Notes under the pieces: model-generated | Seen by the model: the letters and a program-made list of their open reading frames with translations, nothing else | Told to the model about the DNA's origin: nothing | Database searches by the model: none | DNA from: an uncultured SAR86 cluster bacterium | GTDB taxonomy: Bacteria > Pseudomonadota > Gammaproteobacteria > Magnimaribacterales > D2472 | Reading direction: 5' to 3' | DNA: 51,730 nucleotides | NCBI GenBank assembly: GCA_905478015.1 | Contig: CAJQGY010000041.1 | Coordinates: 1 to 51,730 of the forward strand | Position numbers and translations under genes: made by a program | Shown here: piece by piece, positions 1 through 51,730 of the stretch | Numbering within the stretch: position 1 is the first letter of the stretch | Layout: every line of letters begins with the position of its first letter

Positions 1-29
1 ATCTGAGCCATGATCAAACTCTTCAATTA
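1..29 (-). rRNA. rrs: 16S ribosomal RNA, 5' end only (truncated by window edge)
   Basis: Read on the minus strand, the first bases are TTGAAGAGTTTGATCATGGC followed by TCAGAT. This is the universal bacterial 16S 5' end that contains the 27F primer site. By alignment with the E. coli start, the mature 5' end falls near base 29. Everything after about 29 nucleotides lies outside the window, so the rest of the rRNA operon cannot be judged. The upstream leader (promoter and boxA) supports a genuine rRNA operon rather than a chance match. Confidence 0.95.
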
Positions 30-109
30 ATATCATGTTTTGTTGATTTTTATAAAAAATCTAAATTATTTTTTCTCGTATTTTGAACACCCACACGAGT
101 AACCAAATA

Positions 110-122
110 TTTTTAAAGAACA
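110..122 (-). promoter_or_regulatory. rRNA leader boxA antitermination element
   Basis: The minus strand reads TGTTCTTTAAAAA. It matches the E. coli rrn boxA core (TGCTCTTTAACA) and is followed, as in E. coli, by a GTGTGGG-containing stretch before the 16S start. BoxA in nascent rRNA recruits NusB/NusE so that transcription resists Rho. The position, about 80 bases before mature 16S, fits. Confidence 0.8.
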
Positions 123-133
123 ACCGTCTCAAG

Positions 134-1235
<1,102 letters not shown>

Positions 1236-1248
1236 TTAGAGTTATTTT

Positions 1249-1536
1249 TTATTTCTTTTCATCTGCGTAGAGAACGTCAATAAGTTTATTAATTTGTCTT
1301 AAAATCTGTGTCTGCAAAGCATCACTAACTTTTGTGGATATGGTCATCTTAGAAACCTCATTCGGCTTTAACTGAATATTGAGATCATTTTCTAACCAAG
1401 AGAATTCTGATGTATCTTCAACAGCATCAACGTGGAGGCTAAGTATGTTGTAGCCTCGTTGATGGAATAGGCCTACAATTCTGGCGAGAGCTCCTGGTTT
1501 ATTTTCTAAGATAATTAGTATATTTTTTTTATTCAT
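1249..1536 (-). CDS. ilvN: Acetolactate synthase small (regulatory) subunit
   Basis: This is the regulatory subunit of acetohydroxyacid synthase; its ACT domain binds valine and activates the large subunit. At 95 residues it is a single ACT domain (ILENKPGALARIVGLFHQRGYNI near residues 8-30), as short as E. coli IlvN/IlvM and lacking the C-terminal domain of the roughly 160-residue IlvH type. The start codon overlaps the end of ilvB by 4 bases (ATGA), so the two are translationally coupled. Whether it confers valine feedback cannot be read from sequence. Confidence 0.93.
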   Translation of the reverse strand: MNKKNILIILENKPGALARIVGLFHQRGYNILSLHVDAVEDTSEFSWLENDLNIQLKPNEVSKMTISTKVSDALQTQILRQINKLIDVLYADEKK

Positions 1537-3269
1537 GCTTTTTTATCTTTACCTAGCCATATATCTTTAAGGCTGCCATTTGGTGCAACTAGCATGGGGT
1601 AGACATGTTCAGAAGGGTCTACATAAATATCCACAAATACTAATTTTTCTTTCAAGGAAAACGCTTTTCTTAAACCCTCTTTAAGATCTGAGTTCTTTTC
1701 AATTTTAATGCCCTCATGACCATAAGATCTAGCAAGCTCGACAAAGTTAGGAAGGGAGTTTTGATAAGTGCTTTCAGAATGACGGCCGCCATAATTCATA
1801 TCCTGCCATTGCTTAACCATGCCAAGCGCTTCATTATTTATATTGATAATTTTTATAGGAAGATTGTATTGAAGGCATGTTGATAGCTCTTGAATACACA
1901 TCTGGATGCTTCCCTCCCCAGTAATGCATACAACCTCTTCATTAGGATGAGCTAATTTCACTCCCATGGCTGCTGGTAAACCAAAACCCATTGTTCCCAT
2001 ACTTCCAGAATTTATCCATTTTCTGGGCTCGTCAAAATGATAATATTGTGCTGCAAACATCTGGTGCTGGCCCACATCAGAAGTTACAAAAGCATTACCT
2101 TTGGTTTCCTGATATACATGTTGAACAACTTGTTGAGGTAAGATCATATTGTTATCAGACTGGTCTAAATAAAGATCATGATTTAATCCATGAAGTGCCT
2201 TCCATTCTGAGATTTGATTCAACCAAGGAATAAAATTTTCTGGATCATGATTATTCAACCCATCATTTAACTTATTAATAATTTTTGTTAAAGAGTTTTT
2301 TACATCTCCAAATAAAGCGATGTTTGCTTCAATAATTTTTGAAACAGATGAATAGTCAATATCTAAATGTATTATTTTTGCATTTGGTGCAAATAGGCTT
2401 GGTGTATTAGTAATACGGTCATCAAATCTCGCTCCTATTGCTATAATTAAATCAGCATTATGCATAGCCATATTTGCTTGGTATGTTCCATGCATGCCAA
2501 GCATGCCTAAAAAATGTTCATCAGACGCAGGATAAACCCCAAGACCCATCAATGTATTTGTTACTGGCGCCTTTAAGAGTTTATTTAATTCTATTAATTC
2601 CGATGATGCATCACTAGAAATAGCCCCACCACCAGCATATAGAACTGGTTTTTTTGAAGCTAGAATTGCATCCACTGCCCTTTGAACTTGTTGATCATCC
2701 GGAGATACTGGAGGCTTGTAAGATCTTATGCTTACCTCAGAAGGATAATAATAATTAAATGTTTTATCAGGCGCAGTCATATCTTTGGGTATATCAATGA
2801 CTACAGGTCCCTGTCTTCCAGTCATAGCAATATGAAAAGCCTCTTTTATTACTATCGGGATGTCATTAGGGTCCTCAATAGAAAAACTATGTTTAACAAT
2901 TGGTCTAGATATACCTATCATATCTGTTTCTTGGAATGCATCAGTACCGATTAAGTGGGAGGCCACTTGGCATGAGATAACAACCATAGGGATAGAGTCC
3001 ATAAAGGCAGTTGCAATTCCAGTAACTGCATTAGTTGCTCCAGGACCAGATGTCACTAAAACAACCCCAGGTTTTCCAGTCGATCTAGCATAACCATCTG
3101 CAGCATGAGTTGCGCCTTGTTCGTGCCTTACAAGAATATGCTCAATTTTATCTTGTCTAAATACAGCATCATATACGTGGAGCGCCGCTCCTCCAGGGTA
3201 ACCAAAAATAAGCTCTACACTCTCTTCATGGAGTGCTCGCATTAGCATATCTGCGCCAGATAGTTTCAA
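1533..3269 (-). CDS. ilvB: Acetolactate synthase large (catalytic) subunit
   Basis: ThDP-dependent enzyme that condenses two pyruvates, or pyruvate and 2-oxobutyrate, in the first branched-chain amino acid step. The 578 residues contain FGYPGGAALHVYDA, the ThDP-activating Glu50 in RHEQGATHAADG, and the C-terminal ThDP/Mg region. There the motif reads GEGSIQMCIQELSTC, with Glu in place of the usual GDG Asp. The start appears to be TTG at 3269: residues KLSGADM just after it are conserved in the family, and an in-frame stop lies 6 bases upstream. The only alternative is ATG at 3248. It is the first gene of the ilvBNC operon. No attenuator leader peptide fits in the 65-base gap to rluD. Confidence 0.95.
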   Translation of the reverse strand: MKLSGADMLMRALHEESVELIFGYPGGAALHVYDAVFRQDKIEHILVRHEQGATHAADGYARSTGKPGVVLVTSGPGATNAVTGIATAFMDSIPMVVISCQVASHLIGTDAFQETDMIGISRPIVKHSFSIEDPNDIPIVIKEAFHIAMTGRQGPVVIDIPKDMTAPDKTFNYYYPSEVSIRSYKPPVSPDDQQVQRAVDAILASKKPVLYAGGGAISSDASSELIELNKLLKAPVTNTLMGLGVYPASDEHFLGMLGMHGTYQANMAMHNADLIIAIGARFDDRITNTPSLFAPNAKIIHLDIDYSSVSKIIEANIALFGDVKNSLTKIINKLNDGLNNHDPENFIPWLNQISEWKALHGLNHDLYLDQSDNNMILPQQVVQHVYQETKGNAFVTSDVGQHQMFAAQYYHFDEPRKWINSGSMGTMGFGLPAAMGVKLAHPNEEVVCITGEGSIQMCIQELSTCLQYNLPIKIININNEALGMVKQWQDMNYGGRHSESTYQNSLPNFVELARSYGHEGIKIEKNSDLKEGLRKAFSLKEKLVFVDIYVDPSEHVYPMLVAPNGSLKDIWLGKDKKA

Positions 3270-3334
3270 AACTCAAAAAATTAATATATAAAAAATCAAG
3301 CTTACATTACTTTAAGCCATACGTATCAACATTT

Positions 3335-4267
3335 TTAGAGTTTTTTTAGATTTTCTATTAGATTTTCCATATCTTCAGGAACAGGAGCTTCGTATGTAAT
3401 TATATCTTCTTTATTTTTACTAAAGAAAGATATTTGATGGGCATGCAATGCTTGTCTTGGAAAATTTCTAATTACCTCCACTAGCTCAACTGATGTATCT
3501 TTGGAAATAATTTTTCTAGGGTTATAAGTGCCGTCTCCAATTATAGGCAGTTTTTTTGATGCCAAATGCACCCTTATTTGATGTGTTCTACCTGTCTTTA
3601 TCAAAATATCTAATAAAGAATATCCACCTAAATTTTCTAAAAGCTTAACGAAGGTAAGAGCTTCTTTGCCGTCATCTCTGATAGCAATTTTTGTTCTATT
3701 TTTTTTGTCTCTTCCAAGAGGTTCATTAATTTCAAAACTTCCTAGGGTAGAGCCAGATGAGATAGCTAAATATTTTTTTATAATCTCTCTGCTTTGCATC
3801 ATATTAATAAAATGATTTCTAAACTCTTCTGATCTTGCAACCACAAGTACGCCAGATGTATCTTTATCAAGTCGATGAACTATTCCGCTTCTAGGCAGGT
3901 GCTTAAGTTCTGGATATTTAAATAGAAGTGCATTTGCGAGAGTTCCATCATAACAACCAGATCCAGGATGCATTACTAGGCCAGAAGGTTTGTTAACAAT
4001 AATAAAGTCTTTATTATCATCGAGGATTTCAAAACTTATTTCTTGAGGTTCCCAGGAAACTTTTTTTTCTCTAACAGGGTCAATTGTTATCTCATCTTGG
4101 TAGAAAACCATATCCTTTGGTTTGGCTAATTCATTATTAACTAAGACTCTTCCTTCAAGGATCCATTTTTTTAACTGAGTTCTTGAAAATTCAATAAACA
4201 TTTCTGCAGCAATTTTATCTAATCTGCTTTTGCTATTATTTTCTTCAACAATTTTTGTAATTGACAT
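3335..4267 (-). CDS. rluD: 23S rRNA pseudouridine synthase, RluD type
   Basis: It isomerises uridines in helix 69 of 23S rRNA (positions 1911, 1915 and 1917 in E. coli). It has an N-terminal S4 RNA-binding domain (about residues 13-70, SRLDKIAAEM...GRVLVNN) and a RsuA/RluA catalytic domain with HRLDKDTSG, where Asp134 is the catalytic aspartate. The 310 residues are close to the usual length. It diverges from bamD across an 80-base gap, the same pairing as rluD/bamD in E. coli, which favours RluD over RluA or RluC. Confidence 0.92.
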   Translation of the reverse strand: MSITKIVEENNSKSRLDKIAAEMFIEFSRTQLKKWILEGRVLVNNELAKPKDMVFYQDEITIDPVREKKVSWEPQEISFEILDDNKDFIIVNKPSGLVMHPGSGCYDGTLANALLFKYPELKHLPRSGIVHRLDKDTSGVLVVARSEEFRNHFINMMQSREIIKKYLAISSGSTLGSFEINEPLGRDKKNRTKIAIRDDGKEALTFVKLLENLGGYSLLDILIKTGRTHQIRVHLASKKLPIIGDGTYNPRKIISKDTSVELVEVIRNFPRQALHAHQISFFSKNKEDIITYEAPVPEDMENLIENLKKL

Positions 4268-4347
4268 TGGAACTTATAAGAATTATTTCAATCTAAATAT
4301 AACTTTTAAAACTTTAATACTAATAATAAAGGTAAAATATCAAAATA

Positions 4348-5154
4348 ATGAAAGAATACAAAAATATATTTAAAATATCTTTATTAATCCCACTTGCTGC
4401 GATTTCACTTGCAGGATGCCAGTCAGAAGGCGAGATCATTGAGAGGCCTGAAAAAATATATTATGACCAAGCGCAAAGAAGAATGCTAACTGGTAATTAT
4501 ATTGGTGCGATTGAGGCCTTAGAGACTATAGAAAGTAGATATCCATTTGGCAAATATGCTGAACAAGCTCAAGTTGAATTAATCTATGCCCATTTAATGA
4601 ACTCAGAGCCTGAAGCTGCTCATTCGTCTGCTGAAAAATTTATAAGACTTCACCCTAGACATCCTAATATTGACTATGCATATTTTATGAAAGGCATATC
4701 TAGCTATACAAGAGATAAAAATTTCTTAGTTAGGATTACTGGTACAGATCTTTCTAATAGAGATATATCAGGTGCAAAAGAATCTTTTTCAGAACTCGCA
4801 GAATTTTTGACTAGGTTTCCTGAGAGCCAATATGGTCCTTATGCAAAACAAAGAAGTATATATTTAAGAAATATGATTGCTAGGAATGAGTTAGCTGCAG
4901 CTGACTATTACATAACAAGGAAGGCATATGTTGCATCTATTAGAAGAGCTAACTACGTCTTGGAGAATATTCCAGGATCAAGCGAAAATCTAAGAGCTCT
5001 CAAAATATTATTAGTATCATATGACGCATTGGGATACTCAGAACTTTATGAGGATACCAAAAAAGTAATTGCATTAAACTTTAAGAATGTGGAAGAGCCT
5101 GAAGATGAAAGTTCTTGGTTCTGGACTAATGTGGAAAAAACTAAACCTGAGTAA
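4348..5154 (+). CDS. bamD: Outer-membrane assembly lipoprotein BamD
   Basis: BamD is an essential periplasmic-face lipoprotein of the BAM complex that folds outer-membrane beta-barrels. The signal peptide ends in a lipobox LAGC with acylated Cys24. It is followed by the conserved YYDQAQRRMLTGNYIGAIEALE stretch, split here as YYDQAQRRM and GNYIGAIEALE, and TPR repeats (AIEALETIESRYPFGKYAEQAQ, FIRLHPRHPNIDYAYFMKG). The length of 268 fits. It diverges from rluD as in E. coli. A small membrane-protein gene starts 2 bases after its stop and is probably co-transcribed. Confidence 0.95.
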   Translation: MKEYKNIFKISLLIPLAAISLAGCQSEGEIIERPEKIYYDQAQRRMLTGNYIGAIEALETIESRYPFGKYAEQAQVELIYAHLMNSEPEAAHSSAEKFIRLHPRHPNIDYAYFMKGISSYTRDKNFLVRITGTDLSNRDISGAKESFSELAEFLTRFPESQYGPYAKQRSIYLRNMIARNELAAADYYITRKAYVASIRRANYVLENIPGSSENLRALKILLVSYDALGYSELYEDTKKVIALNFKNVEEPEDESSWFWTNVEKTKPE

Positions 5155-5156
5155 GT

Positions 5157-5381
5157 ATGGCATTGCTTAAAACAATTTTTATAATTGTTCCATTAATAAT
5201 ATTATTTATCTCACTATTCTTTATTATTTCTCTAAGAAATATCTTCCTAAAAAAAGGTCGAAGCAAAGAGATAAAGAACGATATTCTTACCTGCTTTGCA
5301 TGCAATATAAGTGTCCATGAATCTATTGCCCTAAAAAAGAACAAGAAATATTATTGTTCAGAAGACTGTTTTAACTCTTAA
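5157..5381 (+). CDS. Small membrane-anchored Cys-rich protein, PP0621-like
   Basis: A 74-residue protein with one N-terminal transmembrane helix (about residues 3-28) and a short cytoplasmic tail. The tail has paired cysteines (TCFACNISV and YYCSEDCF) that could form a small zinc site. The layout resembles the PP0621 family found in many gammaproteobacteria, whose function is unknown to me. It follows bamD by 2 bases and its 3' end overlaps the convergent RND permease gene by 11 bases. Confidence 0.75.
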   Translation: MALLKTIFIIVPLIILFISLFFIISLRNIFLKKGRSKEIKNDILTCFACNISVHESIALKKNKKYYCSEDCFNS

Positions 5382-8300
5382 CCTTGTTCATAAACATGAA
5401 CATTGCTGGTATGTAAAGTAATGCTAAAAGAGTTGCACCCAAAACTCCAATTGTCATTGCCCATGCAAGTGGCCTAAAGAAAACACTTGTAAATATTAAA
5501 GGGGCAAAGCCTCCTATTGTTGTAACGGATGTGGTGATAATATGCCTCGTGGATCTTATGACTACTTCAGTTATCTCATGTTTTGATATTAGCTTCTTTT
5601 CAGCTTCTTCTTTAATATGGGAAAGAACAATTATAGAATCGTTGATAGAAAGACCAACCAAACCAATAGCTCCAATAGTTGCTATAAAGCCATAGTTTTG
5701 GTTTCCTATTACAAGCCCAAGGAATGATAAGCCCATGCATAAACCGCCAACAGATAGTATTAACATAGTTTGTCTAAAAGAGTTTAAGGCAAAGACGAGG
5801 CCTCCGACTATTAATACTAAATAAAAAAGGAAAGAGGAATATATCTGCCCCTGAGATTCGTTTCTGCTATCAGCTTGCCCAGATGCTTCAATGTAAAAAC
5901 CTTTTGGCAAGGAAGAGATAAAATTATTTACAGGCTCTGCTAAATAACTCTCTGTAGCAGATGGAAGTTTTCCAGTTTCAACCCATCCTTGAACAGTATT
6001 AAGTTTTTGGCTGTCAAATCGAGCTATAACTCCAGATTTTCTTACAATCTTGCTTTTTCCAAAACTATCAATATATTCCAATGAATTGCCTGAAGGAATT
6101 GTTAGGAATCTTGCTTCATCTATAGCGCTATTTGAAGACATTCCTGTGATTCTTATTGGTATTTCTTTTGAACCATCAAGCATTGTGCCAACATTAATTC
6201 CATTACTTACTGAAGATAATTCATTGGTTATAACGTTAGGGTCAATTCCTGAGAAATAAATATTTGAAGAGTCAATTTCAAATTCCAAGCTTGTTGCAAA
6301 ATCAGCAAGCTTGTTTTTTGTAAGAACAATATTAGGGGCGTTGCTTACTATTAATTCTAATTGCTCACCAAGCTTTGCCAAAACCTCTCTATCATTCCCT
6401 ATAATCTTGTATTCGACATCAGCGTCAACTGGAGGACCAGAAAAAAAATTATCAACAAGAATTTTTATGTCTGGATTATCAGCTGTAAGTTTCCTACTTA
6501 ATTTAGGAAGATTATCCATCATTTGATAATAGTCTTTAGCATAAAATACTGCTTCGGCTGTGTTGTTGTTACCCTCTTTGGAATCTCCTCCAACAACATT
6601 CATTAAAACCCTAGGTAAGCCACTTCCAACAAACCAGATGTCCTTTCTTGCAGGGATAAGCTCTGAATCTACAATTTGATTTCTTATATCTAATGCTTTT
6701 TGTAGTGTTTTTTCAGTTGATGTTCCTTGTGGCATTTCAATATTTACTTCGAACATATCACGATCTTGTGGAGGAAAAAAATCCTTAGGAATTGACCCGA
6801 ACAAAATAAAACCAGCTATTGGAAATGCAAGAGCAATCATGATGGCTCTTCTAGGCTTATGATATGCCCAACTGAGAAATTTTCTATATGTAGCAACTAT
6901 TTCTTCATTGTGATATCCCTCTTTAGAAATATCACCCCTGTTTAAAAAATTAACCTTTTCAAGATATGTCATCATTACAGGGACAGCTATAAGAGCAAGG
7001 ATGAGAGATGCAACTATTGACATGATTACGGTCTTAGCAAGGCCTCCTACAAATTCTATGCTAGAGCCTTCTCCAGTAACAATGGGCAAAAATGCGAAAA
7101 CAGTTGTCGCTGTTGCTGCTGCAAGCGGTGCCACTAAATGCTTGGTAGTGACTCTTATTGCTTTTTCAGGAGAAAGTCCTAAAGATCTCCTATGCTTATA
7201 ATCCTCTACAACAATAATCCCATTATCTATTAATAAACCTAAAGCAATAATAATCCCGCTCATCGATGTCATATGCAGCGGAAGTCCTATTAGATTACAT
7301 CCAAAAAGAACTAAAGATACAGAAAAGGGTAAAATTGCAGTTACAACTATTGCAGATCGCAAGCCTAAAAAAAATAAACTAAAAGATAGAACAAAAAATA
7401 TTGCTAAACCAAAACTTTTATAAAGTTCAGAAAACTTTTTATCTGTATAAAATGACTCATCGTATATTTTGTTAATACGGATCTCATCAGGCAATTCTTG
7501 ATTTAACTTTTCAGCAATTGCATCAGCTTTGGCTACATAATCACCAACCCTTTGCGACATGGTTCCAGAAATTGCAACCATTACTGTTTGCTTTCCATCT
7601 ACAAGGATAATCTCTTCTATTGGAGTTACAGGCTCTTTAGAGATTACTGCAATATCTCCTAGGCGAACAAGCTCATCATTATTAAAAACTTTTATTGGGA
7701 TATCTGAGATTTTATTAATATTATCAAGACTATCTTTAAGCTTGAACAGGTATTCAGACTGTGTGTTTGAAATTATGCCTATAGGCTTCTTCGAATCTAG
7801 ACTTCGAATTGTTTTTGATAATTCAGAGAAAGTTAATCCAAGTGAGGATAATTTAGATGAATCAACTCTTATGATTATCTCTTCATCTGAAGCCCCAAAT
7901 ACTTTTAATTTTTCTGTATTGTTTAAGCTATTGAGCTGAGTGACTAGCTGATCCGCTATTCTAGACATCATTACAAATGGAGTCTTTTCTCCGCCAGTCC
8001 ATTGAATACCATACATAACAGTTATTGGCGGTCCGCTTGATCTAATAAGTTTTAAATTTGCTCCTTGAGGAATTAGAGGTTTTACTTGATCGATCTTATC
8101 TTGAACTTCAGACCATGTTTGCTCAATAAGCAATGGATCAAGACTTTGTGCAAATTCAACAACAGTCGTTGAGAAGCCTTGGGTTATGAATGAATCAATC
8201 TCATCAACTTCGGTAACTTCTCTTATCTTTAATTCAAGTTGCTCTAATACCTGAGTTTCTATTCTTTCTGGAGATGAGCCTGGAAGAGTTACAGTAACAG

Positions 8301-8436
8301 CTCCCCAGCGCTGAGCTAATTCAGGATTTTCTTGAACTGGTAATGATAATGCAGATGATATGCCAGCAAGGAGGATAAAAGCTAACGATAAAAAAAGAAC
8401 CCTTGGTCTTTCCAAAAAGATATCTAGTATTTTCAT
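5371..8436 (-). CDS. RND-family efflux pump permease (AcrB-like)
   Basis: Inner-membrane proton-driven transporter subunit of a tripartite efflux pump. The 1021 residues have the expected RND architecture: an N-terminal helix, a periplasmic porter domain, helices TM2-TM6 from about residue 340, a second periplasmic domain, and TM8-TM12. The proton-relay positions differ from AcrB. TM4 reads GLLIDNGIIVV (Asp404-Asn405, where AcrB has DD), and TM10 reads GLSINDSIIVL, where AcrB has GLSAKNAI with Lys940. The gene overlaps the adaptor gene by 4 bases. No outer-membrane channel gene lies here; tolC at 43.3 kb is the likely partner. Substrates are unknown. Confidence 0.93.
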   Translation of the reverse strand: MKILDIFLERPRVLFLSLAFILLAGISSALSLPVQENPELAQRWGAVTVTLPGSSPERIETQVLEQLELKIREVTEVDEIDSFITQGFSTTVVEFAQSLDPLLIEQTWSEVQDKIDQVKPLIPQGANLKLIRSSGPPITVMYGIQWTGGEKTPFVMMSRIADQLVTQLNSLNNTEKLKVFGASDEEIIIRVDSSKLSSLGLTFSELSKTIRSLDSKKPIGIISNTQSEYLFKLKDSLDNINKISDIPIKVFNNDELVRLGDIAVISKEPVTPIEEIILVDGKQTVMVAISGTMSQRVGDYVAKADAIAEKLNQELPDEIRINKIYDESFYTDKKFSELYKSFGLAIFFVLSFSLFFLGLRSAIVVTAILPFSVSLVLFGCNLIGLPLHMTSMSGIIIALGLLIDNGIIVVEDYKHRRSLGLSPEKAIRVTTKHLVAPLAAATATTVFAFLPIVTGEGSSIEFVGGLAKTVIMSIVASLILALIAVPVMMTYLEKVNFLNRGDISKEGYHNEEIVATYRKFLSWAYHKPRRAIMIALAFPIAGFILFGSIPKDFFPPQDRDMFEVNIEMPQGTSTEKTLQKALDIRNQIVDSELIPARKDIWFVGSGLPRVLMNVVGGDSKEGNNNTAEAVFYAKDYYQMMDNLPKLSRKLTADNPDIKILVDNFFSGPPVDADVEYKIIGNDREVLAKLGEQLELIVSNAPNIVLTKNKLADFATSLEFEIDSSNIYFSGIDPNVITNELSSVSNGINVGTMLDGSKEIPIRITGMSSNSAIDEARFLTIPSGNSLEYIDSFGKSKIVRKSGVIARFDSQKLNTVQGWVETGKLPSATESYLAEPVNNFISSLPKGFYIEASGQADSRNESQGQIYSSFLFYLVLIVGGLVFALNSFRQTMLILSVGGLCMGLSFLGLVIGNQNYGFIATIGAIGLVGLSINDSIIVLSHIKEEAEKKLISKHEITEVVIRSTRHIITTSVTTIGGFAPLIFTSVFFRPLAWAMTIGVLGATLLALLYIPAMFMFMNKVKS

Positions 8437-9437
8437 TGACTATCAAGCACCTTGCCTTGAACTATTTTTGAAGCTCCTCCAAGGATAATACTATCTCCTG
8501 AAACAATGGTGCCATTAACAAAAGCATAGTTATCATCAAAATAAATTATTTCAACTAAATCCTTTGTCACTATATTATTTCTTATTGTGTAAAGTGACCA
8601 CAAACCTTGATCAGATTGAGATAAAGATTTTAAAGGAACCCATAATCCTTTAGCATTTTCTTCAATTTTAAGTTTTAGTTTAGTGACAACTCCTGGGCTA
8701 ATAAATTGATCAAATTGAAATATAGCTAATTTCGAATTTGATCCGGTTCTGGACATAGGTGCAACCCTTGTTAAAACCGCATTGTAGGTATTTTCACCAA
8801 CTTTAAATTCATATTCTTCATTAAGATTTAGCTTGTCTAAATATGCTATGGGCAGCGTTACATGCGCCTCAACATAGTCTGAATCAATTACATCTAAGAT
8901 AGGTGCGCCACTATTTATAACTGTTCCTGAATCTAAATACCTACTTTGGACAACGCCGTTAAATGGAGAAACTAGTTTAGTCTGATCTAGCTTTACTAAA
9001 TAAAATTCATACTGAGATTGGGCTGAAAGAAACTCTGAGTTTGCCTCATCCATCTGCTGATCAGACACATGACCATCCACCATAAGATCTTTCACTCTTT
9101 TTAAAATAAGCTTTGATAAATCAAACCTTGCTTTCGCTTGTTTTAATTGCGCAGTAATTTCTCTGCTGTCCAGTTCAGCCAATACTTGCCCTTTTTTAAC
9201 ATCATCACCTATATCCACAAATATAGACGCAACCTTTCCTGGAATCTCAAAAGATATTTTTGATTGTTGTCTTGGATGAAGGATGCCTGGAAATTCTTTA
9301 GTAACATAATATGATTCTTGTAACTGAGCCTTCAGCACTTCAACTGATTGGGCTGAAATATGCTGTGAAAAAAAGATTGTTAATACAGTGATAGGGATAT
9401 ATCTGAGCTTTTTAATGCAGCTTATTTTATTAATCAT
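8433..9437 (-). CDS. RND efflux periplasmic adaptor (membrane fusion protein)
   Basis: A periplasmic adaptor of 334 residues that links the RND permease to an outer-membrane channel. It has an N-terminal signal peptide (to about residue 29, ending SQHISAQ, with no lipobox Cys). The split biotinyl-lipoyl domain is visible in GKVASIFVDIGDDVKKGQVLAELD and VSPFNGVVQSRYLDSGTVI, separated by a coiled-coil hairpin (about residues 100-145), with beta-barrel and membrane-proximal domains after it. It is the first gene of the adaptor-permease operon, transcribed away from the TetR-type gene. Both 19-base operator copies lie in its promoter, so repression by that regulator is likely. Confidence 0.92.
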   Translation of the reverse strand: MINKISCIKKLRYIPITVLTIFFSQHISAQSVEVLKAQLQESYYVTKEFPGILHPRQQSKISFEIPGKVASIFVDIGDDVKKGQVLAELDSREITAQLKQAKARFDLSKLILKRVKDLMVDGHVSDQQMDEANSEFLSAQSQYEFYLVKLDQTKLVSPFNGVVQSRYLDSGTVINSGAPILDVIDSDYVEAHVTLPIAYLDKLNLNEEYEFKVGENTYNAVLTRVAPMSRTGSNSKLAIFQFDQFISPGVVTKLKLKIEENAKGLWVPLKSLSQSDQGLWSLYTIRNNIVTKDLVEIIYFDDNYAFVNGTIVSGDSIILGGASKIVQGKVLDSQ

Positions 9438-9452
9438 AGTTAGTTATAAATC

Positions 9453-9471
9453 ATGTTTACAGTGTCAACAT
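9453..9471. promoter_or_regulatory. Predicted TetR-family operator, copy 1
   Basis: The sequence ATGTTTACAGTGTCAACAT is a near-perfect 19-base palindrome (8 of 9 half-site positions pair around a central base). An identical copy starts 29 bases away and a diverged copy lies upstream of tolC. On the minus strand it contains a consensus -35 hexamer TTGACA (9463-9468), so a bound repressor would block the adaptor promoter. The assignment to the adjacent TetR-type protein is inferred from position and symmetry. Confidence 0.75.
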
Positions 9472-9497
9472 ATTAAACCATATGTTTACAGTGTCAA
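9470..9497 (-). promoter_or_regulatory. Promoter of the RND adaptor-permease operon
   Basis: On the minus strand a perfect -35 TTGACA (9492-9497), embedded in operator copy 2, is followed after 16 bases by a -10-like TAATAT (9470-9475). This would give a leader of about 20-25 bases before the adaptor ATG at 9437. On the plus strand, TTTACA (9485-9490) with TAGAAT (9509-9514) at 18-base spacing could drive the regulator gene, so the operators overlap both directions. Confidence 0.5.
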
Positions 9498-9500
9498 CAT
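9482..9500. promoter_or_regulatory. Predicted TetR-family operator, copy 2
   Basis: An identical 19-base copy of the near-palindrome at 9453-9471, with centres 29 bases apart (close to three helical turns, so on the same DNA face). Two tandem sites fit paired TetR-type dimers. The copy covers the -35 of both predicted divergent promoters, which implies autoregulation of the regulator gene as well as control of the pump. Confidence 0.75.
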
Positions 9501-9536
9501 TAAAGTGTTAGAATATTTTCTTTTTTATCTTTAAAT

Positions 9537-10151
9537 ATGAAGTCTTATCATCACGGAAACTTAAAGCAAGAATTGATTTTATGTGCATGTAAGTTATGTG
9601 AAGAAAATGGGTATGAAACCCTAAGCATGAGATCTATTGCTAAAGAAAGCGGTGTATCTCAGACAGCGCCTTATAGACATTTTGAAACCAAAGAATCTTT
9701 ATATGCCTCTGTTGCTATGGAAGGTTTTAAAAAGCTTAGTAAAGTTACTAGCATCGATACATCCCAAAAAGTCACTAAGAAAAAATTGATTGAGACTAGT
9801 GTTAATTATATTAATTTTGGTCTTGAGAATGCCAATACATATGATTTAATGTTTGGGACTGCAGTTGGAGATTTTTCAAATTATCCCGAGTTATTAGATT
9901 GTGCCAATGCTACATATGAAAATATGAGGCTTAGCTTCGCCAAACTCGCTAACGATTCTGAGGAGATTATTGCATATAAATGCATAACTCTATGGTCTAT
10001 GTTGCACGGGTTAGTAGGAATTTTAAGGAAAGTTGCTATTGCCGGTGTTGATGGTGAGCCTTTGAGGGGACCAATGACTAGTGCGAGCTTGATTGGAGAT
10101 AATCTAGATTTACATCTAGATAAGGTTTTAACTGGTATTATTCAGAACTAA
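9537..10151 (+). CDS. TetR/AcrR-family transcriptional repressor (WHG-type C-terminal domain)
   Basis: A 204-residue regulator with an N-terminal TetR helix-turn-helix (LSMRSIAKESGVSQTAPYRHFETKESLYASV, in two parts LSMRSIAKESGVSQ and PYRHFETKESLY, about residues 25-58). The C-terminal ligand-binding region has YDLMFG and LWSMLHGLVGI, typical of the WHG/TetR_C_13 subgroup. It diverges from the RND adaptor gene, with two identical palindromic operators between them, the standard layout of local efflux repressors. It very likely represses the pump and itself, and by operator similarity perhaps tolC. The inducer is unknown. Its 3' end overlaps the convergent DUF4399 gene by 14 bases. Confidence 0.92.
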   Translation: MKSYHHGNLKQELILCACKLCEENGYETLSMRSIAKESGVSQTAPYRHFETKESLYASVAMEGFKKLSKVTSIDTSQKVTKKKLIETSVNYINFGLENANTYDLMFGTAVGDFSNYPELLDCANATYENMRLSFAKLANDSEEIIAYKCITLWSMLHGLVGILRKVAIAGVDGEPLRGPMTSASLIGDNLDLHLDKVLTGIIQN

Positions 10152-10767
10152 CTACTTCAATGGTTATTTTTTCTGAGACTATAGGCCCAATATCAATTCC
10201 ACCAAAAGGGACTTGCACTCCATGAATCGAAGAACCTAACATTAGCTGTAAAGTATGTACTCCAGGCTCCAACTCTATAATTGCCTCTGTTTGCCCTGCA
10301 CCAAAATGTATGTGAGTATCATCAAAAGGTATGAATGAAGTAGGGAGTATTTCTCTATCAACAAGCAAGTGATGATGACCACTAACAAAACATTTATTAT
10401 CTGGGACTTTGCTTGACCCAGCTGGATTAATTTCAATACTTTCTGATCCAAATATCACCTTTATGCTTTTTGAGTCTGAAACATACAAATTTTTCGGGGA
10501 TAAAATATTAACTTTTGGTTCAGTACATCCATCAATATTTAGGTCAGAGTATGTATCAGTATTATCAATATTTAGGTCAGAGTATGTATCAGTATTATTT
10601 ATCTCAACTTCACTTTCAGAGGGGCCTGATACAACAGTATCTACTGCAGTAACTTCGGCGCCTCCAACAATCATTACTCCCCACACTTTAGGTGGGATTA
10701 TTCCAGAATGTGCTGCACACCCGCTTAAAAAGAAACATGAAATTCCAACACTTAAAAATCTACGCAT
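10138..10767 (-). CDS. DUF4399 lipoprotein
   Basis: Predicted lipoprotein of about 209 residues. I choose ATG at 10767 (preceded by a weak GGAT) because it puts a normal signal peptide (MRRFLSVGISCFFLSGC) directly before a lipobox LSGC; an in-frame ATG at 10782 would add five residues. The C-terminal half carries DUF4399 hallmarks: SGHHHLLVD, THIHFGAGQTEAIIEL and PGVHTLQLMLG. The linker contains a perfect duplication of NTDTYSDLNID. The function of DUF4399 is unknown to me; the His-rich motifs suggest metal binding. It overlaps the end of the flavin-reductase gene by 8 bases. Confidence 0.8.
   Translation of the reverse strand: MRRFLSVGISCFFLSGCAAHSGIIPPKVWGVMIVGGAEVTAVDTVVSGPSESEVEINNTDTYSDLNIDNTDTYSDLNIDGCTEPKVNILSPKNLYVSDSKSIKVIFGSESIEINPAGSSKVPDNKCFVSGHHHLLVDREILPTSFIPFDDTHIHFGAGQTEAIIELEPGVHTLQLMLGSSIHGVQVPFGGIDIGPIVSEKITIEVVSSE
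10531..10596. repeat. Perfect 33-base tandem duplication inside the DUF4399 gene
   Basis: Bases 10531-10563 and 10564-10596 are identical 33-base units beginning ATCAATATTTAGG. The unit is a multiple of three, so the reading frame is kept and the peptide NTDTYSDLNID is repeated twice in the linker between lipobox and DUF4399 domain. This looks like recent slippage or duplication. Confidence 0.97.
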
Positions 10768-11224
10768 ATGATCCATCAACATAAGTTAGCGTGTTTATAT
10801 CATCTTTACTAGTCGATTTAGTTACATGTGCAATAACAATTGTATGGGTGTGATAGGGAATTAATTTATCCACTTTGCAAAAAATATTTGCCTGAGCATT
10901 GATAAGATGAGGTACTGATTTGATATCCCAATTAGGATCATCAAATCGTTGTTCATGCATAGCCTCACTTGAGCAAACATTTGATATGTCTTGTTGATCT
11001 TTTCTGAGCAAGTTAATGCAAAAACTAGATTCTACTTTAAGCGAAGAATGTATTTTAGAGTCTTTATTTATGCAAACAAGCAAGCTCGGAGGATCCATAG
11101 ATATAGATGTAACAGATGAAACAGTTATGGCATTTAAATTACCATCTATCGTTTTGTTAGAAAGGACACTTACGGAGTAGATATAGCTCCTCATTGCTAG
11201 CCTAAAGTTATCTTGAATGCTCAT
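10760..11224 (-). CDS. Flavin reductase-like FMN-binding protein
   Basis: A 154-residue protein of the flavin reductase-like (HpaC/RutF-type split-barrel) family. Family features visible are FRLAMRSYIYSVSVLS at the N-terminus, NAITVSSVTSISMDPPSLLVCINKDSKIH in the FMN-binding region (NAITVSSVTS and MDPPSLLVCINK), and FCINLLRKDQQDIS. Members reduce FMN/FAD with NAD(P)H, often for a partner monooxygenase; no such partner is adjacent. It is transcribed with the downstream DUF4399 lipoprotein gene (8-base overlap) and diverges from rsmD. Confidence 0.85.
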   Translation of the reverse strand: MSIQDNFRLAMRSYIYSVSVLSNKTIDGNLNAITVSSVTSISMDPPSLLVCINKDSKIHSSLKVESSFCINLLRKDQQDISNVCSSEAMHEQRFDDPNWDIKSVPHLINAQANIFCKVDKLIPYHTHTIVIAHVTKSTSKDDINTLTYVDGSYA

Positions 11225-11233
11225 GTTTGAATT

Positions 11234-11251
11234 ATACTTTGTATAAAGTAT
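11234..11251. repeat. Inverted repeat in the flavin reductase / rsmD divergent promoter region
   Basis: The arms ATACTTT and AAAGTAT are perfect 7-base inverted repeats around a 4-base spacer GTAT, 10 bases upstream of the flavin reductase start. The minus strand also reads TATAAT here, so it overlaps a plausible -10. It could be an operator or a coincidence of A+T-rich back-to-back promoters. Confidence 0.4.
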
Positions 11252-11292
11252 TTATTAATGATTAATTATGCACATAGGGTACAACAAATAAT

Positions 11293-11844
11293 ATGAATGC
11301 CATAAGAATATCTGGTGGTTTACTTAAGGGCAAAAAAATTGATTTTGAATATAAGGATAGTTTAAGACCAACCTCAAATAAGCTAAAAGAAATCTTATTC
11401 AACTGGATTCAGTTTGAAATAACAAAAGATTATGTTTGTTTAGATCTATTTGCTGGGACTGGGTCTATGGGCATAGAAGCTATCTCGAGAGGTGCTAAGA
11501 AGGTATCTTTTGTTGAGTTAAATAAAAAACATTATCGAAATATAAAAAGCAACTTAACTAAACTCGACCTACAGCATAGCTCAAAACTATACTTCAAGGA
11601 TTCATTTTCGTGGATTCATAAAAATGATTTATCTAATTTTGATCTTATTATTATTGATCCTCCTTTTGAAAAAGGGTTTGAAGAAAAAATTTTAAAGCAA
11701 ATTTTAAAGAAAGATGAGTTAAAGAAATCCTGTAAAATATATATTGAATACAGTAAATTTGTTGATTTGGAATTGCCAAAGAGCGTGAATGTTATTAAAC
11801 AAAAAAAACTCGGAGATGTTAAAGCTTTGCTTATAGAGATATGA
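11293..11844 (+). CDS. rsmD: 16S rRNA (guanine(966)-N2)-methyltransferase
   Basis: SAM-dependent methyltransferase acting on G966 of 16S rRNA in the 30S subunit. The 183 residues include RISGGLLKGKKI and the RPTSNKLKEILFNW stretch typical of RsmD, motif I LDLFAGTGSMGIEAISRGA, and the catalytic DPPF (IIDPPFEKG). Its stop overlaps the hemC start by 4 bases, so it heads an rsmD-hemC-hemD operon. In enterics rsmD neighbours ftsY; this arrangement differs. Confidence 0.93.
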   Translation: MNAIRISGGLLKGKKIDFEYKDSLRPTSNKLKEILFNWIQFEITKDYVCLDLFAGTGSMGIEAISRGAKKVSFVELNKKHYRNIKSNLTKLDLQHSSKLYFKDSFSWIHKNDLSNFDLIIIDPPFEKGFEEKILKQILKKDELKKSCKIYIEYSKFVDLELPKSVNVIKQKKLGDVKALLIEI

Positions 11845-12737
11845 AAATACGAATTGGGACAAGGAAATCAAAATTAGCATTGTTTCAAGCAAACTTTGTT
11901 AAAACACAAATTAATCTTCTTGGTCATGAGGTAGAGCTTGTGCCTATTGTTTCTGAAGGAGATATAACAGAGGGTCCACTTCATAAAATTGGTGGCAAAG
12001 GACTTTTTGTTAGCGCCCTTGAAGATGCATTATTGAAAGGAGAAATAGATTGTGCTGTTCATAGCTTAAAAGATGTACCGGCAAAAATGAATGATAAATT
12101 TATTTTAGGAGCAGTTATCCAAAGAGAAAGTTATGCTGATATTTTGGTTAAAAAGAATGATACTTTATTCCATGAAATGCCGTTTGGCTCTGTTATTGGA
12201 ACCTCCAGCCCAAGAAGAGCAGCACAGATTTTAAGTCTCAATAAAAATATATCTATTAGCCCTATTAGAGGAAATATAGCTACAAGATTAAATAAGCTTC
12301 AAGATGAAAATTTTGATGCAATTGTTGTTGCAGATGCCGCTTTAAAGAGACTGAATATAAAATGTGAATTTTCAGAAAAATTTGAACTAAAAGACATGAT
12401 CCCAGCTGCTTCACAAGGTTATATTGGTATTCAATGCTTAAATAATTCAGGTGACATTAATAAGGTTTTAAGCTTAATAAATTCTGAGATAGATATGCTG
12501 CTGGCGAATGCTGAGAGAAGCTTTGTAGAAGCATTAGATGGATCTTGCATATCTCCAATATGCATACTATGTGAATATAAGAATAATACTGTAAATATAT
12601 TTTCTAGAGTGCTTTCAGTAGATGGTCAAAAAGAAATCACATCTGAGGCGCAAGTAGATCTATTAAATTTAAATGCAGAGATGGAAAGGCTTATAGATAA
12701 ATTTATAAGTAAAGGCGCAAAATCACTAATTCTATGA
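11841..12737 (+). CDS. hemC: Porphobilinogen deaminase (hydroxymethylbilane synthase)
   Basis: Polymerises four porphobilinogens to hydroxymethylbilane in tetrapyrrole (haem) synthesis. The 298 residues have the N-terminal RIGTRKSKLALFQA, HSLKDVPAKM, SSPRRAAQIL and GNIATRLNKL motifs. The cofactor-carrying Cys is in LDGSCISPI, where dipyrromethane is attached. It is coupled to rsmD and hemD by ATGA-type 4-base overlaps. Together with hemB and hemD in this window it covers three successive haem-pathway steps. Confidence 0.96.
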   Translation: MKIRIGTRKSKLALFQANFVKTQINLLGHEVELVPIVSEGDITEGPLHKIGGKGLFVSALEDALLKGEIDCAVHSLKDVPAKMNDKFILGAVIQRESYADILVKKNDTLFHEMPFGSVIGTSSPRRAAQILSLNKNISISPIRGNIATRLNKLQDENFDAIVVADAALKRLNIKCEFSEKFELKDMIPAASQGYIGIQCLNNSGDINKVLSLINSEIDMLLANAERSFVEALDGSCISPICILCEYKNNTVNIFSRVLSVDGQKEITSEAQVDLLNLNAEMERLIDKFISKGAKSLIL

Positions 12738-13447
12738 TTGTAAATACGCGTCCTCTATCACTATCAAAAAATATTAATCTTCTTGCACAAGATCAAATGC
12801 TGGATTTAAAAAATATTTATCTGTCTCGGATAGAACCAAATAATAATCTTTTAGAAAATCAAAGGTGGGTTTCTTATACAAATCAAATTGCATCTTATAA
12901 AAATATTATTTTTACAAGTCAGTCAGCAGTAGAATTTGGTTCAAAAATTCTTAACTTAGAAAACCTATCTCAAGTTTTTAAAGGTGAAGTATATTCAATT
13001 GGCCCTGCAACATCATTGAAACTTCAAAAAAAAGGAATTAACCCAATTGTTGCTGAGTCATATAACTCTGAAGGGTTATTAGAAGTTATCAAAGATATAA
13101 ATGATAAAAGTCTCTTGTTTTGTGCTAAAAACTCTAGAGGTTTGTTGAAAGATACTCTAACAAAATTAGATGTAATTGATTGCTATGACCTTGTTTTTAA
13201 TAAGAGTGAGTTAAGTAAATTGAATAAAAGTGATGAAATCATACTTATTTATAATTTCAAAACATTAGAGTTCTTAGCCTCTTCTTTAAGTGAGGAAGTA
13301 TTAAATTCAAAAGTTTTTATAGTGGCTTCTAAAAGAATTTTAGAGCAATTAAGAAAATCTAAGGATAATATTGAGAGTTTAAAGATTTATATTGCAGATG
13401 AACCAAGTGACTTAAAAATGCTTAATAAAGCATCGAGTTTTATCTAG
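12734..13447 (+). CDS. hemD: Uroporphyrinogen-III synthase
   Basis: Cyclises hydroxymethylbilane to uroporphyrinogen III. HemD is poorly conserved; the call rests on position directly after hemC (4-base overlap), length 237, and family features such as [28 protein letters not shown] and SEGLLEVI. No hemX or hemY follows. Its 3' end overlaps the convergent rho gene by 8 bases. Confidence 0.88.
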
Positions 13448-14717
13448 TCTTCTTGCCATTTCCAGATTTCATTGATGTAAAGAATTCATCATTTGTTTTG
13501 AAAGATTTAAGCCTATCAATTAAAAACTGGATGCCCTGGGTATCTTCCATTTCGTCTAATATTTTTCTTAAAACCCACATTCTTTGTAATTCTTCATCAG
13601 CAGTAAGCAAATCTTCTCTTCTGGTTCCAGATCTTCTAATATTAATTGCTGGATAAATTCTTTTTTCAGCAATCTTTCTTTCTAAGTGAATCTCCATATT
13701 ACCTGTGCCTTTAAATTCCTCATAAATAACCTCATCCATTTTTGAACCAGTATCAACAAGAGCAGTCGCTAAAATGGTTAAGCTTCCGCCTTCTTCTAAA
13801 TTCCTTGCAGCACCAAAGAATCTTTTTGGTCTCTCAAGAGCATTTGAATCAACACCACCACTAAGAATTTTTCCTGATGCTGGTTGAACAGAGTTATAAG
13901 CTCTTCCAAGACGAGTTATAGAATCTAAAAGAATTACAACATCTTTTTTATGTTCAACAAGTCTTTTGGCCTTTTCTATTACCATATTAGCAACCTGAAC
14001 ATGTCTGGTAGGTGGCTCATCAAACGTACTTGCAACAACCTCACCTTTTACAGTTCTTGACATCTCTGTAACTTCTTCTGGCCTTTCATCAATCAATAAA
14101 ACAATAAGCTCTACCTCAGGATTATTACTTTTTATTGAGTGCGCAATGCTTTGAAGCATTAAAGTTTTACCTGCCTTAGGTGGAGAAACTATTAAGCCCC
14201 TTTGCCCTTTTCCAATGGGCGCTATGAGATCAATAATTCTTGATGAAAGGTCTTCTTTCGATCCACTTCCTTGTTCAAGAGACAGCCTTTCATTCGGGAA
14301 TAATGGAGTTAGATTTTCAAAAAGAATCTTATTTTTAGTTTTTCTAGGATCTTCTCCATTTATTGTATCGACTTGTATCAAAGCAAAGTATCTTTCTTTG
14401 TCTTTAGGAGTCCTTATTTTTCCAGCAACGGAATCACCTTTTCTTAGGTTAAATTTTCTTATTTGACTTGGCGAAACATAGATATCATCTTCACCTGCAC
14501 AGTATGAGCCCTCTGGAGATCTTAAGAATCCAAAGCCATCATTTAAAATTTCTAAAACACCGCCACCATATATATCAACGCCTTCTGAGGCCTTAAATTT
14601 AAATATTTTGAAAATTATCTCTTGCTTTTTGAGTCTGCCAACGTCTTCTAAACCAAGATCTTTGGCAATATCAACAAGCTCACTAATTGGCTTAACTTTA
14701 ATTTCGGTTAGGTTCAT
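13440..14717 (-). CDS. rho: Transcription termination factor Rho
   Basis: Hexameric RNA-dependent ATPase that terminates transcription. The 425 residues contain an N-terminal helix bundle, the cold-shock-like RNA-binding domain ([21 protein letters not shown], seen as [14 protein letters not shown]), Walker [13 protein letters not shown], Walker B region [16 protein letters not shown], and the Q-loop/R-loop sequences. It lies downstream of trxA as in many gammaproteobacteria and has its own promoter in the 116-base gap. The overlap with hemD leaves no room for an intrinsic terminator. Confidence 0.97.
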
Positions 14718-14791
14718 GTGGTTTCCCTATATATTGGTTTTTTTGTGGATTTTAAGAATTGTTAGGAATTTTATAAATCTGATCTTAAAAA

Positions 14792-14820
14792 ATGATAAAT
14801 CTTTTTAGGTAAAGATGCAA
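14792..14820 (-). promoter_or_regulatory. Promoter of rho
   Basis: On the minus strand -35 TTGCAT (14815-14820), a 17-base spacer and -10 TATCAT (14792-14797) make a good sigma-70 promoter. The predicted leader before the rho ATG is about 65-70 bases, room for the autogenous Rho control known in enterics. The -35 is identical to that predicted for proteorhodopsin. Confidence 0.6.
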
Positions 14821-14833
14821 AATAAATGACTTC

Positions 14834-15154
14834 TTATTTAACTTGTGTAATGAATTCCTGTAATTGTTGTTTAGTTAAAGCTCCGATTTCAGTGCCGATA
14901 GCTTCACCATTTTTAAAAAGCATTAATGTTGGTATTGAACGAATGCCATACTTTACCGCTGTATCTCTATTTGAATCAACATCCATTTTACAAACCTTGA
15001 GATCTGTATTTTCATTCGCAATCTCTTGAATTGTTGGGGCTAACTGCTTGCAAGGCCCGCACCATTCTGCCCAAAAATCAACTAAAACTGGCTTTTCAGA
15101 ATTCAATACATCTTTATCAAAGCTATCTTGGTTTACTATATTTACATTACTCAT
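14834..15154 (-). CDS. trxA: Thioredoxin
   Basis: Cytoplasmic disulfide reductase of 106 residues with the WCGPC active site (Cys32, Cys35) in FWAEWCGPCKQLAP and the cis-proline loop IRSIPTLMLF. There is no signal peptide. The start overlaps the hemB stop by 4 bases. rho follows after 116 bases with its own promoter. The trxA-rho order is the standard gammaproteobacterial one. Confidence 0.97.
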   Translation of the reverse strand: MSNVNIVNQDSFDKDVLNSEKPVLVDFWAEWCGPCKQLAPTIQEIANENTDLKVCKMDVDSNRDTAVKYGIRSIPTLMLFKNGEAIGTEIGALTKQQLQEFITQVK

Positions 15155-16140
15155 TGTTTTAACTCCTTGGAAATTTCTTTTGCTGCATATGTAAGAATTG
15201 CATCTGCGCCTGCCCTTTTAAAGCATAAAATTGATTCTAGCATAACTCTATTATCTAACAAGCCATTGTCTATTGCATGCTTTAACATGCTATATTCTCC
15301 GCTGACTTGGTAAGCAAATGTTGGTATTTTAAATGTTTCTTTGACTTTATATATAATATCTAAATAGGGCATGCCTGGTTTTACCATAACTATATCAGCA
15401 CCTTCATTTATATCCATTGCAACTTCATGGAGAGCCTCATCAGAATTGGCCGATGACATTTGATAGGATGATTTAGAGCTTTTGCCTAAATTTGAAGATG
15501 ACTTAACTGCCTCCCTAAATGGACCATAAAAATTAGAACTATATTTAGCTGCATAAGACAGAATAATAGTATTTTTAAAATCATTAACTTCCAGTGCTTC
15601 TCTTAATGACTTTATTCTTCCATCCATCATGTCCGATGGAGCAATGATGTCTGCCCCTGCTTTAGCTAAACTTAAAGCTTGTTTTATAAGAGTTTCAACT
15701 GTTAAATCATTATCCACATAATTGTTAAGAAGAATTCCGTCATGACCATGATTGGTATATGGATCTAACGCTACATCGGAAATTATTATTAAATCAGGGA
15801 AGTTTTTTTTAATAAGCTTTATTGCTGAACATGCCAAATTATCCTCGTTGAATGCTTCGGAGCCTTCTGCGTTTCGCTTGGATGAATCTATTACAGGAAA
15901 AATTGCTACAGATTTTATTCCTAGTTCATATATCTCACTTATCTCATCTATTAAGACATCTAGGCCATATCTCAAAATACCTGGCATATTATTAATTTCA
16001 TCAAACCCATCAGAGTCTTTTACAAAAATAGGCTGTATTAGATCATCTTTGGTGATCTTATTTTCATCAACAATATCTCTAATAAAAGAATTTGATCTAA
16101 GTCTTCTTAATCTTGTGAAAGGAAATTTTCTATTTAACAT
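15151..16140 (-). CDS. hemB: Delta-aminolevulinic acid dehydratase (porphobilinogen synthase), Mg-type
   Basis: Condenses two 5-aminolevulinates to porphobilinogen. The 329 residues have both active-site lysines, in YAAKYSSNFYGPFREA and MVKPGMPYLDI. The metal site reads DVALDPYTNHGHDG, with Ala/Asp/Asp where zinc enzymes have three cysteines, so this is the Pseudomonas-like magnesium type. It sits directly between ilvD (2-base gap) and trxA (4-base overlap) in a minus-strand operon. Confidence 0.96.
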   Translation of the reverse strand: MLNRKFPFTRLRRLRSNSFIRDIVDENKITKDDLIQPIFVKDSDGFDEINNMPGILRYGLDVLIDEISEIYELGIKSVAIFPVIDSSKRNAEGSEAFNEDNLACSAIKLIKKNFPDLIIISDVALDPYTNHGHDGILLNNYVDNDLTVETLIKQALSLAKAGADIIAPSDMMDGRIKSLREALEVNDFKNTIILSYAAKYSSNFYGPFREAVKSSSNLGKSSKSSYQMSSANSDEALHEVAMDINEGADIVMVKPGMPYLDIIYKVKETFKIPTFAYQVSGEYSMLKHAIDNGLLDNRVMLESILCFKRAGADAILTYAAKEISKELKQ

Positions 16141-16142
16141 AT

Positions 16143-17798
16143 TTAATCAGTTACAGCCCCTAGGCTTGCAGATTTTACACTTTTTGCATATTTTGACAAA
16201 ACTCCTTTTGAAGGAGGGGTTTTTGGATTCTTCCATTCAGCGAGTCTTGAATTGATTTTACTTTCATTAATATTAAGGCTTAGTTGGTCGTTATCAGCAT
16301 CAATTGTGATCTCATCTCCGTCTTTAATAATAGCAATAACTCCGCCATCTGCTGCTTCTGGAGTAATATGACCTACAACAAAACCATGAGTTCCACCAGA
16401 AAACCTTCCATCGGTAATAAAGGCAACTTTATCACCTAAACCTTGGCCCATTATTGCAGAGGTAGGTTTTAACATTTCTCTCATTCCCGGACCCCCTTTA
16501 GGGCCTTCATACCTAATAACAACAACATCACCTGCTTTTATATCTTTTGATAAGATTGCCTCAACACCCTCTTCTTCTGAATTAAAAACTCTTGCAGACC
16601 CGGTAAATGATGTTCCTTCTTTACCAGTAATTTTTGCAACGGCACCATCTTTGGCTAGGTTGCCATAAAGAATTCTTAAGTGACTATTTTCCTTTATTGG
16701 ATTGCTAAATGCTCTAATAATATCGTTATTCTTATATGGCTCAATATTTTTTAGATTTTCTTTCAGTGTCTTTCCAGTAACTGTAATACAGTCGCCATTT
16801 AAAATATCTTTTTCAAGCATCATCTTCATTAGCGGCTGAATGCCACCAGTAGCATTTAGCTCTGACATAAAATGCTTTCCAAATGGTTTTAAATCAGCAA
16901 GAACAGGTGTTTTTTTTCCAATTCTTGTAAAATCATCAAGACAAATTTTCACACCAATAGCATCGGCCATCGCGATAATATGAAGAACTGCATTTGTAGA
17001 GCCACCAAGTGCTATAACAACAGCAATAGCATTTTCAAAAGCTTCTTTTGTCATGATGTCTGAGGGTTTAATATCATGATCTAATAAATTAAGTATTGCC
17101 TTACCTGCATCTTTGCAATCAGATTTTTTATCAATTGATACTGCATCTTGACTACTACTTCCAGGCAAGCTCATCCCTAAAGCCTCTATTGCAGAAGCCA
17201 TGGTATTAGCAGTATACATTCCTCCGCATGAGCCTGGGCCTTTAACAGAAATTTTTTCAACATGAATCAATTCATGCTCTGGAAGATCGCCTTTAGAAAA
17301 TTCTCCTGTTTTTTCGCACACCGTTACATAGTCAGTATTCTCACTACTTGGTTTTATGGAACCCCCATAAACAAAGATAGATGGACGATTTAGTCTTGCC
17401 ATTCCAATAATACAGCCTGGCATATTTTTATCGCAGCCTCCAATGGAAATAACACCATCATACCCAAGACATCCAACCACCGTTTCGATTGAATCAGCTA
17501 TAACTTCTCTTGAGACCAATGAGTATTTCATCCCCTGAGTTCCCATAGAAATCCCATCTGATACTGTAATCGTATTAAAAAGAACCCCCTTCCCATTTGC
17601 ATTATTCACAGCATCTTCTACAACCTCCGCCAACTCATTAATATGCATATTGCAAGGGGTTACTTTTGCTCCTGTTGAAGCAATTCCAACGAGAGGTTTT
17701 GTAAAATCTTCTGAGGTAAAACCAACTCCCCTAAGCATTGATCTAGATGCAGATTGATTTGGCCCATCAACTAAGTCTTTTGAGTATTTTCTATTCAT
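16143..17798 (-). CDS. ilvD: Dihydroxy-acid dehydratase
   Basis: Iron-sulfur enzyme of the third common step of branched-chain amino acid synthesis. The 551 residues have the cluster cysteines Cys49 (TPCNMH), Cys122 ([10 protein letters not shown]) and Cys191 ([12 protein letters not shown]), plus the C-terminal [18 protein letters not shown] (in two parts). It lies in a minus-strand run after a fused ABC ATPase gene (5-base gap), away from ilvBNC at the window start. Confidence 0.96.
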
Positions 17799-17803
17799 AA
17801 TAT

Positions 17804-19402
17804 CTAGCCTGATGCATAACTTAGGGCTGCATTTAGCAGCCTTTTTGTATACTCTTCTTTTGGAGAATCAAAAACATTCTTAGAAGGACCTGCTTCAATA
17901 ATTTCTCCCTGTTTCATTACAAATATAGTATCTGACATTGATCTTATTACTTTTAAATCATGGCTTATAAATAGATAAGTTAGAGAGTATTCATTTTGCA
18001 ATTCTTTGAGTAGGCTTATTACTTGTATTTGTATTGAACGATCTAGGGCTGAGGTAGGTTCATCTAAAATCATAAATGCTGGGCTCATAATAAGAGATCG
18101 CGCGATAGCAATTCTTTGTCTTTGACCACCGGAAAACTCATGTGGGTACTTAGATTTGTCAGACGGGCTTATACCTACATCATTTAAAACCTTATCAATT
18201 TTTATATTTCTTTCATTTTTAGAGAAAGAAAAGTGTACCCCTAAACCTTCACCAACTATCTCACCTATTGTCATTCTAGGAGAAAGAGAGCCATAAGGGT
18301 CTTGAAAGATAATTTGAATATCTTTTTTTAACTTCTTAGTTTGCTGTGTTGTGTTTTTATTAATATCATTTCCATCATAAATAATATTCCCTTCATAAGG
18401 TATTAGATTAGCGATAGCTCTTCCTAGAGTTGATTTTCCTGAACCTGATTCACCAACAAGGCCAATGGTAGAATTTTCTTTTATAGAAAAAGATATATTT
18501 TTCACTGCATGAAAAGATTCTTTCTTAAATGGATTTGAAGAAGGAATATTGTAAAAAACATTTAGGTTTTTTATTTCTAGTAAATCCTTCTCATTTGTAG
18601 AAAAATTTTCTTTTGGTTGAGGTTCTGCATCTAATAATTTTTGGGTATACGCATGCTGAGGATTATGAAATACAGTTTTTGTATTTCCTTTTTCAACAAT
18701 CTTTCCATCCTTCATTACACAGACTTCATCTGAAAACTTTTCAACCAAACCAAGGTCATGGGTGATAAATAGGATTGACATGCCAAGCTCTTTTTGAAGT
18801 TTGGTCATCAAGTCTAGGATTTGGGCCTGAATGGTTACATCTAAAGCCGTAGTTGGTTCGTCAGCGATAAGAAGGTCGGGTTTGTTAACAAGTGCCATGG
18901 CAATCATGATCCTCTGCCTTTGGCCACCAGATAGCTCGTGTGGATAAGCAGCAAATCTTCTATCAACGTCATCAATTTCAACTAATCTCATTAATTTTTT
19001 TGCTTCTTCATTGGCTTCAATTTTTGATTTTTTTGAATGAAGAAGGATTGATTCTGTAATTTGATTGCCTACTCTGTGGTAAGGGTTCAAAGATGTCATT
19101 GGCTCCTGAAATACCATAGATATAATATTGCCACGTATCTTAATAAGCTCTTTGGTTGAGGCGTCTATAACTTCTTTATCATTAAAAAGAATAGATGAAT
19201 TCTTTGAATATGAGGCCTGAGGTCTTGGGAGTAATTGAAGAATTGACATCGCTGTTACAGATTTTCCTGATCCTGATTCACCTACAAGAGCCAGGGTTTG
19301 ATTTCTTTCAATATCAAAGCTTATATTATCTACTGCTAGGAAGCTTTTATCTCTAACTTCGAAGCTAATGCTTAGGTCTTTAACCTTTAAAATTTTACTC
19401 AT
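17804..19402 (-). CDS. ABC transporter ATPase with two fused nucleotide-binding domains (peptide-type, YejF-like)
   Basis: A 532-residue ATPase with two complete DppD/DppF-type domains. The first has Walker A GESGSGKS (residues 41-48), signature [15 protein letters not shown] and [11 protein letters not shown]. The second (from about residue 272) repeats [24 protein letters not shown] and LDEPTSALD. Such fusions (YejF, GsiA-like) energise oligopeptide or microcin importers. No permease or binding-protein gene is in the window, so the membrane partners must lie elsewhere. It overlaps the upstream esterase gene by 4 bases. Confidence 0.9.
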
Positions 19403-20409
19403 AGTACTTTCTTATATTCATCTAAAAAATTATCTACTGCTAATTTTGCTTTCCTCAATCTACTCATAGAAGCAAAGCCATGTATTAATGATGGATAATG
19501 TAATTGGTGAATATTAATATGTTTTTGATGTAATAGGTAGGCATATTTCTCAGCCTCATCGCATAGTGGATCAAATCCAGCTGTAACAATAATTGATTTT
19601 GGAAATCTGTCTTGATTAAAGACTCCCTTAAGAAGATCAAAACACGGGTTAGCCTTATCATCACTGTTATTTGACAATTTGCTCCATATCCAGCGCATAT
19701 TTGAGGCTGATAAAAAATAATTAGATTCATACAGTTTAAATGATTCTGTATTACAGCTTGGGCTAATCATTGGGTAGATAAGCAATTGACTATCTGGAAG
19801 TAAAAAATCTTCTTGTGCTAGCTTGTATGATAATGATGCAGCTAAATGACCTCCGGCACTATCTCCGCATAAGCTTACATTTTTTGATGGAACTCCTCTA
19901 TTTAATAGCCATTTGTATGACTCAAAGGCATCATCAAGTGCAGCAGGAAATTGATTTTCTGGTGATAATGAATAATCTAATGAATATATTTCTGCTCCTA
20001 AATAAGAAGAGTAATACATCAATAATTCATGATGGGTTTTAATGCTTCCAAAAGCATATCCTCCTCCATGAAAATATAAAATTGACTTACTGGTATTAAT
20101 TTTAACTGGAGAGTATTTTCTTATATTTAGTCTGGACTGATTAATTCTAAAGTCTTCATAAGAAACGCTTGTAACTGGTTTGGCTACAGTCGATATGAAA
20201 TTGGCTCTTAGTTCATAGGAAGACCTAATCCTTGGAATATCAATATTTACGATTTCTTCTAAATTTTTAGTTGGTATGAACTTTAAAAAAATTTTGGTTT
20301 GAGTATCTAACATGTGCCCTCGGGAAATAGTCTTTCCAAATATTCCAATAAATTTAAAGCACCAAGTTGGCATAAAGAAGAAAAAATTTAAGATAATTTT
20401 TTGAAACAT
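19399..20409 (-). CDS. Alpha/beta hydrolase, hormone-sensitive-lipase (HSL) family esterase
   Basis: A 336-residue carboxylesterase-type hydrolase. The oxyanion motif HGGGYAFGS starts at residue 114, the nucleophile elbow GDSAGGH has Ser184, and Asp280 (GFDPLCDEA) and His310 (IHGFAS) complete the triad. The N-terminus is hydrophobic (residues 1-25), so membrane association is possible. It heads a minus-strand run that continues into the ABC ATPase, ilvD, hemB and trxA. Its natural substrate cannot be inferred. Confidence 0.88.
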   Translation of the reverse strand: MFQKIILNFFFFMPTWCFKFIGIFGKTISRGHMLDTQTKIFLKFIPTKNLEEIVNIDIPRIRSSYELRANFISTVAKPVTSVSYEDFRINQSRLNIRKYSPVKINTSKSILYFHGGGYAFGSIKTHHELLMYYSSYLGAEIYSLDYSLSPENQFPAALDDAFESYKWLLNRGVPSKNVSLCGDSAGGHLAASLSYKLAQEDFLLPDSQLLIYPMISPSCNTESFKLYESNYFLSASNMRWIWSKLSNNSDDKANPCFDLLKGVFNQDRFPKSIIVTAGFDPLCDEAEKYAYLLHQKHINIHQLHYPSLIHGFASMSRLRKAKLAVDNFLDEYKKVL

Positions 20410-20478
20410 AATTACTACTTTAAACTTTTAATGGTTAATTTTCTTCCTTTTGATAGATACAAAGTTTATTATTTTGCG

Positions 20479-20907
20479 ATGACAAAAACATTTAAAGCAC
20501 TGTTATTAATTATTTTTACAACACATGCAAATTATGCAGGCGCCTTTCTTAATAAGAATGAAATTATTTTAAGTGCTTCTGAGGCTTTCATTATTTCAGG
20601 TTATGAAAAGAATAATTCAGTGTTTGTGAGCTGGTTGATTGAAGATGGTTACTATATGTATAAAAAATCCTTTAAGTTTATTAACTCAAATCAAGAGTAT
20701 GATTTTAAAATTTTAAACTCAAATGAAACAACTTTTAGTGACGAATACTTTGGAGAAACTCAAATATTTAAGGGTAAGCTTGCTCTTAGTTTAGAGCTAG
20801 ACAGAGGCTACAATAAAGAAAATATATTGCTATACTTTCAAGGCTGCTCAGAATCAGGTTTCTGCTACCCGTTACAAGAATTAAAACTATCCGATATAAT
20901 CTTTTAA
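20479..20907 (+). CDS. Stand-alone DsbD N-terminal (alpha) domain protein
   Basis: A periplasmic protein of 142 residues. I start it at ATG 20479 because MTKTFKALLLIIFTTHANYA is a clear signal peptide; an upstream in-frame ATG at 20401 would bury it. The mature part matches the DsbD alpha immunoglobulin-like domain: WLIEDGYYMYKKSFKF, EYFGETQIFKG, and YFQGCSESGFCYP with the redox pair Cys123 and Cys129. The transmembrane beta and C-terminal gamma domains of DsbD are absent, and the next gene starts 42 bases on. In pseudomonads full-length dsbD sits just before aroQ-accB-accC, so this looks like a reduced dsbD. Confidence 0.82.
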   Translation: MTKTFKALLLIIFTTHANYAGAFLNKNEIILSASEAFIISGYEKNNSVFVSWLIEDGYYMYKKSFKFINSNQEYDFKILNSNETTFSDEYFGETQIFKGKLALSLELDRGYNKENILLYFQGCSESGFCYPLQELKLSDIIF

Positions 20908-20949
20908 ATTCTTGAAAAATAATACTAAAATCAGTTAAAATCCTAAAAT

Positions 20950-21384
20950 ATGAAAATATTAGTCATCAATGGTCCAAATCTAAATCTTCTTGGTAAAAGA
21001 GAGAGCAATCACTACGGAGATATAGATTTAAATAAAATTGAAAACAATCTCACTGATTTGGCTCAAATGCATAAAAGTAAAATTAGCTTTTTTCAAAGCA
21101 ATGCTGAGCATGAGATAGTGGATGAGATACAGAAATATATTGATGGCAGCATTGATGCAATAATCATAAACCCTGGAGCATTTACTCATACTAGCATAGC
21201 AATAAGAGATGCCCTCCTTGCTGTTGGCATTCCTTTCTATGAAGTTCATATCTCCAATATATTTGCTAGAGAGGAATTCAGACATCATTCATATTTCTCA
21301 GATAAAGCAACTGGTGTAATATGTGGGCTTGGGGCCTCTGGATATGAGTACGCTCTTTTAGATGCAATTTTAAAAAATAAATAA
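20950..21384 (+). CDS. aroQ: 3-dehydroquinate dehydratase, type II
   Basis: Shikimate-pathway enzyme of 144 residues that dehydrates 3-dehydroquinate. It has the type II motifs [12 protein letters not shown], the flexible-loop Arg, the active Tyr region (HYGDIDL), [16 protein letters not shown], and [17 protein letters not shown] with catalytic His. It precedes accB by 5 bases, in the common aroQ-accB-accC operon. Confidence 0.96.
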
Positions 21385-21389
21385 TAATT

Positions 21390-21830
21390 ATGGATATAAG
21401 AAAAATAAAAAAACTAATAGAGATGCTTCAGGAATCAGATCTTACTGAGATAGAAGTAGGTCAAGGAGATGAGTCGGTTAGAATTACAAGAGGCGGGGTT
21501 GCTCAAACAGTATCTGTTGCGCCATCTAATAATCAAGTTGTTCAAAATGCCGCTGGAATACCTCAACAAATAAATAATCAAACAGAATTAGTGTCAGGTC
21601 AGGCAATTAAATCACCTATAGTTGGTACTTTTTATAGAAGGCCGGGACCTGATAAAAATCCATTTATAAAAGTTGGAGATTCAGTAGAGGTCGGCGATGT
21701 CCTATGTATTATTGAAGCTATGAAAATGATGAATGAAATTAAATCTGAGTATAGTGGAAAAGTAACCTCCATAAACGCAGAGGATGGCGATCCAATTGAA
21801 TTTGATCAACATATAATAACAATAGAGTAG
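21390..21830 (+). CDS. accB: Biotin carboxyl carrier protein of acetyl-CoA carboxylase
   Basis: Carries biotin between the carboxylase and carboxyltransferase of acetyl-CoA carboxylase, the first step of fatty acid synthesis. The 146 residues have an N-terminal helical segment, a flexible linker rich in Asn, Gln and Pro (about 45-68), and the C-terminal biotinyl domain with EAMKMMNEI, where Lys112 is biotinylated. The stop is immediately followed by the accC ATG. Confidence 0.97.
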
Positions 21831-23183
21831 ATGTCTTATAAAGTTCTCATTGCTAATAGAGGAGAGATAGCCCTGCGTGCCATGAGAGCATGTAAAGAGT
21901 TGGGCATTCAAACCGTTGCTGTATATTCAAATGCGGATAAGGATTTGAAACATTTAAAGTTTGCTGATGAGAGTGTCTGTATTGGCCCAGCGTCACCAGC
22001 ATTAAGCTATCTAAATGTTGCGTCAATTCTCTCTGCCGCAGAATTAACTGAAGTTGATGCTATATATCCAGGATATGGATTTCTTGCTGAAGATTCTAAT
22101 TTTGCTGAAATGTGTGAAAAAAGTGGTTTTAAATTTATAGGTCCAAGTTCAGATATTATCAGGAAAATGGGAGATAAGATCACTGCCAAGACATTAGCTG
22201 AAAAATCAGGTATCCAGATTGTCCCGGGATATAAGGGTGCTTTGCCTGAGGACGAATCAGAGTTATCAAAGATAGTTGATGATATTGGTTATCCAATAAT
22301 GATCAAAGCCACAGCAGGTGGTGGCGGAAGAGGAATGAGGATGGTAAGGGATGAGTCTGAACTGTTTAATTCCCTTGAAGTTACGATACAGGAAGCACTT
22401 AATGCATTCGGAAATGGGACAGTTTATTTAGAAAAATTTATTGAAAATCCTAGGCATGTTGAAGTTCAAATTGTTGGTGATGGTAAGGGGCAAGCCATAC
22501 ATTTAGGGACTAGAGATTGCAGCATGCAAAGAAAGCATCAGAAAATCATAGAGGAAGCTCCTGCACTCGATGTGGACGAAAAATCATTAAATCAAACACT
22601 TCATGCATGCGTAGACCTTTGCAAAGAAATTAAATATGAGGGAGTTGGCACGATAGAGTTCCTATATGAAAATGAAGAATTTTATTTCATAGAAATGAAT
22701 ACTCGTATTCAAGTTGAGCATCCAGTGACTGAAATGATCACAGGATATGATCTTGTAAAAGCACAATTAAGAATAGCGCTTGGGATGAAAATAGAATTAA
22801 ACCAGGATGAGATAGATTTTAAAGGTCATGCAATTGAATGTAGGATAAATGCAGAAGACCCACGAACATTTCAACCATCTCCTGGATTAATTACTAAAAT
22901 GCATACTCCTGGTGGTTTTGGCATAAGGTATGATTCACATATCTATGGAGGGTATAAAGTTCCGCCATACTATGATTCACTTTTATCAAAAATAATAACT
23001 CTTGCAAATACAAGAGAATCTGCAATAAAAAGAATGCTAAGTGCGCTTGATGAGTTCTTTGTTCAAGGCATTAAAACAAATCACTCTCTTCATCAAGATG
23101 TATTGAATGATAAAACTTTTATAGAGAACAAACATACGATTAACTATCTTGAGACAGAATTTTTGCCTAACAACTATGAGTGA
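21831..23183 (+). CDS. accC: Biotin carboxylase subunit of acetyl-CoA carboxylase
   Basis: ATP-grasp enzyme that carboxylates biotin on AccB. The 450 residues show the N-terminal [20 protein letters not shown], the glycine-rich loop [41 protein letters not shown] (in two parts) and RINAEDP. It starts directly after the accB stop and its end overlaps leuS by 8 bases, so translation is coupled through the operon. In pseudomonads prmA follows accC; here leuS does. Confidence 0.97.
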
Positions 23184-25581
23184 ATATAACCCATCCAAAA
23201 TAGAAGAATCAATCCAAAAAATTTGGAGAGATGAAGAGCGATTTAAATCAGTTCCTGATAAAAGAGAAAAATTTTATTGCCTATCAATGTTTCCTTATCC
23301 GTCAGGCAAGCTTCATATGGGGCATGTCAGAAACTACACAATTGGTGATGTTATTTCCAGATATAAGAAAATGAAAGGATTCAATGTCTTTCAACCAATG
23401 GGATGGGATGCATTTGGTTTGCCCGCAGAAAACGCAGCAATAGCCAATAACGTAAGTCCATCAGAATGGACTAAACAGAATATTGAGCATATGAAAGGTC
23501 AATTAAATTCCCTTGGTCTTGGGTATGATTGGTCTAAAGAATTGAGAACTTGTGAGCCTACTTACTATAAGTGGGAGCAACTTCTTTTTAAGAAATTCCA
23601 TGAAAAAGGTCTTGTTTATAAGAAGAAATCTTTTGTGAATTGGGATCCTAAAGACGAAACAGTTCTAGCAAATGAACAGGTTATTGATGGCAAGGGATGG
23701 AGATCAGGTGCCCAAGTTGAGATTAAGGAAATTGATCAATGGTTTATCAAAATAACTGATTATGCAGATGAGCTTTTAGATTCCTTAGATGGATTAGATT
23801 GGCCAGAAAATGTTAAGACAATGCAAAGAAATTGGATTGGTAAATCTAATGGTGCGCACATCAAATTTAAGCTTGAACATTCCAATGACTATCTAACAAT
23901 ATTTTCAACAAGACCAGATACTGTATTTGGTGCAAGTTTTTTAGCGATTTCACCGCAACATGAAATCTCTATTAAGCTGGGTGAATCAGACTCTGATATA
24001 AGAAGTTTCTTAATTAAATGCAAAGAAGTAAAGGCTGCTGAAGCAGATATGGCAAAAGCTGAAAAACTTGGGATTGAGACTGGCCTAAATGTCATTCATC
24101 CATTAACAGGAGATAAAATACCATTATGGATAGGTAATTTTGTTCTACTTGATTATGGAACTGGAGTTGTAATGGGGGTTCCAGGCCATGATCAAAGAGA
24201 TTTCGAATTTGCATCAAAATATAATTTAGATATCAAACAGGTTATTGACGGAAAAAGTGATGAATTGCCTTTACTTGAAAAAGGCAAGCTTCTTAACTCA
24301 GGTAAATATAATGGGCTAGAGTCAGAAGATGCTATTGCCAAAATTATTGAAGAACTTAAAGAATCTAACCTCGGAGAAGGTTTAGTCCAATTTAGATTAA
24401 GAGATTGGGGTGTAAGCAGGCAAAGGTACTGGGGCTGTCCTATACCTGTTCTATACAATGATGGGATTCCATCTCTAGTTGATGAGAGTGAGTTGCCTGT
24501 TGAACTTCCCGAACTTCCTATGGGCTCTGGGCCAATTCCATTAAGTCAAAATAATGAGTTCATCAACTCTAAAGAAGGCTATAAGAGAGAAACAGATACT
24601 TTTGATACATTTATGGATTCATCTTGGTACTATGCGCGATTCCCATCTGCGGATAATAATGATCAAGCATTTGATAAAAATTCTAATTATTGGTTACCTG
24701 TTGATTTATATATTGGAGGTATTGAGCACGCCATTCTTCATTTACTTTACTCACGATTTTTTCATAAGGCATTAAGAGATATTGGTCTTGTAAATGGTGA
24801 TGAACCATTTAAAAAGCTTCTAACTCAGGGCATGGTTTTAAAAGATGGTGCAAAGATGTCAAAGTCTAAAGGGAATACTGTCGACCCTCAGGCATATATT
24901 GATAAGTATGGAGCAGATACTGTCAGACTGTATATGATGTTTACTTCACCTCCAGAGCAAAGCCTTGAATGGTCTGAGTCTTCTGTTGAGGGATCTTCAA
25001 GGTTCCTAAAGAAACTATGGCACCTAATTAATGGTCGCAAATATAAAATAATTGATGAGCCGCAATCTTTAAATAAGAATCAGAAAGATTTGAGAAGGAA
25101 AGCGCATACCTCTATTCTTAAAATTATGAATGACTATGAAACAAGACATTCATTCAACACTGCAATTGCAGCCATTATGGAACTTTTTAACTCAATACCT
25201 GAATCATTTAAAAGAGATAATCCAAGTGAAGCTGAAATTTTTTGTTTAAATGAAACAATTATTTTTATTCTCAAGGCAATTCATCCAATAGCACCGCATG
25301 TTTCAGAATATTTATGGAATAATTTCACAGATGGTTCGCTTGGTAGAATTGATTCTTCTTGGCCATTTGCAGATAAAACTCTAATGGAAGCTGAAAGCTT
25401 TCAGCTTGTAATTCAAGTAAATGGCAAAGTTAGGGGGAAGGTTGAGATTGAAAAAACTCTTTCCCAAGAAGAAATAGAAAGCACTGCTAAGGCTGTTGAA
25501 AACATTAAAGCAAATATAGAAAATCAAACTATAAGAAAAGTTATTTACATCAAAGAAAAGATTATTAATTTTGTGATATAG
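23176..25581 (+). CDS. leuS: Leucyl-tRNA synthetase
   Basis: Class I aminoacyl-tRNA synthetase of about 801 residues from ATG 23176. This start is chosen because [17 protein letters not shown] matches the family N-terminus; the upstream in-frame ATG at 23149 would add nine residues inside accC. HIGH-type motif [12 protein letters not shown], an inserted CP1 editing domain ([27 protein letters not shown]), and KMSKSKGN are all present, with the C-terminal anticodon-binding domain. lptE and holA follow, as in E. coli. Confidence 0.97.
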
Positions 25582-25592
25582 AATATCTAGTA

Positions 25593-26051
25593 ATGTTTTC
25601 AAAACAAAAATATCTATTTATTTTTCCACTAGTACTGGCGGCATTGTATGGTTGTGGATTTATGCCTCTTAAGAATTCAAATATAAAAACAAATTTTGTT
25701 ATCACTCAAGATTTACCAAATAGTTTAAAAGTAAAGCTACTCGCCATACAAAACTATGAAAAATCTGGAGCGTTAGAGGTGCGGATTAATGATTATGATT
25801 TTAAAAAATATGAGGTTTATGGCGGAATTGCAATAAGATCTCTTGAGGGAGAGTTAAAACTTAAAGTAAATATTTTGATAAGTTCAAAAAATGGCATTAT
25901 TAAAAATAAGGATTTTTTAATAATGAGGAGATATAAAACAAATGAACTTAACCCCTTTTCGCAAAATGAAACTGTGGAGTTTCTGAAAAATCAGATGGAA
26001 AATGATTTAATTGACCAAATAATGCTTGAGGTAAACTTAATTGAAATGTGA
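25593..26051 (+). CDS. lptE: LPS assembly lipoprotein LptE
   Basis: Outer-membrane lipoprotein that plugs the LptD channel during lipopolysaccharide insertion. The 152-residue protein has a signal peptide with lipobox LYGC (Cys21) followed by GFMPL, close to the GFHL motif usual after the LptE lipid Cys. The family is weakly conserved, so the call rests mainly on the lipobox and the position between leuS and holA, identical to E. coli. Confidence 0.85.
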   Translation: MFSKQKYLFIFPLVLAALYGCGFMPLKNSNIKTNFVITQDLPNSLKVKLLAIQNYEKSGALEVRINDYDFKKYEVYGGIAIRSLEGELKLKVNILISSKNGIIKNKDFLIMRRYKTNELNPFSQNETVEFLKNQMENDLIDQIMLEVNLIEM

Positions 26052-27021
26052 TGGTCTGTCATATCAAAAATATATTGATAAAGGCATTAATATTTTTTTT
26101 CTCTTTGGCCCTGAGATAGTCTTAAAAAATAATGCAAAAGATTCTATAAAAAAACATCTTGCTGAACAGGGTTTTAATGAAAAAAAAATTGTTAAAGATA
26201 AAGAAATAGACCAAATAGATAAAGTTATTGCTGAAAATGTGGGTGGCTCTCTTTTTTCATCAAAGATGATAATAGAGATATCACATACCAAGGGAAAAAT
26301 AACTGAATCAATTCAGTCAATAGGTAATATGGAGCATATAAAATCAAGAGATGATCTTGCCATCATTATTGATTCTCATGTTGAAAAGGTAAGTAGCTCT
26401 TTAAAATGGTTTAAGAATCTAGATGAAATTGCCCTAATCATTGAATCTAAAAAACTTAAATCATTTGAAGAAAAGATTTGGTTAAAACAGCAATTAAATT
26501 TTATTGATGGTTCAAAGAGGTCTGATCTAGTAAACAAGATTTCTGCGTTAGGTTCGGGCAATCTTGTAGCTCAGCAAAATGAAATAAAACTTCTTAAATT
26601 GGTAAGCTTGTCTGAGGAAGGTATCGGTGAAACCTCTATTAAGGACCAAGCTGAGTTTATGCCATTTGAATTAGAAGATAAGATTATTAAAGGTGATGTA
26701 AAGGGTGCTATTAGGATAGTTAACTCAATAAGAGAACTTGAGAGCCACTATGCGGCATTATTGGTTTGGGTGGTTGGTAAGATCATAAATAATTCAACAT
26801 CTGCAATGCAGTCATCAAGGCCTGATGCGGCACTACTCAAACTGGGTGTTTGGAACAATAAAGTTGGTGGCTATAGAGCTTTAATGAATCGATTTGAGCT
26901 TAAAGAAATGATTAATTTTCAAAAAAAAGTCTTTCAATTAGACTTGTCAAATAAAGGCATTAACAAAGCAAATTTTTGGGAAAGGTTGAATGATTTAATT
27001 ATTGAATTAGCTAGAGGCTAA
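26041..27021 (+). CDS. holA: DNA polymerase III delta subunit
   Basis: Clamp-loader subunit that opens the beta sliding clamp. The 326 residues include FFLFGPEIVLKNNAKDSIKK near the N-terminus (in family: LLxGxExLL), a central region with LVNKISALGSGNLVAQQNEIKLL (KISALGSGNLVAQQNEI), and the C-terminal collar domain. The start appears to be TTG at 26041, preceded by a GAGG ribosome binding site with a 9-base spacer, overlapping lptE by 11 bases. nadD, which follows holA in E. coli, is missing. The 3' end overlaps the convergent aminotransferase gene by 11 bases. Confidence 0.92.
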   Translation: MKCDGLSYQKYIDKGINIFFLFGPEIVLKNNAKDSIKKHLAEQGFNEKKIVKDKEIDQIDKVIAENVGGSLFSSKMIIEISHTKGKITESIQSIGNMEHIKSRDDLAIIIDSHVEKVSSSLKWFKNLDEIALIIESKKLKSFEEKIWLKQQLNFIDGSKRSDLVNKISALGSGNLVAQQNEIKLLKLVSLSEEGIGETSIKDQAEFMPFELEDKIIKGDVKGAIRIVNSIRELESHYAALLVWVVGKIINNSTSAMQSSRPDAALLKLGVWNNKVGGYRALMNRFELKEMINFQKKVFQLDLSNKGINKANFWERLNDLIIELARG

Positions 27022-27841
27022 AAAATTCTTTATTAAAAACTGATTTACATTCATTAAAAAGAGCATTTTGATCTTTGATATCATTTGCAAGATTTTCAAT
27101 ATCACAAACTTCGGCCATCCCCTTAGTTGAGCTGGTAAGCCAAATTTTAGAAGCTCCAGAAAGAGTATCAAGACTAAAATCACCTTCCATTACTTCAATG
27201 CCATTTCTTTTAAAGATCTCAATTGACATACCCCTAGTAATGCCTGGAAGAATATTATTATTTAACTTAGGTGTGCAAACTATATCGTTATTGATAAAGA
27301 AGATATTTGAAGCGCCCGCTTCGGTAATACTTCCAAATTTATGCATAATAATTTCATTACAACCCTTTTGAGATGCTTGATTCATCATTAGAGTATTTGC
27401 TAGAAGTGAGGTTGATTTAATATCGCATCTTCCCCATCTAATATCGTCACAAACTAAAACTTTAAATTTTTTATTTATGAAGTCGTGATCCTTAACATAA
27501 CCAAAATATTCAATTTCAATATCATTCTTGTATAAATGATTTCTTATTTGATCCACTCCTCGAGAAATTTGGTAGTAAACATACCCGCTTTTGAATTCGC
27601 ATGACTTTATAAGTTGTAATATTTCATTGGAGGCAATGGAGGGATCTATATCAATGTCTACAGCATTCGCACTTCTTTTAAGCCTAGTAATATGCTGATC
27701 AAAATAAATAATATTCTCATCAAAAAAAGGTATGACTTCGTAAATACTATCAGAGAAAGTATAAGCTCTACTAAGAGGAGAAACTTGAATATTTTCTAAT
27801 AAATCAAAATTGCCTTGATAGACCGCTTTAATCTGATCCAT
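27011..27841 (-). CDS. dat: D-amino acid transaminase-like class IV aminotransferase
   Basis: PLP enzyme of the class IV fold, probably making D-alanine or D-glutamate for peptidoglycan. From ATG 27841 it has about 276 residues; a TTG at 27856 would add five. The catalytic Lys lies in RCDIKSTSLLANTLMMNQA, which is the D-amino acid transaminase form. EAGASNIFFINN and NNILPGITRGMSIEI are PLP-binding. It lies right after dacA, which removes terminal D-alanine, supporting a D-amino acid role over branched-chain transamination. It overlaps dacA by 14 bases. Confidence 0.82.
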   Translation of the reverse strand: MDQIKAVYQGNFDLLENIQVSPLSRAYTFSDSIYEVIPFFDENIIYFDQHITRLKRSANAVDIDIDPSIASNEILQLIKSCEFKSGYVYYQISRGVDQIRNHLYKNDIEIEYFGYVKDHDFINKKFKVLVCDDIRWGRCDIKSTSLLANTLMMNQASQKGCNEIIMHKFGSITEAGASNIFFINNDIVCTPKLNNNILPGITRGMSIEIFKRNGIEVMEGDFSLDTLSGASKIWLTSSTKGMAEVCDIENLANDIKDQNALFNECKSVFNKEFFSL

Positions 27842-28988
27842 TATCATTAAATCCAAATAAGCCCATTATCCACAGAACAAATTTAGACCATATCCTTCCA
27901 AAAAAACCTTTAGAATCAATACTTTCTAAGGCAATCAGATTCTCTGAATAAACCACTTCACTACCACTAACAATTTCCAGTGAGCCAATAAGCTCGCCTT
28001 TTTTTACAGGTGCCTGAATATTATTTCTATGCTTATAATTTATTTGGAGATCTTTGAAAGAAGTTCTTGGCAGTGTCAAGGAAACATCATTTAGGACTCC
28101 TATCTTTAGCGAATCAGTTAGCCCTCCCCAAATTGAAATTTCTTTAAGTTGTTGATCGGCAGAAATTACTTTTTGAGTGGCGAAGAATCTAAAACCATAT
28201 TCCAATAATCTTTGTGTATCAGAAAATCTATCCTTGTCAGAGCTGCTCCCAGCGACAACAGTGATTAACCTCATGCCTCCTCTTTTAGCAGATCCAACAA
28301 GACAATATCCAGCTGCATCCGTATGACCAGTCTTAACACCATCTGCTGATTCATCACGCCATAATAATTTATTTCTATTTAACTGCTTTATATTATTAAA
28401 GGTAAACTGTTTTTCTTTATAAAGTGAGTATTCTTCTGGAAATTTATTGATGTAATTTGAAGTTAGGTTTGCTAAATCTTTTGCTGACGAAAAGTGATTT
28501 TCATTTGGTAGTCCAGTAGCATTTTGAAAAAGGGTATTATTCATTCCAAGCGAAGCTGCATATGCATTCATTAGATCTACGAAACCTTCTTCCGTGCCTC
28601 CAGCATACTCAGCTATTGCTACTGATGCATCATTGCCAGACTGAATCATTATTCCCTTGAGCAAATCTGAAACTTTTACTCGTTTGCCAGCCTCAATAAA
28701 AGTTTTAGATCCTTGCATTTTCCATGCTTTCTCGCTAATTAAGACATCATCTTCAGGCGATATTAGACCATTAGATATTTGATCAGCAACAACATAGCTT
28801 GTCATAATTTTTGTCATGCTGGCCGGCTCAATTGGGTTTTCAGAATTGAACTCAGCAATTACTGTCCCAGTATTTGGTTCAAGAAGAATATAACTCTTAA
28901 CGTCTAATGGAGGCGAGTCTGGAACAAAGCTTTGAGACTGAGCAAATGATGATAAAAGTATTGTGGATATTAAAAGTAGGTTTTTCAT
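27828..28988 (-). CDS. dacA: D-alanyl-D-alanine carboxypeptidase (PBP5/6 type)
   Basis: Periplasmic low-molecular-weight penicillin-binding protein that trims the terminal D-Ala of peptidoglycan stem peptides. The 386 residues have a signal peptide (to about residue 20), SMTK (Ser57-Lys60), SGN (117-119), KTG (219-221), a beta-rich domain, and a C-terminal amphipathic membrane anchor (WSKFVLWIMGLFGF). It follows mltB with a 4-base overlap in a rodA/mrdA cell-elongation operon. Confidence 0.96.
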   Translation of the reverse strand: MKNLLLISTILLSSFAQSQSFVPDSPPLDVKSYILLEPNTGTVIAEFNSENPIEPASMTKIMTSYVVADQISNGLISPEDDVLISEKAWKMQGSKTFIEAGKRVKVSDLLKGIMIQSGNDASVAIAEYAGGTEEGFVDLMNAYAASLGMNNTLFQNATGLPNENHFSSAKDLANLTSNYINKFPEEYSLYKEKQFTFNNIKQLNRNKLLWRDESADGVKTGHTDAAGYCLVGSAKRGGMRLITVVAGSSSDKDRFSDTQRLLEYGFRFFATQKVISADQQLKEISIWGGLTDSLKIGVLNDVSLTLPRTSFKDLQINYKHRNNIQAPVKKGELIGSLEIVSGSEVVYSENLIALESIDSKGFFGRIWSKFVLWIMGLFGFNDNGSD

Positions 28989-29875
28989 ATTTTTAGCTCT
29001 TCAGATAAATAATATACAGCCATAGCGTAAAAGTGACTAATATTATATTTAGTTATTGCAATAAAGTTATCATCTCCAATAAAAAAAAGTTCTTTTTCGC
29101 CTTCTTTGAACCTCAAAGAAATAAATTTAGTAAGCTTTTCATCAGGAATATAATTCTTTCTTACATTATTTATATCTACCTCTTTAATAATTGACCCCTC
29201 TTCCTTCCAACCGTGAACAGATAAATAATTTGCCACACTTCCAATTGCATCATCTACAGAGTTAAAAAGATCAGCACTGCCATCTCCATTGAAATCTACA
29301 GCATAAGCTCTATAACTTGATGATATGAATTGACCATACCCCATGGCGCCAGCATAAGAGCCTTTAGCTGATGTTATATCTATATTATTTTCTCTAGTTA
29401 AAAGAAAAAATTCTATTAGCTCTCTTCTAAAAAAACTTTCACGCCTTGGATAGTCAAAACTCAATGTTGCCAAGCTATCAATGACTCGATAGCTCCCCAT
29501 AATCTTTCCATATCTGGTTTCAACTCCAAGTATTGCTGTAATAATCTCTTTTGGAACGCCATAAGTTTTTTCAGCTCGTTCTAAAGTTTTTAGGTTATCA
29601 GCAATAAATTTTTTACCATTTTTTATTCTCTTTTCTTCAATAAATAATTTTTTGTATCTATCCCAAGTCCATGTAAATTCTGCAGGTTTAGATATGGAGT
29701 CAATTATTTTTTGTTGTTTTTGGGCATTTGATAAGACTTTTTCAACGTAGGTTTTTTCAAATCCGTGTGTATTAACCAGTTTATCGATAATAGCGATTGA
29801 ATCATCATTGTTTAAGTAGCTTGATTCAACATGATATGAAGATATGGATATAAGAATTAGTATAATTTTTTTCAT
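28985..29875 (-). CDS. mltB: Lytic murein transglycosylase B
   Basis: Cleaves peptidoglycan glycan strands with 1,6-anhydro product formation. The 296 residues include the GH103 landmarks YGVPKEIITAILGVETRYGKIMGSYRVIDSL (the catalytic Glu is in ILGVETRYG), GAMGYGQFISSSYRAYAVDFNGDGSADL (GAMGYGQFISSSY and DFNGDGSADL). The N-terminus is a signal peptide without a lipobox Cys, so it is probably soluble rather than outer-membrane bound as in E. coli. Overlaps of 4 bases join it to rodA and dacA. Confidence 0.93.
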   Translation of the reverse strand: MKKIILILISISSYHVESSYLNNDDSIAIIDKLVNTHGFEKTYVEKVLSNAQKQQKIIDSISKPAEFTWTWDRYKKLFIEEKRIKNGKKFIADNLKTLERAEKTYGVPKEIITAILGVETRYGKIMGSYRVIDSLATLSFDYPRRESFFRRELIEFFLLTRENNIDITSAKGSYAGAMGYGQFISSSYRAYAVDFNGDGSADLFNSVDDAIGSVANYLSVHGWKEEGSIIKEVDINNVRKNYIPDEKLTKFISLRFKEGEKELFFIGDDNFIAITKYNISHFYAMAVYYLSEELKI

Positions 29876-30969
29876 CGTTGCATTAGTTTTTTATGAGAGG
29901 CCATTGAAATTATAATCCCAAAAGCAATGTAAAATGATAATAAAGATGATCCACCTTTACTTATAAATGGAAGTGGCATTCCAACAACAGGTATCAATCC
30001 AGTTACCATAGCTAAATTAATAAATAAAGTTGAGGCAAATATCAAGCTTAATCCGCCAATTGTTAATCTGCAGAATCTATCTCTAGCATTGAAAGCTAAA
30101 TACATGCATCTTAAAAAAATAAACATATATATGGATAAGAGAATGCAAACTCCAATGAAACCAAATTCTTCTGCTATTACAGCAAAAATAAAGTCTGTTT
30201 CTGTTTCAGGTAAAAAGTCTAAGTGAGATTGAGAGCCAGCCTCAAAACCCTTTCCAGAAATTCCACCAGAACCTATGGCTATCTTAGATTGGGTTATATT
30301 CCATCCACTGCCAAAAGGATCAGCGCTTGGATCTAGTGAAGTTAATATTCTTTGTTGTTGAAATGGTTGAAGAAAATTATTCCATAGAAATGGCAGAGAT
30401 ATAAGAAATACTATGATGGAGGATCCGATAAATTTCCAGCTAAGGCCAGCAAAGAATAGAATATAGACACCTGCCATTGATACAACTAAGCTAGTACCAA
30501 GATCTGGTTGGCGAGCAATTAAAAGAAAACAAACAGCAATAATTAATAAGCTTTTAAAAGTATTTTTTAGATCTATGGGTATAGGTTTTTCAAATAAATA
30601 TGCAGCAAGATATATTGGAAGCGCTATCTTAACTAGCTCTGATGGCTGAAGAGTGAACACACCTAAATCTAGCCAGCGCTTTGCCCCATTAATTTCTTTA
30701 GCAACAAGAATCGTTATTAAAACTAAGATTAAAGAGGTTATCAAAAAGACTCTAGATAATATCTTATAAATATCTGGATCTGGTTGACTTAATATAAACA
30801 TTAAAAATATACCAAATCCTACAAAGATTGACTGCTTCATAACAACATTAATATTGCCTTGTGATGCGCTATATAAAAAGAACAACCCCATTACTGAGAG
30901 CAAAGTGATTGCAATAAATAAGTATTGATCGAAAAAAATTGTAAATCTTTTAAATGAAGCTTGTTTCAT
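29872..30969 (-). CDS. rodA: Rod-shape SEDS peptidoglycan glycosyltransferase RodA
   Basis: Polytopic inner-membrane enzyme that polymerises lipid II for cell elongation together with PBP2. The 365 residues show about ten transmembrane helices and the SEDS signatures ARQPDLGTSLV, NITQSKIAIGSGGISGKGF (within 20 residues) and FLPETETDFIFAVIAEEFGF. It overlaps mrdA by 4 bases upstream and mltB by 4 downstream. Confidence 0.96.
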   Translation of the reverse strand: MKQASFKRFTIFFDQYLFIAITLLSVMGLFFLYSASQGNINVVMKQSIFVGFGIFLMFILSQPDPDIYKILSRVFLITSLILVLITILVAKEINGAKRWLDLGVFTLQPSELVKIALPIYLAAYLFEKPIPIDLKNTFKSLLIIAVCFLLIARQPDLGTSLVVSMAGVYILFFAGLSWKFIGSSIIVFLISLPFLWNNFLQPFQQQRILTSLDPSADPFGSGWNITQSKIAIGSGGISGKGFEAGSQSHLDFLPETETDFIFAVIAEEFGFIGVCILLSIYMFIFLRCMYLAFNARDRFCRLTIGGLSLIFASTLFINLAMVTGLIPVVGMPLPFISKGGSSLLSFYIAFGIIISMASHKKLMQR

Positions 30970-32804
30970 TCTTTAATAAGTGAATTAAGAACTTTAACTG
31001 CAACGGGACCAGCAACAGAACCTCCACTTTCAGCATTTTCAATAACAACACTGATGGCATATTTAGGATTGGGCATTGGTGCAAATGCAATCATAATGGC
31101 ATGATCTCTCTTTAAAATATCTTGTCTAACAAGTTCATAGTCTTCTTTGCTGTCAAGACTTACTAATTCAACAGTTCCTGATTTTGCAGCTATATTATAT
31201 GACTTAAGGTTTTTTAATCTTTTTGCTGTCCCTTTAGGATTTTCAATAACTCCTATCATGCTTTCATGAATTTTATCCCAGTCTTTACTTGTAATATTTG
31301 TCATAGGTAAAACTATAGTTTCTTTTCCAACATTATCATTAATTAAGGATAGTTTTTTTAATGAGCCCTTCTTACTCAATAGTCCGCTGTAAAAAGCTAG
31401 TTGCACTGGTGTTGCACTTAAGTAACCCTGACCAACTCCTAAATTCACTGAATCGCCCTTAAACCATCCAAAATTTAAGTTGTTCATTTTCCATTCAGGG
31501 CTTGGCAATAAACCCTTTCCGGGGTTGAAGCAGTCCACACAAATATTTCTTCCAAAACCAAAGTTTGATAAATGATCAATAAGATCCTTTATTTCAGATT
31601 GATATGCTAAAGAGAAAAAGAAAGTATTGGAGCTTTCTATTAATGCATTCTCAAGATTGATATTTCCGTGCCCTCCCTTTTTCCATCCCCGGTAGATTCT
31701 TTGATCTTCAGGTAATACAAAAAAACCAGGGTCATCAATTGTATAGTCCCAATTGATAATTCCACTCTGTAATCCATAAAGACCAATTGCAGGTTTAATT
31801 GTTGATGCTGGTGAATAACGTCCCTGAGAAGCTCTGTCAAAGAAAGGCTTAGCTTTATCTTCGATAAGTTTTTCAAAATTTACTGAAGATATGCCATTTG
31901 AAATTTGATTAATGGAGAATGAAGGAGAGCTTAAATATGTAATAATTGAACCAGTTTCTATTTCTACAACCACAACTGCTCCTTTTCTTCCATCCATTGC
32001 CTCAAAGGCAACTTTTTGAGCTTCTAAGTCTAAGGATGTAAACATATCTAAACCATCTGTAGGCTCAATAAAATCTATTTGCTTGAGGAGCTTCCCTCTT
32101 GCATCTACTTCAAAGATCTTTTCGCCAAAAGAACCTCTCAAAGAATTATCATAAGTATTCTCAATTCCTGTTTTTCCTATTAAGTATCCATTTGCATATT
32201 TAAATAATGTTTCTCCTGGGAATTTATCTTGCGTGGTTAAAATCTCAGACATTGTTTCATTTTCTGCAGCTCCAACAAAACCCAGCACATGTGAAAATAA
32301 ATATGGGTATTCGCTCTCTCTTCTATATCTTTTATCTATTAAAGCTTCGGGGAAAAGATAGTTCCTTACTTCAAATCTAGCTATTTCTTCTTCTGATAGA
32401 GCTCTTTTTACAGCAAGCTCTCTGTTGTATGTAGATTTGTTATCGAATTGTTCTAATACATAGTCTCGCTCATCCTGATCGATCAAAATAACATTATTTA
32501 ATCTTTCAAGATATTTACTAATATTATCTATTTTTGAGGGTTGAATAATTAAGTCGTAGCTAGGAACATTATTAATTAAAATATTTCCATTTCTATCATA
32601 GACTATGCCTCTTTTTGGCTGAACCAGGATTGACCTTGTTTTGTTTTTTATGGATGCTGATTCATAGCTTGAATAACTATAAACTTGAAGGGTATATGTT
32701 CGATAAATAAAGGCTGAAAATAAAAATCCAAAGAAGAGATAGATAAGGATTAGTCTATTTTTAAAAATTCTTTTTTCGATAAATCGGTCTTCTATATCGA
32801 TCAT
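30966..32804 (-). CDS. mrdA: Penicillin-binding protein 2 (elongation transpeptidase)
   Basis: Class B PBP that cross-links peptidoglycan during rod elongation. The 612 residues have an N-terminal transmembrane helix (about 17-38), the pedestal domain, and a transpeptidase domain with STIK (catalytic Ser334, Lys337), SSN (391-393) and KSGT (541-544). Gene order rlmH-mrdA-rodA matches E. coli and pseudomonads. Confidence 0.97.
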   Translation of the reverse strand: MIDIEDRFIEKRIFKNRLILIYLFFGFLFSAFIYRTYTLQVYSYSSYESASIKNKTRSILVQPKRGIVYDRNGNILINNVPSYDLIIQPSKIDNISKYLERLNNVILIDQDERDYVLEQFDNKSTYNRELAVKRALSEEEIARFEVRNYLFPEALIDKRYRRESEYPYLFSHVLGFVGAAENETMSEILTTQDKFPGETLFKYANGYLIGKTGIENTYDNSLRGSFGEKIFEVDARGKLLKQIDFIEPTDGLDMFTSLDLEAQKVAFEAMDGRKGAVVVVEIETGSIITYLSSPSFSINQISNGISSVNFEKLIEDKAKPFFDRASQGRYSPASTIKPAIGLYGLQSGIINWDYTIDDPGFFVLPEDQRIYRGWKKGGHGNINLENALIESSNTFFFSLAYQSEIKDLIDHLSNFGFGRNICVDCFNPGKGLLPSPEWKMNNLNFGWFKGDSVNLGVGQGYLSATPVQLAFYSGLLSKKGSLKKLSLINDNVGKETIVLPMTNITSKDWDKIHESMIGVIENPKGTAKRLKNLKSYNIAAKSGTVELVSLDSKEDYELVRQDILKRDHAIMIAFAPMPNPKYAISVVIENAESGGSVAGPVAVKVLNSLIKE

Positions 32805-33265
32805 TTGTGATAAGGGGAATTATTTATAATTGAGAAAGATCTATAAATCTGTTCAACTAATAAGATTTTAAATAGTCTGTGCGGGAAGGTCATCTTTGAA
32901 ATTGAAATAGCCACATCTGATGAATTAATAATTTCTTTTGACAGGCCAAATGATCCTCCAATTAAAAAATTAGTTATCTTATTCTTTTCAAAGCACTCTT
33001 TAATGAGGTGACTAAACTGAATGCTATCGAGCTCCTTGCCTTTAATGTCAAAAGCAATGTTGAATGAATCTTCTTTAAGTCTTGAAGATATTAATTTTGA
33101 TTCTAAAGATTTAATTTCAGAGATAGATCTTTTGGGATGCTGCTGCCCTTTAATATTTTCAAATTTAAGAGAGACATGCTTTGGAAGTTGCTTCTTGTAA
33201 GCATCTATTCCATCTGATTCCCATTTAGATAATTTATTTGATACGCTTATTATATTAAAAAGCAT
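32801..33265 (-). CDS. rlmH: 23S rRNA (pseudouridine(1915)-N3)-methyltransferase RlmH
   Basis: SPOUT-fold methyltransferase that modifies pseudouridine 1915 of 23S rRNA, the nucleotide made by RluD (encoded at 3.3-4.3 kb). The 154 residues contain FDIKGKELDS, FLIGGSFGLSKEI and the C-terminal knot MTFPHRLFKILLVEQIYRSF (MTFPHRLFKILLVEQIYR) ending NSPYHK. It follows rsfS with no gap, as in E. coli. Confidence 0.96.
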   Translation of the reverse strand: MLFNIISVSNKLSKWESDGIDAYKKQLPKHVSLKFENIKGQQHPKRSISEIKSLESKLISSRLKEDSFNIAFDIKGKELDSIQFSHLIKECFEKNKITNFLIGGSFGLSKEIINSSDVAISISKMTFPHRLFKILLVEQIYRSFSIINNSPYHK

Positions 33266-33610
33266 TCAAGTGTTATTTGAAAGCAAGGTATTCTCCCCCC
33301 ATAGCCCCTCTAAATCATAAAACTCTCTGGTTTCAGATCTCATAAGATTTATTACAACAGACCCGCAGTCAACAAGTATCCAACCAGAGTCTGCCGTGCC
33401 CTCACTTCCTAATATTTCAAAATTATTTTCTTTAACTTCTTCAATTAGCTTATTAGAGATAGATTTTGCATGTCTGTTTGAATTTGCAGTAGCTATTATA
33501 ATTTTATCAGCAAAAGATGATATGCCCTTAATATCAAGGGACAATACATCAAGTGCCTTGCTATTTTCTAAGGATTTCAGACAAACATTTATGATTTTAT
33601 TTTTTGACAA
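33266..33610 (-). CDS. rsfS: Ribosomal silencing factor RsfS
   Basis: Binds ribosomal protein L14 and blocks subunit joining during starvation. The 114 residues have the family pattern ALDVLSLDIKGISSFADKIIIATANSNRHAK (LDVLSLDIKGISSFADKI), GTADSGWILVDCGSVVINLM and REFYDLEGLWG. The start is TTG at 33610; no in-frame ATG lies near the conserved N-terminus. nadD, its usual upstream partner, is absent. It diverges from a small membrane gene across a 70-base A+T-rich gap. Confidence 0.94.
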   Translation of the reverse strand: MSKNKIINVCLKSLENSKALDVLSLDIKGISSFADKIIIATANSNRHAKSISNKLIEEVKENNFEILGSEGTADSGWILVDCGSVVINLMRSETREFYDLEGLWGENTLLSNNT

Positions 33611-33680
33611 AGCTAGTTATATATAATTTATGTAATCTTAAGATATACTAAATTAAATTAAAATAAAAAGATAAGTAAAT

Positions 33681-34112
33681 TTGGAAATTTATGGTTTAAA
33701 TTTTTTATATGTTTGGCTAGAAAACAATAGTTATATACTTTTCTACCTTGGCATCATCTCAGTGCTTATTTTTATATTTAGCATAGTTGGATTAAGGCTG
33801 TTCATTATAGCCATTCCATCAGATTACTTTATTAATAAAAAAAGAGTTTCTGCATTAAGAGATAGCTCTATTTTATTGTGGGTTTTTTATAAAATCTTTA
33901 AAAATATTATTGGTTACATCTTTATCGCCATTGGGTTGTTGGCTTTAGTTTTGCCTGGTCAAGGAATTCTCATGATCCTCATTGGTTTGATGATGAGCGA
34001 TTATCCGAAGAAATTTGATTTAGAGAAAAAAATTATAAAAATTAACACTGTTAGAAAAGGTGTAAATTGGATAAGAATAAAATCTAATGTCGAAAAAATT
34101 AAACTTAACTAA
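33681..34112 (+). CDS. Small inner-membrane protein, possibly PGPGW-like
   Basis: A 143-residue protein with three predicted membrane helices (about 18-45, 66-80 and 83-103). The central stretch GLLALVLPGQGILMILIGLMM resembles the LPGPGW core of the PGPGW transmembrane family (LALVLPGQGILMILIGL). It has a basic C-terminal tail. The only plausible start is TTG at 33681, preceded by AAAAAG. Function unknown. It ends 5 bases before the convergent Lon-domain gene. Confidence 0.65.
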   Translation: MEIYGLNFLYVWLENNSYILFYLGIISVLIFIFSIVGLRLFIIAIPSDYFINKKRVSALRDSSILLWVFYKIFKNIIGYIFIAIGLLALVLPGQGILMILIGLMMSDYPKKFDLEKKIIKINTVRKGVNWIRIKSNVEKIKLN

Positions 34113-34117
34113 AAAAA

Positions 34118-34717
34118 TTATTGATCATTCATCCTTTCAATGCATTTAGATAAAATAGCAAAGCGTTGAGATGCATCAAATGCCTCTAACAAGCTTTGCT
34201 TTTCTTCGGATGTTAAAGGTATTAGTCCTCCAAGGTGATACGCAATTGAGTCAGCTGAATCAAAATCTACCTCAATGGGCATCTCAATAACTTTTGGATG
34301 TTTCATTATTTGAGTAAGAATATTTATAAACTCTGGATATTCTGCGAGGATGGCCTGATCGTCTACTTCAGGATCAACCATTGCTTCAACATCTCCAATA
34401 TTTAATCCATCTTCTAGCTGACATATATTATTAATAGCTACTTTATATTCAGATTTTACTGTTATTCCAAGCAGTCCATTCGGAAGGTTATTGAAGTCTA
34501 TTATTTTTACATAAGATCCTTTTTTTGAAATCAATATATTATTCTTAATATCTCCCTTATCAAAAAAAGCAATTACGAAACCGCTTTCTGATTTTAAAGA
34601 CTCTTTTATCATGTTGACATATCTAGGTTCAAAAATTTGCAGTGACTGAATACTTCCTGGAAGGGCAACAGATTTTAGGGGAAATATTGGTACGTTAGTT
34701 TTTTTCAAGGTATGCAA
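34118..34717 (-). CDS. Lon protease substrate-binding (LON N-terminal) domain protein
   Basis: A 199-residue stand-alone version of the LonN domain: VPIFPLKSVALPGSIQSLQIFEPRYVNMI (IFPLKSVALPGSIQSLQI, FEPRYVNMI) and the ERMNDQ-type helical C-terminus. There is no ATPase or protease domain. Such proteins are common in proteobacteria with unclear function, possibly substrate adaptors. The start is uncertain: TTG codons at 34717 and 34708 are the only candidates before the conserved region. It overlaps mpl by 23 bases. Confidence 0.82.
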   Translation of the reverse strand: MHTLKKTNVPIFPLKSVALPGSIQSLQIFEPRYVNMIKESLKSESGFVIAFFDKGDIKNNILISKKGSYVKIIDFNNLPNGLLGITVKSEYKVAINNICQLEDGLNIGDVEAMVDPEVDDQAILAEYPEFINILTQIMKHPKVIEMPIEVDFDSADSIAYHLGGLIPLTSEEKQSLLEAFDASQRFAILSKCIERMNDQ

Positions 34718-36005
34718 TTAATGGATTGTAGATTTTAGAACTATCTTTATTTGTCATTATTAAAATAATATCATATTCGTAAATACATGATTTTATGAAC
34801 TTAAGAGACTCATCTAGAGAATTGAATATTTCATCTTTATGATCTTTGCTTGGCATGCTTTCTTTGTGATCAATCCAAATAGTTTTAGTTAAGGCTTTTG
34901 AAGCCTCAAAAATATCATTGCCATGATAACCTCCGGACATAGTGTTGGAACCAAGCTCAACAATAGCTAGTACTTTTTTATTTTTAAAATTCTTATGAAT
35001 AGCATCTGATGTATATTTAATAGCAGTTGGGTGATGCGCAAAATCATCAAATATTTTAATATTATTATATTCGCCTTTTGATTCAAGCCTCCTTTTGACA
35101 CCTTTAAAACCTTTAAGACTCTCAATGGCATCATCTATAGGGACACCATTTTTATATGCGCAAAGAATTGCAGATGAATAATTTTGAAGATTGTGCTCGC
35201 CAATTAAAGGAAGGTCGCCAAGATAATACTTTTGTCCTGATATTATGAGATTTTTGCTTATTGAGTCTAAACTTATATCGGAGTTATTTATTGGGACTTC
35301 ATTAGACCAAACACCACGGCTTAGAACATCGATAATATTCTTATTATCATTATAGAAAATTATATTTCCTGAGCTAGGGATCGTTTTAATTAAGTGATGG
35401 AATTGTTTTTTTATATCTTCAAGATCTCTAAAAATATCTGCATGATCAAATTCAATATTATTGATAACAAGAGTAGATGGCTTGTAGTGAATAAATTTTG
35501 ATCTTTTGTCAAAGAATGCTGAGTCATACTCGTCAGCTTCAACAACAAAAATAGGATCTTTTCCAAGATGTGCAGATTTATCAGTTGAGCTAGAAATGCC
35601 TCCAACTAAATAACCAATGTCTCTCCCTTGTGATAAAAAAATATGGCATAGCATGTATGAGGTTGTTGTCTTACCATGAGTACCTGAAACTGCAATGACA
35701 TTTTTTTTAGATAGCATTTCTCCAAGGATTTCTGGGCCAGATTTAAAAGGAAGTTTATTTTCAAGTATGTGTTCTACAGATTGGTTTCCTCTAGAAAGAG
35801 CATTTCCAATTATGTATAAGTCTGCATTTGGCAATGACTCTATTTCATACCCAGAAATAAGCTCAATTCCAGACTCGTTAAGCTGATCGGACATTGGTGG
35901 GTAAAATTGGAGATCGGAGCCTGAAATTTCATGACCTGAATCTTTTAAAATATGCGCAATGCCTCCCATGAAGGTTCCGCATATGCCTAGAATATGTATT
36001 CTCAT
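34695..36005 (-). CDS. mpl: UDP-N-acetylmuramate:L-alanyl-gamma-D-glutamyl-meso-diaminopimelate ligase
   Basis: Recycles the murein tripeptide by ligating it to UDP-MurNAc, in the cytoplasm. The 436-residue Mur ligase has N-terminal HILGICGTFMGGIAHIL, the ATP loop SGTHGKTTTSYML, and EADEYDSAFFDKRSKF (Mpl-type), then FDDFAHHPTAIKYT. MurC has a different N-terminal motif, and E. coli Mpl starts in the same way, so Mpl is preferred. Consistent with the mltB/dacA/dat cell-wall turnover genes nearby. Confidence 0.94.
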   Translation of the reverse strand: MRIHILGICGTFMGGIAHILKDSGHEISGSDLQFYPPMSDQLNESGIELISGYEIESLPNADLYIIGNALSRGNQSVEHILENKLPFKSGPEILGEMLSKKNVIAVSGTHGKTTTSYMLCHIFLSQGRDIGYLVGGISSSTDKSAHLGKDPIFVVEADEYDSAFFDKRSKFIHYKPSTLVINNIEFDHADIFRDLEDIKKQFHHLIKTIPSSGNIIFYNDNKNIIDVLSRGVWSNEVPINNSDISLDSISKNLIISGQKYYLGDLPLIGEHNLQNYSSAILCAYKNGVPIDDAIESLKGFKGVKRRLESKGEYNNIKIFDDFAHHPTAIKYTSDAIHKNFKNKKVLAIVELGSNTMSGGYHGNDIFEASKALTKTIWIDHKESMPSKDHKDEIFNSLDESLKFIKSCIYEYDIILIMTNKDSSKIYNPLIAYLEKN

Positions 36006-36057
36006 AATGGTTATAATACTTTGGATGTTTTAAATTTTAAATGCAAGGGTCAGTTTT

Positions 36058-37314
36058 ATGAAAAAGAATGCGTTTTATGCTCAATCTGGAGGAGTTACAG
36101 CGGTTATAAATGCAACAGCCGGAGCCCTTCTACTTGAAGCTAAAAATCATAAAAACAAAATTGGTAAAGTATTTGCTGGTAAAAACGGTATTCTGGGAGC
36201 CTTGCGAGAAGAGCTTATTGATACATCAAAGGAGACGCCTGCTGGAATTAAATCTCTCACTTATAGACCTGGAGGTGTATTTGGATCTTGTAGATTTAAG
36301 TTAAAAGACATAGAAACTGATATTGAGCAATACAAGAGATTAATAGAAGTCTTTAAAGCTCATAACATTGGTTATTTTTTTTATAACGGCGGAAATGACT
36401 CAGCAGATACTGCTCTAAAGGTTTCAAAAATAAGCAAAAAAATGGGATATGAGCTTACATGCATAGCTATTCCTAAAACTGTTGATAATGATTTAGTTAT
36501 AACAGATTCATGTCCTGGATTTGGTTCGGCTGCAAAATATATTGCCACCTCAACATTAGAAGGGTCTTTAGATGTTCAGTCAATGTCAGAATCATCTACA
36601 AAAGTTTTTATACTCGAGGTTATGGGTAGGCATGCAGGATGGATGGCAGCTTCAAGTGTTCTTGCAAAAAATGAACATCAGAATGCCCCACATATTATCC
36701 TTCTTCCAGAAATAACGTTTAATCAGAAAAGGTTTTTAGATGAAGTTAGGAATAATGTTAAAAATGAAGGGTATTGTGTTGTTGTCGTATCTGAGGGCGT
36801 TAAAAATTATAAAGGGAGTTTTCTTGCAGAGTCAGATACTAAAGATGCTTTTGGGCATGCACAACTTGGCGGAGTAGCACCATTTATCTCTAACCTAATT
36901 TCTAAAAATCTTAAAATGAAAAATCATTGGGCTGTTGCAGATTATCTTCAAAGAAGTGCAAGACATATAGCATCACAAACCGATCTAGATCATGCTCAAG
37001 CTGTTGGAAAATATGCTGTAAGATATGCAGTTGAGGGCATGAATGGAATGATGCCTGTAATTAAACGGTTGCCAACAAAATCATATAAATGGATTGTTGA
37101 ACCTGCACCACTATCAAAAATTGCTAATTTAGAGAAAAAATTACCGAAAAATTTCATAACAAAAAATGGTTTTGGCATAACAAAAAAAGGGATTGAATAT
37201 TTTCAGCCTTTAATAAAAGGAGAGGCTAAGACTTATTTTAAAAATGGTGTGCCTGATATTAAGAATTTAAAACTTGAACTTGCAAAAAAGAAGCTAAGGC
37301 CTTGGAAAATTTAG
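36058..37314 (+). CDS. pfp: Pyrophosphate-dependent 6-phosphofructokinase
   Basis: Phosphorylates fructose 6-phosphate with pyrophosphate, reversibly. The 418 residues have AQSGGVTAVINATAGALLLE at the N-terminus. The phosphoryl-donor signature reads YNGGNDSADTALK, with Asp where ATP enzymes have Gly, and PKTVDND, where ATP enzymes have Gly in place of Lys. Both are the established PPi-type residues. Later motifs include EVMGRHAGWMAA. It stands alone, convergent with the DUF2244 gene (4-base overlap). Confidence 0.92.
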   Translation: MKKNAFYAQSGGVTAVINATAGALLLEAKNHKNKIGKVFAGKNGILGALREELIDTSKETPAGIKSLTYRPGGVFGSCRFKLKDIETDIEQYKRLIEVFKAHNIGYFFYNGGNDSADTALKVSKISKKMGYELTCIAIPKTVDNDLVITDSCPGFGSAAKYIATSTLEGSLDVQSMSESSTKVFILEVMGRHAGWMAASSVLAKNEHQNAPHIILLPEITFNQKRFLDEVRNNVKNEGYCVVVVSEGVKNYKGSFLAESDTKDAFGHAQLGGVAPFISNLISKNLKMKNHWAVADYLQRSARHIASQTDLDHAQAVGKYAVRYAVEGMNGMMPVIKRLPTKSYKWIVEPAPLSKIANLEKKLPKNFITKNGFGITKKGIEYFQPLIKGEAKTYFKNGVPDIKNLKLELAKKKLRPWKI

Positions 37315-37787
37315 TTATTTAGTTTGTCAATAATTTCACTAATTTCTTCTTGCAAAATCTTTTTATCATCTTGATTTAAAAATTCTGCAACCTCTACGTC
37401 TATTCCTTTTGACCTAAAGCATAATTTTGTTATTTCATCAGAGTTCTTGTCCACAAGAAATGAGGTAAAAGTTCTAAATTCCTGCCAGCTGTATTCAATT
37501 TTTTTTCTACCTTTTTGAATTAGAACTAGATCTTGAGATATAAAAATCTTTTGCCTTTGGCGACTCCAATTAAAGTTTAAATAGAATGCTATTAATAAAA
37601 TTATGATTTCGAGGCCAGCAAATGGGAGTATCAAAACTGCTCCAAGAAAAAAAAAGACTGTTGCAATTCCAATACAGACCAAAGAAATACTTAATAAGAA
37701 TACAAGCCTAGCCAATCCATTTAAAGATGAGTTGGGGCTTATATCTATTAAATAGCTGTCTTCATTAATTGTTTTAACTATAACCAC
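37311..37787 (-). CDS. DUF2244 integral membrane protein
   Basis: A protein of about 158 residues if started at GTG 37787, which avoids overlap with the divergent aminotransferase gene; an ATG at 37841 would add 18 unconserved residues and overlap it by 40 bases. It has two membrane helices (about residues 27-45 and 50-70 of the short form), then NFNWSRQRQKIFISQDLVLIQKG and a C-terminal beta-rich part with KLCFRSKGIDVEVAEFL (DUF2244). DUF2244 genes often sit by cytochrome oxidase genes; not here. Function unknown. Confidence 0.75.
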   Translation of the reverse strand: MVIVKTINEDSYLIDISPNSSLNGLARLVFLLSISLVCIGIATVFFFLGAVLILPFAGLEIIILLIAFYLNFNWSRQRQKIFISQDLVLIQKGRKKIEYSWQEFRTFTSFLVDKNSDEITKLCFRSKGIDVEVAEFLNQDDKKILQEEISEIIDKLNN

Positions 37788-37801
37788 GGTACAATAAATA
37801 T

Positions 37802-39004
37802 ATGAGAATAATAAATCAGTATGATCATTATATAGTGCCATTTTATATGCCTGCTGATTTTGTTGTTAAAAAAGCTAAGGGGTCGCTTGTTTGGGACACA
37901 AATGGGAATAAATTTATTGATCTTACCGCAGGCATAGCAGTTACCAGTCTTGGCCATAGCAATGCAGAACTAAATAATATAGTTTCAAAACAATCAAAAA
38001 GTCTATGGCATCTATCAAATCTATACATCAATGAGCCATCTGTAACATTGGCTAAAAAATTATGTAATTTTACTTTTGGAGAAAAGGTATTTTTTTCAAA
38101 TTCTGGAGCTGAAGCTATCGAAGCAGCCATTAAAACTGCTCGAAAGTACTCTACAAAAAAATTCAATTCTAATAAAAATGAGATTGTATCTTTTACAACT
38201 TCATTTCATGGAAGAACTATTATGGGCATAACTCTAGCTCATTCAAAGGCTCTTAATGATGGTTTTGGACCACTGCCAAAAGGGATAAAAAGTCATGAAT
38301 ATAATTCAATTGAAAATTTAGAAAAAGTTATCTCAGATGATACTTCTGCAATTATTCTTGAGGTCGTGCAATGGCAGTCTGGTATTACACCTGCAAATGT
38401 TAAATTTATAGCTGAAATAACTAGGTTAGCAAAAAAGCATAGGGCTTTAATAATTATTGATGAGGTTCAATCAGGAGTAGGTAGAACCGGAAGCTTATTT
38501 GCTTATGAACAGTTTAAAATAAAACCAGATATAGTCTGCTTTGCAAAAGGTATTGCAAATGGCTTGCCTTTGGGTGGTATTTTAACTACAAACGAAGTTT
38601 CATCTGCAATGACTCCAGGATTGCATGGAAGTACATTTGGAGGAAACCCTATTGCTTGTGCTGTTGGAGAAAAGGTTGTAGATATAATTTCAAAAAAATC
38701 TTTTCTTAATGCAGTAAAAAAGAAAGAAAAGTTGTTTTTAGAATTACTTAAAGAAATAAATAATGATTTAAATATATTTAGTGAAGTTAAATCTATGGGC
38801 CTATGGTTAAGTGTAACTTTTGCAAAGGATTCCAATATAAAAGTTGATGAGCTTATTATTGCATGCCATAAAAATGGGTTAATGATTTTAAAAGCAAATA
38901 TGGATACGGTGAGATTCTCACCAAGCCTTATAATCGAAGATATGCTTATAGAAAAATCGATGCAAGTATTTAAAAAAACTCTTACTCAGATTCTAGCTCT
39001 TTAG
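37802..39004 (+). CDS. argD: Acetylornithine/succinyldiaminopimelate aminotransferase
   Basis: PLP-dependent class III aminotransferase of 400 residues, acting in arginine (and often lysine) synthesis. Motifs: [46 protein letters not shown] (in two parts), the PLP-lysine region [15 protein letters not shown], and [14 protein letters not shown]. The N-terminal pattern [22 protein letters not shown] matches ArgD ([17 protein letters not shown]). Sequence alone does not separate ArgD from the catabolic AstC. Its end overlaps the convergent parC gene by 23 bases. Confidence 0.9.
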
Positions 39005-41231
39005 ATTTTTCCTCTTCTGATATCGCCTCCACTCGTTTTAGATGTCCCGCTAATATATTACCCCTTTTCGCCCTTGAGGAAATATAATGCTGCCAATCTT
39101 TGAATGGTAAAGATCTTGATTTGCTCCCATAATGCACTACGAGATTACTATCTTCAGCAAGAAGTTGAACGTCAATCATAAACTCATCTTTGGTTTTAAA
39201 TTTTGCAGTGGGAATATTTATAATTTTATTACCCTTTCCTTTAGGTAGGGTTGGGAGTTCATCAATCTCAAAAATAAGTAACTTTCCAATATTTGATACT
39301 GCCGCAATATATTTATGTTTAGATTTTAATTTCTGAGCTTTAATCAAACGAGCTCCATCAGGAACTTTCATAAAAGCTTTACCAGTTTTTTTATTAGATA
39401 CTGTATTGCTAAATTCAGAGATATATCCATAGCCTGCAGAGTTTGTAAAAATATATCTATCCTCGAGATCTCCAACAATAGATGAAATAAAGCTTACTCC
39501 AGATTCTGCTGTCACCCTTCCTGAGATTGGTTCACCCATGCCTCTGGCAGATGGCAATGAGTGGCTTGGTATTGAGAATACTTTACCGCTTGAATCCATA
39601 AATACTGAAATTTGATTGCTTTTACCTCTTGAGAAATCCTGAAGCTCATCATCACCCCTGTAATTAAGCGAAGAAGGGTCAATTTCATGGCCTTTAGCAC
39701 TTCTAATCCATCCAGCTTTAGATAAGACAACAGTTATTGGTTCAGTTATTAAAGTTTCCTCCTCAGAAAATACCTTTGCATTTGATGATTCTTTGATTGG
39801 AGAGATTCTTTCCTCGCCAAACTCGTCCTTAATTTCAATTAACTCTTTTTTAATTAAAGTTTTCAGTCTAGCTTTTGAAGACAGAACTGTTTCAATTTCA
39901 TCTTGCTCTTTTGCTAAAATGCCTCTCTCATCTTCAAGCTTAATTTGCTCAAGTTTTGCTAACTGCCTAAGCTTGATATCTAAAATTGCGTTTGCTTGAA
40001 TTTCAGATAGATCAAATTTTGAAATAATTTCTTTTTTAGGTTCGTCTGATTCTCTAATAATTTTTATGACTTCATCAATATTCAGATAGACAGCTAATAG
40101 GCCCTCTAAAATATGTAATCTATCATTTACCTGATCTAGTCTATGCTCAAGCCTCCTAACAACAGTCTCTTTTCTGAAGGTAATCCATTCTTTTAAGAGC
40201 TCTATTAAAGAAAATACTTTAGGCCCTCCACTTAATGCTATCAAATTCATATTAACTCTGTAGTTTTTCTGAAGATCAGTAGACGCAAAGAGATGGTTCA
40301 TGACATCTTCAGCTATCACTCGATTAGATTTTAAAGTAATTACTAGTCTTACTGGCTCTTCATGGTCGCCTTCGTCGGTTAAATCCACTACCATGGGAAT
40401 CTTCTTTTTAAGCATTTGATCGGCTATCTGTTCTAAAATTTTTGATCCAGAGGCTTGATATGGAAGAGCGTTGATAATAATTTGATTTTTTACTTGAGCC
40501 CATTGGGCTTGAATTTTAAAACCGCCCCTACCTGTTGTATAAATTTCATTTAGCTCTTCCTGGCTTGCAATGAGTGGGGAGTTATTTGAAAAGTCGGGAC
40601 CTTTCACAATTTGAAGAATATCATTTAACTCAGCTTTAGGGTTTTCTAATAAATAAATAGTTGAGTCTATAACTTCATTTATATTATGAGAGGGAATATC
40701 CGTTGCCATTCCAACTGCTATACCTGAAGTTCCATTGAGCAAGATAGAGGGAAGTTTTGCTGGGAAAATTATAGGCTCTAACAGAGAACCATCAAAATTT
40801 GGTTGCCAATCTACAGTTCCAGATTTAAGTTCTTTAATTAATAAATTTGCAAATTTTGTTAATTTTGATTCTGTATATCGCATTGCTGCAAATGATTTTG
40901 GATCATCTTGAGAGCCCCAATTGCCCTGGCCGTCTACAAAAGGATATTTAAATGAAAAGTTTTGTGCCATCAATACCATTGCTTCATATGCAGCACTATC
41001 GCCGTGAGGATGAAATTTGCCAATAACATCTCCAACAGTTCTTGCAGATTTCTTGTATTTAGACCCAGCATCAAGACCAAGTTCAGACATAGCATATAAA
41101 ATTCTTCTTTGAACTGGCTTTAGGCCATCTCCTATATTTGGCAAAGCTCTATCAAGAATTACATACATGGCGTAATTAAGATAAGAGTCTTCTGCGTATT
41201 TTTTTAAGCTAATAGATTCGATCTTTTTCAT
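38982..41231 (-). CDS. parC: DNA topoisomerase IV subunit A
   Basis: Cleavage-religation subunit of topoisomerase IV, which decatenates daughter chromosomes. The 749 residues have catalytic Tyr119 ([13 protein letters not shown]) and the quinolone region [15 protein letters not shown], with wild-type Ser79 and Glu83. The C-terminal region is a ParC-type beta-pinwheel without the GyrA box, so ParC is preferred over GyrA. It follows parE by one base. Confidence 0.94.
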
Positions 41232-41232
41232 A

Positions 41233-43125
41233 TTATTTTACTTCCGCTAGAGAGCCTTTTTTTTCAAGCCACTCTTTCCTGTCTGGAGCTCTTTTCTTAC
41301 TTAATAACAAATCCATAACAGAATTTGCATTATCAGAAGAGCTTATTGATAAATTAACTAACTGTCTTGATTGGGGGTCCATCACTGTCTCTCTCAGTTG
41401 AGATGGATTCATTTCTCCAAGGCCTTTAAATCTTTGAATATTTATTTTTGGCTTGCCTTTTTTAGACTTTAAAGCAGCTACTATTTCCTCTCTTTGAGAG
41501 TCGTCTAGTGCATAGGCTACTTCTTTGCCACAATCAATTCTATAAAGCGGTGGCATCGATACATAAATTCTTCCTTGTTGCACCAAGGTTTTATAATGTC
41601 TCAAAAATAAAGCGCAAAGTAATGTTGCTATATGTAATCCATCTGAGTCAGCATCAGCTAAAATACAAATTTTTCCATATCTTAATCCTGAAATATCATC
41701 ATTTCCGGGCATGACGCCTATAGCAGTAGATAGATTTTTTATCTCTTGAGATTTTATAATTTCAGTACTTTCTAAATCCCAGGTATTTAAAATTTTTCCT
41801 CTCAAGGGCATGATGGCTTGGAAGGATCTTTCTCTGGCTTGCTTTGCAGAGCCTCCAGCAGAGTCACCCTCCACAAGAAATAGTTCTGTTTCATTTAGAT
41901 CTTCGCTATTACAATCAGAAAGTTTTCCAGGAAGTGCCGGACCTTTAAAAGTTTTTTTTCTTTCCACAACTTTTGAAGCCTTAGCTCTAACTTGTGCAGA
42001 AGATATTGCCAAATCAGCTATCTTCTCTCCTTCCTCGGTATTAGTATTGAACCATATGCTTAATGCATCTTTTGTTGTATTTGAGACAAAGCTCATATGA
42101 TCTTTTGAATCGAGCCTTTCCTTTGTTTGTCCTGCAAATTGAGGATTCTGTAGTTTTGATGAAACAACAAAGAAAGCATTGGAGAGAACATCTTCAGCAT
42201 TTATCTTCAGGCCCTTAGGAAGAAGATTTCTATATTCGCAAAATTCTTTTACAGCTTCTAAAAGACCTGACTTAAAACCATTTAAATGCGATCCGCCTTG
42301 AGAAGTCGGAATTAAATTTACATAAGTTTCATCAAGCCTATCTTTTAGAGTTCTTGGGGACCAGTTAACAACGAACTCAACTTCTTGATTATTGCTTGGT
42401 TTAGCGCAAAGAATAGATTCATCAAGAATAAGATCAGCGCCCTCTGATGATTCTAAAAGATATCCTTTAAGACCATCTTCATAAAACCATCTTTCTCTTT
42501 CAGATTTTTTTTCAAAAAAGAAATCAATTGTTAAGCCTGGACATAAAACAGCTTTTGCTTTTAGTAAATGCTTAAGATGTTTTAGTTGAACTTCAATAGT
42601 TTCAAAATATTTCGGGTTGGGTTTAAATTTTATGGTTGTTCCAGTATTTCTTGATCCCACTTCGCCTATCTGATGTAACTCTTTGCTTTTATCGCCATTA
42701 TTAAAGGATATGCTGTACTCTTTTGAATCCCTTCTAATCTTTACTTCCAGCTCATCTGAAAGAGCGTTTACAACTGAAACTCCAACACCATGAAGGCCTC
42801 CTGAAAAATTATATTCATCACCTGAGAATTTAGCGCCTGCATGAAGCTTGCACATTATTAGCTCAACTCCAGAAACTTTATGCTCAGGATGAATATCTAC
42901 TGGCATGCCTCTTCCATCATCAACAATCTGTATGAAGCCATCTTTAAATATACTTACTTTAATTGTTGAGCAGTGCCCAGATAGAGCTTCATCAATTGAG
43001 TTATCTAAAACCTCTTGAATTAAATGATTTGGGTTATTTGTATCCGTGTACATTCCAGGTCTCTTTTTTACAGGATCTAGACCTGAGAGAACCTCGATTG
43101 CTTTAGAGTCGTATGAGTTAGCCAA
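41233..43125 (-). CDS. parE: DNA topoisomerase IV subunit B
   Basis: ATPase subunit of topoisomerase IV. The 630 residues have a GHKL ATP site ([38 protein letters not shown]) and TOPRIM motifs [17 protein letters not shown] and DADSDGLHI. The length fits ParE rather than the longer GyrB. The start is TTG at 43125, with AAGG 9 bases upstream; the residues right after it are conserved. parE and parC form a two-gene operon. Confidence 0.95.
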
Positions 43126-43260
43126 TTTAGTAAACCTTATTAATATTAATATTGAACTATTTGTATATATTCTACTCTAAGAAATTAATAATATTATTTT
43201 ATAAGTGAGTTAATTTTTAATATTATTATTAAGAGTGGTAACGTTGCAAAATTTATTAAA

Positions 43261-43279
43261 ATGTTTACACTGCACACAT
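43261..43279. promoter_or_regulatory. Predicted operator upstream of tolC (third copy of the RND/TetR palindrome)
   Basis: ATGTTTACACTGCACACAT matches the two operators at 9453 and 9482 at 15 of 19 positions, including the whole left half-site ATGTTTACA and the outer ACAT of the right half. It overlaps a plausible tolC promoter: -35 TTGCAA (43244-43249), a 16-base spacer and -10 TACACT (43266-43271). Binding would block tolC transcription. The assignment to the TetR-type protein at 9.5 kb is an inference. Confidence 0.55.
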
Positions 43280-43302
43280 TAAATTTGAGTTAATATACTA
43301 GT

Positions 43303-44652
43303 ATGAAATTAAAAAAAACTTCCAACTCATTAAGCCTTTGGACATTGGTTGGCTTGCTGATCTCTCCTATTGTATCGTCAGAAAATATTTTAGATATATA
43401 TAATGAAGCATTAGAGAATGATCCTACATATAGAGCAGCAGAATACTCCTACCTAGCTGATAAAGAAATTGTTGTTCAAGGAAGAGCTGGATTGTTACCA
43501 AATGTATCTATAAGCGGAAGCACAAACTGGAATGAGTATTATCAAAATAAAGAATTAACACAAAACTATAATTCTTTTTCTTCATCTGCAACTATTTCCC
43601 AGCCTTTGCTAAGACTGGATAGCTGGTTTTCCTATAAACAATCAAAGGCGCTAACAAATGCAGCAGAGGCAGACTTTGCTTATGAACAACAAAATCTTTT
43701 ACTGAGAACAGCAGAGCTTTATTTTGGTGTTTTAAGAGCAATTGATAATTTAAATGCAGCTATTTCAGAAGAAAAAGCAATTAAGCAACAGCTAGATCAA
43801 GCTAAACAAAGGTTTGAAGTTGGCCTTTCTGCAATTACAGGAGTGCAAGAAGCGCAGTTGGCATTTGATATAAGTAAAGCGGCAAGAATTAGTACAGAAG
43901 GCAATTTATTTTCAGCAAGAGAAGCTTTGAATGCTCTTATAGGCAGAGAGGTCTTTAGTGTTGATGAGCTTGGTAAAAATCTAGAAATTGTAGCTCCAAC
44001 CCCTTCATCAAAAGAGAAATGGGTTGAACTTGCATTGAAAAAGAATTATAGACTTCAATCAGCATATTTAAGAAAAGATGCTGCCAAAAGCGGAGCAAGG
44101 AGCGCAGCTTCAAATCATTTGCCAAAAATAAATATTGTTGGAACAGAGTCAGAATCTGAGACAAATCAGTATAATTACGAAGGATTTAGCATCAATGGTC
44201 AAGGAATACCTGTTCCATCAGTGACTGGAAGGCGTAATTACTCTATCCAATTAAGTATGCCTCTTTATCAAGGTGGTGCTGTAAGCTCAAGAAGAAAACA
44301 GGCATATGCGCAATATGATAGAACTACTGAAAATACTTTATTTACAGAAAGGTCTGTAATTCAAGAAGTAAGATCTCAATATTCGAATGTTATAACACTT
44401 GTTGCTAACGTAACTGCCCAAAAGCAAGCTGTAATATCAGCAACTAGCGCACTTGAAGCTACTCAAGTTGGTTATAAAGTTGGTACTAGAAATGTTGTTG
44501 ACTTATTGCAAGCAGAAAAGAATTTATATAGTGCTGAAAAGAATCTTGCAAATGCCAAATATGATTATATTCTTGCTAATTTAAGATTAGGGTTGGCATC
44601 AGGAACAATAGCCCCCAAAGATATTATTAATATTAATAATCTACTAAATTAG
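43303..44652 (+). CDS. tolC: TolC-family outer-membrane efflux channel
   Basis: Trimeric outer-membrane channel-tunnel used by RND pumps and type I secretion. The 449 residues have a signal peptide (to about residue 27) and the two-fold repeated outer membrane efflux domain. Recognisable stretches are YNEALENDPTYRAAEYSY, GLLPNVSISGS, AKQRFEVGLSAITGVQEAQLAFD (FEVGLSAITGVQEAQ) and later GYKVGTRNVVDLLQAEKNLY. It diverges from parE across 177 bases that hold a predicted operator shared with the RND locus. mutM follows after 3 bases and is likely co-transcribed. Confidence 0.95.
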   Translation: MKLKKTSNSLSLWTLVGLLISPIVSSENILDIYNEALENDPTYRAAEYSYLADKEIVVQGRAGLLPNVSISGSTNWNEYYQNKELTQNYNSFSSSATISQPLLRLDSWFSYKQSKALTNAAEADFAYEQQNLLLRTAELYFGVLRAIDNLNAAISEEKAIKQQLDQAKQRFEVGLSAITGVQEAQLAFDISKAARISTEGNLFSAREALNALIGREVFSVDELGKNLEIVAPTPSSKEKWVELALKKNYRLQSAYLRKDAAKSGARSAASNHLPKINIVGTESESETNQYNYEGFSINGQGIPVPSVTGRRNYSIQLSMPLYQGGAVSSRRKQAYAQYDRTTENTLFTERSVIQEVRSQYSNVITLVANVTAQKQAVISATSALEATQVGYKVGTRNVVDLLQAEKNLYSAEKNLANAKYDYILANLRLGLASGTIAPKDIININNLLN

Positions 44653-44655
44653 TCT

Positions 44656-45465
44656 ATGCCTGAATTGCCAGAGGTAGAGACAACCCGAAGAGCAATATCA
44701 AATTTTGAAGGAAAGGTTATAAAATCTTCTAAGGTAAATAACCCTAATTTAAGATGGAAAATAGATAAGAATTTTGAAGCTATCGTTCGTAACTTTCAAA
44801 TAGAAGAGATTTCTAGAAGGGCTAAGTACATCATTTTTAAATCTGATACATACTCTATGCTTCTTCATCTTGGTATGTCTGGCAGTTTAAGAATTTTAGA
44901 CAGAACCTCTAATCAATTTAAAAAACATGATCATGTTGAATTTTTTTTTGAAGACAAAAAAATTATTTACAATGATCCTAGAAGGTTTGGTTCAATTCAT
45001 CTGGCAAAAGACATCAAATCTCACTTTCTAATCAGCAAGCTAGGTATAGAACCGCTAGAAAAAAAATTTACCGGTTCGCACTTATTTAATATTTGCAGTA
45101 AATCTAAAGCGCCTATTAAAAGCTTAATAATGAATCAAAAAAATGTTGTAGGTGTTGGAAACATTTATGCATGTGAAAGTCTTTTTGAGGCAAAAATAAA
45201 TCCTTTCAAAGAGTCATGTTGTTTAAGTGAAGGTGAGTGTGCAAGTCTTGTAAAATGCATAAAAAAAATCCTTAGAAATGCTATTAAGGTTGGAGGAACA
45301 ACCTTGAAAGATTTTTATTCTGCTGATGGAAGTGCTGGTTATTTTAAGTTTAAGCTCAAAGCATATGGTCGAGAAGATGAAGATTGCTTGGTTTGTAATG
45401 ATAGGATTATGAAGACTGTTCAAAACCAGAGAGCCACCTATTATTGCAGCACCTGCCAGGTTTAA
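44656..45465 (+). CDS. mutM: Formamidopyrimidine-DNA glycosylase
   Basis: Bifunctional glycosylase/AP lyase that removes 8-oxoguanine and formamidopyrimidines. The 269 residues begin MPELPEVETTRR, with Pro2 and Glu3 as catalytic residues once Met is removed. The helix-two-turn-helix has the VVGVGNIYACESLF motif. A C-terminal zinc finger follows the pattern C-x2-C-x16-C-x2-C (CLVC...CSTC). It starts 3 bases after tolC. It is convergent with coaD (4-base overlap); mutM-coaD adjacency is also seen in E. coli. Confidence 0.97.
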   Translation: MPELPEVETTRRAISNFEGKVIKSSKVNNPNLRWKIDKNFEAIVRNFQIEEISRRAKYIIFKSDTYSMLLHLGMSGSLRILDRTSNQFKKHDHVEFFFEDKKIIYNDPRRFGSIHLAKDIKSHFLISKLGIEPLEKKFTGSHLFNICSKSKAPIKSLIMNQKNVVGVGNIYACESLFEAKINPFKESCCLSEGECASLVKCIKKILRNAIKVGGTTLKDFYSADGSAGYFKFKLKAYGREDEDCLVCNDRIMKTVQNQRATYYCSTCQV

Positions 45466-45947
45466 GTTCTATCTAGTTTAGCTTTAAGCGCTTGCTCAAC
45501 AATTGGGTGAACGAAATTTGCAACATCTCCTTTAAGATCAGATATCTCTTTGATAAGACTTGATGAAACATAGATTAGACTTTCTTTAGGGGTCAAAAAA
45601 ATACTTTCTATATCTGGGGCAAGAGCTCTATTCATTGTTGCAAGCTGGAACTCGTATTCAAAGTCTGCTACAGCACGAAGACCTCTGATAATTGCACATG
45701 CTCCATGCTCTCGAGCAAGATCAACAGTAAGTTGACGAGGAAAACCCACAACCTCAACATTAGTGTTTTCTTTGTAGATTTGTTTAACCAGCCTAACCCT
45801 CTCTTCAAGAGAGAATAAAGGTTTTTTTGATTCACTTTGAGCAACTGCAACGACTATCCTGTCAAACAGGACACAACCTCTATCGATAATATCCATATGA
45901 CCTAAGGTTATTGGGTCAAATGAGCCGGGGTATATTGCAACTTTCAT
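45462..45947 (-). CDS. coaD: Phosphopantetheine adenylyltransferase
   Basis: Transfers AMP to 4'-phosphopantetheine in coenzyme A synthesis. The 161 residues have the nucleotidyltransferase motif YPGSFDPITLGHMDII, then IIRGLRAVADFEYEFQLA and the ATP-binding VSSSLIKEI. It stands alone on the minus strand, divergent from proteorhodopsin across a 155-base gap, and its 3' end overlaps mutM. Confidence 0.97.
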   Translation of the reverse strand: MKVAIYPGSFDPITLGHMDIIDRGCVLFDRIVVAVAQSESKKPLFSLEERVRLVKQIYKENTNVEVVGFPRQLTVDLAREHGACAIIRGLRAVADFEYEFQLATMNRALAPDIESIFLTPKESLIYVSSSLIKEISDLKGDVANFVHPIVEQALKAKLDRT

Positions 45948-46013
45948 ATAAGAATAATACTAAACAATTAGTATTTGGCAAATTTTTAGAAAGAATTTAA
46001 TTCAATAATTACC

Positions 46014-46042
46014 TTGCATAGTTATATTTAGTTTTCTATTAT
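46014..46042 (+). promoter_or_regulatory. Proteorhodopsin promoter
   Basis: The -35 TTGCAT (46014-46019), an optimal 17-base spacer and the -10 TATTAT (46037-46042) form a strong sigma-70-like promoter. The start near 46049 gives a leader of about 54 bases ending in a strong ribosome binding site, GAGGAG (46091-46096), 6 bases from the ATG. Confidence 0.65.
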
Positions 46043-46102
46043 TAAGTTTCGAATTTTAAATAAATAGTCAATTTTGGCTTATATATATGTGAGGAGTTAT
46101 AT

Positions 46103-46843
46103 ATGAAATATTTATTAATGTTAACAGGACTTATGGCTATGCCATCATTCGCTGCGGGGGATTTAGCAGCAAATGACATGACAGGCGTATCTTTTTGGCT
46201 AGTTACAGCTGCTTTATTGGCTGCAACAGTATTCTTTTTTGTTGAAAGAGATAATGTAAGTTCTAAATGGAAAACATCTTTAACTGTATCAGGTCTTGTT
46301 ACAGGTATTGCTTTTTGGCATTACATGTACATGAGAGGCGTTTGGGTGGATACTCAAACTTCACCGATTGTATACAGATATATTGATTGGCTATTAACCG
46401 TTCCATTGCTAATTGTTGAGTTCTATCTAATTCTTAGAGCAGTAACAAATGTAGCAAGTTCTTTATTCACTAAACTATTTGTTGGTTCGCTAGTTATGCT
46501 TATCTTCGGTTATCTTGGTGAGTCAGGAGCCATGAGTGCTATGGTTGCATTTATTATAGCTATGGCAGCATGGATCTATATGATTCAGGTTCTGTATTCA
46601 GGTGAAGGTGGCGTTGCTGTTAAACAAGCAAGTCCTGCGGTTCAGTCTGCATATAAAACAATGATGTGGATTATCATCGTTGGTTGGGCTGTATATCCGC
46701 TTGGATATGTAATGGGTCATTTAGTGGGTGAAACTAACCCTGCGTCATTAAACATCATTTATAATTTTGCTGACTTTGTTAACAAAATTCTATTTGGTTT
46801 GATTATATGGCATGCAGCTGTTACTGAATCACGAGGAACATAA
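46103..46843 (+). CDS. Proteorhodopsin, green-absorbing proton pump
   Basis: Seven-helix retinal protein of 246 residues that pumps protons outward in light. It has a signal peptide (about 1-17, MPSFAAG cleavage). Key residues: His73 (counterion partner), Asp95 (proton acceptor, in YRYIDWLLTVPLL), Glu106 (proton donor) and Lys228 (retinal Schiff base, FVNKILFGL). The spectral-tuning position, equivalent to residue 105 of the first SAR86 proteorhodopsin, is Leu103, so green absorption is expected. No carotenoid or retinal synthesis genes are in the window. The gene is an isolated unit with its own promoter, strong ribosome binding site and terminator, suggesting high expression. Confidence 0.98.
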   Translation: MKYLLMLTGLMAMPSFAAGDLAANDMTGVSFWLVTAALLAATVFFFVERDNVSSKWKTSLTVSGLVTGIAFWHYMYMRGVWVDTQTSPIVYRYIDWLLTVPLLIVEFYLILRAVTNVASSLFTKLFVGSLVMLIFGYLGESGAMSAMVAFIIAMAAWIYMIQVLYSGEGGVAVKQASPAVQSAYKTMMWIIIVGWAVYPLGYVMGHLVGETNPASLNIIYNFADFVNKILFGLIIWHAAVTESRGT

Positions 46844-46860
46844 TCTATTAGATTGTTTAA

Positions 46861-46887
46861 AAACCCAGCTATATGCTGGGTTTTTTT
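46861..46887. terminator. Intrinsic terminator after proteorhodopsin, probably bidirectional
   Basis: The perfect 9-base stem AAACCCAGC / GCTGGGTTT with loop TATAT is followed by a T run on the plus strand. A shorter T run on the minus strand lets it also serve the convergent SDR gene. It is the only clear intrinsic terminator I found in the window. Confidence 0.92.
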
Positions 46888-46895
46888 ATTGTTAA

Positions 46896-47609
46896 CTATG
46901 GCTTTATTACTTGGCCGTCCCAGCTCAACAAGCTACCACTTTCAATATTAGAAGACCCCTCGATTACTTTAAAAAGTTTTGTAACACTTTCCTCAGCTGA
47001 GATTAAAGCGCCCTCTTTAACATTCTTTTGGAATGGTTCGCTAAGTTTACTTTTAACGGTCCCAGGCTGAAGTCCTATAACCACAGCATTTAAATTTGTT
47101 CTTCTTATTTCGATGCTAAAATTCTTTATGACTTGATTGAGAGCACTTTTGCTTGCTCTATAAGAATACCAACCTCCGAGCTTATTATCTGAAATGCTAC
47201 CAACTCTAGCACTTAAAAAAGCCATAACGCTTTTGTTTTTTTTATTAAGTAAAGGCAGGAAATATTTACCTACTAAAGCTGGCCCAATGGTATTAACAGT
47301 CAAAACTTCAACAAATTTATTAACGCTAATATCTCTTATACTTTTCTCAGGTCCGAATGATGATGTGTGTAGTATGCCGGTGGCAATAATAATTTGATCT
47401 AAATATTTTTCTTTTATAGTTTTAGCTGCATTCTCTACACTTTTCTCGTCAGTTATATCCATTTGAATATACTTTATTCTTTCATCGTTAGTTTCAATAT
47501 GGGTTCTTGAAATGGCATAAATATTTGATATCGAACTATCTTTTAAATATTGATTTAGAAAAGCTTTTCCAATTGCACCTGATGAGCCTATGACTGCTAC
47601 ATTTTTCAT
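46896..47609 (-). CDS. Short-chain dehydrogenase/reductase (C-factor-like SDR)
   Basis: An NAD(P)-dependent oxidoreductase of 237 residues with the Rossmann glycine motif VIGSSGAIGKAF near the N-terminus, an IIIATGIL strand, and catalytic YSYRASKSALNQ (YxxxK) after FLSARVGSIS. The family resembles CsgA/C-factor-like SDRs; the substrate is unknown. It converges on proteorhodopsin with the terminator between them. A TATAAT at 47617-47622 lies so close to the ATG that the message may be nearly leaderless. Confidence 0.88.
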   Translation of the reverse strand: MKNVAVIGSSGAIGKAFLNQYLKDSSISNIYAISRTHIETNDERIKYIQMDITDEKSVENAAKTIKEKYLDQIIIATGILHTSSFGPEKSIRDISVNKFVEVLTVNTIGPALVGKYFLPLLNKKNKSVMAFLSARVGSISDNKLGGWYSYRASKSALNQVIKNFSIEIRRTNLNAVVIGLQPGTVKSKLSEPFQKNVKEGALISAEESVTKLFKVIEGSSNIESGSLLSWDGQVIKP

Positions 47610-47757
47610 AAATAAGATTATACATTCTATAAATTTTATATTTTTAATAAATTATCTAAACAAATATGCAAGATCAATGCCCGTAAATGTATCTTTAAAA
47701 ATACCCCTTAAAAGTTAAACTAATACTAACTTATTAAAATATATCGGGGGAGTGTTT

Positions 47758-48972
47758 ATGGGTTTTGAGGTGAGTGAAAGAGCTAAAGATATCAATGAAC
47801 GTTTAGAGCGATTTATGCAAGAGCACATATATCCTCGTGAGCATGACTATGATGAATTCACAAGTAATCAAGATAATCTTTGGAAATATCCTGAGTGGTA
47901 TGAAAGCCTCAAGGATGAAGCTAAAAAGCAAGAATTGTGGAATCTATTCTTACCTAAAGAGTATGCGCCTTGGAGCCCTGGTTTAAATAACTTAGAAATA
48001 GCTGGGCTTTTTGAAACTATGTCTAAGGCTGCATGGTCTCAGCAAATATTTAATTGTAATGCTCCTGATAGGGGTAATATGGAAGTATTGGCTAAATATG
48101 GAACGCCTGAGCAGCAGGAAAAATGGTTAAAGCCATTGTTGGCTGGAGAGATAAGATCAGCATATGCCATGACTGAGCCTGATGTTGCCTCATCAGATGC
48201 CACAAACATGGAGCTAGAAATTACCAGAGACGGGGATGAGTATGTCCTAAATGGTAAAAAATGGTGGACTACAAATGTGATAACGCCAAGATGTAAATTT
48301 ATGCTTGTTATGGGTAAGTCCAATCCTGAGAATTCAAGGCACCAACAACATTCAACTATAATAGTACCTACAAATGCTGAAGGTTTTGAAATTACAAGAG
48401 CTCTTAGAGCATTTGGAGAATATCACTCACCAGGTGGTGAGGGCGATGTCATTTTTAAAAACGTAAGGGTGCCTGTTTCAAATCTAATTCTTGGCGAAGG
48501 AAAGGGTTTTGAGATTGCTCAAGGCAGGCTTGGTCCTGGAAGATTTCAATACGCAATGATGTTTGTTGGCATGGCACAAAGGGCTTTGGAGCTAATGTGT
48601 GAAAGAGCTCAAAATAGAGTTGCTTTTGGGGAGCCTCTTAGTAAAAAAACTAGTGTCCAACATGAGATAGCTAGAAGCAGATGTGATATCGAGCAATGCA
48701 GGCTTTTGGTATTAGCTTCTGCGGAAAAGATGGATAAATATGGAATAGATGCTGCTAGAGATTATATTTCTATGCTTAAAATCGTAGCTCCTAAGATGTG
48801 TGAAGACGTATCTAGTAGAGCCATTCAAATATTTGGAGGTATGGGCGTATGTCAAGATACTCCTCTTGCCCATATCTTCACAACTAGTAGATTTTGCAGA
48901 ATTGCAGATGGTCCAGATGAAGTGCATATGTCTCAACTAGCAAAATTAACAATGAGATCCTTATCGGTTTAA
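47758..48972 (+). CDS. Acyl-CoA dehydrogenase, ACAD10/11-like
   Basis: FAD-dependent acyl-CoA dehydrogenase of about 404 residues. I start at ATG 47758 because GGGGGAG lies 5-6 bases before it; a GTG at 47752 would add two residues. FAD/substrate motifs are AMTEPDVASSDATNM and GKKWWTTN, and the C-terminus has QIFGGMGVCQDTPLAHIF. Where medium-chain enzymes have the YEGT glutamate, this one reads IADGPDEVH, as I recall for ACAD10/11-type proteins that act on unusual (for example hydroxy) acyl-CoAs. It is the first gene of a plus-strand run with a sulfatase, an isomerase and a dehalogenase. Confidence 0.9.
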   Translation: MGFEVSERAKDINERLERFMQEHIYPREHDYDEFTSNQDNLWKYPEWYESLKDEAKKQELWNLFLPKEYAPWSPGLNNLEIAGLFETMSKAAWSQQIFNCNAPDRGNMEVLAKYGTPEQQEKWLKPLLAGEIRSAYAMTEPDVASSDATNMELEITRDGDEYVLNGKKWWTTNVITPRCKFMLVMGKSNPENSRHQQHSTIIVPTNAEGFEITRALRAFGEYHSPGGEGDVIFKNVRVPVSNLILGEGKGFEIAQGRLGPGRFQYAMMFVGMAQRALELMCERAQNRVAFGEPLSKKTSVQHEIARSRCDIEQCRLLVLASAEKMDKYGIDAARDYISMLKIVAPKMCEDVSSRAIQIFGGMGVCQDTPLAHIFTTSRFCRIADGPDEVHMSQLAKLTMRSLSV

Positions 48973-48979
48973 TCAATAT

Positions 48980-50614
48980 ATGAAATTAAAACTTTTCTTT
49001 ATAGTTGTTTTCTTTTCGGTCCTTTCTTTATGGATTTTTAAAAGAGAAATTGGTCTTACTCTATTACCAATTGCTATAAATATAAATAATCCAATTGCTG
49101 AAAATCAAGAAATTGACTGGCCAATTGCAGAGTCTGATTTAAAAGAAGGCAAACCCAATATTATATTAATTCTAGCTGATGACTTAGGTTTCAACGATGT
49201 TTCCTATTATAACGGCGGCGCAGCAGATGGCTCTTTATTAACCCCGCATATAGATAGCTTGGCAAAAGAAGGTGTCGCATTTTTAAATGGATATGCTGCT
49301 AGCCCTGTTTGCTCTCCTTCTAGAGCCGCAATAATGACTGGAAGATATTCAAGTAGATATGGATTTGAATTTACTCCATATCCAGCTCAAGCTGCAAGAA
49401 TTATGAATTTGTTAAGACAAGATGGAGAGCTTGGTACTATAAATCTAGAAGGTGTTCAGTGGGATGAAGTTGGATTGACTGTTGGTGGTCTGCCAAATGA
49501 AGAAATAACAATTGCAGAGATGCTTAAAGAAAATGGTTACTATACTGCGCATATTGGTAAGTGGCATTTAGGAGGGTTTACTGATGGAATGATGCCTAAT
49601 GACCAAGGCTTTGATGACAGTCTCATGCTTAATAGCAGTCTCTATTTTCCAAAAAATCACCCTGATATCGTCAATGCAAAAATTGATTCTTCTGTAGAGG
49701 ATATGGTTTGGGCATCATCTCAATATGCTGCAAGTTTTAATGGAAGCAAGCCATTTAAGCCTGGAGGTTATATAACTGATTATTACACTGACGAGGCTGT
49801 AAAAGTTATTGATAATAATAAAGATAGGCCATTCTTTTTGTACTTAGGCCATTTTGCTCCTCACAATCCCCTTCAGTCTTTAAAGAAAGATTATGAAAAA
49901 CATAGTCATATGGAAAATCACACCCTTCAGGTGTATGCCGGAATGATTGAAGCTCTTGATAGATCGATTGGTAAAATTTTATCTGCTTTAGAAAAAAATG
50001 GATTAACAGAAAATACTTTAATAATTTTTACCTCAGATAATGGTGGAGCTGGATACATTGGATTGGATAATATTAATAAACCTTACCGTGGCTGGAAACT
50101 CACGCACTTTGAAGGTGGAATGCATATACCTTTTTTTGCAAAGTGGCCTACAAAAATTAAAAAAGGTATGAAATATGACAAAAGAATCCATCATACTGAT
50201 ATTTTTAGTACTATTTTGGGTGCAGCAAATATCGAGCACCCAAAAGAAATTACAATAGACGGTGTAAACCTTATTCCTTTTCTAAATGACGAAAAAATAG
50301 GCGAGCCGCATGAAACTCTATATTGGAAAAATGTTACCTATCAAGCAATTATTCATGATAATTGGAAGCTAATGAGGTCAAAATACCCAAAAGAGAAAGA
50401 ATATTTATATAACCTTGGGAAAGACCCTTACGAACAAAGCAACCTTGCCATGTCAGAGCCTGAGATAAAAAGTTTATTGCATGAGAAACTGAATACACAC
50501 ATTGAATCAATGCCAGAGCCAAGCTGGCCTCAGTCAGTATTCATGCCTGTTGTTATAGACAGGCCGCAAACAGAATATAAAGAAGGCGATGAATTAATTT
50601 ACTGGCCGAATTAA
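48980..50614 (+). CDS. Type I sulfatase (arylsulfatase-like), exported
   Basis: Formylglycine-dependent sulfatase of 544 residues. The N-terminus is a hydrophobic signal or anchor (residues 1-20). The metal site ILADDLGFNDVSYYN is followed by the Cys-type modification motif CSPSRAAIMTGRY, where Cys111 must be oxidised by a maturase not present here. HIGKWHLGG and FTSDNGG are further active-site elements. Its likely role is desulfation of organic sulfate esters in the periplasm. It starts 7 bases after the acyl-CoA dehydrogenase gene. The exact substrate class is unknown. Confidence 0.92.
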   Translation: MKLKLFFIVVFFSVLSLWIFKREIGLTLLPIAININNPIAENQEIDWPIAESDLKEGKPNIILILADDLGFNDVSYYNGGAADGSLLTPHIDSLAKEGVAFLNGYAASPVCSPSRAAIMTGRYSSRYGFEFTPYPAQAARIMNLLRQDGELGTINLEGVQWDEVGLTVGGLPNEEITIAEMLKENGYYTAHIGKWHLGGFTDGMMPNDQGFDDSLMLNSSLYFPKNHPDIVNAKIDSSVEDMVWASSQYAASFNGSKPFKPGGYITDYYTDEAVKVIDNNKDRPFFLYLGHFAPHNPLQSLKKDYEKHSHMENHTLQVYAGMIEALDRSIGKILSALEKNGLTENTLIIFTSDNGGAGYIGLDNINKPYRGWKLTHFEGGMHIPFFAKWPTKIKKGMKYDKRIHHTDIFSTILGAANIEHPKEITIDGVNLIPFLNDEKIGEPHETLYWKNVTYQAIIHDNWKLMRSKYPKEKEYLYNLGKDPYEQSNLAMSEPEIKSLLHEKLNTHIESMPEPSWPQSVFMPVVIDRPQTEYKEGDELIYWPN

Positions 50615-50633
50615 TGTTGAAAGGATTTAATAA

Positions 50634-51266
50634 ATGATTGACCTATATTTTTCTTACAGAAGCCCATACTCATACCTAATTCTTCCAAGAATGCTAAAGC
50701 TTAAAAATGAATCAAATATTAATATTAATTTTAAACTTGTTTACCCAATCGCAATTAGAATGCCGGAATGGTTTGAAAAGAAAAATATGTTTTTCTTTTT
50801 ATCAACTATGTCAGATTTTAAGAAAAAAGCTAAGCAATTAGGTATGCCTTTAAATCTTCCAGTTAAACCTGACCCCATTAAACAAAACATTTTTACAGCA
50901 AAGATTGCAGAAGACCAACCTTATATCTTTGACATATGCCATATGGGTCAAGAAATGACTAATAGGGGCTTTGGATTAGAATTTGCACATAAACTTTCAA
51001 CCAAAATTTGGTCAGTAAAAAACTGGAATATGGACGAACACCTTATTGGAATATTATCCGAATTTAATATAGAGCTGTCTGAAATTAGAGAAGCTATTAA
51101 AAAGAATGAAAGTACGCTAATAGAGCAAATTAAGCAAAATCAAGTTGAGCAATTGAAAGCTGGGCATCATGGCGTTCCTCTTTCTGTATACAAAGAAGAG
51201 TACTTCTTTGGGCAAGACAAATTTAATGATCTTATTGAGTGCATGAAAACAAATGGAGATATATAA
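50634..51266 (+). CDS. 2-hydroxychromene-2-carboxylate isomerase-like (DsbA/GST-kappa fold)
   Basis: A 210-residue thioredoxin-fold protein with the family N-terminus IDLYFSYRSPYSYLILPRM and the C-terminal GHHGVPLSVYKEEYFFGQDKF (HHGVPLSVYKEEYFFGQD). HCCA isomerases use glutathione in naphthalene-type aromatic degradation; homologues have broader roles, so the substrate is open. There is no CxxC, which argues against a disulfide oxidase. The dehalogenase ATG follows its stop codon directly. Confidence 0.85.
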   Translation: MIDLYFSYRSPYSYLILPRMLKLKNESNININFKLVYPIAIRMPEWFEKKNMFFFLSTMSDFKKKAKQLGMPLNLPVKPDPIKQNIFTAKIAEDQPYIFDICHMGQEMTNRGFGLEFAHKLSTKIWSVKNWNMDEHLIGILSEFNIELSEIREAIKKNESTLIEQIKQNQVEQLKAGHHGVPLSVYKEEYFFGQDKFNDLIECMKTNGDI

Positions 51267-51730
51267 ATGAAAGTACTAAGAACCCCAGACTCACAGTTTG
51301 CAAATTTAAGCGACTATCCTTATGAGCCTGTTTATACAAATATAATAGCAAAAGACGGAACTGAATTAAGAATCCATCATATTGATGAGGGCCCTAGAAA
51401 TGGCCCTATTTTGTTAGCTATGCATGGGCAGCCTGTATGGAGTTATTTGTACTCAAGAATGATCCCAATTTTAACTGAAGCAGGTATAAGGGTTATTGCT
51501 CCTGACTTAATTGGTTACGGAAAATCAGATAAACCTGCAGCTAGAGAAGATTACTCATATCAAAACCAAGTTGACTGGATGGGGGCTTGGTTAGAGAAAA
51601 ATGATTTTCAAGATCTAACTTTTTTTGGCCAAGATTGGGGTGGTTTAATAGGTTTGAGAATGATTGCTGCAGATCCTGATAGGTTTGTGAAAGTTGCTAT
51701 GGGTAATACAGGGCTTCCTTATAATCCAAA
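51267..51730 (+). CDS. Haloalkane dehalogenase-like alpha/beta hydrolase (3' end outside window)
   Basis: The reading frame starts at ATG 51267 (GGAG about 9 bases upstream) and is still open at the window end after 154 codons. Visible motifs are MHGQPVWSYLY (oxyanion region), APDLIGYGKSDKP, and the nucleophile elbow GQDWGG, with Asp123 as nucleophile and Trp124 as a halide-binding residue. This is nearly the same numbering as DhlA Asp124 of subfamily HLD-I. The Asp rather than Ser nucleophile argues for dehalogenase or epoxide hydrolase activity; Trp after Asp favours dehalogenase. The remaining catalytic residues are not visible. Confidence 0.85.
   Translation, partial: MKVLRTPDSQFANLSDYPYEPVYTNIIAKDGTELRIHHIDEGPRNGPILLAMHGQPVWSYLYSRMIPILTEAGIRVIAPDLIGYGKSDKPAAREDYSYQNQVDWMGAWLEKNDFQDLTFFGQDWGGLIGLRMIAADPDRFVKVAMGNTGLPYNP

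Follow-up and report, generated by a model that had tools for sequence, protein, structure and literature searches.

A stand-alone DsbD alpha domain in SAR86 bacteria and an ScsB-type reductase as its candidate electron donor

A gene of the window (the whole stretch of DNA analysed: 51,730 nucleotides of an uncultured SAR86 cluster bacterium, contig CAJQGY010000041.1 of assembly GCA_905478015.1) encodes a protein that is confirmed to carry one complete DsbD alpha domain (nDsbD). Its domain content, predicted fold, kept active site, purifying selection, genomic slot and descent were established computationally, as was the co-occurrence of the alpha protein with an ScsB-like protein, CcmG and DsbC in the SAR86 order. 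The protein is a genuine nDsbD that stands alone and is conserved; a known system has been split, with a likely change of the electron donor. DsbD is a membrane protein that supplies the cell envelope with reducing power, and this well-known one-piece reductant machine appears to be run as separate parts in these ocean bacteria. In the open-licence literature, no report on a SAR86 DsbD or on a stand-alone or truncated DsbD alpha domain was found; the match for SAR86 together with DsbD was unrelated, judged by title and abstract, and those for SAR86 together with cytochrome c maturation were, judged by their titles, all unrelated.

The gene, its product and its neighbourhood

The open reading frame runs from an ATG at 20479 to a stop codon at 20905-20907. 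The features of the gene and its surroundings are as follows (window coordinates):

14834..15154, minus strand: thioredoxin beside rho (PF00085, E 5e-35; the adjacent gene has Rho domains)
19399..20409, minus strand: alpha/beta hydrolase, divergent upstream neighbour of the alpha gene (PF07859, E 4e-51)
20479..20907, plus strand: DsbD alpha domain encoded on its own (142 aa; a signal peptide, then one DsbD_N)
20479..20544, plus strand: signal peptide, approximately residues 1-22 (read by eye; model helix 4-23, pLDDT approximately 58)
20740..20754, plus strand: cap loop D-E-Y-F-G, residues 88-92 (aligns with E. coli nDsbD 68-72)
20845..20847, plus strand: redox Cys123, corresponding to E. coli C103 (kept in 61/61 rows)
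20863..20865, plus strand: redox Cys129, corresponding to E. coli C109 (kept in 61/61 rows)
20950..21384, plus strand: aroQ, class II dehydroquinase, marking the ancestral dsbD slot (PF01220, E 8e-57)
21390..21830, plus strand: accB, biotin carboxyl carrier protein (PF00364)
21831..23183, plus strand: accC, biotin carboxylase (PF00289, PF02786, PF02785)
23176..25581, plus strand: leuS, leucyl-tRNA synthetase (PF13603, PF00133)

The initial annotation had read the gene as a signal peptide plus the DsbD alpha domain only, with both redox cysteines present, and Pfam, phmmer and the predicted fold agree on this. The sole Pfam family recognised was DsbD_N (PF11412; residues 30-134, E 5.7e-19, 68.7 bits at a cut-off of 25); the membrane domain (PF02683) and the C-terminal thioredoxin domain are both absent from the protein, which ends 13 residues past the second redox cysteine and scored 91.7 bits with the full-protein DsbD model NF001419, below the cut-off of 330. 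The hydrophobic N-terminus is followed by ANYAGA, and a simple pattern scan of the 61 aligned rows (see below) gave no match to a lipobox; the stand-alone nDsbD is presumably a soluble periplasmic protein. In the phmmer comparison with E. coli nDsbD (1l6p, E 4.6e-14), Cys123 and Cys129 aligned on the nDsbD cysteine pair (numbering of C103, C109 and cap loop 68-72 as given in an excerpt of PMC7347389), and all nine matches in the PDB (E up to 1) were DsbD N-domain entries. The AlphaFold2 model, calculated from a 49-row alignment, reached a mean pLDDT of 87 (block means of 88-98 from residue 31). A comparison of the predicted structure with DsbD alpha had been proposed as a check: the best 18 PDB fold matches were all nDsbD (E from 2.4e-9 up to 4.1e-7; target-based TM-scores of 0.63-0.75), and the ScsB N-domain 6c29 followed far lower (E 5.4e-3).

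A spacing of 42 bp separates the alpha gene from aroQ, followed by accB, accC and leuS; the claimed position directly before aroQ-accB-accC was borne out by the Pfam identities of these genes. Between 20300 and 21000, six promoter-like sites were counted (3.7 in shuffled sequences, sd 2.0), and the scan for terminators in this range found none.

Distribution in SAR86 and the aroQ slot

The window protein was matched in 151 of the 203 genomes of the SAR86 order, representing 21 of its 22 genera; among the matches listed, every alpha match sits in a frame of 75-208 aa. Among named organisms, its nearest relatives are in SAR86 cluster bacteria. Of genomes at least 90% complete, 34/40 gave an alpha match: four of the six others belong to family f4 (see below), one (G027) has the alpha by profile, and one (G014) has two DsbD_N places. 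DsbD_N was present in 192/203 genomes, mostly at two places each, the frames among the matches listed being either short (approximately 136-183 aa) or long (mostly approximately 640-716 aa).

From the 151 gene-bearing genomes, 60 larger loci spread over the genera were fetched and aligned together with the window (61 rows, 60 distinct). In all 60 SAR86 loci (families f1-f3), aroQ directly follows the stand-alone alpha, with a spacing of 10-89 bp in 58; the aroQ start was seemingly taken too early in the other two. A set of 80 named loci comprised 35 stand-alone alphas of 136-168 aa, 34 of them directly before aroQ, and 45 DsbD frames of 561-638 aa from enterobacteria and vibrios, none of which had aroQ nearby within the stretch fetched. 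In other families of the class, aroQ-accB-accC lies 112-2,033 bp downstream of full-length dsbD in 15 of 20 loci, picked among the best matches listed, and tandem alphas occur in 10 of these 20. The proposal that the gene occupies the ancestral dsbD slot is therefore right for many relatives but does not extend to the enterobacteria and vibrios.

A separate observation concerns the genes downstream of aroQ. At 16 of 94 aroQ-bearing SAR86 loci (some genomes are seemingly in both sets, e.g. L089/L251), accC is missing and accB is shortened to 51-58 aa (L084, L086, L089, L090, L251, L254, L255, L258, L270, L287, L288, L291, L294, L308, L312, L314). The stub consists of a nearly unchanging N-terminal stretch (MDIRKIKTLIEMLEESNLKEIEV...) and a variable C-tail, lacks the biotin domain and is intact in 16/16. 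The best biotin-carboxylase match of genome G092 is a 640-aa protein that resembles an acyl-CoA carboxylase subunit.

Selection and descent

Cys123, Cys129, Asp88, Gly92 and Gly122 are invariant in the 61-row alignment, cap residue 90 is Phe or Tyr in 60 rows, and length varies at the ends of the stand-alone alphas. Nei-Gojobori dN/dS was 0.06-0.46, i.e. below 0.5, in all 44 pairs that were at least 50% and less than 99.5% identical and had a computable dS; the pairs are not independent, since several have few changes or a common lineage. For the window and its sister L062, dN/dS was 0.28 at a dS of 0.79. The test for purifying selection and cysteine retention suggested beforehand thus came out in favor of a maintained protein.

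The same data bear on the reading of the gene as a decaying dsbD fragment, for which the missing membrane and C-terminal domains, the varying ends and the alpha not seen in f4 might be adduced. It was rejected as hardly credible in view of the occurrence in 21 of 22 genera, the one slot in 60/60 loci, the cysteines kept in every row and the low dN/dS in every pair, which agrees with the earlier view that kept cysteines speak against simple decay. A full-length dsbD elsewhere, together with cysteine loss in relatives, had been named as the sign of such a fragment: no canonical DsbD membrane part was present among the matches listed, and the cysteines are kept.

The alpha tree comprised 95 alpha domains (among them 35 of the 61 stand-alone rows, selected to cover the range, and those of 10 of the 45 long named proteins) at 145 columns, few for so many rows; in it, the 35 stand-alones formed one group (94/98, just below the tool's star) within the DsbD alphas. 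They joined the single-alpha DsbD of enterobacteria and vibrios and that of G241 at 96/86, and joined neither of the tandem alpha copies. Tree and synteny agree with the initial annotation that a DsbD was cut down to its alpha domain; most simply, the membrane and gamma domains would have been lost once, in the SAR86 ancestor.

A derivation of the gene as a copy of the SAR86 ScsB-like N-domain, and not as a DsbD remnant, was also considered, both being members of the Pfam family DsbD_N. This origin is extremely improbable and was rejected, as the 20 SAR86 ScsB N-domains split from the DsbD alphas at 100/100 in the alpha tree; moreover, the cysteine spacing is C-x5-C in the alpha and C-x3-C in ScsB, and the fold search places nDsbD far above 6c29.

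Candidate electron donor

Without the membrane domain, the initial annotation had argued, the protein needs another donor, for example a CcdA-like protein. The search for CcdA/ScsB-like membrane domains retained the first part of this statement and replaced the example: the DsbD_TM proteins among the matches listed in the SAR86 order are all ScsB-like (shortest frame 324 aa), and none is CcdA-sized. DsbD_TM was matched in 174/203 genomes and in 39 of the 40 good ones, nearly always once. Each of three long SAR86 proteins scanned contains DsbD_N, DsbD_TM and Thioredoxin_7; for the N-domain of one of them, ScsB 6c29 was matched with E 1.3e-11, whereas no DsbD alpha appeared up to E 0.1. Six cysteines (C-x3-C, two membrane cysteines, C-x2-C) are kept in all 20 ScsB-like proteins fetched. 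In the tree of the membrane plus thioredoxin part, which is midpoint-rooted and in which the tool flagged the f77 and f14 branches as long, the proteins of SAR86, f4, f14 and f77 stand together against 19 canonical DsbDs (100/100).

The contigs of the window's own genome (G000) gave no DsbD_TM match. A true loss of the membrane reductase was rejected here, because scsB lies between contig ends: of the 10.3-kb scsB region of sister locus L122, query positions 12-782 match G000:C45 to the contig's last base and positions 4801-10309 match G000:C14 to the contig's last base, while positions 783-4800, with scsB at 2447-4426, fall between the two contig ends.

The alpha and scsB genes are found at different loci and are not neighbours, and no scs-like cluster was recognised around SAR86 scsB in gene lists read by eye. 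In 5/20 loci of f1-f3 and 5/5 loci of f4 (L127, L129, L130, L140, L141, L335-L339), a redoxin gene with the motif EWTNHxCP lies next to scsB; the redoxin may be a periplasmic peroxiredoxin-like client.

We consider it fairly probable that the SAR86 system is a split DsbD, in which the alpha is kept as a separate protein that takes electrons from the ScsB-type pump and hands them to CcmG and DsbC. In this scheme, DsbD would have been cut down to nDsbD and kept as a separate periplasmic protein; thioredoxin (possibly the one encoded at 14834..15154, as first electron source of the chain) would feed the ScsB-like protein, with its membrane domain and its C-terminal thioredoxin domain; from there electrons would pass to the stand-alone nDsbD and on to CcmG, for cytochrome c maturation, and to DsbC, for disulfide isomerisation. 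ScsB as donor and both clients are deduced. The separate loci of alpha and scsB, and a 92% complete genome (G137) that has the alpha without a DsbD_TM match, would also suit a donor other than ScsB, i.e. an unrecognised membrane reductase; this is improbable, however, in view of the near-constant presence of DsbD_TM in good genomes, the lack of a CcdA-sized protein among the matches listed and the assembly gap behind the seeming lack in G000.

Clients and the family without the alpha

CcmG (TIGR00385) was above the cut-off in 22 of 26 genomes and just under it in G182 and G195; DsbC_N was found in 25 of 26 genomes tested. In G000, CcmG lies on C12 in an apparent ccm cluster (by eye; dsbE family, 143 bits), and the DsbC match reached 169 bits, below the model cut-off of 215. 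Genome G092, read to 98.4% of one contig, holds one each of ScsB, alpha, clear CcmG, DsbC and clear thioredoxin; in this stretch, a single CcdA-like query gave no match, and the DsbD query picked up nothing beyond the alpha and thioredoxin.

Several findings count against the split-DsbD scheme. The SAR86 ScsB-like protein has an N-domain CxxxC pair of its own (20/20), which leaves no obvious need for a second acceptor; its membrane-plus-thioredoxin part is distant from that of DsbD in the tree; G022 and G040 have the alpha and only weak CcmG matches; and, according to an excerpt of PMC7347389, cDsbD is the sole legitimate partner of oxidised nDsbD in E. coli.

Family f4 (21 genomes) also counts against it. 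Exactly one DsbD_N place was found in 17 of its genomes and none in four; 19 gave an aroQ match, and in the f4 loci fetched, which cover up to 1.5 kb upstream of aroQ (a few start at contig ends), no alpha was seen before that gene. Its ScsB keeps the six cysteines in 5/5 proteins, and all four genomes tested have matches to CcmG (narrowly below the cut-off in two) as well as to DsbC; the alpha is therefore dispensable there. In the midpoint-rooted membrane-part tree, f4 and f1 group together at 98/94, consistent with f4 having lost the alpha later.

It might be assumed that the ScsB N-domain alone reduces CcmG and DsbC and that nDsbD serves another periplasmic client or acts as a thiol reservoir: the CxxxC pair of the ScsB N-domain is kept in the 20 SAR86 proteins and the five f4 proteins, and f4 manages without a stand-alone alpha. 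We regard this assumption as unlikely. SAR86 still has DsbC and CcmG, the established clients of nDsbD; the alpha has preserved its cap loop and its two cysteines, as expected for the old partners; and the reduction of CcmG by ScsB is stated as not analysed in PMC4460558 and PMC4491210 (2015).

Alpha domains outside SAR86

Two families of the class serve as precedents for the split-DsbD scheme. In f14, tandem DsbD-type alphas are fused to an ScsB-type membrane plus thioredoxin part in all three genomes read (L195, L340, L341), and in G212 the fusion gene is followed by aroQ (L195 at the aroQ slot); the ScsB-type part of G212 is 41.6% identical to that of a SAR86 protein, compared with 21-27% for the other class proteins compared. 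In f77, both genomes (G275, G386) encode alpha-only proteins upstream of aroQ (DsbD_N 107 and 104 bits), in L334 with a TlpA-like gene between alpha and aroQ, and a 400-aa ScsB-type protein without N-domain (L333, L334, L352, L353). A 193-aa protein (P0003) that matches DsbD_N weakly (33.6 bits at a cut-off of 25) is encoded downstream of the latter; the pairing of the ScsB-type protein with the slot alpha is therefore not forced, and f77 was dropped as a decisive case on account of this separate N-domain-like neighbour. G275 also has a 245-aa, CcdA-sized DsbD_TM match. Together, f14 and f77 show that alpha domains exist apart from their own membrane part, without proving the partners.

A wider reading is nearly as easily believed as doubted: the SAR86 system would be a DsbD of mixed origin that has discarded its membrane half and uses the alpha as a free adapter. 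One ScsB-type pump, equipped with an N-domain of its own, would then supply two adapters that can replace each other, and in this way reach CcmG and DsbC too; the fusion in f14 and the split in f77 would represent other states of the modular design.

Short alpha frames outside SAR86 were found in at least eight genomes (G249, G275, G280, G354, G359, G386, G410, G440); that of G354 runs off the contig end, and the coordinates of those in G280 and G410 place them at contig ends. G249 encodes a lipoprotein-like stand-alone alpha of 156 aa (L331:3905-4375), and G359 a 275-aa alpha that ends in an apparent remnant of the DsbD membrane part (L330:3663-4490); both genomes have a full-length DsbD elsewhere. 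The one stand-alone among the 35 named that does not precede aroQ belongs to a Pseudomonadales bacterium (L304:5887-6348): a complete alpha of 153 aa, with 224 bp between its stop codon and the end of the contig and with neighbours unlike those of SAR86.

Comparison with known systems

Nature seems to have run an experiment in SAR86: both clients, DsbC and CcmG, are kept, DsbD is reduced to nDsbD, and ScsB is the only pump type among the matches listed, so that adapter swapping between reductase classes becomes directly testable. Katzen and Beckwith reportedly found that DsbD domains expressed separately cooperate in E. coli. The SAR86 protein resembles nDsbD of E. coli (1l6p) and N. meningitidis (6dps) in Pfam domain, predicted fold, C-x5-C spacing and cap loop, and the clients DsbC and CcmG are present; it differs in that it forms a polypeptide by itself, is led by a signal peptide, and has neither a membrane nor a gamma domain in the gene. 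The likeness to ScsB (P. mirabilis N-domain 6c29) belongs to the SAR86 donor candidate with its N-domain, DsbD_TM and thioredoxin domain, whereas the stand-alone alpha does not group with ScsB N-domains (100/100). As with CcdA, the DsbD function would be spread over several proteins; CcdA, however, is the membrane part alone, and the SAR86 alpha protein has no DsbD_TM. Legionella LpDsbD2, as described in an excerpt of PMC4491210, is another DsbD with an uncoupled alpha domain, but in the opposite sense: there the alpha is missing, whereas in SAR86 the alpha is what remains.
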